Source: Gammaproteobacteria bacterium (lineage in GTDB: Bacteria; Pseudomonadota; Gammaproteobacteria; SZUA-229). Taken from it: a stretch of 64,000 nucleotides of DNA. The notes below the pieces were generated by a model. It had not been told where the DNA came from and did no database searches. It saw nothing but the letters and a program-made list of their open reading frames with translations. The translations under genes and the position numbers were made by a program. The stretch is taken from contig JAOUKV010000005.1 of NCBI GenBank assembly GCA_029882355.1, forward strand, positions 1 through 64,000, read 5' to 3'. Below, piece by piece: positions 1 to 64,000 of this stretch; position 1 is the stretch's first letter; each line of letters begins with the position of its first letter.

Positions 1-3000
1 ACTTGCGACGCGGTGTCTGAGTTGCACCAGTATCATCCCAGGGTAAATTCGCCAGTTGTTCATAATAGTGATAGCGGTGCAATACATCCTGTTGTGACTC
101 TTCTAAAAGTTTTTCTGCAACATCCGGGTGCGTACGCCAGAGCATGTTAAAACGCACTTCGGTTTCAACAAATTCACGATACGGAATTGATGGAGCCTTA
201 CTATCTAGATGCAAAGGGTTAATCCCCTGCTCCGCATTATCCGGGTTGTATCTGAACAAAGGCCAGTGACCACTATCAACGGCCAGCTGTTGTTGTTTGT
301 GGTTATCTTTCAAATCTATACCGTGGGCGATACAGGGCGAATAAGCAATGATTAACGATGGCCCGGGATAGGCTTCGGCTTCATTAAAGGCATGTATGGT
401 TTGAATATCTTTGGCACCATAGGCAACGTGTGCCACGTAAACATTTTCATAGTCCATGGCCAATAGAGCGAGATCTTTTTTGGGTGATGGTTTACCACCT
501 GCAGAAAATTTGGCGACGGCTCCGCGTGGTGTGGCCTTTGATGTTTGCCCGCCGGTATTTGAATAGACTTCAGTATCCAGCACCAGTATGTTTACATCAC
601 GCCCGGATGCCATAACATGATCCAGGCCACCATAACCAATATCATAAGCCCAGCCATCACCGCCGATAATCCAGACACTTTTGCGTGATAGGTTTTCAGC
701 CAGTGTGTCGAGTTCACGAGCTTCAGGTTTATCGATAGCAATTAGTTTTTCTTTTAAAGTTTTTATTCGTTCACGTTGCTGTTGAATACCTTCTTCCGTG
801 GTTTCATCGGCGGATAAAATTCCATCGACCAGTGCTTCGCCCAGTTCTGATTTTAGTTGTTGCAATAATTCCGTCGCATACTGTTTTTGCTTATTAATCG
901 CCAGACGCATACCAAGACCAAACTCAGCATTATCTTCGAATAAAGAATTTGACCAGGCCGGGCCCCTGCCCTGTGCGTTTTTTGCCCACGGCGTGGTCGG
1001 CAGGTTGCCACCGTAAATTGATGAGCAGCCAGTGGCATTGGCCACCACCATACGATCACCAAACAACTGGCTGGCCAGTTTGATATAAGGGGTTTCACCA
1101 CAGCCTTCACAGGCACCGGAAAATTCGAACAAAGGTTGTAGAATCATCGCACCCTTGATGGTATTACTTTTAATCAGTATGCGATCATATTCGGGTAAGT
1201 CCAGAAAATATTCCCAGTTTAGCTTTTCCTGCTCACGTAAAGCTTGGGTATAAGCAACCATGTTTAAGGCTTTATGGCTGACATTGCTCTTGTCATGTAT
1301 CGGGCATATGTCGGCGCATAAACCACAACCGGTGCAATCCTCTGGCGATATCTGATAACTCATACGCAGGTCCTGTGCGAAGTCCTTGCCTTTAATTGGC
1401 ATCGACTTAAAACTTTCTGGTGCGCTGTTAATTAAATTTTCGTCGTAGACTTTAGAGCGTATCACTCCGTGCGGGCAAACCAGTGGACACTTGCCACATT
1501 GAGTGCAGAGGTTTTCATCCAGAACAGGGATTTCCAGGGCCAGATTTCGTTTTTCATAAGCCGCCGTGCCAGTAGGATAACTACCATCGGCAGGAAATAG
1601 ACTGACCGGAATCTGATCACCACGACCGGCAATAATCTCACCCGTTACATTTTTAATAAAATCAGGTGCTGTCTGTGCAATCTTATTCTGTAATGTTAAT
1701 TGGGTATTTGCTTTGCCTGGCACATCAACTTCGTATAAATTCGCCAGCGTTTCATCAATCGCCTTAAAGTTAAAATCGATCAGACGTTTGCCTTTTTTAC
1801 CATAGGTTTTTTCAACCGCCTGCTTGATCGATGCAATCGCCTGTTCTTTGGGCAATATGCCGGAAATCGAAAAGAAACAGGTTTGCATGATGGTGTTGAT
1901 GCGTTTATCCATGCCGGTGGCATCAGCAACTTTGTAAGCGTCGATAACATAGAGTTTGATGTGTTTATCAATAATTTGCTGCTGCATATTCTGCGGCAAG
2001 GTTTGCCAGACTTCATCTGCTACGGCTGATGTGTTTAATAAAAAGATCGCATTATCAGCCGCCTTATCCAACATGGGGTAACGTTCAAGAAAAATCGGCT
2101 GGTGGCAGGCAATAAAATTGGCATCCCCGTCACCGATTAAATAAGTGGAGCGAATCGGCTGATCACCAAAGCGTAAATGTGAAACGGTGACCGCGCCGGC
2201 TTTTTTTGAATCGTAAACAAAATAACCCTGGACGAATTTATCGGTGCTTTCGCCAATAATTTTTATACTATTTTTATTGGCGCTGACGGTGCCATCACTG
2301 CCAAGACCATAAAATAACGCCTGAAAAGTTTGTTCGTGCGCATCGGTACGAAAATGCTCATCCCATTCCAGACTGCTGTTGCTCACATCATCGAGAATAC
2401 CGACAGTAAAGTTATTTTTAGGTGCTGCTGAGGCCAGCTCATCAAACACGGACTTGATCATAGCCGGGTTAAATTCTTTCGAAGATAAACCATAGCGACC
2501 TCCGATCACTATTGGCATGGTTTTAAACTTACCTTTTGCAGCACAGCAATGTTGAGCAATCGTGGCGATCACATCTTTGTACAGTGGTTCACCCTCAGAG
2601 CCCGGTTCTTTGGTGCGATCTAACACGGCAATTTTATTCACACTGGCGGGTATAGCGGCAATCAGTGCAGCGCTATCCAGCGGTCTGAATAAACGAACTT
2701 TAATCAGTCCCACTTTTTCACCCTGTGAACATAAATAATCAACCGTTTCGTGCGCCGTTTCAGCGCCCGAGCCCATTAATAGGATGACGCGCTCGGCATC
2801 CTCTGCGCCCACATAATCGAATAACTGGTATTGCCGTCCTGTTTGGTCAGCAAACCTGTCCATGATCTTCTGCATGATGTCAGGCATTGCCTGATAATAG
2901 GGATTAACCGATTCCCTGGCCTGAAAAAACACATCCGGATTCTGCGAACTACCACGTAACACAGGATGTTCTGGAGAAAGTGCACGCTGTCGATGTTCGT

Positions 3001-3604
3001 TGATAAATTTTTGATTGATGAGCTGCTTCATGACAGATTTTTCAATCGAAGCAACTTTGGCAATTTCATGAGAGGTCCTGAAACCATCGAAGAAATGCAC
3101 AATGGGTATTCGTGACTCCAGTGTGGCCGCCTGCGCGATCAATGCCATGTCCATGACTTCCTGCGGTGAATTTGCTGCCAGAAAAGCAAAGCCGGTTGAA
3201 CGTGCTGCCATCACGTCACTGTGATCACCGAAAATAGAAAGTGCCTGAGCGGCAACCGAACGCGCCGCAACGTGGAAGACCGCAGGTGTTAGTTCACCGG
3301 CAATTTTGAACATATTAGGGACCATCAATAGCAATCCCTGTGAGGCAGTGAAAGTAGTAGTAAGTGCGCCGGTCTGTAAGGCACCATGAATGGCACCGGC
3401 AGCACCACCTTCACTTTGCATTTCAATAATGTCGGGCACCGTACCCCAGAGATTGGGCTGTTGACGCGATGACCATTCATCCGCCCACTCCCCCATCGGC
3501 GAAGCGGGGGTGATTGGATAAATGGCAATCACTTCATTAGTGAGATGGGCAACGGTGGCCGCCGCCTGATTGCCGTCAATGGTTACAGTTTTGTCTTTTG
3601 ACAT
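1..3604 (-). CDS. nifJ: Pyruvate:ferredoxin (flavodoxin) oxidoreductase, 3' end cut by window edge
   Basis: Single-chain enzyme interconverting pyruvate + CoA and acetyl-CoA + CO2 with reduced ferredoxin or flavodoxin. The open frame runs from ATG at 3604 (N-terminus MSKDKTVTIDGNQAAA) to the left edge, about 1201 codons with no stop. The family is about 1170-1200 residues, so only the last few codons are missing. The N-terminal pyruvate-binding segment shows YPITPASPMGEW. Two 4Fe-4S motifs follow, CTQCGKCPLVCP near residue 699 and CTGCGLCADICP near 751. A third cysteine pair lies in CEGCGETPYIK, and the thiamine-diphosphate region GGDGWAYDIGYGG is near residue 978. It stands alone, with about 100 bp separating it from the next minus-strand gene. 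In an autotrophic sulfur oxidiser it could run in either direction; the sequence does not decide this. Confidence 0.96.
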   Translation of the reverse strand, partial: MSKDKTVTIDGNQAAATVAHLTNEVIAIYPITPASPMGEWADEWSSRQQPNLWGTVPDIIEMQSEGGAAGAIHGALQTGALTTTFTASQGLLLMVPNMFKIAGELTPAVFHVAARSVAAQALSIFGDHSDVMAARSTGFAFLAANSPQEVMDMALIAQAATLESRIPIVHFFDGFRTSHEIAKVASIEKSVMKQLINQKFINEHRQRALSPEHPVLRGSSQNPDVFFQARESVNPYYQAMPDIMQKIMDRFADQTGRQYQLFDYVGAEDAERVILLMGSGAETAHETVDYLCSQGEKVGLIKVRLFRPLDSAALIAAIPASVNKIAVLDRTKEPGSEGEPLYKDVIATIAQHCCAAKGKFKTMPIVIGGRYGLSSKEFNPAMIKSVFDELASAAPKNNFTVGILDDVSNSSLEWDEHFRTDAHEQTFQALFYGLGSDGTVSANKNSIKIIGESTDKFVQGYFVYDSKKAGAVTVSHLRFGDQPIRSTYLIGDGDANFIACHQPIFLERYPMLDKAADNAIFLLNTSAVADEVWQTLPQNMQQQIIDKHIKLYVIDAYKVADATGMDKRINTIMQTCFFSISGILPKEQAIASIKQAVEKTYGKKGKRLIDFNFKAIDETLANLYEVDVPGKANTQLTLQNKIAQTAPDFIKNVTGEIIAGRGDQIPVSLFPADGSYPTGTAAYEKRNLALEIPVLDENLCTQCGKCPLVCPHGVIRSKVYDENLINSAPESFKSMPIKGKDFAQDLRMSYQISPEDCTGCGLCADICPIHDKSNVSHKALNMVAYTQALREQEKLNWEYFLDLPEYDRILIKSNTIKGAMILQPLFEFSGACEGCGETPYIKLASQLFGDRMVVANATGCSSIYGGNLPTTPWAKNAQGRGPAWSNSLFEDNAEFGLGMRLAINKQKQYATELLQQLKSELGEALVDGILSADETTEEGIQQQRERIKTLKEKLIAIDKPEARELDTLAENLSRKSVWIIGGDGWAYDIGYGGLDHVMASGRDVNILVLDTEVYSNTGGQTSKATPRGAVAKFSAGGKPSPKKDLALLAMDYENVYVAHVAYGAKDIQTIHAFNEAEAYPGPSLIIAYSPCIAHGIDLKDNHKQQQLAVDSGHWPLFRYNPDNAEQGINPLHLDSKAPSIPYREFVETEVRFNMLWRTHPDVAEKLLEESQQDVLHRYHYYEQLANLPWDDTGATQTPRRK

Positions 3605-3707
3605 TACCAGCCACCCTATGTGATATTTTATAAAACCATTTAAAAATATACGACCTGACCGGAGCTTTCAGGTATAAGTTTCACTATCTATATTGATTAC
3701 ACCAACA

Positions 3708-4151
3708 TCAATGCGTGAGAAATTTTGGTAAATGCTTGCGTATATCCTCCGGACTGTGATGTGTCAGATTTTTATCGAGCTCAAACACTATCAGCGCTTT
3801 CGTTTGACTCGATAAATGTGCCCGTAACTCACCCAGAAACGCCGGTTCAGCAACAAGCAGTAGATTGGATAACTTGTTTGCAGTGCGTGCATCATCGAGA
3901 TGATCTGCAAGACGTTTTGCAAATTCAGCAAGTTCATGTTTTTTCGGATCAGTTTTAGCCTCATAGGCATGACCGCCAGAGCCTCCGGCGCCGGCATCCT
4001 TTCCGGGCAGATCGCTGGTTACATCCCGGTCGTGCAGCCTGCCTTCAGGGTGCGCCATGGTCTCGATTTCGAGTAATGGTGAATGGGCAGAATCAGTCGT
4101 AAATATACGAGCGCGTGTGCTGTCAGCAACAACAATCATAAACGGTGTCAT
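3708..4151 (-). CDS. Host attachment family protein (small, cytosolic)
   Basis: A 147-residue protein resembling the 'protein required for attachment to host cells' family first named in plant-associated bacteria. The N-terminus MTPFMIVVADSTRARIF is the typical first strand with the conserved DSTRARIF-type motif. It is followed by a Gly/His-rich linker (GAGGSGGHAYEAK near residue 56) and a C-terminal helical half with LLLVAEPAFLGELR. That second half resembles the eRF1 domain-3-like fold seen in ribosome-associated proteins. There is no signal peptide. The family name is historical and the biochemical role is unknown; a stress or translation-related role is as likely as attachment. It is probably a single-gene unit. 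Confidence 0.75.
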   Translation of the reverse strand: MTPFMIVVADSTRARIFTTDSAHSPLLEIETMAHPEGRLHDRDVTSDLPGKDAGAGGSGGHAYEAKTDPKKHELAEFAKRLADHLDDARTANKLSNLLLVAEPAFLGELRAHLSSQTKALIVFELDKNLTHHSPEDIRKHLPKFLTH

Positions 4152-4385
4152 AATCTGTCTCCTCTTCCTATGGATATGTTAATAAGTACCACCAAAGCAT
4201 ATAAATATCATGATACTTATCAATAAATGAACTAGTTTATTATATGTGCGCAGTAACTAAGATTCCACTTCATCCAGACATGGGAATATCATTTCATGAT
4301 TACTGTTAATAAGCTCGTCGATAAAATCATAAACTATGTGAGTTTGTTGTAAAATTATCCAGTCAGAGCACTACTGGTTCATCAT

Positions 4386-7151
4386 ATGAGTGACACCGAT
4401 AATTTTTCTGAGGAACACAATCAAACACGAGGTGAAAAGCCGCGTGCAGAGGATGTATTGCTGACGTCAGCCCATACATCATCTGTTGATGAAATTCTAG
4501 CTGTTCACCAGTCAACACATCATGGCCTTACCCAGACTGAAGCTTCTTCACGTCTAGAGAAGAACGGCCCAAATAGTCTGCCTGAAGCAAAGCCTTCTGG
4601 TATTGGCATTGTTTTTCTTCATCAATTCGCAAGCCCGCTGATCTATGTACTTATTGTTGCTGCGATTTTGTCCGTGGCAATTGAAGAATGGTCTGATGCG
4701 GGTTTCATCACCGCGGTTTTGTTGATCAACGGCATTATCGGAACCATTCAGGAATATTCTGCGCAACGCGCCGCCACAGCACTTCGCAATCTCGTTAGCA
4801 CCCGCTGCCTGGTTCTACGCGATGGTGATAGTTATGAGATCGATGCTGCAGATCTGGTTACTGGCGATATTATATTGCTCGAATCCGGCGATAAAATTCC
4901 CGCTGATGTGCGCCTGCTTGCCAGCAATGATCTGGAAGTGGATGAATCACTACTCACGGGAGAGTCTACTGCGGTACTAAAAGATGCCAATTTGGTTCTT
5001 GAAATCGAGACGACACTGGCTGATCGACGCAACATGTTATTTGCCGGATCATTAGTGCAACGCGGTCGAGGTCGAGGAATAGTGGTGAGTACCGCACTGG
5101 ACACAGAACTGGGTCATATCGCAGCATCAGTACTCAACAAGCCCGCAACTAAAGCGCCCCTGATGATACGGATGGAACGTTTTACCCATCGTGTAGCAAT
5201 CATCGTTGCAGTGGCGGCCATAATTATGGCGATGATTTCCCTGTCTCGTGGCATGCCGATGACTGATATTTTCCTGCTTGCGGTTGCGCTGGCCGTGTCA
5301 GCTATACCCGAAGGTCTTCCCGTAGCATTGACGGTGGCGCTGGCCATCGGTATGCGCAGAATGGCGCGGCGTAATGTCATTATTCGAAAATTAATCGCTG
5401 TCGAATCACTGGGCTCCTGTACCTTCATCGCCACGGATAAAACCGGCACGCTGACTGTCAATCAGTTGACGGTTCGTCGTATCGCCTTCCCTGCCCTTGG
5501 GCTATGGAATGTCACTGGCGCTAGCACAGAGCCTGAAGGCGATATTATTGCGCTGCATGAACCCTCTGCGGAAGGTGAAAAAGCGCTATTAGAACATCTC
5601 TGCCAGACAGCGGTGTTAGCCAATGAAGGGTTTCTCAGTCATCGTGACAATGGCTGGGTGCATCACGGTGATGCGGTTGATATCGCTTTGCTGGTAATGG
5701 CGCATAAGATCGGCATCACCAAAGCTGAGACCGTCAATGCCTGCCCTGAAATTGAAACCATTCCTTTCGAGTCAGAGCACCTGTTCTGTGCCAGTCTCAA
5801 TAAAGTGGGAGCAACACAATGTGCTTTTGTTAAAGGTGCATTAGAGCGGTTGTTGCCGATGTGTAACCGCATGGCGAGTATACAGGGTGATGTAGATCTG
5901 AATCATCAGTTGCTCGAAGAACAGGCGCGAGAACTGGCGAGTCAGGGTTATCGAGTGATTGCCCTGGCCAGCGGCGAAACCGAACTGAGAGCTGGTGAGA
6001 TTTTTTCTGAGGAACACTTGAACGAGCTGGCGCTGATCGGACTGATTGGCATGATCGACCCACTACGTCCCGAAGCAAAAGATGCGATTGCACGATGTCA
6101 AAAAGCAGGCATCGAAGTCGCTATGATTACTGGTGATCATCCAGTGACAGCAATGGCGATTGCTAAAGAGCTTGATCTTATAAGGCACAGTGACCAGATT
6201 ATTACCGGCCCCGAACTTAAACATTTTGCAGAGGACGGCAAGCTGGACGAATTGATCCGGGAAGTGCGTGTTTTTGCCCGGGTCGAACCACAGCAAAAAC
6301 TGGATATAGTTCAATCGTTACAACGTCTCGGTCACTTTGTCGCAGTCAGCGGTGATGGTGCCAATGACGCACCGGCATTACGCGCCGCGCATGTTGGTAT
6401 TGCCATGGGCAAGAGTGGCACCGATGTGGCGCGAGAAACTGCCGACCTTATTATTACCGATGACAATTTTTCATCCATCGTTGCGGGCGTTGAAGAAGGC
6501 CGCATCGCTTACTCGAATGTTCGCAAGGTTATTTTTTTGCTGATTTCTACCGGTATGGCTGAGCTGGTGTTATTTGCGCTGGCGTTACTAACCGCACTGC
6601 CCCTTCCGCTGCTCGCGGTGCATTTGCTCTGGTTGAATTTAGTCACCAATGGTATTCAGGATGTAGCGTTAGCCTTCGAGCCAGGTGAAGGCCATGAATT
6701 GAATCGTCCGCCACGATCGCCGAAAGATCCTATTTTTAATCGCATAATGATAGAGCGTGTTGTCATCTCTGCAGTGTTGATTGGTGTTGTTGCCTTTTTC
6801 CTCTTCCAGTATTTATTAGGCCAGGGTTATAACGTGGACGAGGCACGTAACGGCACGCTGTTGTTAATGGTGCTGTTCGAAAACATACATGTATTTAACT
6901 GTCGGTCAGAAACAAGTTCGGTGTTCCAGCATAATCCAATGGGCAATCGCATACTCCTGTTCGGCACGGTGGCTGCACAACTCATTCATATCGGTGCCAT
7001 GTACACACCATGGATCAGAGATGTACTACACATTCAGCCTGTCTCAATGGAACAATGGCTGCAACTACTGGGCCTGGCTTTGACTGTTTTAATAGTGATG
7101 GAGCTGCACAAGTTTGTACGTCGGATAAAAATCATTAAAGTAAACTTTTAA
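4386..7151 (+). CDS. P2-type cation-transporting ATPase
   Basis: A 921-residue HAD-superfamily P-type ATPase moving cations across the inner membrane. The cation-ATPase N domain is at residues 25-90. Membrane pairs M1-M2 (around 70-120) and M3-M4 (around 265-325) are clear, and M4 carries AIPEGLPVALTVALA. The actuator TGES is near residue 190, the phosphorylated DKTGTLT near 351, the hinge GDGANDAPAL near 655, and there are six further helices. M6 reads NLVTNGIQDVALAFEP rather than the classic calcium-pump NLVTDG. It is therefore a P2A-like pump whose ion (Ca2+, Mn2+ or Na+/K+) cannot be fixed by eye. ATG at 4386 gives a normal length. The gene ends 8 bp before the convergent sortase gene. 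Confidence 0.92.
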   Translation: MSDTDNFSEEHNQTRGEKPRAEDVLLTSAHTSSVDEILAVHQSTHHGLTQTEASSRLEKNGPNSLPEAKPSGIGIVFLHQFASPLIYVLIVAAILSVAIEEWSDAGFITAVLLINGIIGTIQEYSAQRAATALRNLVSTRCLVLRDGDSYEIDAADLVTGDIILLESGDKIPADVRLLASNDLEVDESLLTGESTAVLKDANLVLEIETTLADRRNMLFAGSLVQRGRGRGIVVSTALDTELGHIAASVLNKPATKAPLMIRMERFTHRVAIIVAVAAIIMAMISLSRGMPMTDIFLLAVALAVSAIPEGLPVALTVALAIGMRRMARRNVIIRKLIAVESLGSCTFIATDKTGTLTVNQLTVRRIAFPALGLWNVTGASTEPEGDIIALHEPSAEGEKALLEHLCQTAVLANEGFLSHRDNGWVHHGDAVDIALLVMAHKIGITKAETVNACPEIETIPFESEHLFCASLNKVGATQCAFVKGALERLLPMCNRMASIQGDVDLNHQLLEEQARELASQGYRVIALASGETELRAGEIFSEEHLNELALIGLIGMIDPLRPEAKDAIARCQKAGIEVAMITGDHPVTAMAIAKELDLIRHSDQIITGPELKHFAEDGKLDELIREVRVFARVEPQQKLDIVQSLQRLGHFVAVSGDGANDAPALRAAHVGIAMGKSGTDVARETADLIITDDNFSSIVAGVEEGRIAYSNVRKVIFLLISTGMAELVLFALALLTALPLPLLAVHLLWLNLVTNGIQDVALAFEPGEGHELNRPPRSPKDPIFNRIMIERVVISAVLIGVVAFFLFQYLLGQGYNVDEARNGTLLLMVLFENIHVFNCRSETSSVFQHNPMGNRILLFGTVAAQLIHIGAMYTPWIRDVLHIQPVSMEQWLQLLGLALTVLIVMELHKFVRRIKIIKVNF

Positions 7152-7159
7152 TGTTCTGC

Positions 7160-7732
7160 CTACAGCTCAATAGCGCCTACAATAAAACGTTCTGTTCCAC
7201 CGACCGAAATAGAATTAAAAGGATAACAGGTTGAAAGAACCAGATCATAGTTAACATTATCTGCATCAATCAAATACATCCGGCTATCGACAATGCCGAT
7301 ATCTTTAACCTTATATTGCTTATTTGATACAGGTGTTTTTATAAATATCGCATCATTAATGTTGATGCTTTTTAACTTATTAAAATGTGTATCACGGTGA
7401 CCACTGATGAGTTTAACGCCGTTATTATCCAGTGCTGCACCCGCATACGAAAGCCCCGGACCGAAGGCCAGACTTGACCCGCTATCACCGGATAAAACAA
7501 TCTCACTCAGGCCTATCGATGGAATCGACAGCGCAGCGACAGGCCAGGTATCCGCCCACGACCAGGGTTTATTTATCTTATTGGTGACCAGGGTCTTCTG
7601 CCATGCATTGTTGATTAAAAACGTTGCCGCATAGGCTTTACTGTATATCCATGAAGCGCTGACAAAATGCCACAGACCTAAAGAGACAGTAACGAGCACG
7701 ACGGGCGTTTTAAAAACCTGAGGATTAATCAT
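7160..7732 (-). CDS. Class GN sortase (proteobacterial dedicated sortase)
   Basis: A 190-residue membrane-anchored transpeptidase that should cleave the LPQTG signal of the adjacent VIT/VWA protein. An N-terminal helix (residues 8-28) anchors it. The catalytic triad is visible as His112 in SGHRDTHF, Cys169 in LSTCYPF and Arg182 in GGTERFIVG. The ATG overlaps the stop of the target gene by 4 bp, so the two are translationally coupled. Sortases are rare in Gram-negative bacteria. This class is normally found one per genome, next to one target, in marine Gammaproteobacteria, and all those partners are present here. Confidence 0.93.
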   Translation of the reverse strand: MINPQVFKTPVVLVTVSLGLWHFVSASWIYSKAYAATFLINNAWQKTLVTNKINKPWSWADTWPVAALSIPSIGLSEIVLSGDSGSSLAFGPGLSYAGAALDNNGVKLISGHRDTHFNKLKSININDAIFIKTPVSNKQYKVKDIGIVDSRMYLIDADNVNYDLVLSTCYPFNSISVGGTERFIVGAIEL

Positions 7733-9825
7733 CTGCCAAACCTCAGGCGACGTAATATCATGGCAAGGCCAATAAATATCATCGCGAACAAAATATGTCT
7801 GAACAATTCAGTGCCTGTTTGCGGCAAGTTAATCTGTTGTGATGATATGACTTTGTTTTTATCTGAACGAGTCCAGCCGTAGGGTAGATTATTTTTAATA
7901 CGTTCGGAATGAAGCGAACCGCTCTGATTAACCGGCGTAACATCAACAGCCACCAGGCTGGTATATTTGCTCACCAGATGATGTTTGATTGACTCTTCAA
8001 TGATTTGCATTTTTAAATGCTCTTTAAAATTACCCTCTCTCTCGTCATAATGCGCCTGTGTTAATGCCGCGATCTTTTCACGTGCCCATGCAACTCTAAC
8101 ACCGCCGTTATCAGACCCTGCGTTTAATAATACTTTATGCTGCCACGGCCTCTTTCCGATATTGCCTTTTAGCGTTATTGTATTGAGTAGATTTTTTCCG
8201 CGCAATAATACGGTTACCGGTTCGCCAATATATAGGTCGGGTATAGGCTGGTGATACGTTTCAATATCATCACCGAATACCGTCAGGTTTATATCGGTCA
8301 GAGCAGGCGTCTCCAGTTTTCTAAACAAAGCCTCTGTCTTTTTACCTACTTCACGAGCATTGCTGATAAAAGTAAAAGTTCCCCGCCCTGCTTTCGCCGC
8401 TTTTTTCATAAAGAAGCTATTGGGCGCAGAACCAATGCCGACAGTAAATAATCGGTTGTCGCCGAGATTGGCATTGATAAAAGCAAACAGGTCTCGCTCA
8501 TTGCTCACATTTCCGTCTGTAATAAAAATAATCTGATGCAGGAATTCGGACTCAGCCCGCAAGCCTAATGCCAACTTCAGTGCTGGCAGCATTTCAGTAC
8601 CACCATTGGCCGTCAGTGAATCAATAAATTGTTTGGCAGTGTTCAGGTTTTCATTGCTGGCGAAACGAGATTCAAAAAAAATCTTTTTAGCGACATTATT
8701 AAACCAGATGATATTAAATTTATCTGAGGCATTGAGTCTATCCAGGGCTAAATTCAAAGCTAACTTTGCCTGTTCAATAGAAGCGCCAGACATAGAGCCC
8801 GATACATCCAGTATAAAAACAACGTCTCTTGGTATATCAAGCTGGTTATACAGATCATTTTTTGGCGGGTAGACAGTAACCAGGCTATATTCATAGCCGT
8901 CATGTTTTTGATTGAATACGGCGGCTTTGGGTAACTGTCCTAACTCTGGTGTCCAGCTTAATAAAAAATCACGGTCTGCTGGTACATGCTCATCCTGTAA
9001 GCTAATTACATAACGGTTATCAAGTTGTGGGTTTATAGAAACTTCATGACTGATACTGACAATATTAGCAACCGATATCCCCGTATCAAGATCAACAGTG
9101 ATTGAAGTTTGATTAAGCGTTCTCGATGTTTCTGATGAGAGTGTATAAACCCCGGTATCATATTGAGGATTGTCCATACCTTCTTTAGACGGCGTGATAT
9201 AACGTTCTCCAACAACTAATGGAAAGCGCAAAGAGTACTGACCATCACGATATTGCAATGTTTGTTGATACTCAATTTCAACAACCATTTCAGCGCCTGG
9301 TGCGATATTTGCCAATTTGGTGGTAAATATATTAGGTCGTTGTTGTTCGACTAAGCCTGTCCTTTGGCCAAGTCGTTTGGCTGTTTCATAAGTTTTCCTG
9401 GCCTGTTCTTTCTCCTGAATCAAGCCTTCAATAACCCGACCATCTATAATGAGTTTAAATCGGTCAACTGCAGCATTCTCAGGTAACGGAAACACGTACA
9501 ACCCCTCAGCCCATAAACTACTGGTATTTCTAAACTGCTGTTTAACCGTTGCTCGTGCAATCATGCCGCTAACATTGATGTTTACCTTAGATTCTAATTG
9601 CAGAGCTTCAATATAAACGCCATCACTGGGCAACAACCACACCGAACCACGCGTCGCTTTGCTTAGATCAGGCTGCTTAGCCGGTACTTCCTCACCGCCG
9701 TAAACATTATTAGCCATAAGAAAAAACACAACAAATACAATAATTGTCACCAGTATACGAATGAAAATTATTTTAAATCTCTTTGGTTTGTTATAAGTGT
9801 AGAAAAAATCTTTTTTATGTCTCAT
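7729..9825 (-). CDS. Sortase target protein with VIT and VWA domains, C-terminal LPQTG
   Basis: A 698-residue exported protein, the single dedicated substrate of the neighbouring class GN sortase. There is an N-terminal membrane segment or signal anchor at residues 20-42. A vault/inter-alpha-trypsin (VIT) domain lies at about 60-190, with a conserved ARATVKQQFRNTS. A von Willebrand A domain starts near residue 330 with the metal-site motif DVSGSMSG. The C-terminus has LPQTG at about 667-671, a hydrophobic helix (HILFAMIFIGLAMIL) and the basic tail RRLRFGR, which is a textbook sorting signal. It matches the marine proteobacterial sortase target family. The start follows a GGAGAG ribosome site, and the 97-residue gene lies 12 bp upstream. 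The anchor point in a Gram-negative cell is unknown. Confidence 0.93.
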   Translation of the reverse strand: MRHKKDFFYTYNKPKRFKIIFIRILVTIIVFVVFFLMANNVYGGEEVPAKQPDLSKATRGSVWLLPSDGVYIEALQLESKVNINVSGMIARATVKQQFRNTSSLWAEGLYVFPLPENAAVDRFKLIIDGRVIEGLIQEKEQARKTYETAKRLGQRTGLVEQQRPNIFTTKLANIAPGAEMVVEIEYQQTLQYRDGQYSLRFPLVVGERYITPSKEGMDNPQYDTGVYTLSSETSRTLNQTSITVDLDTGISVANIVSISHEVSINPQLDNRYVISLQDEHVPADRDFLLSWTPELGQLPKAAVFNQKHDGYEYSLVTVYPPKNDLYNQLDIPRDVVFILDVSGSMSGASIEQAKLALNLALDRLNASDKFNIIWFNNVAKKIFFESRFASNENLNTAKQFIDSLTANGGTEMLPALKLALGLRAESEFLHQIIFITDGNVSNERDLFAFINANLGDNRLFTVGIGSAPNSFFMKKAAKAGRGTFTFISNAREVGKKTEALFRKLETPALTDINLTVFGDDIETYHQPIPDLYIGEPVTVLLRGKNLLNTITLKGNIGKRPWQHKVLLNAGSDNGGVRVAWAREKIAALTQAHYDEREGNFKEHLKMQIIEESIKHHLVSKYTSLVAVDVTPVNQSGSLHSERIKNNLPYGWTRSDKNKVISSQQINLPQTGTELFRHILFAMIFIGLAMILRRLRFGR

Positions 9826-9837
9826 GGCACTCTCCGC

Positions 9838-10131
9838 TTACATTTCAGACGAGTTATATTTGTCGATCCTTTGCTGCCTGAATCTGTGGCCCACAGCTAT
9901 CACTTTGTCTTTGGACATAACCAGATAAGCGTCCATCATGTCATCGAGTCTTCTGATAACGATATGTCCGACTTCAGAGCATAAGTTACGTTTGCTTTGT
10001 TTATCAAAGTAGATCACTGTTGTACCGTTCATACCGGTAATTCTGTGACCAAAGTTACGTAGCCAATTAATAATGATCGGGGGAATAGCTCGCTGTTTAT
10101 GATTAATTTTTTTCTGATGTGTCATATTCAT
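9838..10131 (-). CDS. Small unknown protein in the sortase locus (97 aa)
   Basis: I do not recognise this protein. It is basic in its first half (MTHQKKINHKQRAI) with no clear signal peptide or membrane segment. The second half (about residues 40-95) reads like a small alpha/beta domain with VIRRLDDMMDAYLVMSKDKVIAVGHR. There are two in-frame ATGs (10131 and 10125); a GGGAT stretch precedes the first. It ends 12 bp before the sortase target, so it is the first gene of a three-gene unit with target and sortase. A terminator separates it from pdsO upstream. Confidence 0.6.
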   Translation of the reverse strand: MNMTHQKKINHKQRAIPPIIINWLRNFGHRITGMNGTTVIYFDKQSKRNLCSEVGHIVIRRLDDMMDAYLVMSKDKVIAVGHRFRQQRIDKYNSSEM

Positions 10132-10163
10132 GTTAAATCCCTACCTAATTAGTACAATGTTAA

Positions 10164-10197
10164 AAAGCCCCGGCTCTCGAATACTCTGAGAGCCGGG
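10164..10197 (-). terminator. Rho-independent terminator after pdsO
   Basis: A 10-bp perfect stem (CCCGGCTCTC at 10069+100 to 10178, pairing with GAGAGCCGGG at 10188-10197) with a 9-base loop is followed on the minus strand by GGCTTTTTAA. It lies between pdsO and the 97-residue gene, so the structural sortase genes are either transcribed separately or reached by read-through. Confidence 0.85.
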
Positions 10198-10204
10198 TAA
10201 ACGA

Positions 10205-10972
10205 TTAAAAAGAAGAACTACCCGTGTTGGTTGCTACACTGTTCATTGAGTTTGATGGCGTTGTTTCAAAACTAACGACAACACGGCGGTCAAACATATA
10301 AGCGCCAAGATCACCCGCTGCTGAAATAAAATTCTTTTCGCCATATGCATTAACATTGATACGACTATCATCTATACCCTGATTGACAAAATACTCACGA
10401 ACCGATTCAAGTCGTGCAACCGACAATTGATGGTTGTCGGCTTCATTTCCCTGCCTGTCTGAATAACCATCCAGAATCAATTGAAGATCAGGCATTTCAC
10501 TGAGCAAATGCGAAATAACAGAAAGTTGTTGTGTATAAAACTTTTCGACATCAACACTGCCTGCCTTGAAATAAACATCCATACTCAAATCATTGCTGAT
10601 GATTTCCTGTATAGGGTTGATATCTTCTGGCAATTCTGTGTTACCGGATGAAGCAAGCATCACATTATCTAAACGGTCATCCTGTTTCGATGATTCAATC
10701 ATTTCGTTCAACATAGATTCCGTTTCAGCCAAATGATCAACTCCCTCAACTTCTGATTCTGAGCCTGAACGACCAGCTAAAGCACCAACAATGCCACCCA
10801 CAATAAGACCCGCTGGTCCAGCTAACAAAGCACCGCTAACTGCACCGATACTAATAGCGGTCACCTGTTTTTTATTAGTGGATATGTTTCCGTTTTCCTG
10901 ATCTGCCATAACCTGACCTGAGCCGGTTGCGATGATTGAAGCGATTGCAATTGATATAATTTTCTTTTTCAT
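10205..10972 (-). CDS. pdsO: OmpA-family protein of the sortase system (PdsO-like)
   Basis: A 255-residue envelope protein. The signal peptide is MKKKIISIAIASIIATGSG with cleavage after VMADQ. A glycine-zipper segment (residues about 35-65, GAVSGALLAGPAGLIVGG) follows, and a C-terminal OmpA-like peptidoglycan-binding domain (about 125-245) contains DGYSDRQGNEADNHQLSVAR. I chose ATG 10972 over the longer frame (11005) because it begins the signal peptide and has AGGAG 6 bp upstream. The gene lies in the dedicated sortase locus, divergent from pdsR, as expected for the family. It probably ties the system to the cell wall; this role is inferred. Confidence 0.88.
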   Translation of the reverse strand: MKKKIISIAIASIIATGSGQVMADQENGNISTNKKQVTAISIGAVSGALLAGPAGLIVGGIVGALAGRSGSESEVEGVDHLAETESMLNEMIESSKQDDRLDNVMLASSGNTELPEDINPIQEIISNDLSMDVYFKAGSVDVEKFYTQQLSVISHLLSEMPDLQLILDGYSDRQGNEADNHQLSVARLESVREYFVNQGIDDSRINVNAYGEKNFISAAGDLGAYMFDRRVVVSFETTPSNSMNSVATNTGSSSF

Positions 10973-11151
10973 GTTTATCTCCTGGTTTAAAGTCTGGCTG
11001 CTCACAAAAGATGAGATCGCCGCGTTACGGTTGTTATTAGAACAACAGGCGTTATTTCAATCTTTGGCAGTGCATGGAAAGAAAATGGACAAATTATGGA
11101 GATACAGATAAAGCACTCCACAATCTTCATAAAGTAAGGTAGATTGCAGTC
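10973..11151. promoter_or_regulatory. Divergent pdsO / pdsR promoter region
   Basis: A 179-bp gap between divergently read pdsO and pdsR. It must carry both promoters and is the natural place for a PdsR operator. I see no long inverted or direct repeat in it. Confidence 0.5.
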
Positions 11152-11844
11152 ATGGAAGAAAAAACGATTGCAATAGTTGAAGACGACACCAATCAGCGTC
11201 AGCATTATGCTGAAGCGCTACGTAACTGCGGTTATCAGGTGTTTGAATATTCTGAGCGCGCAACTGCGCTTGAAGCGTTTCAACAGGCTCTGCCTGATCT
11301 GGCGATTCTCGACATCATGCTCGGTGAAGACGTCGGTGGCGGTTTTGAAATATGCCGTTATCTTAAAGACAAAGATTCACAGTTCCCAATCATCTTTCTC
11401 ACCAGTCGCGGTGATGAGCTAGATAAAATCTATGGACTACAACTAGGTGCCTGGGATTATCAGACCAAACCGGTGTCGCTGGAATTCCTGATCACCAGAA
11501 TCAAATCGTTATTTCAGATCAAGGACAATACTTCTTCGAAAAAACACACGGCCAATATAAAAATGATTGGTGATATCAGCATTGATGAAGCCAGCATGAC
11601 AATTCAATGGAAAAATTCCCCGATTAATTTAACGCCAACAGAGTTTGATATTCTTCATGCCATTTTAAAAACACCCGAAGGCGTGAGCATCGAAGATTTG
11701 ATCAACGCAACACGCCAGGGCGTGGTCGAAGATAACACCATCAATACCCACATCCTTCACATAAGAAAGAAATTCAAAAAAGTCGACGCTGAGTTTAAAT
11801 GCATTAAAACACGCTACGGTTTTGGTTACGGTTGGCTATGTTAA
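11152..11844 (+). CDS. pdsR: Response regulator of the dedicated sortase system (PdsR-like)
   Basis: A 230-residue OmpR/PhoB-type regulator. The receiver domain (residues 5-120) has the acidic pocket VEDD, phospho-acceptor Asp near 54 in LAILDIMLG, and Lys in YQTKPVSLEF. A winged-helix DNA-binding domain follows (about 135-228) with LTPTEFDIL and HILHIRKKF. Its 3' end overlaps pdsS, so the two are co-translated. The neighbouring sortase, target and PdsO make assignment to the proteobacterial dedicated sortase regulator family firm. Confidence 0.92.
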   Translation: MEEKTIAIVEDDTNQRQHYAEALRNCGYQVFEYSERATALEAFQQALPDLAILDIMLGEDVGGGFEICRYLKDKDSQFPIIFLTSRGDELDKIYGLQLGAWDYQTKPVSLEFLITRIKSLFQIKDNTSSKKHTANIKMIGDISIDEASMTIQWKNSPINLTPTEFDILHAILKTPEGVSIEDLINATRQGVVEDNTINTHILHIRKKFKKVDAEFKCIKTRYGFGYGWLC

Positions 11845-13907
11845 GCGGCCATAAAAAAATTCGGCGACGGCTTTCACTCAGTTTGCAAATCATTGCTTTT
11901 AGCGCCGTATTCCTGATGGCGCTACCCTGGCTGGGTAATCGTTACATGAATGAAATGAAAGAATTTCTAGTTCAGGGACAGGGCGACGCGCAGTTATTAG
12001 CCGCACAGGCCATTGCCACTGTGCTGCATAATCGATCCGACCTGTTCAATGTTTCAAACGTGCCCAGTGATTCACTAATCGAAGCCAGCTCGCTTTATGT
12101 TTATCCACTGGATCAACGAATCGTGCTCGATGGTTTCGGCAGCGACTGGAATTTACTGCTCTCACAAAAAAGAGAATTCGGAGCAGAAAGTCTGGTTTAT
12201 GATCGAACCGCCGGTTCAGTTCCCGCCGCCACCTTTGGTTTATTACTGGGCGCCTACAACAAACATTTATACGGTCTGGTTAGTGTCAATGACGCCAGCC
12301 TGGTTTATCGACACCCACAATACACCCGACTCGACAGCAGCGATCAGATACGCATCGAGTTAGTTGATAAAAATGCTGAGACTAAAAGATACGTAATTAT
12401 TACCGAGGCCCCTGGTACCGCCAGCGTTTATGCCATGTCCGATGACTGGGCGAAACCTGTCACTGGTCAGCCTGTTTATAAATTGAATGCCATCTGGCGT
12501 GTAACTGAAAAGGGCTATGATGTCGAATTCCGTTTTCCTCTCGACTGGCTGAGCGACGATCAGCATTTGATGATCAGTGTTGCCGATGTCAATAGTGATA
12601 CCGAACGAAACATTGATAGCGTGGTAGCCACCCTGCCCGATGATAATGCCGGTGCTTTAAATAAATTAATCATCCGCTCACCCGAACTTGACCGAATTAT
12701 CAAAGGACTGGGTTATGCCGACGCCAACGTCTGCATCGTCGATCAATTCAGGCGTGTTCGTGCTGTCTTAGGCAGCAACGCACTTCAGAGCAAACTCTGC
12801 ACACTCACTGATAAAGTCGCACCGGATCTTGTTGCCAAAGCCCTGCTCGGAAAAAGTGACGTAGTTAGAAGCAATTTAGAATCTGGTGAAACGCTGGTAT
12901 TAGCCTCACACCCTATTTATCAGGATAAAGAAATTCACGGTGCTGTATTGGTAGAAAAAAATAGCGCCACCATTCTTTCCAAACAGGAGAATTCGCTCAA
13001 TAAAATCATTTTCGCCACCACCATCGTTTTCATCATCGCCATTGTCGGGCTTTTGTTATTCAGTAGCCTGCTGGCCTATCGAATTAGAAATCTACAAAAA
13101 GAAGTCGCCACCGCCTTTGACCTGGATGGTCGTTTAATTAAAGAGACCATCAACGCAAGCAGCAATGCCAATGATGAAGTCGGCGAACTCTCACGTGGCT
13201 TCTCAATATTATTATCGCAATTAAAAAGTTACACCGGTTTTCTTGAAAGCGTACCCAGAACCTTGCGTCATGAAATATTAAATCCTCTCAATACCATCAG
13301 CATGGCATTACAAAAAATGAACGCCGACAATGCCTTCGATGAAAAACTCATCAAAAGTGCCAATACGGCCTCAAGACAACTCGAATTAATCGTACACAGT
13401 CTGACCGAGGCTGCGCACATTGAAGATGCTTTATCTCAGGATGAAAAAGAAAGCTTCGATCTCTCAGAATTATTAACCGAGTACGTCTCCAACATAAACC
13501 TGAAACATACTGATCAAACATTCACTTACACTGGCCCCGAATCAGGTATCAGCATTGAAGGCAATGATTTAAGAATCACCCAGCTACTCGACAAGATAAA
13601 AGATAATGCTATCGACTTTGCAGATAAAGACTCTGCAATTACATTTGAATTAACTAATAACTATAAAAATCAGGCCGTCCTTAGTATTTGCAACAAAGGT
13701 CCGTTAATACCGGAAGAAATAATAAACAACCTGTGCAGTGGCATCATCTCGCATCGACAGGGGGTAATCGGTGAGCCTCACCTTGGTATTGGTTTATACG
13801 TGGCTTCAAAAATCGCAAAATATCATAATGGCATGCTGAATATATTTAATGCCAATAACAACGATGGAGTTTGTGTCGTTATTGAATTACCTGTCGTTTT
13901 GAAATAA
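11832..13907 (+). CDS. pdsS: Sensor histidine kinase of the dedicated sortase system (PdsS-like)
   Basis: A 691-residue membrane kinase. TM1 is at about residues 16-34. A large periplasmic sensor follows (about 40-385) with a carbohydrate-binding-like segment (LDQRIVLDGFGSDW near 95). TM2 is near 390-415, then HAMP. The HisKA phospho-His is near residue 478 in LRHEILNPLNT. The HATPase has the N-box DNAIDF and G-box HLGIGLYVASKIAKYHNG. Two in-frame ATGs (11832 and 11838) overlap the pdsR end; either gives a normal protein. The sensed signal is unknown. Gene order pdsR-pdsS and divergence from pdsO match the family pattern. Confidence 0.92.
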   Translation: MAMLSGHKKIRRRLSLSLQIIAFSAVFLMALPWLGNRYMNEMKEFLVQGQGDAQLLAAQAIATVLHNRSDLFNVSNVPSDSLIEASSLYVYPLDQRIVLDGFGSDWNLLLSQKREFGAESLVYDRTAGSVPAATFGLLLGAYNKHLYGLVSVNDASLVYRHPQYTRLDSSDQIRIELVDKNAETKRYVIITEAPGTASVYAMSDDWAKPVTGQPVYKLNAIWRVTEKGYDVEFRFPLDWLSDDQHLMISVADVNSDTERNIDSVVATLPDDNAGALNKLIIRSPELDRIIKGLGYADANVCIVDQFRRVRAVLGSNALQSKLCTLTDKVAPDLVAKALLGKSDVVRSNLESGETLVLASHPIYQDKEIHGAVLVEKNSATILSKQENSLNKIIFATTIVFIIAIVGLLLFSSLLAYRIRNLQKEVATAFDLDGRLIKETINASSNANDEVGELSRGFSILLSQLKSYTGFLESVPRTLRHEILNPLNTISMALQKMNADNAFDEKLIKSANTASRQLELIVHSLTEAAHIEDALSQDEKESFDLSELLTEYVSNINLKHTDQTFTYTGPESGISIEGNDLRITQLLDKIKDNAIDFADKDSAITFELTNNYKNQAVLSICNKGPLIPEEIINNLCSGIISHRQGVIGEPHLGIGLYVASKIAKYHNGMLNIFNANNNDGVCVVIELPVVLK

Positions 13908-13912
13908 ATCGG

Positions 13913-14470
13913 TTAAATTATATTTCTCGCTACTTTCTTAAAGGTCTTAAGTGCATCTGGAATTTCGATGTCCATAATCTGATCGGTGACCCACTTTTTA
14001 TCCTTCTCACCCATGACTTCGGTGACGTGCTCGCCGCAGCGTCTTCGCATCTGAAAACCGGGCTCTTTATCATCGTAGGCAAAACCGGCGTATTCCGCCA
14101 TCCGTTCATTAATCAATTGAATAAACTGGCCTTTATAGTCGACTTCTTTATCTTCGTTCACATCCCTACGGTTATCGAGCATGGTTTTGGCCAGATTCAA
14201 CGCCAGCGCAGTAATCAGCTCACGACGCTCGTCTTCTGAATACTCTTTCTCAGAGGTCATACGATCGACTACATGCACAAAAAAGCCCAGCAGCTCGGCG
14301 ACTACATCTAAACGCTGGTTATAAGTATCGGTCTGGAAGCCTTCATTTTCCAGATGCAGCACATTCGCACCGGCAATACGCCACAGATTAAAAGCCAGCA
14401 CACTGCCAGTATCTTCAGCGGTACGTTCGCGACCTTTGTCATTCCACCTGCTTTTTACTCTAATTTTCAC
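13913..14470 (-). CDS. Conserved-looking hypothetical protein (185 aa)
   Basis: I do not recognise a named domain. The protein is soluble and largely helical, with no signal peptide. It starts with a basic patch (MKIRVKSRWNDKGRER). Helices around residues 50-75 (LDVVAELLGFFVHVVDRM) and 80-105 (ERRELITALALNLAKTMLDNRRD) suggest a four-helix bundle. It ends 6 bp from the convergent pdsS. Codon use and even composition suggest a real gene. Function unknown. Confidence 0.7.
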   Translation of the reverse strand: MKIRVKSRWNDKGRERTAEDTGSVLAFNLWRIAGANVLHLENEGFQTDTYNQRLDVVAELLGFFVHVVDRMTSEKEYSEDERRELITALALNLAKTMLDNRRDVNEDKEVDYKGQFIQLINERMAEYAGFAYDDKEPGFQMRRRCGEHVTEVMGEKDKKWVTDQIMDIEIPDALKTFKKVARNII

Positions 14471-14697
14471 GATAATCTCTCATTAAATGCGGTATTACAA
14501 AACGCCCCATGCCGAACTCTATCTTAAACGCCCGTCCGGTGCGGCTTCAAGTCTCTGGGATGAATAGTATACTAATTTACTAAGGTATTAACTGAGCTAT
14601 TGCAGGTTTATTGCATAATCTATTGATATTCACCTCACTAGCTACAACACTACCTTTACCTAGAAAAATATTGCAAGAGCAATACCAACACGGCACA

Positions 14698-15339
14698 ATG
14701 AAACGATCATTAACTCCTGTTATTTTTAAAACAATGCAAACTGAGACCGGAAAAACCCCGCTGACCAGCATCCGCGAAGTCAAAGCAAATACTTTTATTT
14801 TTGAAAAAAAAGACGCGCTACCCAAAGATGTCTGCGCAGAAATGATTCGACGATTCGAAGCCAGCGAAGACGAACAGTACGAAGGCCGTGTTGGTCAAAC
14901 TGTTGCTAAAGAAAACAGCATTAAACAAACCACGGATTTAGTCACCAGCGGCAAGGAAAAATGGAAAGACCTCGACCGTGAACTGTTTCGGTCATTGAGC
15001 ACAGCAATACTGGAATTTCGCGAAACCTACCCCTTTTTCAAAGGCCCGTTCAAGGACATGGGCTACAATCTGCAACGTTATAAAGAAGGCGAGTTTTATC
15101 ACTGGCACATCGACAGCGGCAGCCACGAATTCAGTCAACGTCAATTAGTTGCGCTCTGGTATCTCAATGACGTCGAAGGCCCCGGTGGTGAAACCGAATT
15201 TGCTTTGCAGGATATTAAAGTCACACCCGAAGCTGGCAAACTGGTTTTGTTTCCGCCGTTCTGGACGCATGAGCATAGGGCGGTGACTGTTGAGAAAGGC
15301 GTCAAATATATTGCGACCACGTGGGTCGTCTTTGCCTAA
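14698..15339 (+). CDS. 2-oxoglutarate/Fe(II)-dependent dioxygenase (prolyl 4-hydroxylase type)
   Basis: A 213-residue cytosolic oxygenase. The iron ligands are HWHID near residue 135 (HxD) and the distal His near 190 in WTHEHRAVTV. A Lys/Arg for 2-oxoglutarate follows in the double-stranded beta-helix core (about 110-212, with LVALWYLND and GGETEF). The frame is open back to a TTG at 14611, but the first ATG is 14698, with a second at 14734. No strong ribosome site settles the start. The substrate is unknown. It resembles the P4Hc SMART family rather than PiuC. It is followed by the REP-like hairpins. Confidence 0.8.
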   Translation: MKRSLTPVIFKTMQTETGKTPLTSIREVKANTFIFEKKDALPKDVCAEMIRRFEASEDEQYEGRVGQTVAKENSIKQTTDLVTSGKEKWKDLDRELFRSLSTAILEFRETYPFFKGPFKDMGYNLQRYKEGEFYHWHIDSGSHEFSQRQLVALWYLNDVEGPGGETEFALQDIKVTPEAGKLVLFPPFWTHEHRAVTVEKGVKYIATTWVVFA

Positions 15340-15341
15340 CC

Positions 15342-15423
15342 GTAGGTCGGCAAGCCCTTGCCGACATGATCTTAAAAGCTTTCCCGTAATTAAACATTCG
15401 TCGGCATAGGCGTGCCGACCTAC
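15342..15423. repeat. REP-like pair of hairpins in inverted orientation
   Basis: The ends GTAGGTCGGCA (15342-15352) and TGCCGACCTAC (15413-15423) are a perfect 11-bp inverted repeat. Each arm is also its own hairpin: GTCGGCAAG/CTTGCCGAC at 15346-15365 and GTCGGCA/TGCCGAC at 15400-15419. This is the architecture of bacterial REP/BIME elements, which are mobilised in trans by REP-associated (RAYT) transposases. It lies between the oxygenase stop and the acetyltransferase start. It may also act as a transcript-end hairpin. Confidence 0.8.
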
Positions 15424-15435
15424 AAAAATCAAAGC

Positions 15436-15876
15436 ATGCTGATAACAATCAAACAGCCCAGGTCTGAAAAAGAATTCGAGGATTACTACGAACTACGCTG
15501 GCGTATTCTGCGTGACCCCTGGCAACAGCCTAAAGGTTCTGAAAAAGATGAACTGGAAAATGAAAGCTTTCACGTCATGGCTTGCGATGAAAACAACAAT
15601 GTTGCCGGTGTTGGACGATTGCATTTTAATAATGAAACAGAAGCACAGATTCGTTATATGGCAGTATCACCTGAACACATAGAACAAGGCATCGGCACAT
15701 CAATGCTCGAAGCTCTGGAAGAAAAATCCAGACTGGAACACTGTAAAACTATCGTGCTGGATGCCAGAAAAAACGCCGTAGTTTTTTATCAAAAGAAAGG
15801 TTATGAATTGTTAGGAAAGAGTCATTTGTTGTTTGGTTCTATTCAGCATTATCGAATGCTAAAATTTATCCTGTAA
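15436..15876 (+). CDS. GNAT family N-acetyltransferase
   Basis: A 146-residue acyltransferase using acetyl-CoA. The fold is recognisable from IRYMAVSPEH (strand 4) followed by the pyrophosphate-binding loop EQGIGTSMLEALEE and the C-terminal VVFYQKKGYELLGK. I start at ATG 15436 because the longer frame begins with GTG inside the REP-like repeat. The N-terminal EFEDYYELRWRILRDPW resembles the ElaA/YjcF-like branch. The substrate is unknown. The 3' end overlaps the convergent secreted-protein gene by 28 bp. Confidence 0.85.
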   Translation: MLITIKQPRSEKEFEDYYELRWRILRDPWQQPKGSEKDELENESFHVMACDENNNVAGVGRLHFNNETEAQIRYMAVSPEHIEQGIGTSMLEALEEKSRLEHCKTIVLDARKNAVVFYQKKGYELLGKSHLLFGSIQHYRMLKFIL

Positions 15877-16652
15877 ACCCTAAACAAAAGAACAATAAAA
15901 CCAATAAATGATGTAAAGAAAAAACTTGCTGAGCCTGAATCCGATGTTTCTGTATCAGCGGGAGTTGATGTTTGTATATCAGCGGGAGTTATTGTAATAG
16001 TGCCAGTCGTATTATTTGTATCATTTGTTCCCAATGTCACATCAAATATTGGTAACGGAATTCCTGTGCTCGTTGAAATGATATTACAAGAACTACTGGT
16101 ATCTATAACAACTGTAGATGTGCTACCTGATAAAGTTAACGAGCCAGAAGCAGCAGTTGTTCCGCAACCTGTTGTTACATTAGGATCAGAACTAATAATA
16201 TTCAATGTTGAATCCACAGCAAGACCTCCTTGAACATTAAAAAATAATCCAGAAATATTGAATATGGCTCCACCGGTAACTGTCGTCGTAGACAAAGTCA
16301 CTGTTTCTGTTCCACCAACCGCTAAAACGTCAATAACACCATCCGTTGTTATTGTCACATTGGTATAATCTAGATTTCCACCCGTACCCAAGTCCAGCGA
16401 ACCACCGGCACCAAATGCAAGTACTTCTCCAACTCCAAGTATGAGTGTATTGCCCTGAACGTAGGCGGTATTGGTTGCGACCGTATCAACCAGACCAGCA
16501 TCACCAAAAGTAAACGTTAGTGATTCAACAGCGGTAATCGAACCACCAGAAGGAAAACTAATAGTAAGATTACAACTGCTATCACACAAATTCTCAGCAA
16601 AGGCCGAATTGGTGAATAAAAACAGGAAGATAAAACTGAACAATGATTTCAT
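15849..16652 (-). CDS. Secreted beta-rich protein with C-terminal membrane tail
   Basis: A 267-residue exported protein of unknown function. The signal peptide is MKSLFSFIFLFLFTNSAFA. The body is Thr/Ser/Gly-rich with short beta-strand repeats (GGSLDLGTGGNLDYTNVTIT, STTTVTGGAIFNI), like part of a beta-helix. Near residue 235 comes a TP-rich stretch, then DSGSASFFFTSFIGFIVLLF and a basic end (RVYRI). That arrangement resembles GlyGly-CTERM-type sorting tails but lacks a clear glycine pair, so it may simply be a membrane anchor. ATG 16652 is preceded by GGAG; the longer frame to 16703 would bury the signal peptide. Confidence 0.7.
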   Translation of the reverse strand: MKSLFSFIFLFLFTNSAFAENLCDSSCNLTISFPSGGSITAVESLTFTFGDAGLVDTVATNTAYVQGNTLILGVGEVLAFGAGGSLDLGTGGNLDYTNVTITTDGVIDVLAVGGTETVTLSTTTVTGGAIFNISGLFFNVQGGLAVDSTLNIISSDPNVTTGCGTTAASGSLTLSGSTSTVVIDTSSSCNIISTSTGIPLPIFDVTLGTNDTNNTTGTITITPADIQTSTPADTETSDSGSASFFFTSFIGFIVLLFRVYRINFSIR

Positions 16653-16745
16653 GGTGGCTCCGTGGCGATATCCATTATTGCCATATAGAAAATATGTTAA
16701 CAAGTAAACACATGCCTATCAAGTCACTTCTATCACTAGACATAA

Positions 16746-16767
16746 ATCAATATAGCTTGATATTGAT
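16746..16767. promoter_or_regulatory. ModE-like inverted repeat upstream of modABC
   Basis: A perfect 8-bp inverted repeat with a 6-base spacer, ATCAATAT-N6-ATATTGAT. Its layout resembles the ModE operator (ATCG.TATAT-N6-ATATA.CGAT), although the CG steps are missing. It lies about 100 bp before modA, just upstream of an AT-rich stretch that could hold the promoter. No modE gene is in the window. Confidence 0.5.
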
Positions 16768-16844
16768 GAATAAAAGACAATATAAACTCTATACTATTAA
16801 AATCCTGTAGCAGCTGTTTAATTAGGCATGAAATCGTGATCACA

Positions 16845-17591
16845 ATGTACAAACTATTCCTGCTTTTATCAGCCCTGTTGATGACCAGTTCACAGAGTTA
16901 TGCTAACAATCTTAACATCGCTGTCGCCAGTAACTTTTCCCGTACCTTACAATTACTGGCTAAAGACTTTGAATCAAAAACTAATCATCGAATTCTTATT
17001 AGTAGCGCATCCACTGGTAAGCTTTATACTCAAATCAACCACGGTGCACCGTTTGATATTTTTCTAGCGGCTGACGAACACAGGCCAAACCTGCTTGTTT
17101 CTGAAGGTAAAGCTACAGCAGAATTATCACAAACTTATGCGATTGGAAAACTGGTTTTAATTTCAAATATAAAATCGGAAAAAACTTGTCGTGATGTACT
17201 CGATAATTCTTCACTAAAACGCCTCGCTATCGCCAATCCAGCAACTGCACCTTATGGTTTGGCGGCAAAACAAACTCTCGAAAAACTTCAGCTTTGGCAA
17301 ATACTCAAGCCCAAACTGGTGACGGGAGAAAATATTGCACAAAGCCTACAATTTGTCTCAACCGGTAATGCAACCGCTGGTTTTGTTGCACAATCTATGC
17401 TGATGCATGTCACTAAAGTAAATACCATCTGCAAATGGGAAGTGCCTGCGGAGATGCACGAACCCATCAAACAAAAAATGCTAGTATTAGCAAACGCATC
17501 GAATAAACCCGCAGTCAAAGCATTCTGGCAATACATGCAAAGCGATGAAGCAAAAACAATTATAAAAAATAGCGGCTATGATCTGCCTTAA
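16845..17591 (+). CDS. modA: Molybdate ABC transporter, periplasmic binding protein
   Basis: A 248-residue substrate-binding protein for molybdate or tungstate. The signal peptide is at residues 1-20 (YKLFLLLSALLMTSSQSYA). The mature N-terminus NLNIAVASNFSRTLQLLA carries the oxyanion-binding Ser/Asn region. It also has STGKLYTQINHGAPFDIFLAAD, the family signature, and ANPATAPYGLAAKQTLE. ATG 16845 is preferred over the in-frame GTG at 16836. It is the first gene of modABC, with a 36-bp gap to modB. Confidence 0.95.
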   Translation: MYKLFLLLSALLMTSSQSYANNLNIAVASNFSRTLQLLAKDFESKTNHRILISSASTGKLYTQINHGAPFDIFLAADEHRPNLLVSEGKATAELSQTYAIGKLVLISNIKSEKTCRDVLDNSSLKRLAIANPATAPYGLAAKQTLEKLQLWQILKPKLVTGENIAQSLQFVSTGNATAGFVAQSMLMHVTKVNTICKWEVPAEMHEPIKQKMLVLANASNKPAVKAFWQYMQSDEAKTIIKNSGYDLP

Positions 17592-17627
17592 ATCATGAAG
17601 TGCACTGGATAATATAGAATCAAACCT

Positions 17628-18305
17628 ATGGATTTATTTCCCGGCTTTGGCCCTCTACTTCTTACCGTAAAACTTGCAACTATCACGACGCTGATTTTGC
17701 TTATCATCGGCACACCCATCGCCTGGTGGTTGAGCACTACCCGCCTTCGAATTAAACCGCTCATAGAAACCATTGTGGCATTACCCATCGTATTGCCGCC
17801 TACTGTTATGGGCTTCTATCTGCTGATTTTATTAAGTCCACAGGGCACCGTCGGCAACTGGTGGTTAGAGATGACCGGTGAGACACTGACCTTCAATTTC
17901 ACCGGACTGGTCATCGCTTCCGTTCTGTATAGTTTTCCTTTTGTAGTGCAACCCCTGCAAAGCGCTTTTGAAAGCGTGGGTCGCGATTTGATGGAGGCTG
18001 CGCATACGCTGGGCGCCAGACCACTGGACGCTTTTTTCAGCATTGCTATGCCTTTGGCAAAGCGCGGTTTTCTTACAGCTACCGTGCTTGGCTTTGCCCA
18101 TACGCTAGGTGAGTTTGGTGTGGTACTGATGGTGGGTGGCAACATCCCAGGAGAAACTCGCGTGATCTCTATCGCGATTTACGATCATGTTGAAATGCTC
18201 GAATACGGTAAAGCCCATATGCTCTCGGCTATCCTGTTAGGCTTTGCTTTTCTGGCCATGCTGCTAATGTACACAGTTAACCATAAGCAGGCGTATAAAC
18301 CATGA
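17628..18305 (+). CDS. modB: Molybdate ABC transporter, permease
   Basis: A 225-residue inner-membrane permease with five to six helices. The cytoplasmic coupling loop is EAAHTLGARPLDAFFSIAMPLAKRG (EAA motif, about residues 124-147). N-terminal LTVKLATITTLILLIIGTP and VALPIVLPPTVMGFYLL are typical of ModB. Its stop overlaps modC's ATG (4 bp), showing translational coupling. It supplies molybdenum for Moco enzymes, none of which is in this window. Confidence 0.95.
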   Translation: MDLFPGFGPLLLTVKLATITTLILLIIGTPIAWWLSTTRLRIKPLIETIVALPIVLPPTVMGFYLLILLSPQGTVGNWWLEMTGETLTFNFTGLVIASVLYSFPFVVQPLQSAFESVGRDLMEAAHTLGARPLDAFFSIAMPLAKRGFLTATVLGFAHTLGEFGVVLMVGGNIPGETRVISIAIYDHVEMLEYGKAHMLSAILLGFAFLAMLLMYTVNHKQAYKP

Positions 18306-19381
18306 GTAACGCCGGTCACTGCTCAATAAAACTACAGCGTAAAGAATTTGCAATCGACGTTGAATTCAATATCCCCTCACGTGGCGTACTCGGAATATTT
18401 GGCCATTCTGGTTCGGGCAAAACTACATTATTAAGATGTCTTGCCGGACTGGAAAAACATACCCAGGGTCAGATTGAATTCAACGGGAAAACCTGGTTGA
18501 GCGATTCACATAGCCTATCCAGTCAGGCCAGAAATATAGGTTACATTTTTCAGGAAGATCGCCTGTTCCCACACCTAAGCGTACAGGACAATATTGAGTA
18601 TGGCAGCAAACGCTGCACAGCAAACAAACCGATTTCGCTGGATAGCAAAGACCTGTTTGAACTTCTCAATATTGCTCATCTACTTAATAGAAAGCCTCAG
18701 AAATTATCCGGTGGTGAAAAACAACGCGTAGCACTGGCTCGTGCACTACTGAAAAATCCGCAGATAATGTTACTCGATGAACCCTTAGCTTCTCTTGATA
18801 AAAAACATAAACAGGAAATTCTGCCATTCCTAAGTCGTCTGCATAGAGAACTCAGTATTCCCATGCTATACGTCAGTCACAGTATGGAAGAAGTTTCACT
18901 ACTGTGCGATCACATTATGGTGATAGAACAAGGTCGTATTCAGTTCGATGGTCGTTTGCACGATGCTTTAGTTTCGCCAGAATCACCCTTGGCAAAAGCA
19001 GATGATGCTGCCGCTGTTTTAGACGGCATTGTCGCCAAACAGGAAAAAGGATTTCAGTTATCAACCATACAAACGGCTAATGGCAACAACATTGTGGTTC
19101 CGGGTAAGACAGAGATCGGTCAACAAGTTCGTGTTCGCATTCAGGCCAGTAATATCAGCCTGTGTAAAACCGCCATTTCTGACAGCAGTATTCTCAATAT
19201 TATTGAAGGCACGATCTCTGCCATTGTTGATCAGTGTGGATCGCACGTTCTGTTGCAGATTAATAGTCGCAACGACTTACTGTTAGCGCGCATCACGCAA
19301 AAGTCATATCAACATTTAGAGCTGGGTGTCGGTCAAACTATTTACATGCAGATAAAAGCCGTTTCATTACACAGCACATGA
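18302..19381 (+). CDS. modC: Molybdate ABC transporter, ATP-binding protein
   Basis: A 359-residue ATPase. Walker A is GHSGSGKTT at about residues 34-42. The Q-loop is in YIFQEDRLFPHL, the signature LSGGEKQRVALARALL near 138, Walker B MLLDEPLASLD, and the switch His in VSHSMEEV. The C-terminal 70 residues form a molybdate-binding TOBE domain (about 290-355). It is the last gene of the mod operon, with no clear terminator after it. Confidence 0.95.
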   Translation: MSNAGHCSIKLQRKEFAIDVEFNIPSRGVLGIFGHSGSGKTTLLRCLAGLEKHTQGQIEFNGKTWLSDSHSLSSQARNIGYIFQEDRLFPHLSVQDNIEYGSKRCTANKPISLDSKDLFELLNIAHLLNRKPQKLSGGEKQRVALARALLKNPQIMLLDEPLASLDKKHKQEILPFLSRLHRELSIPMLYVSHSMEEVSLLCDHIMVIEQGRIQFDGRLHDALVSPESPLAKADDAAAVLDGIVAKQEKGFQLSTIQTANGNNIVVPGKTEIGQQVRVRIQASNISLCKTAISDSSILNIIEGTISAIVDQCGSHVLLQINSRNDLLLARITQKSYQHLELGVGQTIYMQIKAVSLHST

Positions 19382-19411
19382 TGCGCCGCAACTGAGAATA
19401 TCGCCCAAAAC

Positions 19412-19427
19412 TGTGATGTAAACCACA
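19412..19427. promoter_or_regulatory. CRP-like site
   Basis: TGTGA-N6-CCACA, one mismatch from the CRP/Vfr consensus TGTGA-N6-TCACA, lies in the intergenic region about 230 bp before the Gly-rich lipoprotein gene. Matches this good are expected a couple of times in 64 kb by chance, so it is only a candidate. Confidence 0.3.
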
Positions 19428-19553
19428 TATTTTTAATATTTCATTGAATTTTACATATACGCATCATTTTTCTGCCTATTTAACCTGAAGTACTTATTGC
19501 CTACCGTGTATTGAGTAAGGTAGTATCCGTGCATCGTTGTATTAAATAATAAC

Positions 19554-19603
19554 GATGGCATACATGAAGTGCTAGTTAGATGGCATACATGTAGAGCTAG
19601 TCA
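19554..19603. repeat. Two-copy 25-bp tandem repeat
   Basis: GATGGCATACATG plus GCTAGT-type halves occur twice in direct orientation (19554-19578 and 19579-19603), with three mismatches. The pair sits 48 bp before the start of the lipoprotein gene, in its leader. It may be a slipped-strand duplication or a pair of regulator sites. Confidence 0.75.
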
Positions 19604-19650
19604 AGTGAATAACAAAGTCACAGTTAGTTAATGGATAATGGAGAAATATA

Positions 19651-22011
19651 ATGAAAAGTACATTTAAGTTTAAAAAGAAAGAACTAGCCCTCGCGGTAAG
19701 CGTGGCTGTATTTAGCGGCATGATGACCGGCTGTAGTAATTCTAATGACGGGCCAGCGGTAACAACACCTGGTACCAGCACAATCCTTGTCAACGGTGGC
19801 GCGGGTGGTAGTAGCGGCTGGGGTGGTGATGCTGGTGACATTGATTTGGACAACTGGGGTGGCACCGGAGGAGCAAAAGTTCTACTTGGCGGTGAAGCCA
19901 ATGCCTCGTTTACAACACCACTTACCCCACCTGCGGCCGATCTTGGTACAAACCCGTTAACAATCACTGCAGATACCACTCTTGATAAAGTAGTTGATTA
20001 TAATAATCCAGTTACTGACGGTGCTGGCGCTTTTGCTATAGGCGACCTCTATGTAGGTACTGATGATATCGTACGTACATCAACTGCTGGTGGTGTTGCG
20101 GCTTATGCAACTGACGTAGCACTGGCTACCGGTACAGTTTATCAGAGAATATGGGATGCTTATATCTACCAGGCCGGTGGTGGTGTTGCTGCAAGCGACG
20201 CGGTATTTACCGGACTTTCAGTGGCAGCAGGCACTACCCTTACTCTAAGCGATAATGGTGGTTGTAGTTCAATGATTGGCTTTGATAATGATATCGACAA
20301 TGCCGGCACCATCACTAAGGCAGTTAATGGCTGTGATATATCTCTGTATTCGTTTAACTACCACGCTAGCGGTAATATCGATAATGCCGGTGTTGCTTTA
20401 TCTAAAAACGCGGGCAGAATATCTGTCTACGCAAGCATGGGTATAGCTAACAGCGGTACCATCAATGCCAGCGGTTTTGATGATGCAGCCGCCTTCGGTG
20501 GTAATGGTGATGAGATTAGACTGGATGCTGCCGGTTATGTAATAAACAGCGGCCCACTAGATGCTAGCGGTGGTGATGGTCTGGGCAATGGTGGTTCTGC
20601 TAACTGGAACGCTATCTCTATCTATGCCTCTTATATTGAAAATACGGCAGCTATCGATGCTAGTGGTGGTAACAATACCGCAGCAGACATGGTTGCTACA
20701 CCGGGTAACGGTGGTACTGGCGGTCGAGTTTATTTGTCTTCTGATTATGGCACTAACAACACAGGTGATATCGACATCAGTGGTGGTGATGGTAGCTTCG
20801 GCGGATCTGCTTATACCGGTTCTAGCTATTTACGCACTAACGACATTGGTACGACTAGAAACTCTGGCAACATAAACATGAATGGTGGTACTGGCCATAC
20901 TTCTAGTGGTGGTTCTACCGGCCGTTTTTACATACAGGCTAATGGTGGTGACGCTATTAACAATGCTGACATTACTGGAAATGGTGGTGATGCCTTAAGT
21001 CTAACGACTGGTAATAGCCGTAATGGTGCTCGGTTCTACATGAGAAGTTATACTGGCAGCAATAATACACCATCTGGTGATATTGAACTCTCCGGTAACA
21101 TTAGCCTCAATGGCGGTAGCGTTGATGCGGACAGTGCCAGAGGTGGTGCTAACGGTGGTGGAGTTTACCTGTATATTGATGGTGGTGAGAGCGCTGCTGA
21201 TAACGGAAACCGAGTAGCTCTGCTAGGTTATGAGTCACTTTCTACCAATGGTGGTGATGCTGGCTTCGCAGGTATGGGTGGCTGGGTTGGTATTCAAACA
21301 TCGGAAGCATTAAAAATGGCGAATCTTGAATTCACTATGGGTTCAGCTTTTAACGAAGTGCCGATCAGTAACCGTGGCGGTAATTCTACTGGAACTGCTC
21401 TGCTCGGTGGTGATGGCGGCGAAGGCGGCCAGGTTGATGTATCTACTTCTACAAACGATAACACCGCTACTATTTATGCTACGGCTAGTAATACGGCTGA
21501 TATCGATGTAAGCGGCGGTAATAGTATCGGTGATGGTACTTTCAACTGGGCTAGGTCGGGCGGTATGCTTGGTCTCTATGCTGCAAATGCAGTCAGCAAC
21601 AGTGGTACGCTAACTGCCAATGCCGGTACTGGCGCTCAATATGGTGGTCAGGGCGGTGGTCTCGATATGTACTCTTTCGTTGGAGATACCAACAATACTG
21701 CTGAGGTTAACGCTAATGGTTCTGATGGCCAAGAAGGCGGCGGCGACGGTGGCTGGACCTGGATGGAAGGTGTAACCAGCACCAATGGCGGCGATGTCAA
21801 TATTAACGGTGGTAATGCAACTAACCCTGGCGCTATATATACAGCTACCTGGGGTGGTAGAGGCGGCTGGTTTGAGATGTTTGGTCAGGGTATCGATGGT
21901 GTAGTTTCAAATACTGGAACGATTTCTAACACTCCAGGTACCGGTACACAGGTTGGTGAACTCGGTTGTATCCGACTGGGTCCTTTTGACATCACAGGCC
22001 AATGTAACTAG
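19651..22011 (+). CDS. Gly/Asn-rich repetitive lipoprotein, beta-helix-like
   Basis: A 786-residue surface-type lipoprotein of unknown function. The signal is KKKELALAVSVAVFSGMMTG followed by Cys28 (lipobox MTGC). After a GGAGGSSGWGGDAGD stretch, the protein is built from irregular 30-45 residue units of the form NSGTINASG / NTGDIDISGGDG / GGxGGxxxLYA. They continue to the C-terminus and predict a right-handed beta-helix or similar fibre. Composition is dominated by Gly, Asn, Asp, Ser and Thr. No anchoring motif other than the lipid is visible. It is likely co-expressed with the STN-like gene 86 bp downstream, with a hairpin between. Role inferred: outer-surface adhesin or matrix component. 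Confidence 0.8.
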   Translation: MKSTFKFKKKELALAVSVAVFSGMMTGCSNSNDGPAVTTPGTSTILVNGGAGGSSGWGGDAGDIDLDNWGGTGGAKVLLGGEANASFTTPLTPPAADLGTNPLTITADTTLDKVVDYNNPVTDGAGAFAIGDLYVGTDDIVRTSTAGGVAAYATDVALATGTVYQRIWDAYIYQAGGGVAASDAVFTGLSVAAGTTLTLSDNGGCSSMIGFDNDIDNAGTITKAVNGCDISLYSFNYHASGNIDNAGVALSKNAGRISVYASMGIANSGTINASGFDDAAAFGGNGDEIRLDAAGYVINSGPLDASGGDGLGNGGSANWNAISIYASYIENTAAIDASGGNNTAADMVATPGNGGTGGRVYLSSDYGTNNTGDIDISGGDGSFGGSAYTGSSYLRTNDIGTTRNSGNINMNGGTGHTSSGGSTGRFYIQANGGDAINNADITGNGGDALSLTTGNSRNGARFYMRSYTGSNNTPSGDIELSGNISLNGGSVDADSARGGANGGGVYLYIDGGESAADNGNRVALLGYESLSTNGGDAGFAGMGGWVGIQTSEALKMANLEFTMGSAFNEVPISNRGGNSTGTALLGGDGGEGGQVDVSTSTNDNTATIYATASNTADIDVSGGNSIGDGTFNWARSGGMLGLYAANAVSNSGTLTANAGTGAQYGGQGGGLDMYSFVGDTNNTAEVNANGSDGQEGGGDGGWTWMEGVTSTNGGDVNINGGNATNPGAIYTATWGGRGGWFEMFGQGIDGVVSNTGTISNTPGTGTQVGELGCIRLGPFDITGQCN

Positions 22012-22052
22012 TAAGGCACGTTTTACTGGCAGCAATGCTGGTTGTTAAACTT

Positions 22053-22083
22053 AAGTGGCGGCCTTTTGGTCGCCACTTTCTTA
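22053..22083 (+). terminator. Terminator after the Gly-rich lipoprotein gene
   Basis: AAGTGGCG (22053-22060) pairs with CGCCACTT (22071-22078) around GCCTTTTGGT, followed by TCTTATT. It would cut the level of the downstream STN-like gene relative to the lipoprotein gene. Confidence 0.75.
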
Positions 22084-22097
22084 TTGTAGAGAATATT

Positions 22098-22868
22098 ATG
22101 AAACAACTAAATTTCAATTTATTTCTGCTCAAGTTTCTAGCGCTTCTAGCTCTGGGCCTGATAACAGTACAGGCAGAAGTAAATGCTAACGAGGCGGGCG
22201 CGGTAAGTAAAATCAGTTATGACAGGCAAACTGATGACTTGAGTGTTACGGCAGAAGCGACCACACTTAAGTCAGTGCTCGGCAGGATTGCTCAAAGGAC
22301 GGGTATCGAGGTGCTGTTTGACGATAAAGCAGATAAGCCCCTTAGTATCAATATTCAGTCGGGCAGCCTGGAGTATGGGCTCAAACAAATCCTTAAAGGA
22401 AGTAACCATATGTTGAGTTACAGCCGAGATGATAAGGAAAAACTGCTATTGATCGGGGTGACCGTGCTGCCTGCTGGTGAGCAGGATAGCCATCAGGCTA
22501 AACGCCTGATCGGGATAGAGGCTGAAGCCTATCACCGTGCCAGGGCTCAACTTTCACATGATCAGGTGGCGCAGATGGATAAGATCAGTGAACGCTGGCA
22601 GGCGCGTTTGAAAGAGATGCCAGACGAGCTCCGTGAGGCACTGGAAAAACGTACTAATGAACGCTTGCTCAAAAAAATAAAGCGTGATCAGGAGAAGGCT
22701 GAAATGCTGGAGCAAGAAAGACAGATGAGTGCCGAAGATCATGCAAGTGCGCTGGCAACGCGGCAGGAAGCAATAGGTTCTCTTAATCCGCAGCAGCAAA
22801 CTATTTTTGAACAAAACAGTGCAGCTTCTCGTGAGCAGATGAGGTTATTATTACAGGGAAATCAGTAA
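22098..22868 (+). CDS. Exported protein with STN-like domain and coiled-coil C-terminus
   Basis: A 256-residue exported protein. ATG 22098 starts a signal peptide (KQLNFNLFLLKFLALLALGL, cleavage near AEVNA). The longer frame from 22035 runs through the terminator and is not credible. Residues about 45-120 (TLKSVLGRIAQRTGIEVLFD and INIQSGSLEYGLKQIL) resemble the short N-terminal domain shared by secretins and TonB-dependent receptors (STN). The rest is charged and helical (KRTNERLLKKIKRDQEKAEMLE), probably coiled coil. There is no secretin barrel, so it is a stand-alone STN protein. Its pairing with the lipoprotein suggests a role in its secretion or assembly; this is inference. Confidence 0.65.
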   Translation: MKQLNFNLFLLKFLALLALGLITVQAEVNANEAGAVSKISYDRQTDDLSVTAEATTLKSVLGRIAQRTGIEVLFDDKADKPLSINIQSGSLEYGLKQILKGSNHMLSYSRDDKEKLLLIGVTVLPAGEQDSHQAKRLIGIEAEAYHRARAQLSHDQVAQMDKISERWQARLKEMPDELREALEKRTNERLLKKIKRDQEKAEMLEQERQMSAEDHASALATRQEAIGSLNPQQQTIFEQNSAASREQMRLLLQGNQ

Positions 22869-22972
22869 TGAGTTTTTTGTTGCTGCCAGCTGATTAATAT
22901 AAAATCTCATTGCTTTTTTTAATTTACATGGTCATAGAAAATCAATAAAGTCGTTATACACTCTTATGTTTT

Positions 22973-24334
22973 CTAAAGCTCTGAAATGAACTCTTCATAT
23001 TTACCACTGGCACTGCGTCGCAGGCTTGCTACCTGCTGAATATCGAAACTGAAACAATCACCCATCATTTCCTTAAACAGGACGGTGAGTTTTTCTTTCT
23101 CCTCTGCCTGTAGAGGGCGTGGCAGTATTAGCCGAATCTCAATATCATTAAGTGAATGCTGCACTGCCTGAAATTGTTGAACAGGTGCGATTTCATGAAG
23201 ATCCTGTATCCCCAGTTGAGGATAATGTCGCTCACCAGACGGCATCGTAAGCAGGTTGCGATACCGTCCTATGATGCGCTTAATGACAGGCAGACCTCGT
23301 CCACAATCACAGGCCTCGCCAAGCTCTGCAAAATCACCGACTTCATAACGAATTAAAGGGAAAGCATAATTATGCAGATTAGTGATAATCACTCGCCCTA
23401 CTTCACCCGGTTTGCAAGGCTTATCATTATCATCCAAGACTTCAAACATCACGCCTTCTGACTGCACATGATAGTGCTCGTGCTCAGGACACTGAAGAGC
23501 GAGGTAACCCAATTCTGTGGTTGAGTACATATCAACCAGTTTCACACCCCATACTTTATGACATAACTCACGCAAACCTTCTGGCAGTGCTTCTGAGAGA
23601 GTACCTACCTCGCATAATGACGGAAACTGAACATTCTCCCGTTGGCAGTGCAAAGCCAGTTCCTGCAGGACACTAGGATGGGTTAAAAGATAGTTCGGTT
23701 TTTCCCTTTGCAACCACGCCACCTGCTCAGAGACAGGCGTTAAAATACTGAGCATCATGCTAGCACCCGTTTCAGTCAGCCCATGTGTTGCACGTCCCCA
23801 GTTCGTTGAGTGAATACCATGAGGTGGTTTTGCGTTTTCATCCGTATTGAAACGTATGGCAGCCAGTTTTAGACTAAAATCGCGCTTGTGCCAGAAATGA
23901 TTACGCAAGGTAAACACATTCCAGAAAAAAGTATTTATCTCTGTTGCCAGAGTCTCAACAGGTTTCCCTGTTGAACCTGAGGTACGCTGAATTGAGATAC
24001 TGCCATGACCTGGAGGTGTGAATTTGGAACGTAGAGAATCACCTGACTGCTGAACTTTATCACGCGTTAATATCGGTATATCTAGCCAGGTCGTTTCATT
24101 TAATGTCTCTATATTTATTTTGTTTTCAAAAACATTTTTATAATAAGGAACATGCTCAAGACTATGCTGCAACAGGCTCTTTATTTGCACAAACTGATGC
24201 TTTCTAATCTTTTCTTCTGACCACCACTGAGTCTGTTCAAGCTGAAAAAGAGCTGCCAATCTTGCTGCTGCAATTGGCGAAGGTAGCGCCGGCCACTCAA
24301 TGCCTTTAACTGTGGTATTAATAGAAATAGTCAC
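22973..24334 (-). CDS. Adenylate-forming CoA ligase-like protein (PaaK / CapK family)
   Basis: A 453-residue member of the phenylacetate-CoA ligase / CapK branch of AMP-forming enzymes, which activate carboxylates with ATP. The phosphate loop is RTSGSTGKPVE near residue 115. The adenine-site motif is YSTTELGYLALQCP near 270. A C-terminal part follows with GEVGRVIITNLHNYAFPLIRYEVGD and the hinge region. The start is GTG 24334. It is the last gene of a four-gene minus-strand operon with a methyltransferase, an oxidoreductase and a cupin. The substrate is unknown; similar proteins occur in capsule and natural-product loci. Confidence 0.88.
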   Translation of the reverse strand: MTISINTTVKGIEWPALPSPIAAARLAALFQLEQTQWWSEEKIRKHQFVQIKSLLQHSLEHVPYYKNVFENKINIETLNETTWLDIPILTRDKVQQSGDSLRSKFTPPGHGSISIQRTSGSTGKPVETLATEINTFFWNVFTLRNHFWHKRDFSLKLAAIRFNTDENAKPPHGIHSTNWGRATHGLTETGASMMLSILTPVSEQVAWLQREKPNYLLTHPSVLQELALHCQRENVQFPSLCEVGTLSEALPEGLRELCHKVWGVKLVDMYSTTELGYLALQCPEHEHYHVQSEGVMFEVLDDNDKPCKPGEVGRVIITNLHNYAFPLIRYEVGDFAELGEACDCGRGLPVIKRIIGRYRNLLTMPSGERHYPQLGIQDLHEIAPVQQFQAVQHSLNDIEIRLILPRPLQAEEKEKLTVLFKEMMGDCFSFDIQQVASLRRSASGKYEEFISEL

Positions 24335-24373
24335 AAATCATTCCTTTTATTAACAATTGTTTTTATTTATAAC

Positions 24374-25198
24374 TTAGCGAGGAACAAAACTGATAATTGG
24401 ACATCTTTCACCTAGTTCATATTGAGGAAAGTATATCGACTCTTTAACAAAATCAGTTTCAAAAACTTCCAGGATCTCAGCCAGCGTTGCAAAAGAAAAT
24501 CGATTTTCTTTATTTGCATATAAACTGATAGTCTCTATAGCATCATGCGACCATCCAGTCATGGATGATAACTGCTCATGATCTATCTCTGCCTGCTGCC
24601 ATGCATTGTATATATCATTTAGGCATATTCCTTGCTGAGAAGACTTCTGTAACGACATTGCCAAACGCCACTTAAAAGCATGAAAAGAGCCTATCTTACC
24701 GGCCAACAATTCGCTAAAGACATGATCACTAGACTCTTTTTCTTCCAGCTGCGTAAAGAAACGCATAATAAAGATTCCATTTTTTTTAAGCGTACCGACT
24801 AGAGCCGTTGCCAGTGCACTATAACCTTCGGGGTAATCTACAGAAATAAAACATCCGTCTCCAATAACAACATCGTGATGATTTTTATTTGAAGCAGAAT
24901 CCAGCCAATCGCCCTTTATAGCAAGCCTTTTTCCATTCACATCACCAGGCCAGTTTTCATCAATCATTTCCTGAGACTGCTCAACAGCTGATATGTAAGC
25001 CTTATCAGGCCATTTGATTGACACTATTTCAGGAGTAACACCGCATAACTGAACTCTACAATTCTCCTGGTCACTATATTTATCTGCAATCACTTTTTCC
25101 ATGTATCGCACATCTTCATTGCATGGTCGCAATGGAGAGCCGAAACATTTCCATTCCGTCGCTACGCTTTTCCAGTGTATACCAATATTGCCACTCAT
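24374..25198 (-). CDS. Class I SAM-dependent methyltransferase-like protein
   Basis: A 274-residue cytosolic protein. The N-terminal WKCFGSPLRPCNEDVRYME is typical of a methyltransferase subgroup. Motif I is degenerate (VQLCGVTPEIVSIKWPDKA, residues about 46-66), followed by AVEQSQEMIDENWPG and acidic motif DVVIGDGCFISVDYP. The usual GxGxG is replaced by GVTPE, normal in this subgroup. Its ATG overlaps the stop of the upstream oxidoreductase by 4 bp. Acceptor unknown. Confidence 0.7.
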   Translation of the reverse strand: MSGNIGIHWKSVATEWKCFGSPLRPCNEDVRYMEKVIADKYSDQENCRVQLCGVTPEIVSIKWPDKAYISAVEQSQEMIDENWPGDVNGKRLAIKGDWLDSASNKNHHDVVIGDGCFISVDYPEGYSALATALVGTLKKNGIFIMRFFTQLEEKESSDHVFSELLAGKIGSFHAFKWRLAMSLQKSSQQGICLNDIYNAWQQAEIDHEQLSSMTGWSHDAIETISLYANKENRFSFATLAEILEVFETDFVKESIYFPQYELGERCPIISFVPR

Positions 25199-26232
25199 AA
25201 AATTTCTTCCTCACCACGTTTCGCAATTGCATCAGGCTTACTGGCAGAAGCGTCTACCAGACTTTGTAAAATTTGATTTATTCGTACCCCATGATCAATC
25301 ATTTGAGCTTGAGTGTTTTTAGTTAGAAAATAATCTAGACTGTGACTAACACACTGTTCCATAGGGCGATCCTCAATAACAAAAGAATCAACGATCTGAC
25401 CATCTTTAATTTTTTCAACGCGAGATATTAACCGTGTTGATTTACTGACTGGCAACTGTAATTTCAAACAAACTTCGTTTTTAAGAAAAACTTCCACAAA
25501 ACGCTCATTCTCATTACTGCATAAATCAGTAGATAAAAATGTGTGCACACCGTTAAAGTGTTTAACTTTTGCAGATGCACTACCGTGAGCAGGAAGCATC
25601 TCGTTGTTATCTACCATATCGTTAAGCTTGGCTTCCTCAATAGCAATTATTTCTCCAGCAAGCATCATAGCAATACTCACCATATGAGGGCCTTCGATAT
25701 GCCAGGCATCAGGTGGTACGTCCTTATCAAACCCCCTGCCACTAAAAGATTCTTTGATCCGGTTTTTATTAAATTTTATCTGCACTCGTTCAATTTCACT
25801 TTGTTCACGAATAACCCAGTTCCGTAATTGCTCAACACCCAGTGAAAAACGATAGGTATCAAGATAAAGTGCTTCGCTATCATGCAAAATTTCAGCTAGC
25901 GTTATAGCCATAGGAAGTGACCAGCCAATCGGCTTCTCTAACATTATTCGCTGCACGCCAAATGCAACAGCTGATCTGACCAGTTCAATATTTTGTGGTG
26001 CAGGCACACACAGATCGACAACTACTTCGCCTTTAATCTGGGTAAGCGCCTGTTCAAGAGATTCAAAAATACCAACACCGGGTAATTGTTTTTCAATATC
26101 TGGATAATATTCAGAACAACATTCGACGATGCCCTCTAAACGGCATGAGCCAACAAGATTACGGTGTGTCTTCGCATGTATACGACCCGCCATTCCATAA
26201 CCGACTACAATTACATTCAACAAATTACCCAC
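25195..26232 (-). CDS. Gfo/Idh/MocA family NAD(P)-dependent oxidoreductase
   Basis: A 345-residue dehydrogenase. The N-terminal Rossmann motif is VIVVGYGMAGRIHAKTH (residues 7-23). The family signature is MLEKPIGWSLPMA near residue 95 (EKP). A C-terminal beta-sheet substrate domain follows. The start is GTG 26232, 13 bp after the cupin stop. Members oxidise or reduce sugar or inositol-type hydroxyls. Here the neighbouring ligase, methyltransferase and cupin suggest a small tailoring pathway rather than central metabolism. Confidence 0.88.
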   Translation of the reverse strand: MGNLLNVIVVGYGMAGRIHAKTHRNLVGSCRLEGIVECCSEYYPDIEKQLPGVGIFESLEQALTQIKGEVVVDLCVPAPQNIELVRSAVAFGVQRIMLEKPIGWSLPMAITLAEILHDSEALYLDTYRFSLGVEQLRNWVIREQSEIERVQIKFNKNRIKESFSGRGFDKDVPPDAWHIEGPHMVSIAMMLAGEIIAIEEAKLNDMVDNNEMLPAHGSASAKVKHFNGVHTFLSTDLCSNENERFVEVFLKNEVCLKLQLPVSKSTRLISRVEKIKDGQIVDSFVIEDRPMEQCVSHSLDYFLTKNTQAQMIDHGVRINQILQSLVDASASKPDAIAKRGEEEIL

Positions 26233-26245
26233 TAACAGCTCCTAG

Positions 26246-26599
26246 CTATAGATATTCTATATCACACTTTTCAGCATTGTACGGGGACATAACAACCAGA
26301 ACAGTCATCTCGGGCTGAGGGATAGCCTGATGCACAACTTTCGGAGGAATCTCAATAACATCACCCTCTTTTATTTCCATTGCTACACCATCAAGTTTGA
26401 GAATACCCTGCCCCTTTTGAACAATGTACAATTCCCAGGTTTTGTTGTGAAAATGAGCACGAGCATCCTTTATAACAACTTGTGATACAGCAAACTGACG
26501 TTGCTCACCACCATCCAGTAATCTTTTTCTAATGCCACAACTACCCTGTTCATCACTCGCATCTCTGTTGCTTAGCAAAGGTTTCAAAATACCACTCAT
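26246..26599 (-). CDS. Cupin-domain protein
   Basis: A 117-residue single-domain cupin. The metal-binding motif 1 is partly kept in HFHNKTWELYIVQKGQGILKL (residues about 50-70), followed by EGDVIEIPPKVVHQAI (motif 2, one His). The fold is secure but the function is open: isomerase, epimerase or small sensor. It is the first gene of the four-gene operon that runs to 22973. Confidence 0.85.
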   Translation of the reverse strand: MSGILKPLLSNRDASDEQGSCGIRKRLLDGGEQRQFAVSQVVIKDARAHFHNKTWELYIVQKGQGILKLDGVAMEIKEGDVIEIPPKVVHQAIPQPEMTVLVVMSPYNAEKCDIEYL

Positions 26600-26666
26600 G
26601 ACTAACTTCCTATAATCCTGTTAACTTTAGACTTTAAAATCCACACTAGATCAAACCAGAAATTAG

Positions 26667-27026
26667 TTAAAAAATTGGCCCCAGTGGTTTACCGGTATTT
26701 TCCACGCCCATAATGATATCAGTTTCATTCATATCACCAGTAATATCAATATGAACGCCACGCACACCCGGTTTAGTTTTTAGTATAAAAGCCGCCATTA
26801 ACATTAGTAATTTTTCATTTTCTGTTTCGATTGCGCCCAAAATTTTATCCGCGGCAATTTGACAGCGCTGCTCGGCATTGGGCTTTTCAACCCAATCACG
26901 GGACATTTGCCAGCCTTTGTCCATGTCGGCGTTCATTTGATCAAAAAAATCTGACGCTTCACTTAAAAGTTCGTCGGGCACTTCAAAAGCATTGGTACGG
27001 CCATCGACGATGATATTGAGTTTCAT
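26667..27026 (-). CDS. Hypothetical protein (119 aa)
   Basis: I do not recognise a named family. It is soluble and acidic, with a beta-hairpin start (MKLNIIVDGRTNAFEVPDELL). Helical segments include EASDFFDQMNADMDKGWQMSRDW and a C-terminal segment GVRGVHIDITGDMNETDIIM. It is divergent from the PiuC-type hydroxylase with only 65 bp between. Conservation in sulfur oxidisers should be tested. Confidence 0.65.
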   Translation of the reverse strand: MKLNIIVDGRTNAFEVPDELLSEASDFFDQMNADMDKGWQMSRDWVEKPNAEQRCQIAADKILGAIETENEKLLMLMAAFILKTKPGVRGVHIDITGDMNETDIIMGVENTGKPLGPIF

Positions 27027-27091
27027 AGAGCTAAATCCTGAGTATTCCTGTTATTATTGGCGACAAATTATACTTTAATTGGTACAGATAA

Positions 27092-27766
27092 ATGCTACTG
27101 ACTTTACCGGATGTTTTAAACAAAGAAGAACTCACCGTCGTTCGCGACCTGCTTGCACGCGGAAATTTTATCGACGGCAAACTCAGTGCTGGTGACGAGG
27201 CGATTCGAGTCAAAAATAATCAGGAGCTGAGCGCCAGTGACGAGCTCATGGCGCCATTAAACAATCTGGTGATGGGTAAGCTCATCAAGCATCCTGTTTA
27301 TCTCGCTGCGGCGCTTCCCTTGAAGATTGCTACGCCTTTTTATGCTAAGTATGGCAAGGGTATGACTTACGGCAACCATGTGGATGATCCAGTGATGGGA
27401 CCAATTGGCCAGCGTTATCGCACTGACCTCTCTATCACGGTATTTCTCAATGAGCCTGAAGATTATGAAGGTGGTGAACTCACTATTCAAACTTCTTTCG
27501 GTGACCAGACCGTCAAACTCAAGGCTGGTGATGCGATTATGTATCCCTCTGGCAGTACACACCGGGTAGCAGAGGTCACACGAGGTGAGCGAATTGTTGC
27601 AGTGACATGGCTACAAAGTATGGTGCGTGATCCGGCCAGGCGCGAGCTACTTTATAAACTGTCCCAGGCCCGTGACATTCTGATCGATAAACCAAACGGA
27701 AATGAAGAAACGGAACTGGTTAGTAACACTTACATTAATCTGGTTAGAATGTGGGCTGACACCTAA
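27092..27766 (+). CDS. PiuC/YbiX-type Fe(II)/2-oxoglutarate hydroxylase
   Basis: A 224-residue PKHD-type hydroxylase. The iron ligands are GNHVDD (HxD, near residue 91) and STHRV (distal His, near 152). The 2-oxoglutarate Arg is in RGERIVAVTW. It also contains LSITVFLNEPEDYEGGEL, the family signature. In other bacteria these genes sit with TonB-dependent iron receptors, but none is nearby here. It ends 45 bp before a bidirectional terminator. Confidence 0.9.
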   Translation: MLLTLPDVLNKEELTVVRDLLARGNFIDGKLSAGDEAIRVKNNQELSASDELMAPLNNLVMGKLIKHPVYLAAALPLKIATPFYAKYGKGMTYGNHVDDPVMGPIGQRYRTDLSITVFLNEPEDYEGGELTIQTSFGDQTVKLKAGDAIMYPSGSTHRVAEVTRGERIVAVTWLQSMVRDPARRELLYKLSQARDILIDKPNGNEETELVSNTYINLVRMWADT

Positions 27767-27813
27767 TAACCATCTTTTTGCGACATTGTTGCGTTATAAA
27801 TAATTCAGGCACA

Positions 27814-27852
27814 AAAAAACCGCACCATGCTTAAAGCACGATGCGGTTTTTT
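27814..27852. terminator. Bidirectional terminator between hydroxylase and 67-residue gene
   Basis: AAAAAACCGCA (27814-27824) pairs with TGCGGTTTTTT (27842-27852) around a 17-base loop. It gives a T-run in both directions, and so ends the plus-strand hydroxylase and the minus-strand sulfur accessory gene. Confidence 0.92.
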
Positions 27853-27889
27853 GACTCTACAGCTGAAGCAAAGCTTCAGCTAGAGGTTT

Positions 27890-28093
27890 CTAGCGTTCTG
27901 AACCCGCTTCTTCGTGAGCAAGGTCTACAACTTCCATAGCCAGATCACGGTACTTTTGACGGTAACCATCTAACTCAGAACCTGCTTCTGGAGTGAAGTA
28001 TTCGCTTTGAGAAACGCCTGAAGCGTGCTCTTTAGCCATGAATTTCTTCTGCATTTCCAGCATTTCTTTAATTTTATCTGTTTTTGCGCTCAT
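27890..28093 (-). CDS. Small conserved-looking protein in sulfur locus (67 aa)
   Basis: I do not recognise this protein. It is charged and helical (KIKEMLEMQKKFMAKEHASG, then LDGYRQKYRDLAMEVVDLAHEEAG), with no cysteine and no signal peptide. It has its own promoter region with a perfect TACCC palindrome 90-104 bp upstream and a strong terminator after it. That suggests an independently regulated and well-expressed gene. Position beside the DsrC paralog suggests a sulfur-related role. Confidence 0.7.
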   Translation of the reverse strand: MSAKTDKIKEMLEMQKKFMAKEHASGVSQSEYFTPEAGSELDGYRQKYRDLAMEVVDLAHEEAGSER

Positions 28094-28152
28094 AACTTTA
28101 ATACCTTTGTTGAACAGCTGAATTATGTCAGCCTTCTAAATTCTGTGGCCGA

Positions 28153-28197
28153 ATTCTAGCACTGACTAGAAAACGACCCATATACCCCATAAGGGTA
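28153..28197 (-). promoter_or_regulatory. Promoter with TACCC palindrome before the 67-residue gene
   Basis: TACCCCATAAGGGTA (28183-28197) is a TACCC-N5-GGGTA palindrome. On the minus strand it stands 24 bp upstream of a TAGAAT -10-like box (28158-28153), a position suited to an activator. The half-sites resemble the TACYYMT heptamer bound by NarL-family regulators, and such a regulator is encoded at 47682. Linking the two is inference. Confidence 0.55.
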
Positions 28198-28204
28198 AGA
28201 TGGA

Positions 28205-28525
28205 TTAATATCCGCCTTTACGGGTACTTTGTGGGCAACCACCGATTTTTAAGCCTTGTTTTGAAGGCATCAGAGGAAACATTTCGTACATCATCTTGGA
28301 AGTGGCTTTTTCACCCCAAAGTTTGCTCATGGCTTTCATGATACCGCGTTCATTAGGCTCATCACCAGCCAACGTCTGTTCACGGACATAACGAACGATA
28401 TCCCAATGTCTCTCTGTAGGCTCGATTCCTTCTTCGGCAAAAAGTGCCGTAGCAATTTCTTCATTCCAGTCGTTTGCGTTAACCAGATAACCTTTTTCTG
28501 TTCTTTCAACTGACTCAAGTGCCAT
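28205..28525 (-). CDS. DsrC/TusE-family paralog lacking both conserved C-terminal cysteines (RspA-like)
   Basis: A 106-residue DsrC-fold protein. WNEEIATALFAEEGIEPTERHWDIV and the helix around LWGEKATSKMMYEMFP align with DsrC. The C-terminal arm reads KQGLKIGGCPQSTRKGGY. The CysB position (C98 in DsrC here) is Leu, the penultimate CysA is lost, and a new Cys97 appears where DsrC has Leu. It therefore cannot form the DsrC intramolecular or trisulfide chemistry. This places it with the RspA group (regulatory sulfur-related proteins) rather than DsrC or TusE. It follows the Cas6-like gene on the minus strand with a 118-bp gap. Confidence 0.88.
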   Translation of the reverse strand: MALESVERTEKGYLVNANDWNEEIATALFAEEGIEPTERHWDIVRYVREQTLAGDEPNERGIMKAMSKLWGEKATSKMMYEMFPLMPSKQGLKIGGCPQSTRKGGY

Positions 28526-28643
28526 AATATTCTCACCCTTTAACTATTCTTTAAAATGAAATGCTTAAAAATAAAGACCGAATGTTAAAGCAGATAAAAG
28601 CAAGTTTCCACCTGCTCAAAAGGGATATCTACCTCGACCGGGT

Positions 28644-29345
28644 CTAGGTTCCTGAAAAATGTGATTTCTCTTCGGCTTCACCGACAGCACTAATGCCCTT
28701 ATGTGGCAAAAAAATCCCGCAACCCAGATGACGATAATCACCAATACCCTGCTCTTGTAAGGCAATTGAGGTTTGTTTATCCAGATCAGCCATCATTAAA
28801 CTACGTGCCATAAGGCTTTTATTCGGGGTCTGGATGACATGCTCTATGCCACACAACATTTTTCTCAGTTTTATATCACGCTTAGCCAGCTCATCAATCA
28901 CCCATTGCATAAAACCATCTTCATCCAGGTTCTCTGGCACCACTACGTAACGAGAAAACAGTGTGCTCAACGGAATTAACGACTTTTCCGTGACCGCCCC
29001 AATTTCCAGCGCATGTCCGGCAATGTCCATTTTCCGGCCAACCAGGCTCATTGTTTCTTCTACTCGAATTTTGGGTACTCGCAAATTCATCCGTGTGCGT
29101 CCTGACAAATGGATCAATTCGCCATCAGCAGGTCGTTCCCAACCATTGCCCGATGTCGCACCGTGTATTTGATGAATACCAACTTCTGGTTCATCAGATA
29201 ACCAGGGTAAAATTTCATACATGGCCTGAGATAACTCCCAGGCATGGGTTGTCGGTAACTGTTTGCATTTAATCTTGAATGACAGATCAACGACATTATC
29301 AGTTTGCACAAATTCGGTTTTTTTATCTTCGTCGTCCCAAAGCAT
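28644..29345 (-). CDS. Orphan Cas6/Cmx6-like RAMP protein
   Basis: A 233-residue protein resembling the Cas6 variant of type I-MYXAN CRISPR systems (Cmx6). It has LPTTHAWELSQAMYEILPWL near residue 30 and GIHQIHGATSGNGWERP near 56. LSGRTRMNLRVPK is near 80. A C-terminal glycine-rich loop GIGDYRHLGCGIFLPHK (near 202-218) is the hallmark of RAMP endoribonucleases. In canonical systems Cas6 cuts CRISPR transcripts at the repeat. Here there is no CRISPR array and no other cas gene anywhere in the window. The gene lies in a minus-strand unit with a TauD-like enzyme and an RspA-like DsrC paralog. It may be a domesticated RNA-binding protein of sulfur oxidisers. Family match is from memory of the motifs. 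Confidence 0.8.
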   Translation of the reverse strand: MLWDDEDKKTEFVQTDNVVDLSFKIKCKQLPTTHAWELSQAMYEILPWLSDEPEVGIHQIHGATSGNGWERPADGELIHLSGRTRMNLRVPKIRVEETMSLVGRKMDIAGHALEIGAVTEKSLIPLSTLFSRYVVVPENLDEDGFMQWVIDELAKRDIKLRKMLCGIEHVIQTPNKSLMARSLMMADLDKQTSIALQEQGIGDYRHLGCGIFLPHKGISAVGEAEEKSHFSGT

Positions 29346-29353
29346 AATGCTAC

Positions 29354-29545
29354 CTATACCTGCCTGGCCGTGAAAGCGGCTTCAAGCTTATCTTGCCAGT
29401 CCGCTGGCGTATCGGCATAACCGGGTTTAACATCCATCTGGAAAAACAATTCGCCGGCTTTTGCGCGCCTGGCTAATTCTATTTTCAAATCCTCAAAACT
29501 TTCCAGATCATGGTTTTCCAGCATCACTTCACTCAACCAAAGCAT
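29354..29545 (-). CDS. Small protein between TauD-like and Cas6-like genes (63 aa)
   Basis: Unrecognised, 63 residues, acidic, with a helix LESFEDLKIELARRAKAGELF and an aromatic end (ADWQDKLEAAF). It overlaps the upstream dioxygenase gene by 13 bp and stops 8 bp before the Cas6-like gene, so it is tightly embedded in the operon. That supports it being a real gene and perhaps a partner of the Cas6-like protein. Confidence 0.65.
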   Translation of the reverse strand: MLWLSEVMLENHDLESFEDLKIELARRAKAGELFFQMDVKPGYADTPADWQDKLEAAFTARQV

Positions 29546-30453
29546 TTTATACCCCTCATTTCTGTAATTTGATCGTAATACCTGGCCCTATACATCAGGC
29601 GTTGTTGCGTGTCGCTATCGTCAAAACCCGTACGATTATGCAGTACATTGTTACAAATAATGCCCTCACCCGCATTTAATCGATATTTCAGCGTTATCGA
29701 CTCATCAGCCAGCAATTCATTAATTTTTTCAACAGCATGCTGCGTCAAAACATCATCACGCCATTCAATATTTCGCTTTCGCGCTGAATATCGCATGTGC
29801 AGCCTACCCGATATCTTATCCACTGAAAACACAGGCCCTGCCACTGCAGCTCGTATCTCTTTGCCATCTTCGATATTAGAAGGAATCGTCATCGCCTGGG
29901 GATGCATCAAAGCCTCAATCCAGAGCGGATTCTCATCGCGCAAGTAGATGTACAGTATTTCATGATCCAGCAAGCTGTTGACACCACCCTCGGCGGCCGG
30001 GCTGACACAATGCATGATAATCGTCCAAATTTGTTTGTCGGCGGCATTGTAATAACCGTCGGTATGCCAGCTCAATGGTTTGTTAGTGTACGGGATATAT
30101 TGATTTCCCTGCTGTGACCGCACCTGCAAGCTACTGACATTATCTTCATCTGAACGTAAATTTCCATCCAGTGATAACAAACCAAGCTGCTGCCCCAGCT
30201 GATGCACCAGAGTTTTATCTTGCAGCGATACATCTGACAGTTGATAAATAGCCGCACCGTAAGCAGCACACCGTTGTGTGATAGCCGTGTTTTCTTCTGG
30301 TGTTAGAGAATATGGGTCTACAATCTCAACTTTCAATGCTTCGACATTTTTGTATAGCGCGTTTAATTTAAATTGACGCCATATTTCATAATCGCGTGTG
30401 CAGGACAAATCAAAAATTTTGTCTGATTTGGGCTGTTTATTGAGATTTATCAT
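29533..30453 (-). CDS. TauD/TfdA-like 2-oxoglutarate dioxygenase
   Basis: A 306-residue non-haem iron oxygenase. The HxD motif is WHTDGYYN near residue 129. The distal His is in NNVLHNRTGF near 271, and Arg for 2-oxoglutarate is in RLMYRARYYDQ. It contains the family's core EGGVNSLLDHEILYIYL. TauD itself releases sulfite from taurine, but this protein is divergent and its substrate is not predictable. It leads the unit with the 63-residue, Cas6-like and RspA-like genes. Confidence 0.82.
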   Translation of the reverse strand: MINLNKQPKSDKIFDLSCTRDYEIWRQFKLNALYKNVEALKVEIVDPYSLTPEENTAITQRCAAYGAAIYQLSDVSLQDKTLVHQLGQQLGLLSLDGNLRSDEDNVSSLQVRSQQGNQYIPYTNKPLSWHTDGYYNAADKQIWTIIMHCVSPAAEGGVNSLLDHEILYIYLRDENPLWIEALMHPQAMTIPSNIEDGKEIRAAVAGPVFSVDKISGRLHMRYSARKRNIEWRDDVLTQHAVEKINELLADESITLKYRLNAGEGIICNNVLHNRTGFDDSDTQQRLMYRARYYDQITEMRGIKCFG

Positions 30454-30601
30454 GCTGGTACGGGCGCAGTAAAAGTAACCACGAAGATTGGAGACTTTCA
30501 GCTAAAAATACAATATCACTAAAGGGTGTCTTGATAGAGCTTACCGTACTCTAACCACATGAAGATGTAGCGCTCTAAACTGGGCAAAATATATTTTGAT
30601 A

Positions 30602-31180
30602 TTAGTTCAAATCAGCAGCGAGGCTATCACGAATATTGGCAGGTAATGCCTCTATGCTTACATCGTATGCTGTGTGCTCGATGCCAGCCCCAATATTCGC
30701 ACCCAGTTTCACAGCCTCAGCCATCGCAGAGCTCAATTCAAATCGCATAAAATGTACTGCCGATGTTTTTTCAGCATTATCACGTTCGAGATCTTCATCA
30801 GCAATAGCATAAATACGCTCATGTCCAGCAACCTGCATCCAGACTTTATCTTCAATACCAATCATTTTTGCCAGGGCTGCCTTACGCTCATTTTCATCAA
30901 CATACTCAAGCATAAAGGTTGCTTTCCAGTTGCATCCATCAGGAATCAGCGCGTTATAAGTATCCAGCTCCTCTTGAATACCTTCAGCATCAAAAATTCG
31001 TTCAACCCGTAGCATTTCCTGAATCTGGTACTGCATGGTCAACCGATCTTCAAAATACAATGTGGCATTTTCACCGAGCTTTAACTGACGGTTTTTTTTA
31101 TGAGCCATGACTTTTTCACGAAAGGCTTCTCGTTGATCAGAATAAGATTCCAGGCTTAATAAATCATCACGTTTCAACAT
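30602..31180 (-). CDS. DUF3501 family protein
   Basis: A 192-residue cytosolic protein of the DUF3501 family. The N-terminal MLKRDDLLSLESYSDQREAFR and ALYFEDR-like segment ATLYFEDRLTMQYQIQEMLR are its signature, and a C-terminal beta-rich half ends with HTAYDVSIEALPANIR. It has no known activity. In many proteobacteria it is the third gene after rubrerythrin and an HdrD/GlpC-like Fe-S protein, exactly as here (17 bp after the Fe-S gene). Confidence 0.88.
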   Translation of the reverse strand: MLKRDDLLSLESYSDQREAFREKVMAHKKNRQLKLGENATLYFEDRLTMQYQIQEMLRVERIFDAEGIQEELDTYNALIPDGCNWKATFMLEYVDENERKAALAKMIGIEDKVWMQVAGHERIYAIADEDLERDNAEKTSAVHFMRFELSSAMAEAVKLGANIGAGIEHTAYDVSIEALPANIRDSLAADLN

Positions 31181-31197
31181 TACATAAATTCCTTCAA

Positions 31198-32535
31198 TTA
31201 GATGCCGTAGGCCTTTCGTAACAGACTTAACGGGTGTTCGGGTTTACTACCATCAGCCAGCCCGTTTGCAATCTGGTGGCCGGCCATCGGACAATCGCTA
31301 GAATAATGATCGGGGACGGCTTGTTTAACCTTATTAACGACCGGTCGACCTATCTTCATAGACGCCTCATGAAATTCTTTTTTCACCGCGTAAGTACCAT
31401 CATGACCAGAGCAACGCTCGATGGTATCGACTTCAGTATCCGGAATTAATTGCAGAATATCTCGTGTTTTCATGCCTATATTTTGCACACGCTGGTGACA
31501 GGCTACCTGGTAACTGATTTTACCCAACGACTGGCTAAAATCAGTTTTTAACAGGCCTTCTTTGTGGCGTAACATCAGATATTCAAAAGGATCAAAAATT
31601 GCCGCAGCAACCTTTTGCACTTGTGCATCATCAGGAAACATCAGGCGTAGTTCCTGTTTGAACATGAGCACACAGGAAGGCACTGGTGCGACTATATCCC
31701 AGCCTTCATCGACCAGTTTGGCCAACACGGGAATATTGGCATCTTTGGCTTTACGTACGGCTTCTAAATCACCGAGTTCAAGTTTTGGCATACCGCAACA
31801 CTGTTCTTTTTCAGCCAGCTTCAGTGGAATACCATTATGCGCAAAGACGGCAACCAGGTCTTCACCCAATTCAGGTGCATTATAGTTTCCATAGCAGGTT
31901 GCAAACATTGCGACCTTGCCACGCGTTGCTGCCGTGGCCACGGCCGCACTCTCATCTGCACGATGATTGCTGAGTCGCTTACGTAATGTCTTACCGTGAT
32001 ACTCAGGCAAAGTGGCATCAGCGTGCACCCCGAGGGTTGCTTCAAGCACCTTGCGTATTGGTTTACTTCTATTAGCGGCATTAACGATATCACTAACAAT
32101 GGGAATACCCGCTAAACTACCCACTGCATCGGTTGATGAAAGTATTTTATCGCGTGTGCTCGCGCCTTGTTTGCGAAATTTAACCGCCTTGGCACGAAGC
32201 ATTAAATGGGGAAAGTCCAGATTCCATTCATGAGGGGGAACATAAGGACATTTGCTCATATAACAAAGATCACACAGAAAACAGTGATCGACGACTTGCC
32301 AATAATCCTTCTTATCAACACCATCAACTTCCATGGTTGATGACTCATCAACAAGATCAAAAAGTGTCGGAAATGACTTACACAAGCTCACACAGCGACG
32401 ACAGCCATGACATATATCGTAGGCACGTTCGAGCTCAGCATATAATTTCTCTTCATCCCAGAAAGATTCACTCTCCCAGTCCAATGGATGTCGGGTCGGT
32501 GCCTGTAGACTGCCTTCACGAATGCCTGATGCCAT
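31198..32535 (-). CDS. Heterodisulfide reductase/GlpC-like iron-sulfur protein
   Basis: A 445-residue protein with two N-terminal 4Fe-4S motifs, CHGCRRCVSLCKSFP (residues about 42-56) and CFLCDLCYMSKCPYVPP (about 86-102). Two cysteine-rich CCG-type domains follow, with KEQCCGMPKLE near 245 and ACHQRVQNIG / CSGHDGTYA in the last third. The CCG fold holds the non-cubane cluster of heterodisulfide reductases and of GlpC/GlcF subunits. No partner flavoprotein is adjacent, so it is not a classical glycerol-3-phosphate or glycolate enzyme. It probably passes electrons to or from rubrerythrin; this is inferred from context. Confidence 0.88.
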   Translation of the reverse strand: MASGIREGSLQAPTRHPLDWESESFWDEEKLYAELERAYDICHGCRRCVSLCKSFPTLFDLVDESSTMEVDGVDKKDYWQVVDHCFLCDLCYMSKCPYVPPHEWNLDFPHLMLRAKAVKFRKQGASTRDKILSSTDAVGSLAGIPIVSDIVNAANRSKPIRKVLEATLGVHADATLPEYHGKTLRKRLSNHRADESAAVATAATRGKVAMFATCYGNYNAPELGEDLVAVFAHNGIPLKLAEKEQCCGMPKLELGDLEAVRKAKDANIPVLAKLVDEGWDIVAPVPSCVLMFKQELRLMFPDDAQVQKVAAAIFDPFEYLMLRHKEGLLKTDFSQSLGKISYQVACHQRVQNIGMKTRDILQLIPDTEVDTIERCSGHDGTYAVKKEFHEASMKIGRPVVNKVKQAVPDHYSSDCPMAGHQIANGLADGSKPEHPLSLLRKAYGI

Positions 32536-32626
32536 AACGAGTTATTCCCTTCAGTAAAAAAATAAGTTTTAAACCATTACGGCCGACACAATAGTCGACC
32601 GTAACTAGGCACTACTACAACTGGAA

Positions 32627-33046
32627 TTAAGCGTCCAGAGTATCCAAAGCCTTCTGGAAACGGTTAGCATGTGAACGTTCTGCCTTACCCAGTGTTTCAA
32701 ACCAGTCAGCAATTTCATCAAAACCTTCTTCACGCGCAGCCTTGGCCATACCAGGGTACATATCTGTGTACTCGTGAGTTTCGCCAGCGATAGACGCTTT
32801 CAGATTATCACTAGTACCACCAATTGGCAGACCTGTAGCCGGGTCACCTGTTTCTTCAAGATATTCCAGATGACCGTGAGCATGACCGGTCTCGCCTTCT
32901 GCAGTTGAACGGAAAACAGCAGCCACGTCGTTATAACCTTCAACATCAGCTTTTGCTGCAAAATACAGGTAACGACGGTTAGCTTGTGATTCGCCTGCAA
33001 AAGCATCTTTCAAATTCTGCTCGGTTTTACTACCTTTAAGGTCCAT
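32627..33046 (-). CDS. Rubrerythrin-type diiron protein without rubredoxin domain
   Basis: A 139-residue four-helix diiron protein. Ligands are visible as [37 protein letters not shown] and [16 protein letters not shown]. The C-terminal rubredoxin CxxC domain of classic rubrerythrin is absent, so electrons must come from a partner. The Fe-S protein 91 bp downstream is the obvious candidate. Role: peroxide reduction or related redox stress protection. A perfect inverted repeat lies 36 bp before its start. Confidence 0.92.
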
Positions 33047-33081
33047 TTTTACATCCTCTTAATTATTGAGTTTAGTTAATG

Positions 33082-33098
33082 TTTAGACTGCGTCTAAA
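33082..33098. promoter_or_regulatory. Perfect inverted repeat before the rubrerythrin operon
   Basis: TTTAGAC-TGC-GTCTAAA is a perfect 7-bp inverted repeat with a 3-base spacer, 36-52 bp upstream of the rubrerythrin ATG. Position and symmetry suggest a dimeric repressor or activator site. I cannot name the regulator. Confidence 0.55.
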
Positions 33099-33490
33099 TA
33101 TGGGCAATTATTATGCCTGTACAGAACCCATTGTCAATAGCGGTACAAGCAGTTGCGTATTAGATACTATACTCTACCGCCTACGATGATTAAATTGAAA
33201 TTGACAACAAGAGGAAGTATTTATTTTAAATACAACACACCGCTAATATTATTTATAACACCACTATATATATGGGACTATTTTGTTAGCATCGCCAGCC
33301 TTGTGAGAAAAGATCTACATAATAAATTTTTTGCAAAAGTAATTAACGTGTTCAGGGGAACATTACTCACTCTGCTAGAGTCCTTTAATACCGCATACTT
33401 TAAAAACATCCAGGGCAAAATCACCCGTACACAGCTGATTTTAAGATATAACTCACCAGCTCGACAAAAAAAACACAAAAAACTCTATCT
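33099..33490. other. Gene-free AT-rich stretch between rubrerythrin and dsrA
   Basis: No supported gene here. A 135-codon open frame crosses it (33153-33560, internal ATG 33186). It has no ribosome site and no recognisable domain, and it runs into the candidate dsr operator cluster, so I regard it as chance. No repeats or structured RNA are evident. Confidence 0.5.
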
Positions 33491-33596
33491 CTTTAGGGGT
33501 AAAACAGATCACCTATCCCCCCCCAAGGGTAGGATTCTACATGGGCCGACCTACCCCTAGACTCTCGTCCCATAATTTTCCCAAGGCTGTAATTAC
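33491..33596 (+). promoter_or_regulatory. Candidate dsr promoter/operator region with TACCC-type half-sites
   Basis: Three related elements are clustered: AGGGGTA at 33495-33501, a larger inverted element ending in AAGGGTAGG (33512-33533), and CTACCCCTAG at 33551-33560. The first and third are inverted copies of TACCCCT, which fits the NarL heptamer TACYYMT. The middle one shares AAGGGTA with the palindrome before the 67-residue gene. A TGTAAT -10-like box lies at 33588-33593. The dsrA ATG is 160 bp downstream of the last element. Confidence 0.5.
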
Positions 33597-33721
33597 AACT
33601 TTTACCACCTGGGATATTGAGAACAGTTTGATTTGGGAATACAATCAGTTCCCCGATTTCGACCAAAATACATGCTTTGACCATAAGGTCGGCGCAACGA
33701 CGGTACAACAGGAGAAAATCC

Positions 33722-34984
33722 ATGGCCAAAAAGATTTACGAAACACCAATGCTGGACGTCCTTGAAGAAGGACCATGGCCCAGTTTTATTTCTGGTATTA
33801 AGAAACTTCGTGATGAGCACCCTAACGAGCGCATTCAAGCAGAAACAAGCAGCCTTCTAGGTCAGCTTGAGCATTCTTATGAAACTCGTAAGGGTTACTG
33901 GAAAGGCGGCACCGTATCTGTTTATGGTTATGGCGGTGGTATTATTCCTCGCTTCTCAGAAGTAGCTTCTGCTTTCCCTGAGTCTAAAGAGTTCCATACA
34001 GTACGTGTTCAACCACCTGCTGGTAACCACTACACAACTGCAATGTTACGTCAGTTGGGCGATAGCTGGGAAAAATGGGGTTCAGGCCTACAAACATTCC
34101 ACGGTCAGACTGGTAACATCATGTTCATCGGTACTGATACAGAAAGAACTCAACACTTCTTTGATGAAATCAATGCTTACGGCTGGGATCTTGGTGGTGC
34201 TGGTCCATGTGTACGTACTGCAATGTCTTGTGTAGGTGCTTCACGTTGTGAAATGTCTAACTGTAACGAGCACGGTATTCACCGTCACCTGGTAAATAAC
34301 TTTACTGATGACGTTCATCGTCCTGCTCTGCCTTACAAATTCAAATTTAAAGTTTCTGGTTGCCCTAACGACTGTCAGAATGCTATCGAACGTGCAGACA
34401 TGGCCATCATTGGTACATGGCGCGACGAAATGAAAGTTGATCAGGAAGCAGTTAAAGCTTATGTTGCTGCTAAAGGCCGTCAATACATCATCGACAACGT
34501 TACAACACGTTGCCCAACTAATGCACTGGTTCTTAATGATGACGACACACTCGCTGTTGATAATCATAACTGCGTACGTTGCATGCATTGCCTGAATGTT
34601 ATGCCTAAAGCGCTTCACCCTGGTGATGACAAAGGTGTAACTATCCTGATCGGTGGTAAACGTACACTGAAGATTGGTGACTTAATGGGTACTGTTGTTA
34701 TTCCGTTCAAGAAACTTGAAACAGAAGACGATTACGAAAACCTGATTGAGCTGGCTGAAGAAATCATTGATTTCTGGGCTGAGAACGGTCTTGAGCACGA
34801 GCGTTGTGGTGAAATGATCGAACGTATCGGCCTGGTTAACTTCCTTGAAGGCGTTGACTACGATTTGGACGTTGATCCAAATATGGTTAGCAACCCACGT
34901 CAGAGTTCATACATCCGCATGGATGGCTGGGATGATGAAGCTATTAAATGGTTCGAGCGCAAGCAAGAAGCAGCTAACGCTTAA
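33722..34984 (+). CDS. dsrA: Reverse dissimilatory sulfite reductase, alpha subunit
   Basis: A 420-residue subunit of the cytoplasmic siroheme enzyme that oxidises DsrC-bound or zero-valent sulfur to sulfite in sulfur oxidisers. The siroheme-4Fe4S cysteines are in CVRTAMSCVGASRCEMSNC near residue 162 and VSGCPNDCQNA near 212. The inserted ferredoxin domain carries CVRCMHCLNVMPKALHP near 285. The substrate-site GNHYTTAMLRQLGDSWEKWG is present. I start at ATG 33722, which has AGGAG 8 bp upstream; the longer frame to 33677 lacks homologous residues. First gene of dsrABEFHC. Confidence 0.97.
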   Translation: MAKKIYETPMLDVLEEGPWPSFISGIKKLRDEHPNERIQAETSSLLGQLEHSYETRKGYWKGGTVSVYGYGGGIIPRFSEVASAFPESKEFHTVRVQPPAGNHYTTAMLRQLGDSWEKWGSGLQTFHGQTGNIMFIGTDTERTQHFFDEINAYGWDLGGAGPCVRTAMSCVGASRCEMSNCNEHGIHRHLVNNFTDDVHRPALPYKFKFKVSGCPNDCQNAIERADMAIIGTWRDEMKVDQEAVKAYVAAKGRQYIIDNVTTRCPTNALVLNDDDTLAVDNHNCVRCMHCLNVMPKALHPGDDKGVTILIGGKRTLKIGDLMGTVVIPFKKLETEDDYENLIELAEEIIDFWAENGLEHERCGEMIERIGLVNFLEGVDYDLDVDPNMVSNPRQSSYIRMDGWDDEAIKWFERKQEAANA

Positions 34985-35005
34985 TTCAAGCATATAAAAC
35001 AACCT

Positions 35006-35027
35006 GGAGAGGGTTTACGCCCTCTCC
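35006..35027 (+). other. Intercistronic hairpin dsrA-dsrB
   Basis: GGAGAGGG (35006-35013) and CCCTCTCC (35020-35027) form a perfect 8-bp GC-rich stem with loop TTTACG. No U-run follows, so it is more likely a processing or stability hairpin than a terminator. It lies 35 bp before the dsrB start. Confidence 0.7.
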
Positions 35028-35062
35028 TAAATAACATATTAAAATATATTTGAGGAAGAACA

Positions 35063-36139
35063 ATGAGTGATGATAAACCTCGTTCACCGATAGAATCTGG
35101 ATGCCCTGATGGATTCCAATACATTCACCCAGTTATGCGCAAAAACTATGGCGCGTGGAAGTTTCATGAACATCCAAAACCAGGTGTACTACGTCATGTA
35201 GCTTACAGTGGCGACGAAATCTGGACTGTACGTGTTGGTACACAACGTATTCTGGATATTTTCTCTTTACGCGAACTTTGTGACATTGGTGATGATTTTG
35301 CCGACGGTTATATTCACTTTACTATTCGTAGTAACGTTGAATACATGGTTTCAGACCCAGCTAAAGTTGAGCCTCTAATCAAAGCAATCACTGACAAAGG
35401 CTACATCGTTGGTGGTACACAGAACTCTGTAGCTATGATGTCTCATACACAGGGCTGGTTGCATTGTGATATCCCTGGTACTGATGCTTCTGGTGTTGTT
35501 AAGTCAATGATGGATGAGCTGATCGATGAGTTCCGTAATGCTGACATGCCTAACCGCGTACACATTACTACTTCTTGCTGCCAGATTAACTGTGGTGGTC
35601 AGGGCGACATCGCGATTAACGTGCAGCACACTAAGCCACCTAAGATTAACCATGACTTAGTATCAAACGTTTGTGAGCGTCCTACTGTTGTAGCTCGTTG
35701 CCCTGTTGCTGCGATTCGTCCTGCGATGGTTAACGGCAAACCTACTCTTGAAGTTGACGAGAAGAAATGTATCTGTTGTGGTGCATGTTTCCCTCCTTGT
35801 CCTCCAATGATGATTAATGATGCTGAGCATTCAAAACTGGCTGTTTGGGTTGGTGGTAATCATTCTAATGCACGTAGCAAACCTACTTTCCAGAAATTGG
35901 TAGCTGCTGGTATTCCAAACAATCCACCACGCTGGCCTGAAGCTACTGCTATCGTTAAGCAAATTCTTAAAGCTTACAAAGCAGATGCGAAAGACTGGGA
36001 ACGTATGAATGACTGGATTGAACGTATTGGCTGGCCTCGTTTCTTCGAGAAGACAGGTCTTCCGTTCACGAAATACCATATTGATAACTGGCGCGGTGCA
36101 CGTAATAGCTTGAATGCATCTACCCACATTCGTTTCTAA
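35063..36139 (+). CDS. dsrB: Reverse dissimilatory sulfite reductase, beta subunit
   Basis: A 358-residue partner of DsrA in the alpha2beta2 enzyme. The siroheme-cluster cysteines lie in TTSCCQINCGGQGD near residue 172 and ERPTVVARCPVAAIRP near 212. The ferredoxin insert has KCICCGACFPPCPPMM near 235. The N-terminal HPVMRKNYGAWKFHEHPKPGVL is typical of DsrB. ATG has GAGGAAG upstream. Gene order dsrAB followed by dsrEFH identifies the oxidative type. Confidence 0.97.
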   Translation: MSDDKPRSPIESGCPDGFQYIHPVMRKNYGAWKFHEHPKPGVLRHVAYSGDEIWTVRVGTQRILDIFSLRELCDIGDDFADGYIHFTIRSNVEYMVSDPAKVEPLIKAITDKGYIVGGTQNSVAMMSHTQGWLHCDIPGTDASGVVKSMMDELIDEFRNADMPNRVHITTSCCQINCGGQGDIAINVQHTKPPKINHDLVSNVCERPTVVARCPVAAIRPAMVNGKPTLEVDEKKCICCGACFPPCPPMMINDAEHSKLAVWVGGNHSNARSKPTFQKLVAAGIPNNPPRWPEATAIVKQILKAYKADAKDWERMNDWIERIGWPRFFEKTGLPFTKYHIDNWRGARNSLNASTHIRF

Positions 36140-36148
36140 GGTGATTCT

Positions 36149-36541
36149 GTGAAATTTTCGCTTCAAATTAACGAAGGTCCTTACCAGCATCAAGCCGCTG
36201 ATAGTGCAATTCAATTCACTAAAGCTGCGCTGGCTAAAGGCCATGAAATATTCCGCGTGTTCTTCTATCACGACGGTGTGAATAATGCGACTCGTCTCGC
36301 TATTCCACCTCAAGATGACCGCAACATCACTGCAGAGTGGGTTGCATTACAGAAAGAACATAATCTTGATTTAGTTGTATGTATTGCTGCTGCCCAACGT
36401 CGTGGTTTGATTGACGAAGATGAAATGACACGTCAAGGCAAAGATGCTAACAATATTTCAGAAGGTTTCCGCATTTCAGGTTTAGGTCAATTGATCGAAG
36501 CCGGAATTGAAGCTGACCGTCTGATCGTCTTCGGTGCATAA
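36149..36541 (+). CDS. dsrE: Sulfur relay protein DsrE
   Basis: A 130-residue subunit of the cytoplasmic DsrE2F2H2 sulfurtransferase, which hands persulfide sulfur to DsrC. The sulfur-binding Cys78 is in LDLVVCIAAAQRRG, with the usual GFRISGLGQLIEAGIEADRLIVF end. The start is GTG, 9 bp after dsrB; that start is supported by the family's MKFSLQINEGPY N-terminus. Homologous to TusD. Confidence 0.96.
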   Translation: MKFSLQINEGPYQHQAADSAIQFTKAALAKGHEIFRVFFYHDGVNNATRLAIPPQDDRNITAEWVALQKEHNLDLVVCIAAAQRRGLIDEDEMTRQGKDANNISEGFRISGLGQLIEAGIEADRLIVFGA

Positions 36542-36552
36542 GGGGAAATACA

Positions 36553-36954
36553 ATGGCTAAAAAATTCATGTATATCAACCGTAAAGCACCTTATGGCACT
36601 GTTTACGCTCTGGAATCTTTAGAGGTTGTACTAATTGGTGCAGCTTTTGATCAGGACGTAAGCCTCGCTTTCATCGGTGACGGTGTATACCAGTTAACTA
36701 AAGGGCAAAACACTAAAGCAATCGGACAGAAGAACTTCTCTCCTGTCTACATGGCTTTAGGTGATTACGACGTAAACAAAATTTACGTTGAAAAAGAATC
36801 ACTTGAAGAGCGTGGTTTGTCACTCGAAGATCTTCAGCACCTTGTTTGGGAAGATGAAGATAATGATTATGAAGAAAAAGATTCAATTCGTTTGGTAAGC
36901 CGGGCTGAATTGACTGACGTTCTTGATGAACAAGAAGTAATACTGAGCTTCTAG
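36553..36954 (+). CDS. dsrF: Sulfur relay protein DsrF
   Basis: A 133-residue DsrE/F-like subunit of the DsrEFH hexamer. It contains no cysteine at all, as expected for the structural subunit (TusC type). The N-terminus KKFMYINRKAPYGTVYALESLE is the family pattern. Starts 11 bp after dsrE with a GGGG/GAAA-type ribosome site. It ends 11 bp before dsrH. Confidence 0.95.
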   Translation: MAKKFMYINRKAPYGTVYALESLEVVLIGAAFDQDVSLAFIGDGVYQLTKGQNTKAIGQKNFSPVYMALGDYDVNKIYVEKESLEERGLSLEDLQHLVWEDEDNDYEEKDSIRLVSRAELTDVLDEQEVILSF

Positions 36955-36965
36955 GAGATAAGACT

Positions 36966-37268
36966 ATGGCACTATTACACACCGTAAATAAATCTCCGTT
37001 TGAATCAAACACTTTTGATGCTTGCTTAGGTCTGGCTAAAAGTGGCTCAACAGTACTGTTGATAGAAGACGGCGTTTATGCAGCAACTACTGGCAACAGT
37101 GTCGCTGATAAAATAAAAAATGCTGCAGGCATTAATTTCTGCGTACTTGGCCCTGATTTACAAGCACGTGGAGTAGAAGAAAAACTGGCCGAAGGTATCA
37201 AAGTTGTAGATTACGAAGGCTTTGTTGATTTGGTTGCTGAGCACGACGCTGTACAGGCTTGGCTTTAA
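36966..37268 (+). CDS. dsrH: Sulfur relay protein DsrH
   Basis: A 100-residue third subunit of DsrEFH (TusB type). The conserved Cys20 is in NTFDACLGLAKSGS, followed by LLIEDGVYAATTG. A second cysteine occurs near residue 58. It ends 50 bp before dsrC, in an AT-rich gap without a hairpin, so dsrC shares its transcript. Confidence 0.95.
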   Translation: MALLHTVNKSPFESNTFDACLGLAKSGSTVLLIEDGVYAATTGNSVADKIKNAAGINFCVLGPDLQARGVEEKLAEGIKVVDYEGFVDLVAEHDAVQAWL

Positions 37269-37318
37269 TTTTTAAATTTTAATCTTTAATTTTCGTTTTT
37301 TACGAGGAAAGAAATATC

Positions 37319-37651
37319 ATGGCTATTGAAGCAAACGGTAAAACATTTGAAACTGACGAAGAAGGATATCTGGCTAACCTGAACGAATGGGAACCAGAAG
37401 TAGCAACAGCAATGGCTTTAGCAGAAGATTGCCCATTAACTGACGAGCACTGGGATATCATCAATTTTCTTCGTGAATACTACGAAGAATACCAAATTGC
37501 ACCAGCAGTACGCGTACTGACTAAAGCTGTTGGTAAAAAATTGGGTAAAGATAAAGGTAACAGCAAGTACTTATACGAGTTGTTCCCTTATGGCCCGGGT
37601 AAACAAGCATGTAAATATGCTGGTCTGCCAAAACCAACTGGTTGTGTATAA
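37319..37651 (+). CDS. dsrC: Sulfur carrier DsrC
   Basis: A 110-residue sulfur carrier that delivers persulfide to DsrAB and exchanges electrons with DsrMKJOP. Both functional cysteines of the C-terminal arm are present: CysB (C98) in KQACKYAGLP and the penultimate CysA (C109) in PTGCV. It is therefore a true DsrC, unlike the paralog at 28205. ACGAGGAAAG upstream is a strong ribosome site. A strong terminator 15 bp downstream ends this block. Confidence 0.97.
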   Translation: MAIEANGKTFETDEEGYLANLNEWEPEVATAMALAEDCPLTDEHWDIINFLREYYEEYQIAPAVRVLTKAVGKKLGKDKGNSKYLYELFPYGPGKQACKYAGLPKPTGCV

Positions 37652-37665
37652 CAATTAGTTGTAAA

Positions 37666-37703
37666 CAGGGGGGCAGAATCTGCTCCCCTGCTTTTTTATT
37701 TTT
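37666..37703 (+). terminator. Strong terminator between dsrC and dsrM
   Basis: CAGGGG-G-GCA (37666-37675) pairs with TGC-T-CCCCTG (37681-37690): ten pairs with one G-T wobble and a 5-base loop, followed by CTTTTTTATTTTT. It is the only strong terminator inside the dsr cluster. It should leave dsrABEFHC more abundant than dsrMKLJOPNR unless a second promoter lies before dsrM. Confidence 0.9.
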
Positions 37704-37758
37704 AGTTTGTAGTACTTTTTTATTTTTTTAGTAACCACTTGGGCGAGACGTTATAACC

Positions 37759-38520
37759 ATGACTGTTTTAAGTATCATATATGTCGTGCTTTTCTATGTA
37801 GCCATCATTGTTCTTTTTGGCGGCATAGCAAATAAGGTAATGTTATATAAACGTGTACCAGCGCCACTGAAAATACCTGTGACACCTGCACCCATTACAA
37901 GAGGCGGCGTTGTCTACCGATTATTCTATGAGGTTGTTTTCTTTAATAGCCTCTTCCGTGCCAGCAAATGGACCTGGATATTTGGCTGGATTTTCCATGT
38001 GTCTTTATTGCTCGCATTCTTCCGTCACTTACGTTATGTGATTTCACCAGATGTTTTCTTCTGGCCTTTAGTTAATAATCAGATTGTTCAAAGTTTTGGG
38101 CATTACGCTGGTTTTACAATGCTGCTTGGTCTTGCTGGCTTATTGGCTCGTCGTTTTCTTGTCGATCGTGTACGTTACATTTCTTCGGCTTCCGATTATT
38201 TGATGCTAATTTTGATCATGGGCATTGCAACTTCTGGTTTAATGATTGTCTACGTCGCACATACCGACATCATTCAATTAAAAGCGTTCATCATGGGCTT
38301 ATTCCTTGCTGATCCACAAAATTTACCATCTGATCCAATTTTGTTGGTACATCTTACTATGGTGTTATTTTTAGCAGTGATTTTCCCCATTAGTAAACTG
38401 CTACACGCACCCGGTTTGTTTTTTGCACCCACACGTAATCAAGTAGATAACCCACGCGAGAAACGTCATCTTTCTGCATGGGGTGCTGAAATTGAAAAGA
38501 AAGATGGCCGTAACGCTTAA
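37759..38520 (+). CDS. dsrM: DsrM, cytochrome b subunit of the DsrMKJOP membrane complex
   Basis: A 253-residue inner-membrane protein of the NarI type with about six helices. It carries haem b, and His residues in helices near residues 72 (IFHVSLLLAFFRHLRY), 114 and 192 (LVHLTMVLFLAVIFPISKLLHAPG) are candidate ligands. It links the quinone pool to the cytoplasmic DsrK. Starts 107 bp after dsrC beyond the terminator. Weak ribosome site GGGCGAGACG. Confidence 0.95.
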   Translation: MTVLSIIYVVLFYVAIIVLFGGIANKVMLYKRVPAPLKIPVTPAPITRGGVVYRLFYEVVFFNSLFRASKWTWIFGWIFHVSLLLAFFRHLRYVISPDVFFWPLVNNQIVQSFGHYAGFTMLLGLAGLLARRFLVDRVRYISSASDYLMLILIMGIATSGLMIVYVAHTDIIQLKAFIMGLFLADPQNLPSDPILLVHLTMVLFLAVIFPISKLLHAPGLFFAPTRNQVDNPREKRHLSAWGAEIEKKDGRNA

Positions 38521-38584
38521 CTGATTTAATACTGCTTAATTTAAACAAGAAATCACTGCAACTATAAAAAGCTGAGAAACAAGA

Positions 38585-40144
38585 ATGGCTGATTACGAAA
38601 TACCAGAAACGCATGAATTCCCCATCATTCCATCCATTATGGAAGGTGCGATGGCGCATAGCGCACCGTTTGTTGCCAGTGAAGAATTTCAAACTGCAAT
38701 GGGTTTCCCTAGCGGCGCAGAAACTGGCCAGTTGATTGATGGCTGGAAAGAGAAATTTTTAGAACTGCTTGAAGAAAAATTAGGCAAATATCGTTCATTA
38801 CAGGTATTTATGGATACCTGCGTAAAATGTGGTGCCTGCACAGATAAGTGTCACTACTTCATCGGTACTGCTGACCCTAAAAATATGCCTGTCGCACGCC
38901 AGGATCTTATTCGTAAGATATATCGTCGTTACTTTACTTTTGCAGGTAAATTTTTCGGTAAGTTAGGTATCCCAGGTTTTGTCGGCGCAGCTGAGTTAAC
39001 CGAAGAAGCCGTTAGAGAAATGTACAGTTACTATCACCAATGTTCAGAATGCCGTCGTTGTGCTGTGTTCTGTCCTTTTGGCATTGATACTGCTGAAGTG
39101 ACCATGGCAGCACGCGACATTCTGTCAATGATCGGCATGGGTCAGAAATATTCTAATCAGATTATTCCCAAGATTCATAAAATTGGTAATAACCTCGGTC
39201 TACCAGAAGCAGCACTAGCTGATACGCTGGAAGGTCTTGAAGAAGAAATTGAAGACGAAACTGGTGTAAAAGTTCGCTTACCACTTGATGAGAAAGGCGC
39301 AGATATTCTTTTGGTAACACCCTCTGCGGATTTCTTTGCTGAACCACACGTTGATGGCTTAATGGGTTATGCCAAAGTATTCCATGCTGCTGGTGTTAGC
39401 TGGACAATCAGCTCTCTCGCATCAGAAGCCGCCAATTTTGGTTTATTCATCGGTAACTATGAGGCCATGCGTAACATCTCGCTTCGCATCCGTGATGAAG
39501 CAAAAAGACTGGGCGTAAAACGTATTATTTTTGGTGAGTGTGGTCATGCCTGGCGTGTTGCTTACAATCACTTGAATACACTCGCTGGACCATGGGACTT
39601 CCTTGATCAGAACTACCCTATTCCACAGCACATTCTTGAATTTACCAAGGATTGTCTGGATCGTGACATTTTAAATATCGACAAGTCAGAAAATGATCAC
39701 ATGACTCTGACCTTTCATGACTCCTGTAATATCGCACGAGCTTCACGCATTGGTGAAGAGCCAGGTAGTCAGTTCACAACACCACGTGAAGTCATTAAAG
39801 CTGTCTGTAACAACTTCCATGACATGCCAATAGAAACAATTCATGACCAGACCTTCTGCTGCGGTGGCGGTGGTGGTCTATTGACTGATGACTTGATGGA
39901 ATTACGCATTAAAGGCGCACTTCCCCGTATGGAAGCACTCAAGAATACCGTCGCAGAAAAAGGCGTCACACATATGGCCGCTATTTGTGCCATCTGTAAA
40001 TCACAATTTACTAAAGTCCTGCCCTATTACGGCATGACAATGGACCAAATCGTTAGTGTCCATCAGCTAGTTAGCAGTGCCATCATTCTTGAAGGCCAGG
40101 GCGAAGAAGCTGAAGAATCTGACGACGCAGAAGAATCTGCATAA
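38585..40144 (+). CDS. dsrK: DsrK, HdrD-like iron-sulfur catalytic subunit
   Basis: A 519-residue cytoplasmic-facing subunit that reacts with DsrC. Two 4Fe-4S motifs, CVKCGACTDKCHYF near residue 80 and CSECRRCAVFCPFG near 155, are followed by HdrD-type cysteine-rich domains. These contain GECGHAWR (near 320), CCGGGGGLLTDD (near 423) and CAICKSQFTKVLPYYG (near 470). The acidic C-terminal tail (EEAEESDDAEESA) is not needed for the fold. 64 bp from dsrM. Confidence 0.96.
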   Translation: MADYEIPETHEFPIIPSIMEGAMAHSAPFVASEEFQTAMGFPSGAETGQLIDGWKEKFLELLEEKLGKYRSLQVFMDTCVKCGACTDKCHYFIGTADPKNMPVARQDLIRKIYRRYFTFAGKFFGKLGIPGFVGAAELTEEAVREMYSYYHQCSECRRCAVFCPFGIDTAEVTMAARDILSMIGMGQKYSNQIIPKIHKIGNNLGLPEAALADTLEGLEEEIEDETGVKVRLPLDEKGADILLVTPSADFFAEPHVDGLMGYAKVFHAAGVSWTISSLASEAANFGLFIGNYEAMRNISLRIRDEAKRLGVKRIIFGECGHAWRVAYNHLNTLAGPWDFLDQNYPIPQHILEFTKDCLDRDILNIDKSENDHMTLTFHDSCNIARASRIGEEPGSQFTTPREVIKAVCNNFHDMPIETIHDQTFCCGGGGGLLTDDLMELRIKGALPRMEALKNTVAEKGVTHMAAICAICKSQFTKVLPYYGMTMDQIVSVHQLVSSAIILEGQGEEAEESDDAEESA

Positions 40145-40199
40145 ACAACATTTAATTTTTGATTAATACCGGTAACGGTTGAAGCATAGGAGAACTGGC

Positions 40200-42173
40200 A
40201 TGGCCACTTCCAAAGAAGACATGCAAAACGATAAGTTAACATACAGAAGATTTGAAGAAGGCGACCAGGATTGGGGTAGCTTTGCTAAAAAAATCTTTAA
40301 AGAAGACACTTCACACAAGTGTCCTACTTATGTTCACCGTACACCACCTTGTCAGGGTAGCTGCCCGTCAGGTGAAGACATTCGTGGCTATCTGGATATC
40401 GTTCGCGGTATAGAAAAACCACCTGAAGGCGTTTCAATGCAGGAATATGCATTCCGTCGTTCAACTGATGCTAACCCGTTCCCTTCTATGATGGGTCGTG
40501 TTTGCCCTGCTCCATGTCAGGACGGTTGTAACCGTAATCAGGTTGAAGATTTTGTCGGTATCAACTCTGTTGAGCAGTACATTGGTGATACTGCTTTCAC
40601 TGAAGGCTTCAAGTTCGATAACAGCGCTAAAATGACGGGTAAAAAAGTCGCCATCATCGGCGGCGGCCCTGCTGGCATGGCTGCGGCTTACCAACTACGT
40701 CGTAAAGGCATCGCTTCTACTATTTTTGATGACCATGCTGAATTAGGCGGCATGATGCGTTATGGCATCCCTGGCTACCGTACTCCTCGTCCTCAGTTGA
40801 ACAACGAGTGCCAACGAATTCTGGACATGGGTGATATTGAAACACGCATGAACACTCGTGTTGGTAAAGACGTTGCTGTTGCCGATCTTGAAAAAGAATT
40901 CGATGCAGTTTTATGGGCATTGGGCTGTAAATCAGGTCGTGGTTTATTCCTCGATGACTGGAACGACACACCTAACTGTGTCTCTGCGGTTGATTTCCTT
41001 GAGCAGTTCAACAAAGGTGATATGAAATACACCGCTAACAAGATCCTTTGTGTTGGTGGTGGTGATACTTCTATCGATGTTGTCTCTGTTGCACGTCGCA
41101 TCGGTACTTTGAAAGATTTCAATGAAAACCCAGAAGATTCAGCTACTGGCGCGAGTACACACGGCGACGTTGATGATTCAGCAAAAACAGCTTGTGATAG
41201 CGTAGTCCTGACTGCCCTGTTCAAACAGGAAGACATGACGGCTGCTGAACACGAAGTTCAGGACGCACTGATCGAAGGCGTTACCATCATGAATGAAGTA
41301 ATGCCTGTTGAAATCATAAAAGATGCTAACGGTCGCGCTACTGCACTGAAACTGGTTGATAGCAAATTTGAAAACAACATGCCTGTCGCCGTTGAAGGCG
41401 GTAAGGAGTATATTGTTGAAGCTGACTTGATCGTTGCTGCTATTGGTCAAACTGGTGATATGACCGGTGTTGAAGACTTTGATAATGGCCGTGGCTTAAT
41501 TGACGCCGACAACTTCTACCGTGTACCTGGTAAAGAAGGTCATTTTGTTTGCGGTGATATTGTTCGCCCTCACCTTTTGACTACGGCTATTGGCCAGGCT
41601 TCAATTGTGTCTGACACTATTGAAGCTTACATGAACAATTCAAAAGTTGATAAACGCCCTAAAGTTGATGTTCACCACTTTGAATTAGGTGAAAAGCTTG
41701 AAGAAGCGGGTCTACACGTTGATGCTTATGACGTTGCTGATCACAAAGACGATGCCCAACGTGGAACTGAGACCAGTTCTTACGCCATTCACAACTTCGA
41801 AGATCGTTCATCACAGGAAATTATTTCGACTGATGAGATGTTCCTTGGTCACTTCGAGTACGTAAACCGTAATTTGCGTTCTACTGACGTACCTTCTTCT
41901 GACGATGTACTCGGTCATTTTGCCGAACGTCAGGCAGGTTTGACTGAAGATGCTGCGATTGCTGAAGCTGGTCGTTGCATGAGCTGCGGTATGTGTTTCG
42001 AGTGTGATAACTGTGTTATCTATTGTCCACAGGATGCAGTCTTCAAAGTGAAGAAAGGTGAAGCTACAACAGGCCGTTATGTTGATACTGACTACAGTAA
42101 ATGCATCGGCTGCCATATTTGTTCTGATGTTTGCCCAACCGGTTACATCGACATGGCATTAGGCGACGCTTAA
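40200..42173 (+). CDS. dsrL: DsrL, FAD and iron-sulfur NAD(P)H:acceptor oxidoreductase
   Basis: A 657-residue flavoprotein that accepts electrons from DsrAB and reduces NAD(P)+ in sulfur oxidisers. The N-terminal Fe-S region has PPCQGSCPSGEDIRGYL and RVCPAPCQDGCNRNQV. The FAD site is IIGGGPAGMAAAYQLRRKG near 150, and the NAD(P) site LCVGGGDTSIDVVSVARR near 280. A C-terminal ferredoxin has CMSCGMCFECDNCVIYCPQ and CIGCHICSDVCPTG. I start at ATG 40200 with AGGAG upstream; an in-frame TTG at 40179 is less likely. It marks the oxidative pathway. Confidence 0.96.
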   Translation: MATSKEDMQNDKLTYRRFEEGDQDWGSFAKKIFKEDTSHKCPTYVHRTPPCQGSCPSGEDIRGYLDIVRGIEKPPEGVSMQEYAFRRSTDANPFPSMMGRVCPAPCQDGCNRNQVEDFVGINSVEQYIGDTAFTEGFKFDNSAKMTGKKVAIIGGGPAGMAAAYQLRRKGIASTIFDDHAELGGMMRYGIPGYRTPRPQLNNECQRILDMGDIETRMNTRVGKDVAVADLEKEFDAVLWALGCKSGRGLFLDDWNDTPNCVSAVDFLEQFNKGDMKYTANKILCVGGGDTSIDVVSVARRIGTLKDFNENPEDSATGASTHGDVDDSAKTACDSVVLTALFKQEDMTAAEHEVQDALIEGVTIMNEVMPVEIIKDANGRATALKLVDSKFENNMPVAVEGGKEYIVEADLIVAAIGQTGDMTGVEDFDNGRGLIDADNFYRVPGKEGHFVCGDIVRPHLLTTAIGQASIVSDTIEAYMNNSKVDKRPKVDVHHFELGEKLEEAGLHVDAYDVADHKDDAQRGTETSSYAIHNFEDRSSQEIISTDEMFLGHFEYVNRNLRSTDVPSSDDVLGHFAERQAGLTEDAAIAEAGRCMSCGMCFECDNCVIYCPQDAVFKVKKGEATTGRYVDTDYSKCIGCHICSDVCPTGYIDMALGDA

Positions 42174-42211
42174 TACTTAGGACAATAACTAGAAATACTA
42201 AGGCTGACATT

Positions 42212-42682
42212 ATGACCAAGCGTTTTCTGCGTATATCGCTAATCTTTACCGGATTGATCATGCTATTCCCTGCACAGGGTATAGCAGATACACCCTTCCC
42301 TTCAATTCACGAACCTGAAGGCGAAGGTGTCAAATGTGTTAAAGATGAAGATGAGATGCGTCGCAATCACATGAATTACATCCTGCACCAACGCGATAAA
42401 ACAATGCGTGAAGGTGTTCGTGCTGAAAGTGATAGCAGTTATAGTTTAGCCAAGTGCATCAATTGTCATGTACAACCAAACGATAAGGGCGAAGTACCTA
42501 CTCACGACAGTAAAGAGCATTTCTGTGTTGCCTGTCATCAGTATGCCTCTGTGCAAATCGATTGTTTCGAGTGTCATGCAGATCGTCCACAGAAATACAT
42601 TAAACGTGATCAAAGTCCTCGCGCACTTAAACAACAGCTAAAAGAAGTGCTCGACGCTAAAGACATGGGGGATGCGCAGTAA
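42212..42682 (+). CDS. dsrJ: DsrJ, periplasmic trihaem cytochrome c
   Basis: A 156-residue cytochrome of the DsrMKJOP complex with three haem c sites, CINCH, CVACH and CFECH. An uncleaved or cleavable N-terminal signal is MTKRFLRISLIFTGLIMLFPAQG. The longer frame to 42131 overlaps dsrL out of phase and precedes the signal peptide, so ATG 42212 is used. Its stop overlaps the dsrO ATG (TAATG). Confidence 0.95.
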   Translation: MTKRFLRISLIFTGLIMLFPAQGIADTPFPSIHEPEGEGVKCVKDEDEMRRNHMNYILHQRDKTMREGVRAESDSSYSLAKCINCHVQPNDKGEVPTHDSKEHFCVACHQYASVQIDCFECHADRPQKYIKRDQSPRALKQQLKEVLDAKDMGDAQ

Positions 42683-43419
42683 TGTCCGACCAAATTAACG
42701 ATTCAAGACGTAGTTTTCTGTCAAAAGCAGCGATTGCCGGCAGCATAACTATTGCTCCGGGCGTCTTTCTACATCAAACAGCTCATGCTAAACCTGACGA
42801 TCAGGCCGTAAGTAATGACACCCGCTGGGGTATGCTGATTGATACTGATAAATGCGCCAAAGGTTGTACTGGTTGTGTTGATGCCTGTAACAACGAGCAT
42901 GGCTTAACTGGTTTTGGCCGTCCTGAAACAGATACACAATACATTCGTAAGGTTTCACTGGTTGAAAAACAGACAGGTCATGAAATTTCATTGCCCTTGA
43001 TGTGCCAGCATTGTGAAAATCCGCCTTGTGTTGATGTCTGCCCGACTGGTGCCTCATTCAAACGTGAAGATGGCATCGTACTGGTTGATAAACATATTTG
43101 TATCGGTTGTCGTTATTGCATGATGGCCTGTCCTTATAAAGCACGTTCATTTGTCCACGAAAATATTGAAGATCAAACCTTGAGTGCACCTCGTGGTAAA
43201 GGTACCGTTGAGTCCTGCACTATGTGTACACACCGCGTTGATAAAGATGGTATTCCTGCTTGTGTTGAAGCCTGTACGGAAGATGACCACAATGCCATGT
43301 TATTTGGTGATTTAAACGATCCAGATAGTGAGATCTCCAAAGAATTGAAGAAACACGGTGGCAAGCAAATTCGCGCTGATTTACAACTTAATACCGGCGT
43401 TCGTTACCAGGGGCTTTGA
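42682..43419 (+). CDS. dsrO: DsrO, periplasmic ferredoxin-like subunit with Tat signal
   Basis: A 245-residue protein exported by the Tat system (SRRSFLSKAAIAG). It carries four 4Fe-4S motifs: KGCTGCVDACNNEHG, CQHCENPPCVDVCPTGA, CIGCRYCMMACPYKA and CTMCTHRVDKDGIPACVEAC. It passes electrons between DsrJ and DsrP in the periplasmic module. Coupled to dsrJ by overlap. Confidence 0.96.
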   Translation: MSDQINDSRRSFLSKAAIAGSITIAPGVFLHQTAHAKPDDQAVSNDTRWGMLIDTDKCAKGCTGCVDACNNEHGLTGFGRPETDTQYIRKVSLVEKQTGHEISLPLMCQHCENPPCVDVCPTGASFKREDGIVLVDKHICIGCRYCMMACPYKARSFVHENIEDQTLSAPRGKGTVESCTMCTHRVDKDGIPACVEACTEDDHNAMLFGDLNDPDSEISKELKKHGGKQIRADLQLNTGVRYQGL

Positions 43420-43458
43420 GCTCATCGCCTTTAAATCATCAATCGAGTCAATAAACAG

Positions 43459-44667
43459 ATGAAAAAGATCGAATACACAAAAATCAAAGGTCACAGCATT
43501 CCCTATTACGGTTTACTAGCCGGTTTGGGTTTCACCATATTGCTGGGACTTCTATCAACCTGGTATATGGAACATAACGGTCACCATGTTACTGGTATGA
43601 CCAACCAGATTGTTTGGGGCATGCCTCATGTATTCGCTATTTTCCTGATTATTGCTGCATCAGGGGCCTTAAATGTTGCCTCAATCGCCTCGGTATTTGG
43701 TAAAAAAATCTACGATCCACTGTCACGTCTATCTGCTCTACTGGCATTAGCCCTGTTGGCTGGCGGACTGGTTGTTCTTTTGCTTGATCTTGGCCGTCCT
43801 GATCGTCTGATTGTTGCTATTACAAAATACAACTTTAAGTCTATTTTTGCCTGGAATATCATTCTTTACACGGGCTTCTTCGGCATTGTTGGTGCATACA
43901 TCTGGATGATGATGGATCACAACATGTACAAATTTAAAAAGAAAGTGGGTCTGGTCGCCTTTGTCTGGCGTCTTGTGCTGACTACCGGTACAGGTTCTAT
44001 CTTCGGCTTCCTGGTTGCACGCTCTGCTTATGATGCAGCGCTGATGGCACCTATGTTTATTGTCATGTCTTTTGGCTTTGGTCTGGCTATCTTCCTTTTA
44101 GTATTAATGGCTTCTTATAACTGGACTGGTCGTGAACTTGGCGATGCGGTGGTAGCACGTCTTAGAAACCTGCTGGGCGTATTCGTTGCAGCTTCACTCT
44201 ACTTCACTATCGTTTACCACGTGACTAATCTATACATTACAGAGCATCACGGCGTTGAGAAATTCATCCTGAGTGACGGTGGTATTTATACAAACTTATT
44301 CTGGGTCGGCCAGGTTTTGATTGGCGGTCTTTTACCTTTGGCTCTAATCTATGCGCCAGGCGTTAGAACATGTAGAAAAACATTAGGCGCGATCAGCACC
44401 ATGATTATTATTGGTGGCATGTGTCAGGTATACGTTATTGTGATTGGCGGTCAGGCTTACCCTATGGAATTATTCCCGGGTTACGAAGTAAGCAGCTCAT
44501 TCTTTGATGGTGTAGTTGGCCAGTACTCACCAACCCTGCCTGAAGTTGTTCTTGGTGTAAGCGGCATGGCGGTTTCGTTATTGCTGGTTACATTTGCCAT
44601 GAAAGCTTTAGCCTTCCTGCCTAGTTCTCTGGCCGATTCTGTTGCAGACCCACACGCAGCAAAATAA
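43459..44667 (+). CDS. dsrP: DsrP, NrfD-type membrane subunit
   Basis: A 402-residue integral membrane protein with about ten helices (NrfD/PsrC family) that exchanges electrons between DsrO and quinone. Features include WGMPHVFAIFLIIAASGALNV near residue 52 and GLVVLLLDLGRPDRLIVAI near 100, both family patterns. Starts 39 bp after dsrO. A hairpin follows it. Confidence 0.95.
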   Translation: MKKIEYTKIKGHSIPYYGLLAGLGFTILLGLLSTWYMEHNGHHVTGMTNQIVWGMPHVFAIFLIIAASGALNVASIASVFGKKIYDPLSRLSALLALALLAGGLVVLLLDLGRPDRLIVAITKYNFKSIFAWNIILYTGFFGIVGAYIWMMMDHNMYKFKKKVGLVAFVWRLVLTTGTGSIFGFLVARSAYDAALMAPMFIVMSFGFGLAIFLLVLMASYNWTGRELGDAVVARLRNLLGVFVAASLYFTIVYHVTNLYITEHHGVEKFILSDGGIYTNLFWVGQVLIGGLLPLALIYAPGVRTCRKTLGAISTMIIIGGMCQVYVIVIGGQAYPMELFPGYEVSSSFFDGVVGQYSPTLPEVVLGVSGMAVSLLLVTFAMKALAFLPSSLADSVADPHAAK

Positions 44668-44678
44668 TATCTATTACC

Positions 44679-44706
44679 ATTGGCTCTGACTGATGTCAGA
44701 GCCAAT
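44679..44706 (+). other. Intercistronic hairpin dsrP-dsrN
   Basis: ATTGGCTCTGAC (44679-44690) and GTCAGAGCCAAT (44695-44706) form a perfect 12-bp stem with a TGAT loop. Only GTTT follows, so it may terminate weakly or protect the 3' end of the dsrMKLJOP message. Confidence 0.75.
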
Positions 44707-44733
44707 GTTTCCACAAACGACCGATGGTGAAAA

Positions 44734-46116
44734 ATGAGTCGTTTTTTCATTTCTGCAGCACATAAATCCTCTGGCAAAACCACTGTCAGTATCGGCCTGT
44801 GTGCAGCTTTAAGTGATAAGGGAAAAATTGTTCAGCCTTTCAAAAAAGGTCCTGATTACATAGACCCGCAATGGCTAGCTCGTGCCAGTAGTTATAAAGC
44901 CAAAACACGCCACTGCTTTAATCTTGATTTCTACACCATGTCTGCCGATGAGATTCTGGACACCATCGCACTACATTCAGCAGATGCTGACATTTCACTA
45001 ATTGAAGGTAACAAAGGTCTTTATGACGGCCTTGATCTTGATGGCAGCAACAGCAATGCAGCTCTGGCTAAACTAACAGACACACCTATTATCCTGGTAC
45101 TCGATGCCCGCGGTGTTACCCGAGGTATCGCGCCGCTTATTCTTGGTTACCAGGCCTTTGATAAGGACATCAACATTCAGGGCGTTATTCTCAATCAGCT
45201 CGGTGGTTCCAGACACGAAGAAAAACTAAGACGAGTTATCGAACACTACACCGATGTACAGGTAGTTGGGGCTATCCACAAAGATAAACGTTTTGATATT
45301 GATGAACGTCATCTTGGTCTGCTACCCAGCCATGAAGATCCTCAATCCAATAATAAAATCAAATTACTGAAGCAGGCCATTGTCGATCAGGTGAACCTGG
45401 ACAGTATTATTGATATTGCCAATGAAGCACCCAAATTAGAAACTTCACCTGGCTTTACCACTATAACTACCCCCAGGCCTGATATTCGTATTGGCGTCAT
45501 CCGTAACACAGCTTTCAGTTTCTATTACCCGGATGATCTCATCTCGCTGGAACAAGCAGGTGCTGAACTGGTTGATATTGACAATATCAACGATGACAAA
45601 CTACCCGATATTGATGGCCTGTTTATCGGTGGTGGATTTCCAGAAACACATCTGCAAGAACTCGAAGCCAATCAATCGATAAGACAGGATATTCATCAGG
45701 CCATAGAAAATGGCCTGCCTGTTTATGCTGAATGCGGTGGATTGATGTATCTGGCACGTTCAATCAAATGGAAAGAGCAGAAAAATACTATGGTTGGAAG
45801 CATTCCGGGCGATATTATAATGGAAGAGAAACCACAGGGTCGTGGTTACGTACGCTTAAAGGAAACGAGCAACGGATTATGGCCATCGAGTTCTGAAAAT
45901 ATCATTGCTGCCCACGAATTTCATTATTCTCGTTTTCAAAATCTCGATAAAAATGCTAAATTTGCGTTTGAAGTTGTGCGCGGCACCGGAATCGATGGTA
46001 AAAATGACGGCTATGTATATAAAAATCTGCTAGCCTGTTACACCCATCAGCGTGGCACCAGTAAAAATCGCTGGACACAACGTTTTGTTGACTTTATTCG
46101 CCAACAAAAAATATAA
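44734..46116 (+). CDS. dsrN: DsrN, siroheme amidase-type glutamine amidotransferase
   Basis: A 460-residue homologue of cobyrinic acid a,c-diamide synthase that amidates siroheme for DsrAB. The N-terminal ATPase part has ISAAHKSSGKTTVSIGL (residues 4-20, P-loop) and KGPDYIDPQWL. The C-terminal type-1 glutaminase part has FIGGGFPETH and nucleophile Cys in YAECGGLMYLA. It ends with HEFHYSRF. 66 bp after dsrP. Confidence 0.94.
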   Translation: MSRFFISAAHKSSGKTTVSIGLCAALSDKGKIVQPFKKGPDYIDPQWLARASSYKAKTRHCFNLDFYTMSADEILDTIALHSADADISLIEGNKGLYDGLDLDGSNSNAALAKLTDTPIILVLDARGVTRGIAPLILGYQAFDKDINIQGVILNQLGGSRHEEKLRRVIEHYTDVQVVGAIHKDKRFDIDERHLGLLPSHEDPQSNNKIKLLKQAIVDQVNLDSIIDIANEAPKLETSPGFTTITTPRPDIRIGVIRNTAFSFYYPDDLISLEQAGAELVDIDNINDDKLPDIDGLFIGGGFPETHLQELEANQSIRQDIHQAIENGLPVYAECGGLMYLARSIKWKEQKNTMVGSIPGDIIMEEKPQGRGYVRLKETSNGLWPSSSENIIAAHEFHYSRFQNLDKNAKFAFEVVRGTGIDGKNDGYVYKNLLACYTHQRGTSKNRWTQRFVDFIRQQKI

Positions 46117-46144
46117 ACCAAATACAACGTAAGTCATTGATTTT

Positions 46145-46459
46145 ATGATTAAAGTAACAAACGAAGCTGCCAAACAAATTCAATTATCTGCTCAGCAGGG
46201 TAAAACTGAAAACTTACCATTGCGAATCGCCGCCACAAAAAATGAAGATGGCAGCTTTCACTACGGCATTGGTTTTGATGAAAATAAAGAAGGTGACATC
46301 GCGGTCACTTCTGAAGGTATTAAAATCATCGTGTCAGCTCTCAGCGCAGACCTACTCAAAGATACCACGCTGGATTTTGTTGAACTCGAACCGGGTAAAA
46401 ATCAATTCATTTTTATGAATCCAAACGATCCAAGCTACTCACCTCCATCCGATGACTAA
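46145..46459 (+). CDS. dsrR: DsrR, A-type carrier-like protein without cysteines
   Basis: A 104-residue IscA-fold protein. VTNEAAKQIQLSAQQG and GFDENKEGDIAVTSEGIKI align with A-type scaffolds, but the three cluster-binding cysteines are absent. This is the defining feature of DsrR, described in A. vinosum as acting in post-transcriptional control of dsr. Starts 28 bp after dsrN. Confidence 0.92.
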   Translation: MIKVTNEAAKQIQLSAQQGKTENLPLRIAATKNEDGSFHYGIGFDENKEGDIAVTSEGIKIIVSALSADLLKDTTLDFVELEPGKNQFIFMNPNDPSYSPPSDD

Positions 46460-46491
46460 AGCTGCTTAGCGGTTAAAATAAGGCCCGCTTT

Positions 46492-47640
46492 ATGAATAAC
46501 TCAGCTGATGATAACTATTGGTCTCAGGATACGCTCACCTTTCTTTATGAACTCAGTTCAACCATAAACGCCACAGAAAATTCTATCCATCCCTGCGCTG
46601 GTCCGCTCAAACTGATTACGCAAAAACTTGTAGGCTCCGCCGCCGTCATTCGCCTTATATCTGAAGAAGGCTGGATGGATTTATACGACAGCTACGGCAT
46701 GGATAAAGAGCAAATCACAGATCTTCAGCACACCCCCATAGAAGGTTCTTTATTTGTTCATGAGAGCAGGTCAATAAAAGAAATTCGCCGTAGCCCTGCC
46801 AGTACCTTAATTAATGATAAAACATCCGAATTAATTTCGATTCCAGTACGCCACCATGGGCATACGCTTGGCGTACTTAATGTATTCATTCCTGATGATC
46901 AGTTTCATCTGGATGATGAGACTGCATTAATGTTACTAGCCTCCGGGCAACATTTTGGTCTGGCCATTGAAAAGCATCGCCTGGAGAATGCCGCCAAACA
47001 AAAATTGATTCAGGAAGAACGCAATATGATCGCCAATGAATTACACGATTCTTTGGCCCAAACGCTGGCCTCACTACGTTTTCAGGTTCGTATTCTTGAT
47101 CAAACTCTACAACCTACCAGTGATTACATGGCTATTATGAGTCTTGAACAGGTTGAGCATGGCCTGGACGAAGCTTATACCGACTTACGTGAGCTGATTG
47201 CCCATTGCCGCGTTCCCATTGAGCAACAGGGTCTGTTACCTTCCATTGAACGCGTAGTTTCCAAATTCAGAGAAGAAACCGGTATTCATATCCTGCTACA
47301 ATGCGAATGCCAGGATCCAGACGTGCCGGCCAATATGGAAATGAATATTTATCGAATTGTGCAGGAAGCATTAACGAATATTAAAAAGCACGCCAATGCA
47401 CATATCGTCCGCGTGCTATTGAGCTGTAATGACAAAGGCCAGTTCCGCATACTGGTAGAAAATGATGGTGAAGGTTTCGATAAAAAAGCCATCAAAAGCA
47501 AAGAAGGCCAACATCTCGGCTTAACGATTATGCAGGAACGTGCTCGCCATCTGGGTGGTCAGCTAAGAATTGAAAGCGAACCCGAAGAAGGTACACGAAT
47601 AGAATTAAAATTTCGTTATCTGCGGGAACAAGCTGAATAA
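46492..47640 (+). CDS. Soluble GAF-domain histidine kinase (NarX/LuxR-type) linked to dsr
   Basis: A 382-residue cytoplasmic kinase with no membrane segment. A GAF domain covers about residues 25-165. HisKA_3 has phospho-His near residue 184 in NELHDSLAQTLASLRFQ. The HATPase has N-box IVQEALTNIKKHA and GEGFDKKAIKSKEGQHLGLTIMQERARHLGG. It resembles the C-terminal half of nitrate sensors NarX/NarQ but lacks their periplasmic domain, so it should sense an internal signal. It occupies the position of dsrS after dsrR (32-bp gap). Regulation of dsr is inferred from location. Confidence 0.92.
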   Translation: MNNSADDNYWSQDTLTFLYELSSTINATENSIHPCAGPLKLITQKLVGSAAVIRLISEEGWMDLYDSYGMDKEQITDLQHTPIEGSLFVHESRSIKEIRRSPASTLINDKTSELISIPVRHHGHTLGVLNVFIPDDQFHLDDETALMLLASGQHFGLAIEKHRLENAAKQKLIQEERNMIANELHDSLAQTLASLRFQVRILDQTLQPTSDYMAIMSLEQVEHGLDEAYTDLRELIAHCRVPIEQQGLLPSIERVVSKFREETGIHILLQCECQDPDVPANMEMNIYRIVQEALTNIKKHANAHIVRVLLSCNDKGQFRILVENDGEGFDKKAIKSKEGQHLGLTIMQERARHLGGQLRIESEPEEGTRIELKFRYLREQAE

Positions 47641-47681
47641 ACTTATTAATTAAACTTTCATTTAGGCTTTACTATTAAATC

Positions 47682-48341
47682 ATGCGCGTTTTAATTATTG
47701 ATGATCATGCTCTGTTTCGCGTTGGCCTAAAGGGTTTACTTGAACAGCGAAATATTGAAGTTGTCGGTGCTGCAGCTGATGGTGCTGAAGGTATCGAGCT
47801 AGCCGAACAACTCAATCCAGATATCATTTTACTCGACCTGCGCATGCCTGATATGGGCGGTCTGGAAGTACTGCCAAAACTACGTGAAAAACACCCATCG
47901 ACACCGGTAGTGATACTCACCACCAGCAATGAAGAAAAAGATTTAATCAAAGCACTACGCACTGGTGCTCAGGGTTACTTATTAAAAGACATGGAGCCTG
48001 ATGAACTGGTCGGTGCACTGCGAGATATCGAAAAAGGAAAAAATGTTGTCGCTCAGGATCTCACCGATGCTCTTGCCCGTATGGTACAGGGCGAAACCAG
48101 TCTTGAAGATAATGATGGCCCCTTCTCTACACTGACACCTCGTGAACATGAAATTTTGTGCCTGCTGGCCGAAGGTCAAAGCAATAAGCTGATTGCCCGC
48201 AACCTTGGCATTTCTGATGGCACCGTTAAACTCCACGTTAAAGCCATACTTCGTAAACTGGGTATTCATTCACGTGTTGAAGCTGCAGTGATTGCTGTTG
48301 AGCAGGGCTTACGTAACTCAAGTAATAAGAACCAAACATAA
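47682..48341 (+). CDS. NarL/LuxR-family response regulator linked to dsr
   Basis: A 219-residue regulator. The receiver domain has Asp54 in IILLDLRMPDMGG and Lys in GAQGYLLKDMEPDEL. A GerE helix-turn-helix domain follows (about 145-210) with LTPREHEILCLLAEGQSNKLIA and GTVKLHVKAILRKLGI. It pairs with the upstream HisKA_3 kinase. Its stop overlaps the rhodanese start (TAATG). Members of this family bind TACYYMT heptamers, and similar motifs lie before dsrA. Confidence 0.94.
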   Translation: MRVLIIDDHALFRVGLKGLLEQRNIEVVGAAADGAEGIELAEQLNPDIILLDLRMPDMGGLEVLPKLREKHPSTPVVILTTSNEEKDLIKALRTGAQGYLLKDMEPDELVGALRDIEKGKNVVAQDLTDALARMVQGETSLEDNDGPFSTLTPREHEILCLLAEGQSNKLIARNLGISDGTVKLHVKAILRKLGIHSRVEAAVIAVEQGLRNSSNKNQT

Positions 48342-48823
48342 TGAAAAAATTTATGGATCTCGTCGCCGAAGCGCGCGAACAAGTTGAAGAATTGTTTCCC
48401 TGGGATGTCGATGAGCTAATCAAAAAAGACAACGGCGCTCTCATTCTGGATATTCGTGAAGAATGTGAGTTCTCTGCCTACCATATCGAACACACCATGT
48501 TAGTGCCGCGCGGTATTCTTGAAACTGCCTGTGAAGAAGAATATGAGGATTCCGTACCAGAACTGATTGAAGCGCGTGATCGTGAAATTGTTGTGATATG
48601 TCGGTCAGGTAACCGCAGCCTGCTCGCAGCTCAAACTATGAAAACCATGGGTTATAGCAATGTAAAATCAATGCAAACGGGTTTACGTGGCTGGAACGAT
48701 TACGAACTACCGCTGAAAAATGCACAGCAGGAAATTGTTGATCCTGATGACGCCGATGAAATGCTCAATGCCGGTTTTTGCTCCACGCTCATGCATCCCA
48801 ATCGCCGTACTATCCTGTCATAA
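48341..48823 (+). CDS. Rhodanese-domain sulfurtransferase
   Basis: A 160-residue cytosolic protein with one rhodanese domain (about residues 30-127). The substrate loop contains active-site Cys in VICRSGNRSLLAA, preceded by LILDIREECEFSAYHIEHTMLVPRG split over the first half. A short C-terminal extension contains another Cys (AGFCSTLMHP). Translationally coupled to the response regulator. It probably feeds sulfane sulfur into the DsrE/TusA pool or acts with the two-component pair as a sulfur sensor; both are inferred. Confidence 0.9.
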   Translation: MKKFMDLVAEAREQVEELFPWDVDELIKKDNGALILDIREECEFSAYHIEHTMLVPRGILETACEEEYEDSVPELIEARDREIVVICRSGNRSLLAAQTMKTMGYSNVKSMQTGLRGWNDYELPLKNAQQEIVDPDDADEMLNAGFCSTLMHPNRRTILS

Positions 48824-48957
48824 AGTAAACAAGACGAAAAACAACAGTGTTGATATTTCAACAAAGACATATACTTTTGCTGCTGGTGATTGTATAATCT
48901 TTAGTAAGCAGCTAATTTTTCTTTACAGAATCAGCTGCTGAAAATGCCCTCAAATAC

Positions 48958-48985
48958 AAACTTCTAATTCATAGAAGTTTTTAAA
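48958..48985 (+). terminator. Terminator after the dsr-linked regulator operon
   Basis: AAACTTCTA (48958-48966) pairs with TAGAAGTTT (48972-48980) around ATTCA, then TT. A second palindrome, AGCAGCT ... AGCTGCT, lies just before it (48907-48939). The remaining gap to the next gene holds nothing else that I can see. Confidence 0.6.
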
Positions 48986-49115
48986 TTAATAAAAATCAGA
49001 TAGATACACAGGATTGAGCCTTAAGCCATTCATTTATTGCTTTAGCCAATCTCATCGATTTTTTTAATTAGTCACTGATATTCCCTGTGAACATTAAGTG
49101 GTAGAGGCCGTCATT

Positions 49116-52100
49116 TTGAGATACTACCTAACAACACTATGGTGTATTTTAATCAGTTGCATAGTCAATCTGGCAGCAATTAATACCGCTTATTCCATCG
49201 AATTTTTCAGAGCAACGACCATAAGTGCTACAAATTCTGCTTATGACGGCCAGGATCTCATTGTTAATGGGGTTATTCTGACCATTGATGGTTCACATCA
49301 ATTTAATTCTGTACAACTTCTTAATGGTGCTGTGCTCACTCATTCACTCTCCCCCACAACCCAATTAGAACTGACTAGCAATACGTTTGTCATTGATACA
49401 AATTCTCGTATTGATCTGACAGGCAAAGGCCGTTTGCCCACATCAGCAGTCACCGGTTCTTCTGGTGGTAGTTATGGTGGCTTAGGTGGTATCTATGTCG
49501 ACGGTGGAACCACTAACCCAGTCTTTGGAAGTTCAACATTACCAACAGATTTTGGAATTGGTGGTACAGGCAGCGCCGGTCAGACCTATGGTGGTGGCGC
49601 CATCAAACTTACCACTGACAACCTGATACTGAATGGAAAAATCATTGCCGATGGACAAGGCTTCAATACATTTTTTAACTCACAAGGTGGTGGTAGTGGT
49701 GGTTCAATTTTACTGGATGTAGGCGTATTACAAGGCAGCGGCACACTAGAAACCAGTGGTGGTTCCGGCTTTACGTTCTATGGTGGCGGTGGCGGCGGCG
49801 GTGGCCGTATAGCGGTTTATTATGATTCTGCTACTTTTGATTTACAGAATAATATTATTAATCTTGGCGGTGTCTGCAAACCTCTTTTTGGCACATACGG
49901 CCAGCCTGGCTCAATTTATCTAGAGCGCAAGATAGCAGTCAATCAAGCACCTATAGCCAATGCCGGCGCATCTCTGGCTATTGCAGAACAATCAGATGTG
50001 ACTTTAATAGGTAGCGCTACAGATACAGACGGTGTTATTAGCAGTTATAGCTGGGTGCAACTAACCGGCCCAGTCGTTAATCTGATTAATGCTAATACGG
50101 CAACCACCCGCTTCACCGCACCCACCGTTTTATCGAACGATAGCCCTACAGTATTGCAATTCCGTTTAACCGTCGTTGATGATCAAGGTGCCACAGCCAG
50201 CGCCGATACCAATGTTGGTGTGCTAGCAATCAACACAGTACCAGTTGCAAACGCGGGCAGAGATTTCAGCATAAATGAAGCCAGCAGTGTTAATTTAAAT
50301 GGCACAGGCAACGACATTGACGGCAGTATTACTAATTACCAGTGGATTCAAATTAGCGGTACGCCCGTAATAATCACAAATAGCACTAATGCAACAGCCT
50401 CATTTACAGCGCCTACTTTAAAAAATATTGAACAACTAACTTTTAGACTAACTGTAACTGACAATGAATCAGGTACTCACAGTGATGATGTTCTGGCTAC
50501 AGTCAATCCTGTGAATGTATTACCTACCGCCATAATTACAGACACTGGCCCTATAGCTGAAAATACTTTCACAACAATGGATGGTTCAGCTTCAAGTGAT
50601 ACAGACGGTACCGTTGTTAGTTATAAATGGACCCAACTAACCGGCCCAGCAGTAACACTAAGCAATACAACCCAGACTATAAGCAGCTTTACAACGCCTA
50701 CCGTATACCAAAATACAACTCTAAGTTTCCGTCTGGACATCCAGGATGATGAAGGTGGAAGCGCTAGCGCCATCACACAGCTAACTATATTCGACGTAAA
50801 TACAGATGATGATAGCGATGGCATGTTAGATATTTGGGAAATGCAATTTTTTAATACACTAACGCACACAGGCACAACTGACACAGACAATGATGGTGCT
50901 ACTGATTTACAGGAATTCAATTTCGGCACCGATCCTACCGCCGAACAACAACCAGTACAGCCTGTCATTGTGTCTCCCGATGATATTGAAGTTACTTCAT
51001 TGCAACCTGTATTGACGCTGATTAATCCAAACCAGCACACGGGCTTCCCTGTTAGCTATGGCTTTGAAGTCTACAGCGATGCGGCAATGACAGATCTGAT
51101 CATCTCAGGATCAGGTACTAATCTAAGCTGGACAATCAATACACCACTAACTGACAATACCAGCTATTACTGGCGAGCACGTGCTATTGGCGCAACCTTA
51201 TTCAGCGGCTGGATAAGCAGTCAATTTTTTGTCAATACAGCCAATGATGCACCGGGAATATTCAATATTAGTTACCCACAAGATGGCATCTGGCTGGCGA
51301 GTTTTACACCGACATTATCGGTCACCAATAGTACGGACATTGATGGTGATGCCCTTAGTTATCAATTTGAAGTTTATGCGGATGGCAACTTAATCGCAGC
51401 CTCTAGCAATATATTATCAGGCAGCAATGGCATAACCTCATGGACTGTAGATACGCCACTACTGGAAAACAATAGCTATATCTGGCGAGCAATTGTTAGC
51501 GACGAGCATGGCCTAAGTACCATCAGTAGCAGTGAGCCAATGATCTTCATCAACACGGTCAATGATGCACCTACAACCCCAACACTAAGCACACCTGTTG
51601 ATGGTAGCGAGATCAGCAATCTATATAGTGACCTGGTCGTCAATAATGCTATCGACCCTGAAGGGGAGCCTGTTTCGTATTTATTTGAACTGGATACTGT
51701 CAACACCTTCGACAGTGTTAACAAACAAAGCTCTGGCATCGTTAATGAAACACAGACAACCACTGGCTGGTCAGTCAATGGTTTATTGGATAACAGCTGG
51801 TACTATTGGCGCACCAAAGCCAGCGATGGTCTTGGTGAAAGTTTATGGATAAATGCTAGTTTCTTTGTCAATCAGTTTAATGATGCGCCTGGAATAACTA
51901 AGGCATTGAACCCTGGCGACCATGCCTGGACAGGGAATCTACAACCTACACTGGAAGTCTATCCAGCAACTGATATCGATGGTGATACATTAAGCTATGA
52001 GTTTAATGTCTATAAAGTTGTAACAACAAGCATCGAGCCTGAGCTTATCGCAACGGGCATCAGCAATACCACGTTCTGGCAACTCGATGCACCACTCATT

Positions 52101-52937
52101 GAAAGTGGAAATTATTACTGGCATGCACGTGCTATTGATGAACACGGCCTTGCTGGAGAGTGGGGAGAACTTGTTGTTTTCTTTGCTGATGATGACGGTA
52201 TTAATGACACGCCAACAATTCAACTTAAAAATCTAAAAAATGAAGATGATGCACTATCTCTGGATCATCAAGAAGAAAATAAATCAGAAGAGAATGAAGA
52301 TAGTAACGAACATTCTGACAGTGACAGCGATGAAACAACCACTGTTGAAATCAAATGGACCGATAACGACCCTGATAGCAATGCTCAAATTAGTTTGTAC
52401 TATGATACGGATCAATATGGTGAAGATGGTGTATTAATTGCGCTGAATATTTTAGAAGATCCTGATGGTGATTCTGATCGCCATTTCTGGGATGTCAGTC
52501 AAATTCAGGCAGGTATTTACTTTATTTACGCCATCATTGATGACGGAAATAGTACATCCGTTGATTACTCAAACAATGCCATTATCGTTGGTGATGGTGG
52601 CGGACAACCATATTTGAAATTCCAAACATCTGAATCAGAAAATAATGCCAATCGAAATCAACGTGCAATGATAGCCTGGCGCGACATTGACATTAACAGC
52701 AACGCAAGTATCAGCCTTTATTACGACACAGACGATACAGGCTTTGATGGTGTTCTGATTGCTAATGCACTTGAAGAAGATATGGATGGCAATGACGACC
52801 ATTACCTATGGGATATTTCTACACAGGCCGAAGGTACCTACTACATCTACGCCACAATTTCTGATGAAGTTAACAGTTATCGTGTTTATTCAGACAAGGC
52901 CTTTGATATCGAACACCATGGACATAACGAACATTGA
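49116..52937 (+). CDS. Giant secreted protein with beta-helix-like, PKD-type, calcium-repeat and Fn3-like regions
   Basis: A 1273-residue exported surface protein of unknown function. I start at TTG 49116 (AGAGG 8 bp upstream), giving the signal peptide YYLTTLWCILISCIVNLAA; an upstream GTG at 49098 is possible. A Gly-rich beta-helix-like region (about 30-270) is followed by three PKD/K319L-like repeats (about 280-580). Each of these has ANAG and SYxWxQLTGP. A thrombospondin-type calcium repeat follows (DDDSDGMLDIWE, DTDNDGATDLQEF). Four Fn3-like units start at NDAP. Then comes an acidic linker and two SLYYDTDxxGxDGVLI repeats. No LPXTG or membrane tail is present; it ends DIEHHGHNEH. It overlaps the next gene by 4 bp. 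Confidence 0.85.
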   Translation: MRYYLTTLWCILISCIVNLAAINTAYSIEFFRATTISATNSAYDGQDLIVNGVILTIDGSHQFNSVQLLNGAVLTHSLSPTTQLELTSNTFVIDTNSRIDLTGKGRLPTSAVTGSSGGSYGGLGGIYVDGGTTNPVFGSSTLPTDFGIGGTGSAGQTYGGGAIKLTTDNLILNGKIIADGQGFNTFFNSQGGGSGGSILLDVGVLQGSGTLETSGGSGFTFYGGGGGGGGRIAVYYDSATFDLQNNIINLGGVCKPLFGTYGQPGSIYLERKIAVNQAPIANAGASLAIAEQSDVTLIGSATDTDGVISSYSWVQLTGPVVNLINANTATTRFTAPTVLSNDSPTVLQFRLTVVDDQGATASADTNVGVLAINTVPVANAGRDFSINEASSVNLNGTGNDIDGSITNYQWIQISGTPVIITNSTNATASFTAPTLKNIEQLTFRLTVTDNESGTHSDDVLATVNPVNVLPTAIITDTGPIAENTFTTMDGSASSDTDGTVVSYKWTQLTGPAVTLSNTTQTISSFTTPTVYQNTTLSFRLDIQDDEGGSASAITQLTIFDVNTDDDSDGMLDIWEMQFFNTLTHTGTTDTDNDGATDLQEFNFGTDPTAEQQPVQPVIVSPDDIEVTSLQPVLTLINPNQHTGFPVSYGFEVYSDAAMTDLIISGSGTNLSWTINTPLTDNTSYYWRARAIGATLFSGWISSQFFVNTANDAPGIFNISYPQDGIWLASFTPTLSVTNSTDIDGDALSYQFEVYADGNLIAASSNILSGSNGITSWTVDTPLLENNSYIWRAIVSDEHGLSTISSSEPMIFINTVNDAPTTPTLSTPVDGSEISNLYSDLVVNNAIDPEGEPVSYLFELDTVNTFDSVNKQSSGIVNETQTTTGWSVNGLLDNSWYYWRTKASDGLGESLWINASFFVNQFNDAPGITKALNPGDHAWTGNLQPTLEVYPATDIDGDTLSYEFNVYKVVTTSIEPELIATGISNTTFWQLDAPLIESGNYYWHARAIDEHGLAGEWGELVVFFADDDGINDTPTIQLKNLKNEDDALSLDHQEENKSEENEDSNEHSDSDSDETTTVEIKWTDNDPDSNAQISLYYDTDQYGEDGVLIALNILEDPDGDSDRHFWDVSQIQAGIYFIYAIIDDGNSTSVDYSNNAIIVGDGGGQPYLKFQTSESENNANRNQRAMIAWRDIDINSNASISLYYDTDDTGFDGVLIANALEEDMDGNDDHYLWDISTQAEGTYYIYATISDEVNSYRVYSDKAFDIEHHGHNEH

Positions 52938-54259
52938 AAACGCATCAATCACATAGATGCATACTCACACTTGCCATGCTTTATTCTCATAATGGTTTCG
53001 CTAGCATCGACCTCGATCAATTGAAAAAACTATTTAATTCAGGAGATAGTCAGGCCGCCTATGAATATGCACACTCTGAAGTATTGACTCATGAAGGTGA
53101 GCCTGTCTTTGATTATTACTATGGTGCATCAGCAATAGACGTAGGACAAAGTAGCGAAGGTGTTTTTGCGCTCGAACGTGTACTGGATTCACAACCCAAT
53201 AATCATGCTGCACGATTAGAACTAGCACGCGGTTATTTTATTCTTCAGGAATATGCACGAGCGCGTGCAGAGTTCAACACCGTGCTGAAGTACAATCCGC
53301 CTGATGATGTAAGTGAAAGAATTTATAACTATCTGGATAGCATCCGTTTACAGGAAGATAGATATAAAACCACTTCAACCGTCTATGCAGAATTTGGCTA
53401 TGGCTCAGATTCTAATATTAATAGCGGCCCCAGTAATCCAACGATTACTTTTCTCGGACAAACAGGGCAACTTAATGCTTCCGCCTTAGAACAAAAAGAC
53501 AACGTCACTAAGATAAAAGTTAATTATGGTTTCAGTACACCGCTAACAGCAAAATCATCATTTAACGCCAGCATCAATGCCAGCCTGAATAACAACAGTG
53601 ATCACAGCGAACTGAATTCTGCCACTTACACCGAGTCAGCAGGCTTTCGTTATCTGCATGCCCAGGACACCTATTTGATCGATCTAATCGCACAACAATT
53701 TTCCATTGATAATAAAGATTATCGTCAGTTAACCGGCATCAACAGCAACTGGAAAAGGAATCTTTCACAACTATCAACCTTACAGACATATCTTCAGCTT
53801 TCTAAACAGGATTTTGATGGCCAGGAAACGCGAAATGTAGACACTATTTTATTAGGTGTCGGACTCACTAAAAGATTTAATGCTGCCTTATCGCCGGTAA
53901 TATTTAGTAGTTTATATATCGCTCAAGATAATCCAGAACGCAATAGTGATATTGCCAAACAAATTGCAGAGCGTGATTATTACGGCGCTCGAATTGGCGC
54001 GATATTAAGCACATCGGCAAAAACATCAAGTCAACTTTCCATTAACTACCAGAGTAGCCAATATGGACTCAAAGATGATACTAATGGAATTTTAAGAGAA
54101 GACGATCATAGCAGTGCAGAATATAATTTCACCTGGTTAGTATCTCGAAACTGGAGCTTGCTCGCAGACGCCAGCTATATACAAAATGAATCAAGCAACA
54201 CCATAAATGCATACGATCGAAAACAGTTCAGCGTTTCCCTTCACTATGAAATGAAATAA
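52934..54259 (+). CDS. TPR plus outer-membrane beta-barrel protein (Slam-like)
   Basis: A 441-residue protein. The signal peptide is at about residues 1-24 (ILTLAMLYSHNGFASI). TPR repeats follow (about 40-145, GVFALERVLDSQPNNHAARLELARGYFIL). A C-terminal barrel of alternating strands (about 160-441) ends QFSVSLHYEMK, with the final aromatic strand typical of outer-membrane proteins. This is the layout of the surface lipoprotein assembly modulators (DUF560). The TTG start overlaps the giant-protein stop, showing tight coupling. Expected to export or display a neighbouring protein. Confidence 0.78.
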   Translation: MKTHQSHRCILTLAMLYSHNGFASIDLDQLKKLFNSGDSQAAYEYAHSEVLTHEGEPVFDYYYGASAIDVGQSSEGVFALERVLDSQPNNHAARLELARGYFILQEYARARAEFNTVLKYNPPDDVSERIYNYLDSIRLQEDRYKTTSTVYAEFGYGSDSNINSGPSNPTITFLGQTGQLNASALEQKDNVTKIKVNYGFSTPLTAKSSFNASINASLNNNSDHSELNSATYTESAGFRYLHAQDTYLIDLIAQQFSIDNKDYRQLTGINSNWKRNLSQLSTLQTYLQLSKQDFDGQETRNVDTILLGVGLTKRFNAALSPVIFSSLYIAQDNPERNSDIAKQIAERDYYGARIGAILSTSAKTSSQLSINYQSSQYGLKDDTNGILREDDHSSAEYNFTWLVSRNWSLLADASYIQNESSNTINAYDRKQFSVSLHYEMK

Positions 54260-54287
54260 CACCCTTAAACATTTTGAGGAAAAGGTT

Positions 54288-55895
54288 ATGACAAAATTTA
54301 CAGACAATATAATCTGGATAAAAAATTTATTTTTTATAATAGGGATTTTATTTTCCAGCCACGCCATTTCAGAAAACAATATCGGACGAGTTATCCATAC
54401 CAATGGCGACCTTGTTGCTTCAAATAATGGTTCATCAAGAGCATTACAACGCGGTTCTTATATAGCTGAGGGAGATATAGTTAATTCCGGTTCAAGCGCA
54501 AAAGCACAGTTAAGGATGATGGATGGAGCATTAATTGTTTTACGCCAAAATTCTGAAATGCATTTTGAAGAATACCAGTATGATGATGAAGACGAGTCAG
54601 TCGGTAGTAGTATTTTCAGTTTAATCAAAGGTGGTTTTAAAACCATCTCCGGGTTAATTGGCAAACGTAATAAAAAGAATTATAAAGTTAAAACAGCTTT
54701 TACCACGATAGGAATTCGTGGCACTGATTATGGTGTCACCCTATGTGAGCAGAGCAATTGCAGTGATGGCGCTAATGGATCACTCAGTGATGGTCTCTAT
54801 GCCAGTGTCATTGACGGTGAGATTTCCAGCGAAAATGAAGCCGGTCTGTATATATTTTCTAATGATGAATATTTTTATGTTGCCAGCAAGACTAGCAAAC
54901 CAGAAAGTTTGTTGAAAGCACCTGGTGTTATTTTTGATCCAAATATGATTGAAGCCAGCACTGAAGGAATGAATGTTAATAATGAATATGCCACTTTGCT
55001 GACAGATAAGAATCTGGATCAGGGTGCTGTAATACAGACCAATGTTAACATGCAAAATATTGCAATGTATGACGGCTCCTTTACACCACTTTTTGAAGCG
55101 GCCAATGATGTCAGTAACAATACCTATATGGTTTCTTCAAATCCCGGCGACACCATGATGTTTAGCTACTTTCAAGGTACAGCCGGTGCTTTAAGCCCTG
55201 TGTCACAAACCCTTATCGATGATGGCACAATCAATAATCAATTTACACTTAACGCCATCGCAGCTGACAACGGCACATTGATACCCCTCGCCTCACAGAT
55301 ATCATTTGGCGCTGCGCAAACGACAAGTACACTTTACATTGCTAATGCCACAGCAAGTGATGTTAGCTCAATGAACATTGGTGGAACAGATATTAGCTGG
55401 GGTCGTTGGAGTGGTGATCTATATGAAACCACAGATGGTGCAACAGCAACCGCTCATTCCGGCTCACTTCACTATGTCGTCGTGGATGGAGGTTTAACTA
55501 CCCCCGCACAGATCAGTGCAATGACCGGTAACTTTAATTACTCAACAGTTGCCGGTACAAATGCCACTGACCTCAATGGCAATGTGGCGAGCAATATCGC
55601 CGATGTCAATATGGCAGTTGATTTTGGCCTGCAAAATATCAATAGTTTTTCAGTAGCAACCAATGTTGCTGGTATCGACTATCAGGCAGAGTTGATGGCG
55701 GCTACCACAATCACTTCAGCGGTAACTAATGGTATGTTCTTAGCGGGTAATTCGGCAGGCACATGCCCAACTTGTGGTGGCCAGGCCAGTTTAGGCTTTG
55801 TCGGCACACAGGCTGAAGGCGCTATCACCAGTTACAACATTGGTAATGCCGCCATGTCGTCCACCATTACTGGTACAGCGATAATAACTCGCTAA
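54288..55895 (+). CDS. FecR-domain exported protein with TbpB-like barrel C-terminus
   Basis: A 535-residue exported protein. The signal peptide is at about residues 10-30 (KNLFFIIGILFSSHAIS). The FecR domain (about 35-200) has RGSYIAEGDIVNSGSSAKAQ and TIGIRGTDYGVTLCE. The last 170 residues have short beta strands (GNFNYSTVAG, VNMAVDFGLQNINSF) and a GFVGTQAEG motif. This recalls the C-terminal barrel of TbpB and other Slam substrates, often written FFGPxAEE. ATG has GAGGAAAAGG upstream. Third gene of the surface unit, 28 bp after the Slam-like gene. Confidence 0.75.
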   Translation: MTKFTDNIIWIKNLFFIIGILFSSHAISENNIGRVIHTNGDLVASNNGSSRALQRGSYIAEGDIVNSGSSAKAQLRMMDGALIVLRQNSEMHFEEYQYDDEDESVGSSIFSLIKGGFKTISGLIGKRNKKNYKVKTAFTTIGIRGTDYGVTLCEQSNCSDGANGSLSDGLYASVIDGEISSENEAGLYIFSNDEYFYVASKTSKPESLLKAPGVIFDPNMIEASTEGMNVNNEYATLLTDKNLDQGAVIQTNVNMQNIAMYDGSFTPLFEAANDVSNNTYMVSSNPGDTMMFSYFQGTAGALSPVSQTLIDDGTINNQFTLNAIAADNGTLIPLASQISFGAAQTTSTLYIANATASDVSSMNIGGTDISWGRWSGDLYETTDGATATAHSGSLHYVVVDGGLTTPAQISAMTGNFNYSTVAGTNATDLNGNVASNIADVNMAVDFGLQNINSFSVATNVAGIDYQAELMAATTITSAVTNGMFLAGNSAGTCPTCGGQASLGFVGTQAEGAITSYNIGNAAMSSTITGTAIITR

Positions 55896-55914
55896 ATAAA
55901 ATACTTTTAGCTAT

Positions 55915-55943
55915 AAAAAAGCCTGCTAATCGCAGGCTTTTTT
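55915..55943. terminator. Bidirectional terminator
   Basis: AAAAAAGCCTGC (55915-55926) pairs with GCAGGCTTTTTT (55932-55943) around TAATC. It separates the plus-strand FecR gene from the convergent S24-like gene and has T-runs both ways. Confidence 0.95.
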
Positions 55944-55953
55944 ATAGTTCTAA

Positions 55954-56286
55954 TCAATCGTAGTGTTTTCTATCCTTGCGCCTTCGCCCCGCCTGCTGTG
56001 ATATCACACCGGTAACTGCATCTAAACTCGGGATCTCAACAGTATCGTACAAGTCATTCAGTGGTTGCAGAAAATATTTATCTTCAAGGATTCTTAATTG
56101 CCTAAAAACCAGCTCATCATCATGCATGGCCGTAACATAACAGCCATCTTTCATTGCGCCGGCTGGGTCAACGATAATAATCACACCCTCATTAAACTCT
56201 GGCTGCATACTGTCACCCAGTACGCGTAATGCATAAGGTTCTCTTGCACTACAACCACCTGAACCGCCTGTGTCACATGAAGACAT
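55954..56286 (-). CDS. Stand-alone S24 (LexA/UmuD-like) peptidase-domain protein
   Basis: A 110-residue single S24 domain. The nucleophile motif GDSMQPEFNEG is near residue 25. The general-base position normally has Lys (as in VKRL), but here the corresponding segment is ELVFRQLRI with Arg. The self-cleavage Lys is therefore apparently lost, suggesting a non-catalytic or altered protein. The Gly/Cys-rich N-terminus (SSCDTGGSGGCS) is unusual. There is no DNA-binding domain. Divergent from the SlyD-like gene. Confidence 0.82.
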   Translation of the reverse strand: MSSCDTGGSGGCSAREPYALRVLGDSMQPEFNEGVIIIVDPAGAMKDGCYVTAMHDDELVFRQLRILEDKYFLQPLNDLYDTVEIPSLDAVTGVISQQAGRRRKDRKHYD

Positions 56287-56429
56287 AAAAACCCTCTTAA
56301 ACTGTTGATTTACAGAGCCTAATTATACACTCTAGGCCAATCGGCAGCCATAGTCTTCTATGCAGCTTGCTATCATTCCGTGTAAAATGCCTGCCCATAA
56401 TTAATCATGACCTGACCTTTGAGGAAACC

Positions 56430-56909
56430 ATGTCCGACATTATTGCAAAAAACAAGTTCGTCTCACTGACCTACGCCATTACTGACGAAACTGGTGAAAT
56501 TGTAGAGCGCATCGACCTGCCCGTACCATTAATTCTCGGCCATAACAGTCAACTCATCGAAAAAATTGAGCAAGCTTTGATTGGTAAGAAAACGGGCGAC
56601 ATCATTAATGTGAAATTAACCGCTGAAGAAGGTTTTGGCCCTCATCAGCCAGATCTCACTTTCACTGACGATCTACAAAATGTGCCTGAAGAATTTCAGC
56701 GTATTGGTGCTGAAGTACAGTTTCAAAATGATAAAGGTGAAAGCAAAGATTTTCGCGTTGTCAGCATAGAAAACGGCAAACTCACCGTTGATGGTAATCA
56801 TCCGCTGGCGGGCAAAGCCATTACCTATATCATCACTGTGACTGAAGTACGTGATCCAACCACCGATGAAATGGCTAACGGTGTAGAAAACCAGCCTTCA
56901 CTGCACTAG
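56430..56909 (+). CDS. FKBP-type peptidyl-prolyl isomerase, SlyD-like
   Basis: A 159-residue folding helper. The FKBP part has FVSLTYAITDETGEIVER, then LGHNSQLIEKIEQALIGKKTGD, then the inserted flap domain (about 75-130) and NHPLAGKAITYIITVTEVR. All are SlyD-type hallmarks. It lacks the His-rich nickel-binding tail of E. coli SlyD. ATG 56430 has GAGG upstream; the longer frame to 56367 has no homologous sequence. Confidence 0.92.
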   Translation: MSDIIAKNKFVSLTYAITDETGEIVERIDLPVPLILGHNSQLIEKIEQALIGKKTGDIINVKLTAEEGFGPHQPDLTFTDDLQNVPEEFQRIGAEVQFQNDKGESKDFRVVSIENGKLTVDGNHPLAGKAITYIITVTEVRDPTTDEMANGVENQPSLH

Positions 56910-56932
56910 ACATTGCGTATACGGGAGATTTA

Positions 56933-56984
56933 TACCCCCATAAAAGCCTTTATTGCTGAAAAATAGAGTGGATTAAGGTATTCT
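56933..56984 (+). promoter_or_regulatory. Possible promoter with TACCCCCA motif
   Basis: TACCCCCA (56933-56940) lies 39 bp before a TATTCT -10-like box (56979-56984) ahead of the PPi-metabolism genes. The motif recurs before sat (63113). A single half-site of this length is common by chance. Confidence 0.25.
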
Positions 56985-57020
56985 CGCACTCCTGATTTAT
57001 CGTTCAGAGCCAAAAATCAA

Positions 57021-57374
57021 ATGTCATCCATAGCAGATATCACCGATACAGAACAGTGGGCCGTATCAACCACGCTAAAAGAGCGCTGGCCGGAACGCAG
57101 CATTGAACTGCAATTAGCCGATGTCGAAATTCGTATGTACCCTGGCGACAAAGAACTGGTCGAGTGCCCCGCTATCTTCTGGCAGGTCGATGAAGCTAAC
57201 TTTATCGTCATCAAAGTGGGCGACCGCGTTTACCGTGCGCAATTCTTTTATCGTGGTTATCAGCAATACGGTAGCGGCGGCAAAGACTTTGATGACATCA
57301 ATGATTGCCTTGTAACCATGCTGCAAGTTCACGCTGATCGAGAAACAGCGAGAAACGAAGAACAAACGTCCTAA
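57021..57374 (+). CDS. Conserved-looking hypothetical protein (117 aa)
   Basis: Not recognised. A soluble alpha/beta protein with a distinctive AIFWQVDEANFIVIKVGDRVYRAQFFYRGYQQYG split over residues 48-81. It is upstream of PPi-dependent phosphofructokinase by 42 bp and may share its transcript. No cysteine cluster; one Cys in VECPAIF and one in NDCLVTM. Confidence 0.7.
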   Translation: MSSIADITDTEQWAVSTTLKERWPERSIELQLADVEIRMYPGDKELVECPAIFWQVDEANFIVIKVGDRVYRAQFFYRGYQQYGSGGKDFDDINDCLVTMLQVHADRETARNEEQTS

Positions 57375-57416
57375 TTCAAATTAAAAATATATAAAACTAC
57401 TCAACGAGGAAAACCT

Positions 57417-58685
57417 ATGAGCAAAAAAATGAACGCGTTTTACGCACAGTCCGGTGGTGTAACCGCTGTGATCAATGCATCAGCCTGTGGTGTTATTGAA
57501 ACTGCACGCAAACACAAAGATAAAATCGGTAAAGTTTACGCTGGTAGCAGCGGCATCATCGGTGCTTTGACCGAAGAACTCATCGATACCAGCAAAGAAA
57601 CAAAAAGCACGATTGCGGGTCTGCGTAGCACACCATCTGGCGCTTTCGGTTCTTGTCGTTTCAAATTAAAAAGTCTGGAAGATAACAAAGCTGAATATGA
57701 GCGTTTAATCGAAGTATTCAAAGCCCACAACATCGGTTACTTCTTCTACAATGGCGGCGGTGATTCTGCTGACACCTGTTTAAAAATTTCTCAGATCGGT
57801 AAAAAAATGGGTTACCCGATCACTGCAGTTCATGTTCCAAAAACGGTTGATAATGATCTGCCTATTACTGATAACTGCCCAGGTTTTGGCTCAGTAGCTA
57901 AATACATCGCTCTTTCAACGATGGAAGCAAGCTTCGATGTTGCTTCAATGTGCAAAACTTCAACTAAAGTATTCGTACTTGAAGTAATGGGTCGTCATGC
58001 TGGCTGGATTGCAGCTGCTGGTGCAATGGCTTCAACTGCGGAACACGAAATTCCTGTTGTCGTTTTATTCCCTGAAGTTAAATTCGATCAGAAAGCTTTC
58101 CTGAAGAATGTTGACGATAAAGTTAAACAGTTCGGTTACTGCACAGTGGTTGTTTCTGAAGGTGTTGCATGGCCAAATGGCAAGTTCCTTGCTGAAACTG
58201 GTTTAAAAGATGCATTTGGTCACAGTCAATTAGGTGGTGCTGCTCCTGTTGTTGCTGGCATGATCCAGGAAAAACTGGGCCACAAATACCATTGGGCTGT
58301 TGCCGACTACCTGCAACGTGCGGCCCGTCACATCGCTTCTAAATCAGACGTTGAACAAGCTTATGCAACTGGTAAAGCGGCTGTTGAGTACGCGATTAAA
58401 GGTCACAACTCAGTGATGCCAGCAATCAAACGTACCAGCAACAAGCCTTACAAGTGGAAAATTGAAATGGCTCCACTGAAGAAAATCGCTAACGTTGAAA
58501 AAATGATGCCTAAGAGCTTCATTTCTAAAGACGGTTTCGGTATCACTAAAAAATGTCGTGAATACCTTGAACCTCTAATCCAAGGCGAAGACTACCCTGC
58601 TTACAACAAAAATGGCCTGCCTAAATACGTTACTTTGAAGAAAGTAATGGTTGAAAAGAAGTGTGCTCCTTTTGAAGTAAAATAA
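57417..58685 (+). CDS. pfp: Pyrophosphate-dependent 6-phosphofructokinase
   Basis: A 422-residue glycolytic/gluconeogenic enzyme using PPi instead of ATP. The nucleotide-site GGGDS (near residue 113) has Asp in place of the ATP-enzyme Gly. PKTVDNDLP near 141 has the PPi-specific Lys, and MGRHAGWIAAAGA near 190 binds fructose 6-phosphate. The reversible reaction suits an autotroph that also has an H+-pyrophosphatase. CGAGGAAAAC upstream is a strong ribosome site. Confidence 0.95.
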   Translation: MSKKMNAFYAQSGGVTAVINASACGVIETARKHKDKIGKVYAGSSGIIGALTEELIDTSKETKSTIAGLRSTPSGAFGSCRFKLKSLEDNKAEYERLIEVFKAHNIGYFFYNGGGDSADTCLKISQIGKKMGYPITAVHVPKTVDNDLPITDNCPGFGSVAKYIALSTMEASFDVASMCKTSTKVFVLEVMGRHAGWIAAAGAMASTAEHEIPVVVLFPEVKFDQKAFLKNVDDKVKQFGYCTVVVSEGVAWPNGKFLAETGLKDAFGHSQLGGAAPVVAGMIQEKLGHKYHWAVADYLQRAARHIASKSDVEQAYATGKAAVEYAIKGHNSVMPAIKRTSNKPYKWKIEMAPLKKIANVEKMMPKSFISKDGFGITKKCREYLEPLIQGEDYPAYNKNGLPKYVTLKKVMVEKKCAPFEVK

Positions 58686-58710
58686 TTACTTGATTGATTA
58701 ACGAGTTGTC

Positions 58711-58917
58711 ATGACCTTAGAAAAAGCAAACGAACTAATAGCCATGCACGTCAGTTTTGGTAGCGGTTATAACCGTCACGCAACGCGCATGATTTTAGGC
58801 GAAATCATGCGTGACTTTGGTCAGGCAGCCGTTGATCAGTTAATTCGAGATTATGATCTCACAGGAAAATGGGATTTTAAAGAAGGTGTTTTTTATGAGA
58901 CACCCTTCAAGAAATAA
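58711..58917 (+). CDS. Small conserved-looking protein between pfp and adk (68 aa)
   Basis: Not recognised. A helical 68-residue protein: LEKANELIAMHVSFGSGYNR, then ATRMILGEIMRDFGQAAVDQLI. It begins 26 bp after pfp and ends 47 bp before adk, so it is in the same transcript. No motif suggests catalysis. Confidence 0.7.
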   Translation: MTLEKANELIAMHVSFGSGYNRHATRMILGEIMRDFGQAAVDQLIRDYDLTGKWDFKEGVFYETPFKK

Positions 58918-58921
58918 ATAA

Positions 58922-59617
<696 letters not shown>

Positions 59618-59624
59618 ATAATAC

Positions 59625-59652
59625 AAAAAGCCCCATTATTCGGGGCTTTTTT
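59625..59652 (+). terminator. Terminator after adk
   Basis: AAAAAGCCCC (59625-59634) pairs with GGGGCTTTTT (59642-59651) around ATTATTC, followed by T. It separates adk from hppA, so the latter has its own promoter. Confidence 0.95.
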
Positions 59653-59660
59653 AATTAAGC

Positions 59661-59695
59661 TTGATCAAGATCACAAGTTGAACATGAAATATAAT
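59661..59695 (+). promoter_or_regulatory. hppA promoter with FNR-like site
   Basis: TATAAT (59690-59695) is a consensus -10. TTGAT-CAAG-ATCAC (59661-59674) matches the FNR/Anr consensus TTGAT-N4-ATCAA in 9 of 10 positions, and sits around -35. Such a match is expected about twice in 64 kb by chance, so the site is only a candidate. Confidence 0.4.
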
Positions 59696-59736
59696 ATAAA
59701 AAGCAAACCTCAAAATAATAATTAGGAGTTTTAAGT

Positions 59737-61773
59737 ATGTCCATTGAAATTATCATCGCTCTTGGTTGTGCCCTTGCCGGCATCGCCTATGGCGTTATTT
59801 CCATTTTTAGTATCCTCGCTAAGCCGATGGGTAACGAAGCAATGGTTAAAATCCAGAGTGCAATTCAGGAAGGCGCAATCGCTTATCTGAAAAGACAATA
59901 CACTGCCATCGCTGTAGTTGGTGCTATTATTTTTGTCGTTATCATGTATGCGCTAGGTGCGGCTACAGCCATCGGTTTTGCCCTTGGCGCTGTGCTTTCC
60001 GGTCTTGCTGGTTTCATTGGCATGCATGTATCTGTACGCTCTAACTCTCGTACTGCTGAGGCAGCTAAAGACGGCATTAACCCTGCCCTGCAAATTGCAT
60101 TCAAAGGTGGCGCGATCACTGGCATGTTGGTTGTAGGCCTGGCTCTACTGGGTGTTGCTGGTTATTATGCGACACTCACCGCAACAGGCATGCACATGAA
60201 TGAGGCACTGCACTCACTGGTTGGCCTTGCCTTCGGTGGCTCTTTGATCTCTATCTTTGCACGTCTTGGTGGCGGTATCTTCACTAAGGGTGCGGATGTA
60301 GGCGCCGATATCGTGGGTAAAGTCGAAGCTGGTATCCCAGAAGACGACATTCGTAACCCTGCGGTTATCGCTGATAACGTTGGTGATAACGTTGGTGACT
60401 GCGCCGGTATGGCTGCTGACCTGTTTGAAACTTACGCGGTAACACTGATCGCTACCATGCTACTGGGTGGCCTGCTATTGGGCAACACTGCTGGCGAACT
60501 GGCGGTGACTTTCCCTCTCGTATTGGGTGGTGTTTCTATCATCGCATCTATCATTGGTACTTTCTTCGTGAAAACTTCTGATGGCGGTAAGATCATGAAC
60601 GCGCTGTACCGTGGCACACTTGTTGCTGCTGCAATTTCAGCCGTTGCTTTCTACTTCATCACCAATAAAATGATGGGCAACATCGATGGCTACACAGCCA
60701 GTGCTTTGTTCTACTCCACATTGATTGGTCTGGCACTAACAGTGGCAATGATCGTGATCACCGAGTACTACACTGCGACTGAGTACGGCCCTGTAAAACG
60801 TATCGCTGAGGCCTCAACCACCGGTGATGGCACTAACGTAATCGCTGGTCTGGGTGTTTCAATGAAATCAACGGCTCTGCCTGTTTTGGCTGTTTGTGCT
60901 TCCATCTGGGGTGCCTACGAGCTGGCTGGCTTATACGGTATCGCGATTGCGGCGACTTCCATGCTGTCCATGACAGGTATTGTCGTTGCACTTGATGCCT
61001 ACGGCCCTATCACAGATAACGCCGGCGGTATTGCTGAAATGGCTGAATTGCCAGAAGACGTACGCAACACCACAGACGCACTGGACGCTGTGGGTAACAC
61101 CACAAAGGCGGTGACCAAAGGTTATGCGATTGGTTCTGCAGGCCTGGCAACACTGGTTCTGTTTGCTGATTACACCAACACGCTAGACGCCAAACTGGCT
61201 GCGGCTGGACAGGGAGCGGCAACTTTTGACCTGTCCAATCATATGGTCATTATCGGTCTGTTCATCGGCGGCCTGATCCCTTACCTGTTTGGTGCCATGG
61301 CGATGGAAGCAGTAGGTCGTGCAGCGGGCGGTATTGTCAATGAAGTACGTCGTCAGTTCAAAGAAAAACCGGGCATCATGGATTACTCAGAAAAACCTGA
61401 CTATTCCAAAGCTGTCGACATGCTGACAAAGGCAGCGATCAAAGAAATGATGATTCCTTCATTACTACCTATCGCAGCACCTATTGCTGTTGGTTACTTC
61501 CTCGGTGCTCAGGCACTGGGTGGTATGCTTATTGGTACTATCGTAACCGGTCTGTTCGTAGCGATTTCTATGACTACCGGTGGTGGTGCATGGGATAACG
61601 CCAAGAAATACATTGAAGATGGTAATCATGGTGGTAAAGGTTCCGATGCGCATAAAGCAGCGGTTACTGGTGATACTGTAGGTGATCCGTACAAGGATAC
61701 TGCTGGTCCAGCGATCAACCCATTGATCAAGATCATCAACATTGTGGCACTGATGATGGTTCCACTGCTGTAA
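59737..61773 (+). CDS. hppA: K+-independent proton-translocating pyrophosphatase
   Basis: A 678-residue membrane protein with about 16 helices that pumps H+ using PPi hydrolysis, or makes PPi in reverse. The substrate site lies at residues about 186-235 with [11 protein letters not shown] and [30 protein letters not shown] near 453-462 has Lys after Thr-Thr, the residue that marks the K+-independent class (Ala in K+-dependent enzymes). AGGAG ribosome site; strong terminator follows. Confidence 0.97.
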
Positions 61774-61792
61774 TCTAGTAGCAATTAGTACG

Positions 61793-61825
61793 AAAAAAGG
61801 CGGAGCTTAGGCTTCGCTTTTTTTT
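61793..61825 (+). terminator. Terminator after hppA
   Basis: GCGGAGC (61800-61806) pairs with GCTTCGC (61811-61817) around TTAG, flanked by an A-run and followed by T8. Confidence 0.92.
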
Positions 61826-61942
61826 GACTATTATTTCAGCACGAAATAAAACAACCCTTACATTTATTGACTTGCATCATTAAAATGATCAGCAATCAGC
61901 TCAATCTTAGGGCTGTAGAAAAAGTACCGGAAGGAGAGAGAG

Positions 61943-62347
61943 ATGATCCCAGTTGAAGAACTAAGAAAAGAAAATAATGAAATAAAAGATCTGAGCGAGG
62001 TGCTTTCGGGCTTGATTTCGAACTCATCGCTTCGTAATAATGATGTATTTTGTGAGCTACTTGAGCGTTTCCAGAACAAACTCGATCAACATTTAAAACA
62101 CGAAGCCAGATCGATTTACCCAGAGTTACTGAATCACGATGAGACCAACATCAAACAGATTGCCAAATCCTTTCTGGGCAATACTCACGAACTTGAACGT
62201 ATACTTTCGAAATATACAAAGCGCTGGTGCAAGCACATTAATACTGAAAAACACGAAGAATTTGAAAATGAAACCAGTGAAGTATTTAGGCTGGTTAATG
62301 AACGAATTCAGATGGAAGAAAAACATCTGTTCCCCGTCTTAAAATAA
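61943..62347 (+). CDS. Hemerythrin (HHE) domain protein
   Basis: A 134-residue four-helix protein. Iron-ligand candidates occur in LDQHLKHEARSIYPELL (near residue 52), NTHELERIL (near 82), HINTEKHEEF (near 100) and MEEKHLFPVLK (C-terminus). It likely binds O2, NO or iron in the cytosol. GGAGAGAGAG upstream. First of three small genes before sat. Confidence 0.85.
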   Translation: MIPVEELRKENNEIKDLSEVLSGLISNSSLRNNDVFCELLERFQNKLDQHLKHEARSIYPELLNHDETNIKQIAKSFLGNTHELERILSKYTKRWCKHINTEKHEEFENETSEVFRLVNERIQMEEKHLFPVLK

Positions 62348-62381
62348 CTACTCAATTTTAATCAACCAAGAGATTATATAG

Positions 62382-62621
62382 ATGACAATAGAACATCATC
62401 CACTGATAGAAGAATTCCCAGAAAACAAAGATCAAATTCATGCACTGAAAATGAGCAATGCCCATTTCCGTCGTCTGGCACACGAATTCGAAGGTATTGA
62501 TAAATCAATCGTACGCGCAGAACAAGGTTTAGAAACTGTCAATGATGATTACCTTTCAGAAGTAAAAAAAGAACGCCTACACCTGAAAGACCTGATATAT
62601 CAGATGATAAAAAATCAGTAA
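62382..62621 (+). CDS. YdcH/DUF465-family protein
   Basis: A 79-residue helical hairpin protein: HPLIEEFPENKDQIHALKMSN, then FRRLAHEFEGIDKSIVRAEQG and VKKERLHLKDLIYQMI. This matches DUF465 (YdcH), of unknown function. 34 bp after the hemerythrin gene. Confidence 0.85.
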   Translation: MTIEHHPLIEEFPENKDQIHALKMSNAHFRRLAHEFEGIDKSIVRAEQGLETVNDDYLSEVKKERLHLKDLIYQMIKNQ

Positions 62622-62648
62622 ATTCATACTCTTAAATACGAGAAAATC

Positions 62649-62987
62649 ATGGAATCTATCGACAAAGTAAAAGAACGGTTGCAGTCTTTACGCGAAGAGT
62701 ACACACATAGAATTGATACTATAGAGATTGAAACCCATCATAAAGAAGAGCCAGTAGAAAAAGACTTTGCCGAACAGGCAACCCAAAGTGAAAATGATGA
62801 TGTTCTGGCTGCGCTCGATGATGAAGCGCAACATATGATCATGCAGGTCGATGCGGCACTTTCCCGTATTGAACAGGGCTCGTATGGCATTTGCAAAGCC
62901 TGTGGTGAACCGATTGCAAATGAACGATTGTTGGCGGCTCCGTACGTCACCTTGTGTATAGGATGTGCCGAAAAGGCCTCCCAGTAG
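62649..62987 (+). CDS. DksA/TraR-type zinc-finger protein
   Basis: A 112-residue protein. An N-terminal coiled coil (KVKERLQSLREEYTHRID) is followed by a C4 zinc finger, CKACGEPI with LCIGC (residues about 83-108). IEQGSYGICKACGEPIANER is the family signature. It may modulate RNA polymerase through the secondary channel, but is shorter than DksA and its acidic tip cannot be confirmed. 27 bp after the YdcH-like gene. Confidence 0.88.
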   Translation: MESIDKVKERLQSLREEYTHRIDTIEIETHHKEEPVEKDFAEQATQSENDDVLAALDDEAQHMIMQVDAALSRIEQGSYGICKACGEPIANERLLAAPYVTLCIGCAEKASQ

Positions 62988-63013
62988 CCCTGGCCAGCCG
63001 TAGTTTCGTCTAT

Positions 63014-63028
63014 TTGTTTAGTAAACAA
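63014..63028. repeat. 15-bp palindrome downstream of the DksA-like gene
   Basis: TTGTTTA-G-TAAACAA is a perfect 7-bp inverted repeat with one central base, 27 bp after the stop. It is A/T-rich and without a T-run, so it is not a typical terminator. It could be an operator for sat. Confidence 0.4.
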
Positions 63029-63112
63029 CTATTTGTAGGCGAATGCGCTGGTCTGGCTTGCCCCATGAGAAGAAACGATAAGCATCCTCATTAAGCTCTT
63101 TCCATCTGCACC

Positions 63113-63168
63113 TACCCCCAAAGCACTACATCAATCGACTACGAAAACCAGCCGTTTTACTGTAGAAT
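63113..63168 (+). promoter_or_regulatory. Possible sat promoter
   Basis: TGTAGAAT (extended -10, 63161-63168) precedes sat by 86 bp. A TACCCCC half-site (63113-63119) lies 43 bp further upstream, resembling the motifs before dsrA and pfp. The promoter is plausible; the half-site link is weak. Confidence 0.4.
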
Positions 63169-63254
63169 CCAGCCCACAAAATTTAAGCTTTAACCTAATT
63201 TTAATAAAAGTGCTGGCTGAACGGTCAGTGTGATACCCATCCAGGAGACATTAC

Positions 63255-64000
63255 ATGATTAAACCTCATGGTTCTGACGAACTGAATCCATTGTTCGTAT
63301 ACGATACAGCTAAAAACGAAGCCCTACAGAAAGAAGCTGAAGGTCTGGCCTCTATTGTTGTTAGCTCAGCTGCAGCCGCTAACGCTGTTATGTTGGGTGC
63401 TGGTTACTTCAACCCACTAACAGGTTACATGAACAAAGCAGATGCCTTGTCTGTAGCGAATGGCATGAAAACCACTTCAGGTCTGTTCTGGCCAACACCA
63501 GTACTTAATCTTCTGCAAGATGCTGCTGGCATCAAAGCTGGTGATCGTATTGCGCTTAAAGATCCAAACGTAGAAGGCAACCCTGTTGTTGCAATCATGG
63601 ACGTTGAAGCAGTTGAAGAATTCAGCGACGAAGACATCGCTCTGATTGCTGAAAAAGTCTACGCACCTGCTGCTGGCGAAGCTCATCCTGGTGTTGATGC
63701 CTTCCTGGCACAGGGTAAAGTCTGTCTTTCAGGCCCAATCCAGGTTCTGAACTTCTCATATTTCCTGACGGAATTCCCGGACACCTTCCGTACTGCGGTT
63801 GAAATTCGTAACGAGATTGCTGAGCGCGGCTGGAAGAAAGTGGTTGCATTCCAGACTCGTAACCCAATGCATCTGGCTCACGAAGAGCTTTGTCACATGG
63901 CAATGGACCGTTTAGGTTGTGACGGCCTGGTTATCCACATGTTGCTGGGTAAACTAAAAGAAGGTGACATCCCTGCGCCAGTTCGTGATGCCGCTATTCG
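63255..64000 (+). CDS. sat: ATP sulfurylase, 3' part beyond the window
   Basis: The first 248 codons of a dissimilatory-type sulfate adenylyltransferase, which in sulfur oxidisers makes ATP and sulfate from APS and PPi. KPHGSDELNPLFV is at the N-terminus. The PUA-like domain has GAGYFNPLTGYMNKADAL. The ATP-binding motif QTRNPMHLAHEEL is near residue 200. CAGGAG ribosome site 8 bp before ATG. aprBA often accompanies it, but would lie outside the window. Confidence 0.97.
   Translation, partial: MIKPHGSDELNPLFVYDTAKNEALQKEAEGLASIVVSSAAAANAVMLGAGYFNPLTGYMNKADALSVANGMKTTSGLFWPTPVLNLLQDAAGIKAGDRIALKDPNVEGNPVVAIMDVEAVEEFSDEDIALIAEKVYAPAAGEAHPGVDAFLAQGKVCLSGPIQVLNFSYFLTEFPDTFRTAVEIRNEIAERGWKKVVAFQTRNPMHLAHEELCHMAMDRLGCDGLVIHMLLGKLKEGDIPAPVRDAAI

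Follow-up and report, generated by a model that had tools for sequence, protein, structure and literature searches.

Within the window, by which we mean the whole 64-kb stretch of DNA analysed, a Cas6-family RAMP protein (hereafter Cas6L) is encoded opposite the dsr operon, and across Gammaproteobacteria this protein accompanies dsrA independently of CRISPR. At about even odds (a probability of roughly 0.5), we read Cas6L as a CRISPR-independent, RNA-binding endoribonuclease of the Cas6 family with an accessory part in reverse-Dsr sulfur oxidation. The observations beneath this reading are the predicted Cas6 fold, a conserved histidine together with a glycine-rich loop, a separate phylogenetic branch, co-occurrence with dsrA, independence from Cas1 and soxB, and divergent linkage. 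Among the organisms that oxidise sulfur through Dsr are SUP05-type ocean bacteria, many symbionts of animals and the purple sulfur bacteria. The genes of this pathway are regarded as known; a conserved component carried under a CRISPR label would be a missing part of it, and it would give a CRISPR ribonuclease family a life outside immunity. Cas6 itself is an established family, and the novelty lies in a role in which it was not known: a search of the open literature, with subscription journals outside its reach, returned no paper tying Cas6 to dsr, none on an orphan Cas6 of this kind and nothing on Alvin_1246-1250.

An earlier, sequence-only reading had described a Cas6/Cmx6-like RAMP protein and called for a TIGR02807 profile search and a structure prediction, and both bore the description out. 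The profile searches, a sequence match in the PDB and the predicted fold all identify Cas6L as a full-length Cas6-family RAMP protein: it matched Pfam Cas6 (PF09559) over its full length (E 5.6e-60, 203 bits against a cut-off of 26.7) and NCBIfam TIGR02807 cas6_cmx6 with 138.5 bits (cut-off 98.85), several PADLOC Cas6 models recognised it, and a sequence search of the PDB retrieved the solved Cas6 8fcj (E 2e-12). Distant homologues likewise scored above the curated Cas6 profile cut-offs, and the TIGR02807 cut-off was passed by all nine proteins tested, Dsr- or CRISPR-linked. The open reading frame starts with ATG in the list for the 64-kb window, the gene is present in a single copy in its own genome (98.5% complete, 62 contigs), and same-genus homologues are 75-81% identical. 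An AlphaFold2 model built from three sequences was of moderate to weak quality (pLDDT 61, pTM 0.59). Foldseek placed 8fcj_B first (E 1e-8) and P. furiosus Cas6 after it, and VIA aligned the model with 8fcj_B at Z 14.3 over 194 residues, followed by other Cas6 chains, P. furiosus Cas6 and Cas6e. Because the best structural matches of the model are Cas6 chains, the tandem ferredoxin-like RAMP fold of the Cas6 family is supported for Cas6L at the level of prediction.

Table 1. Features of the Cas6L unit and the divergent dsr operon (positions in the window).
Feature	Coordinates	Strand	Remarks
p119	26667..27026	-	Conserved, no known family; often nearby
PKHD-type Fe2+ dioxygenase	27092..27766	+	Often found beyond p67; unit membership unsure
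p67	27890..28093	-	Conserved 67-aa protein, no known family; downstream of DsrC paralog
DsrC paralog (PF04358)	28205..28525	-	Without both functional C-terminal Cys of DsrC; tail here PSKQGLKIGGCPQSTRKGGY
Cas6L (PF09559/TIGR02807), RAMP protein	28644..29345	-	233 aa; profiles, PDB match, predicted fold
Codon of His34 in Cas6L	29244..29246	-	Candidate catalytic residue, begins helix 1 in the model; alignment and model
p63	29354..29545	-	Conserved 63-aa protein, no known family; member of Cas6L unit
TauD-like Fe(II)/2-oxoglutarate dioxygenase (PF02668)	29533..30453	-	Overlaps p63
DUF3501, CCG/Fe-S protein, rubrerythrin	30602..33046	-	Three-gene insertion between tauD and dsrA, outside the conserved unit
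dsrA (TIGR02064, 622 bits)	33677..34984	+	First of divergent dsr operon; listed ORF may begin upstream of true start
dsrA-dsrB intercistronic hairpin	35006..35027	+	GGAGAGGGTTTACGCCCTCTCC; possible Cas6L target, candidate only
dsrB, dsrE, dsrF, dsrH, dsrC, dsrM, dsrK, dsrL (in that order)	35063..42173	+	
dsrC-dsrM intercistronic hairpin	37666..37690	+	Followed by T-rich stretch; terminator- or stability-like

We compared Cas6L and its relatives with eight CRISPR Cas6 proteins residue by residue. His34 was present in 109 of the 111 aligned sequences, and Arg89 and Gly210 in all 111. The C-terminal glycine-rich loop reported earlier, GIGDYRHLGCGIF, was confirmed, with glycines that hardly vary among homologues. 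His34 opens the helix spanning residues 34-45 of the model, a position matching that of the catalytic histidine in known Cas6 enzymes, at the start of helix 1, and it is thus a candidate catalytic residue. Its role is uncertain, since tyrosine replaces it in two homologues and the transposon-associated Cas6 8fcj carries asparagine at the aligned residue. The Cas6L clade further bears motifs missing from CRISPR Cas6, namely an N-terminal MxWxED, LPW (46-48), SGNGWxRP (65-72) and HKGI near the C-terminus. These clade-specific motifs would suit a protein that kept the Cas6 fold, lost its RNA enzymology and became a scaffold that binds proteins, or an assembly factor, serving either Dsr proteins or the cysteine-less DsrC paralog, as would the protein-level Dsr parts among the constant neighbours of Cas6L. 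A pure scaffold, however, needs neither His34 nor Arg89 nor the glycine-rich loop, all of which are retained almost everywhere, and SUP05-like genomes keep Cas6L with its usual partner genes missing around it; we regard a scaffold as unlikely, though it is the strongest of the competing explanations.

An unrooted tree of the 111 sequences separated the 8 CRISPR Cas6 proteins from the 103 Dsr-associated proteins by one branch (SH-aLRT 89), placing Cas6L on a branch apart from CRISPR Cas6. The type I-MYXAN / I-B2 Cas6 (Cas6b, Cmx6; TIGR02807, PF09559), exemplified by Cas6b of plasmid pSYLB in Synechocystis sp. PCC 6714, shares with Cas6L the candidate catalytic histidine, the glycine-rich loop, the predicted fold and the full-length family match. 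Cas6L is nevertheless only 23-28% identical to such proteins, falls on its separate branch, has neither cas genes nor an array alongside, and differs in its additional motifs and its place beside dsr. The Synechocystis PCC 6714 I-B system, including Cas6b, has been reconstituted (PMC11096372). The best solved relative, Cas6 of a type I-B CAST Cascade (PDB 8fcj), serves a transposon-encoded Cascade and differs from Cas6L at the residue aligned to His34.

The absence of a CRISPR context, also claimed from the sequence alone, was borne out. No CRISPR-like array was detected in the 64-kb window by a script that, run on a true CRISPR locus (L160), does detect its array, and no other cas gene (cas3, cas8b/cmx8, cas7 or cas5) lies in the window. 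Moreover, the 98.5% complete genome on 62 contigs yielded no Cas1 (PF01867), no Cas7/DevR, and no Cas3 above the family cut-off. Cas neighbours, an array in the window and a genomic Cas1, each of which would mark a type I-MYXAN (I-B2) system, were all absent. Among 23 dsrA-linked or long relatives, 17 had dsr genes in place of cas genes; true CRISPR systems (L063, L065 and L160) have cas3 and cas8 beside cas6. A phage or mobile origin of Cas6L was rejected, as no relative was found among IMG/VR viral contigs and the plasmid search gave cyanobacterial Cas6 only. One such plasmid, from Gloeobacter morelensis (L064 2477-3268), carries a Cas6 gene adjoining a PAPS-reductase-family gene and a cupin gene with no adjacent cas3, perhaps another non-CRISPR Cas6.

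To follow the proposed genome survey, we searched 370 gammaproteobacterial genomes, each at least 90% complete, for Cas6L (profile A1), dsrA, Cas1 and soxB. Cas6L was found in 128, dsrA in 125 and both in 122; thus, 122 of the 125 dsrA genomes carry Cas6L, compared with 6 of the 245 without dsrA (Fisher p = 5e-86, ignoring phylogeny). Matches span 56 family codes (CRISPR case excluded) with conserved synteny, so the association is far from chance, and dsr-positive and dsr-negative members within one family agree with the pattern in f2, f33, f51, f94 and f120. Among the matches lacking dsrA, G390 has a genuine type I-B locus with Cas6, Cas3, Cas8b, Cas5, Cas1 and an array, indicating that the profile search detects CRISPR Cas6 where one exists. 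In four others (G097, G118, G148 and G315) the contig ends beside Cas6L, exactly where dsrA would be expected, and in G299, which is 91% complete, the Cas6L unit is not next to dsrA, an arrangement shared by its genus. Conversely, the dsrA genomes without Cas6L break off close to dsrA (658 bp to the contig end in G132, 1.9 kb in G144 and 150 bp in G222), with tauD and p63 still visible in the 1.9-kb stretch of G144. Given these contig ends and the incompleteness of G299, with its unit set apart, there is no firm exception in either direction.

Cas6L does not mark sulfur oxidation as such and is independent of soxB, being present in only 4 of 48 genomes with soxB and without dsrA. A separate phylum-wide draw gave gammaproteobacterial matches only. 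Both the phyletic co-occurrence and the linkage to dsrA expected of a reverse-Dsr accessory component were observed. The accessory genes of the dsr cluster of the Allochromatium vinosum type are dsrEFH, dsrL, dsrN, dsrR and dsrS; Cas6L has the same phyletic pattern and place as these genes, yet it is none of them and is the sole Cas6/RAMP-family RNA-processing protein of the set. This pattern suggests that a major sulfur pathway has an RNA-handling component that has gone unrecognised.

The same survey bears on whether Cas6L serves arrays elsewhere in the genome by processing their CRISPR RNA in trans, its dsr location being a historical accident. Such a role would agree with its passing the TIGR02807 equivalog and PADLOC Cas6 models, but Cas1 occurred in 60 of the 128 Cas6L genomes against 89 of the 242 without Cas6L (odds ratio 1.5, p 0.07), that is, without a significant Cas1 excess and with 68 of the 128, more than half, lacking Cas1 altogether. 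Neither Cas1 nor Cas7, nor any Cas3 over cut-off, turned up in the genome of the window; of the 90 genomes that have Cas1 and lack dsrA, only 2 hold a Cas6 family member; and Cas6L sits on its separate branch. We rejected this role on the Cas1 statistics and consider it extremely improbable. Co-occurrence with dsrA and the lack of co-occurrence with Cas1 together back the earlier idea of recruitment to sulfur metabolism, which had been staked on a RAMP fold and on homologues found away from CRISPR-Cas loci; we found both. Cas6L is CRISPR-free in this genome, but the word 'orphan' says too little, Cas6L being a near-universal companion of Dsr in Gammaproteobacteria and no isolated stray. Because the TIGR02807 equivalog and the PADLOC Cas6 models label Cas6L as CRISPR-associated, surveys miscount CRISPR parts in sulfur oxidisers, and the finding corrects CRISPR annotation in these organisms.

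We then turned to the gene neighbourhood. The minus-strand unit is as the sequence-only reading had it, with a TauD-like dioxygenase gene overlapping that of the 63-residue protein (p63), Cas6L 8 nt from p63, and a DsrC paralog, all facing dsrABEFHCMKL on the opposite strand. The order p67, DsrC paralog, Cas6L, p63, tauD and divergent dsrA-dsrL recurs in most of the 32 relatives read at length and holds down to 38% protein identity, with contig ends accounting for many shorter loci; a metagenome assembly named Acidithiobacillales (L032) has the same Cas6L-dsr order. Across the 370 genomes, Cas6L lay within 6 kb of dsrA in 89 and was divergent from it in all 89, with the TauD-like dioxygenase, p63, the cysteine-less DsrC paralog and p67 as usual neighbours. 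Furthermore, the four most distant homologues, from a separate draw (29-36% identity), are divergent from dsrA and have tauD and a DsrC paralog on the same side as Cas6L. Among the loci read, the DUF3501-CCG/Fe-S-rubrerythrin insertion occurs in this genome only. Several lineages place a ~235-aa uncharacterised protein with no Pfam match between p63 and Cas6L (L032 7144-7863, L162 1525-2238 and L171 5317-6015).

The DsrC paralog has the family consensus tail PSKQG..IAGLP.S.RKGGY, and canonical DsrC ends in KQACKYAGLPKPTGCV or similar, in nearly all loci read. Cysteine-less DsrC forms are called RspA in the literature. Strong conservation of this RKGGY-ending paralog across many families gives it the look of a non-carrier, regulatory DsrC. 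A DsrC paralog close to the dsr cluster, as in this window, is also known from Thiodictyon syntrophicum, where the DsrC-like gene THSYN_22565 lies a few loci from the cluster and no Cas6-like neighbour is mentioned (PMC5944118). The gap between the DsrC paralog and p67 (28094-28204, minus strand) contains a palindrome-like TACCC(T/A)TATGGGGTA that is nearly identical in the closest relatives and may be a regulator site.

The constancy of this arrangement raises the possibility that Cas6L is a non-cleaving RNA-binding repressor or activator of the divergent tauD and dsrA leaders. Some Cas6 proteins remain bound to their product, and the Cas6/RAMP fold, the invariably divergent orientation of linked Cas6L, and a tauD-dsrA gap of ~290-470 nt in most loci, which leaves room for leaders, would all accord with such a regulator. 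SUP05-like genomes (1.2-1.6 Mb) speak against it: there, Cas6L and dsrA are separated by 40-517 kb or lie on different contigs, so cis control by Cas6L is not general, and we judge this alternative to be distinctly improbable. None of tauD, p63, the DsrC paralog or p67 is near Cas6L in these genomes, and Cas6L is thus the most retained member of the unit in reduced SUP05-like genomes. In the three read closely (L166 5779-7174, L168 and L174), it is divergent from an rnc-like (RNase III) gene, whose identity was confirmed by Pfam in L166. This placement may be due to chance, yet it argues for a job wider than cis control.

As for possible substrates, the suggestion that Cas6L targets dsr hairpins stood in part. 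Stem-loops exist in the dsrA-dsrB and dsrC-dsrM gaps of most loci, where their presence is conserved. The stem sequence of the dsrC-dsrM hairpin is not conserved, and a T-rich stretch often follows it, much as behind a terminator or a stabilising 3' element. This hairpin is likewise seen where no Cas6L gene is near the dsr copy (L133, L135 and others), and two small Cas6L-bearing genomes lack hairpins in their readable gaps: in G073 (L120), where Cas6L adjoins dsr, neither gap holds a strong hairpin, and in G261 (L122) the dsrC-dsrM gap is without one. On both grounds, the hairpins were ruled out as an obligate Cas6L substrate, and they are candidates only. The conserved dsrA-dsrB hairpin has no T-run behind it and is odd given that the two subunits are required in equal amounts. 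No conserved RNA structure was found in the gap between Cas6L and the DsrC paralog, and no Rfam family reached the gathering threshold around the locus.

Another conceivable substrate is tRNA or its fragments, through which Cas6L would link sulfur flux to translation, DsrEFH/DsrC being homologous to the tRNA-thiolating TusBCD/TusE. DsrE, DsrF and DsrH score as TusD, TusC and TusB, and a TusA gene and a rhodanese gene adjoin the Cas6L unit in two loci (L159 and L156); the proposal is nonetheless speculative, a tRNA target being without sequence support, and we think it very unlikely.

Returning to the reading of Cas6L as an RNA-binding endoribonuclease, we propose that it would bind a short structured RNA and probably cleave it through the conserved histidine, and that this handling may set the stability or translation of Dsr-pathway transcripts, with the cysteine-less DsrC paralog possibly acting as a non-carrier reporter or regulator within the unit. 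A bolder version, which we put forward tentatively and with less than even confidence, is that a Cas6-derived or Cas6-ancestral ribonuclease forms a core part of reverse-Dsr across Gammaproteobacteria and matures or destroys a specific RNA, coupling sulfur flux to Dsr expression, the flux perhaps being sensed via the cysteine-less DsrC paralog and the 2-oxoglutarate dioxygenase. If true, it would make Cas6L the first known case of a CRISPR ribonuclease in the service of energy metabolism. Cas6L thereby poses a testable question, namely which RNA it touches and how its loss affects sulfur oxidation. Elsewhere in the window, positions 19651-22011 encode a 786-aa Gly/Asn/Thr-rich repetitive protein that is probably a surface protein.
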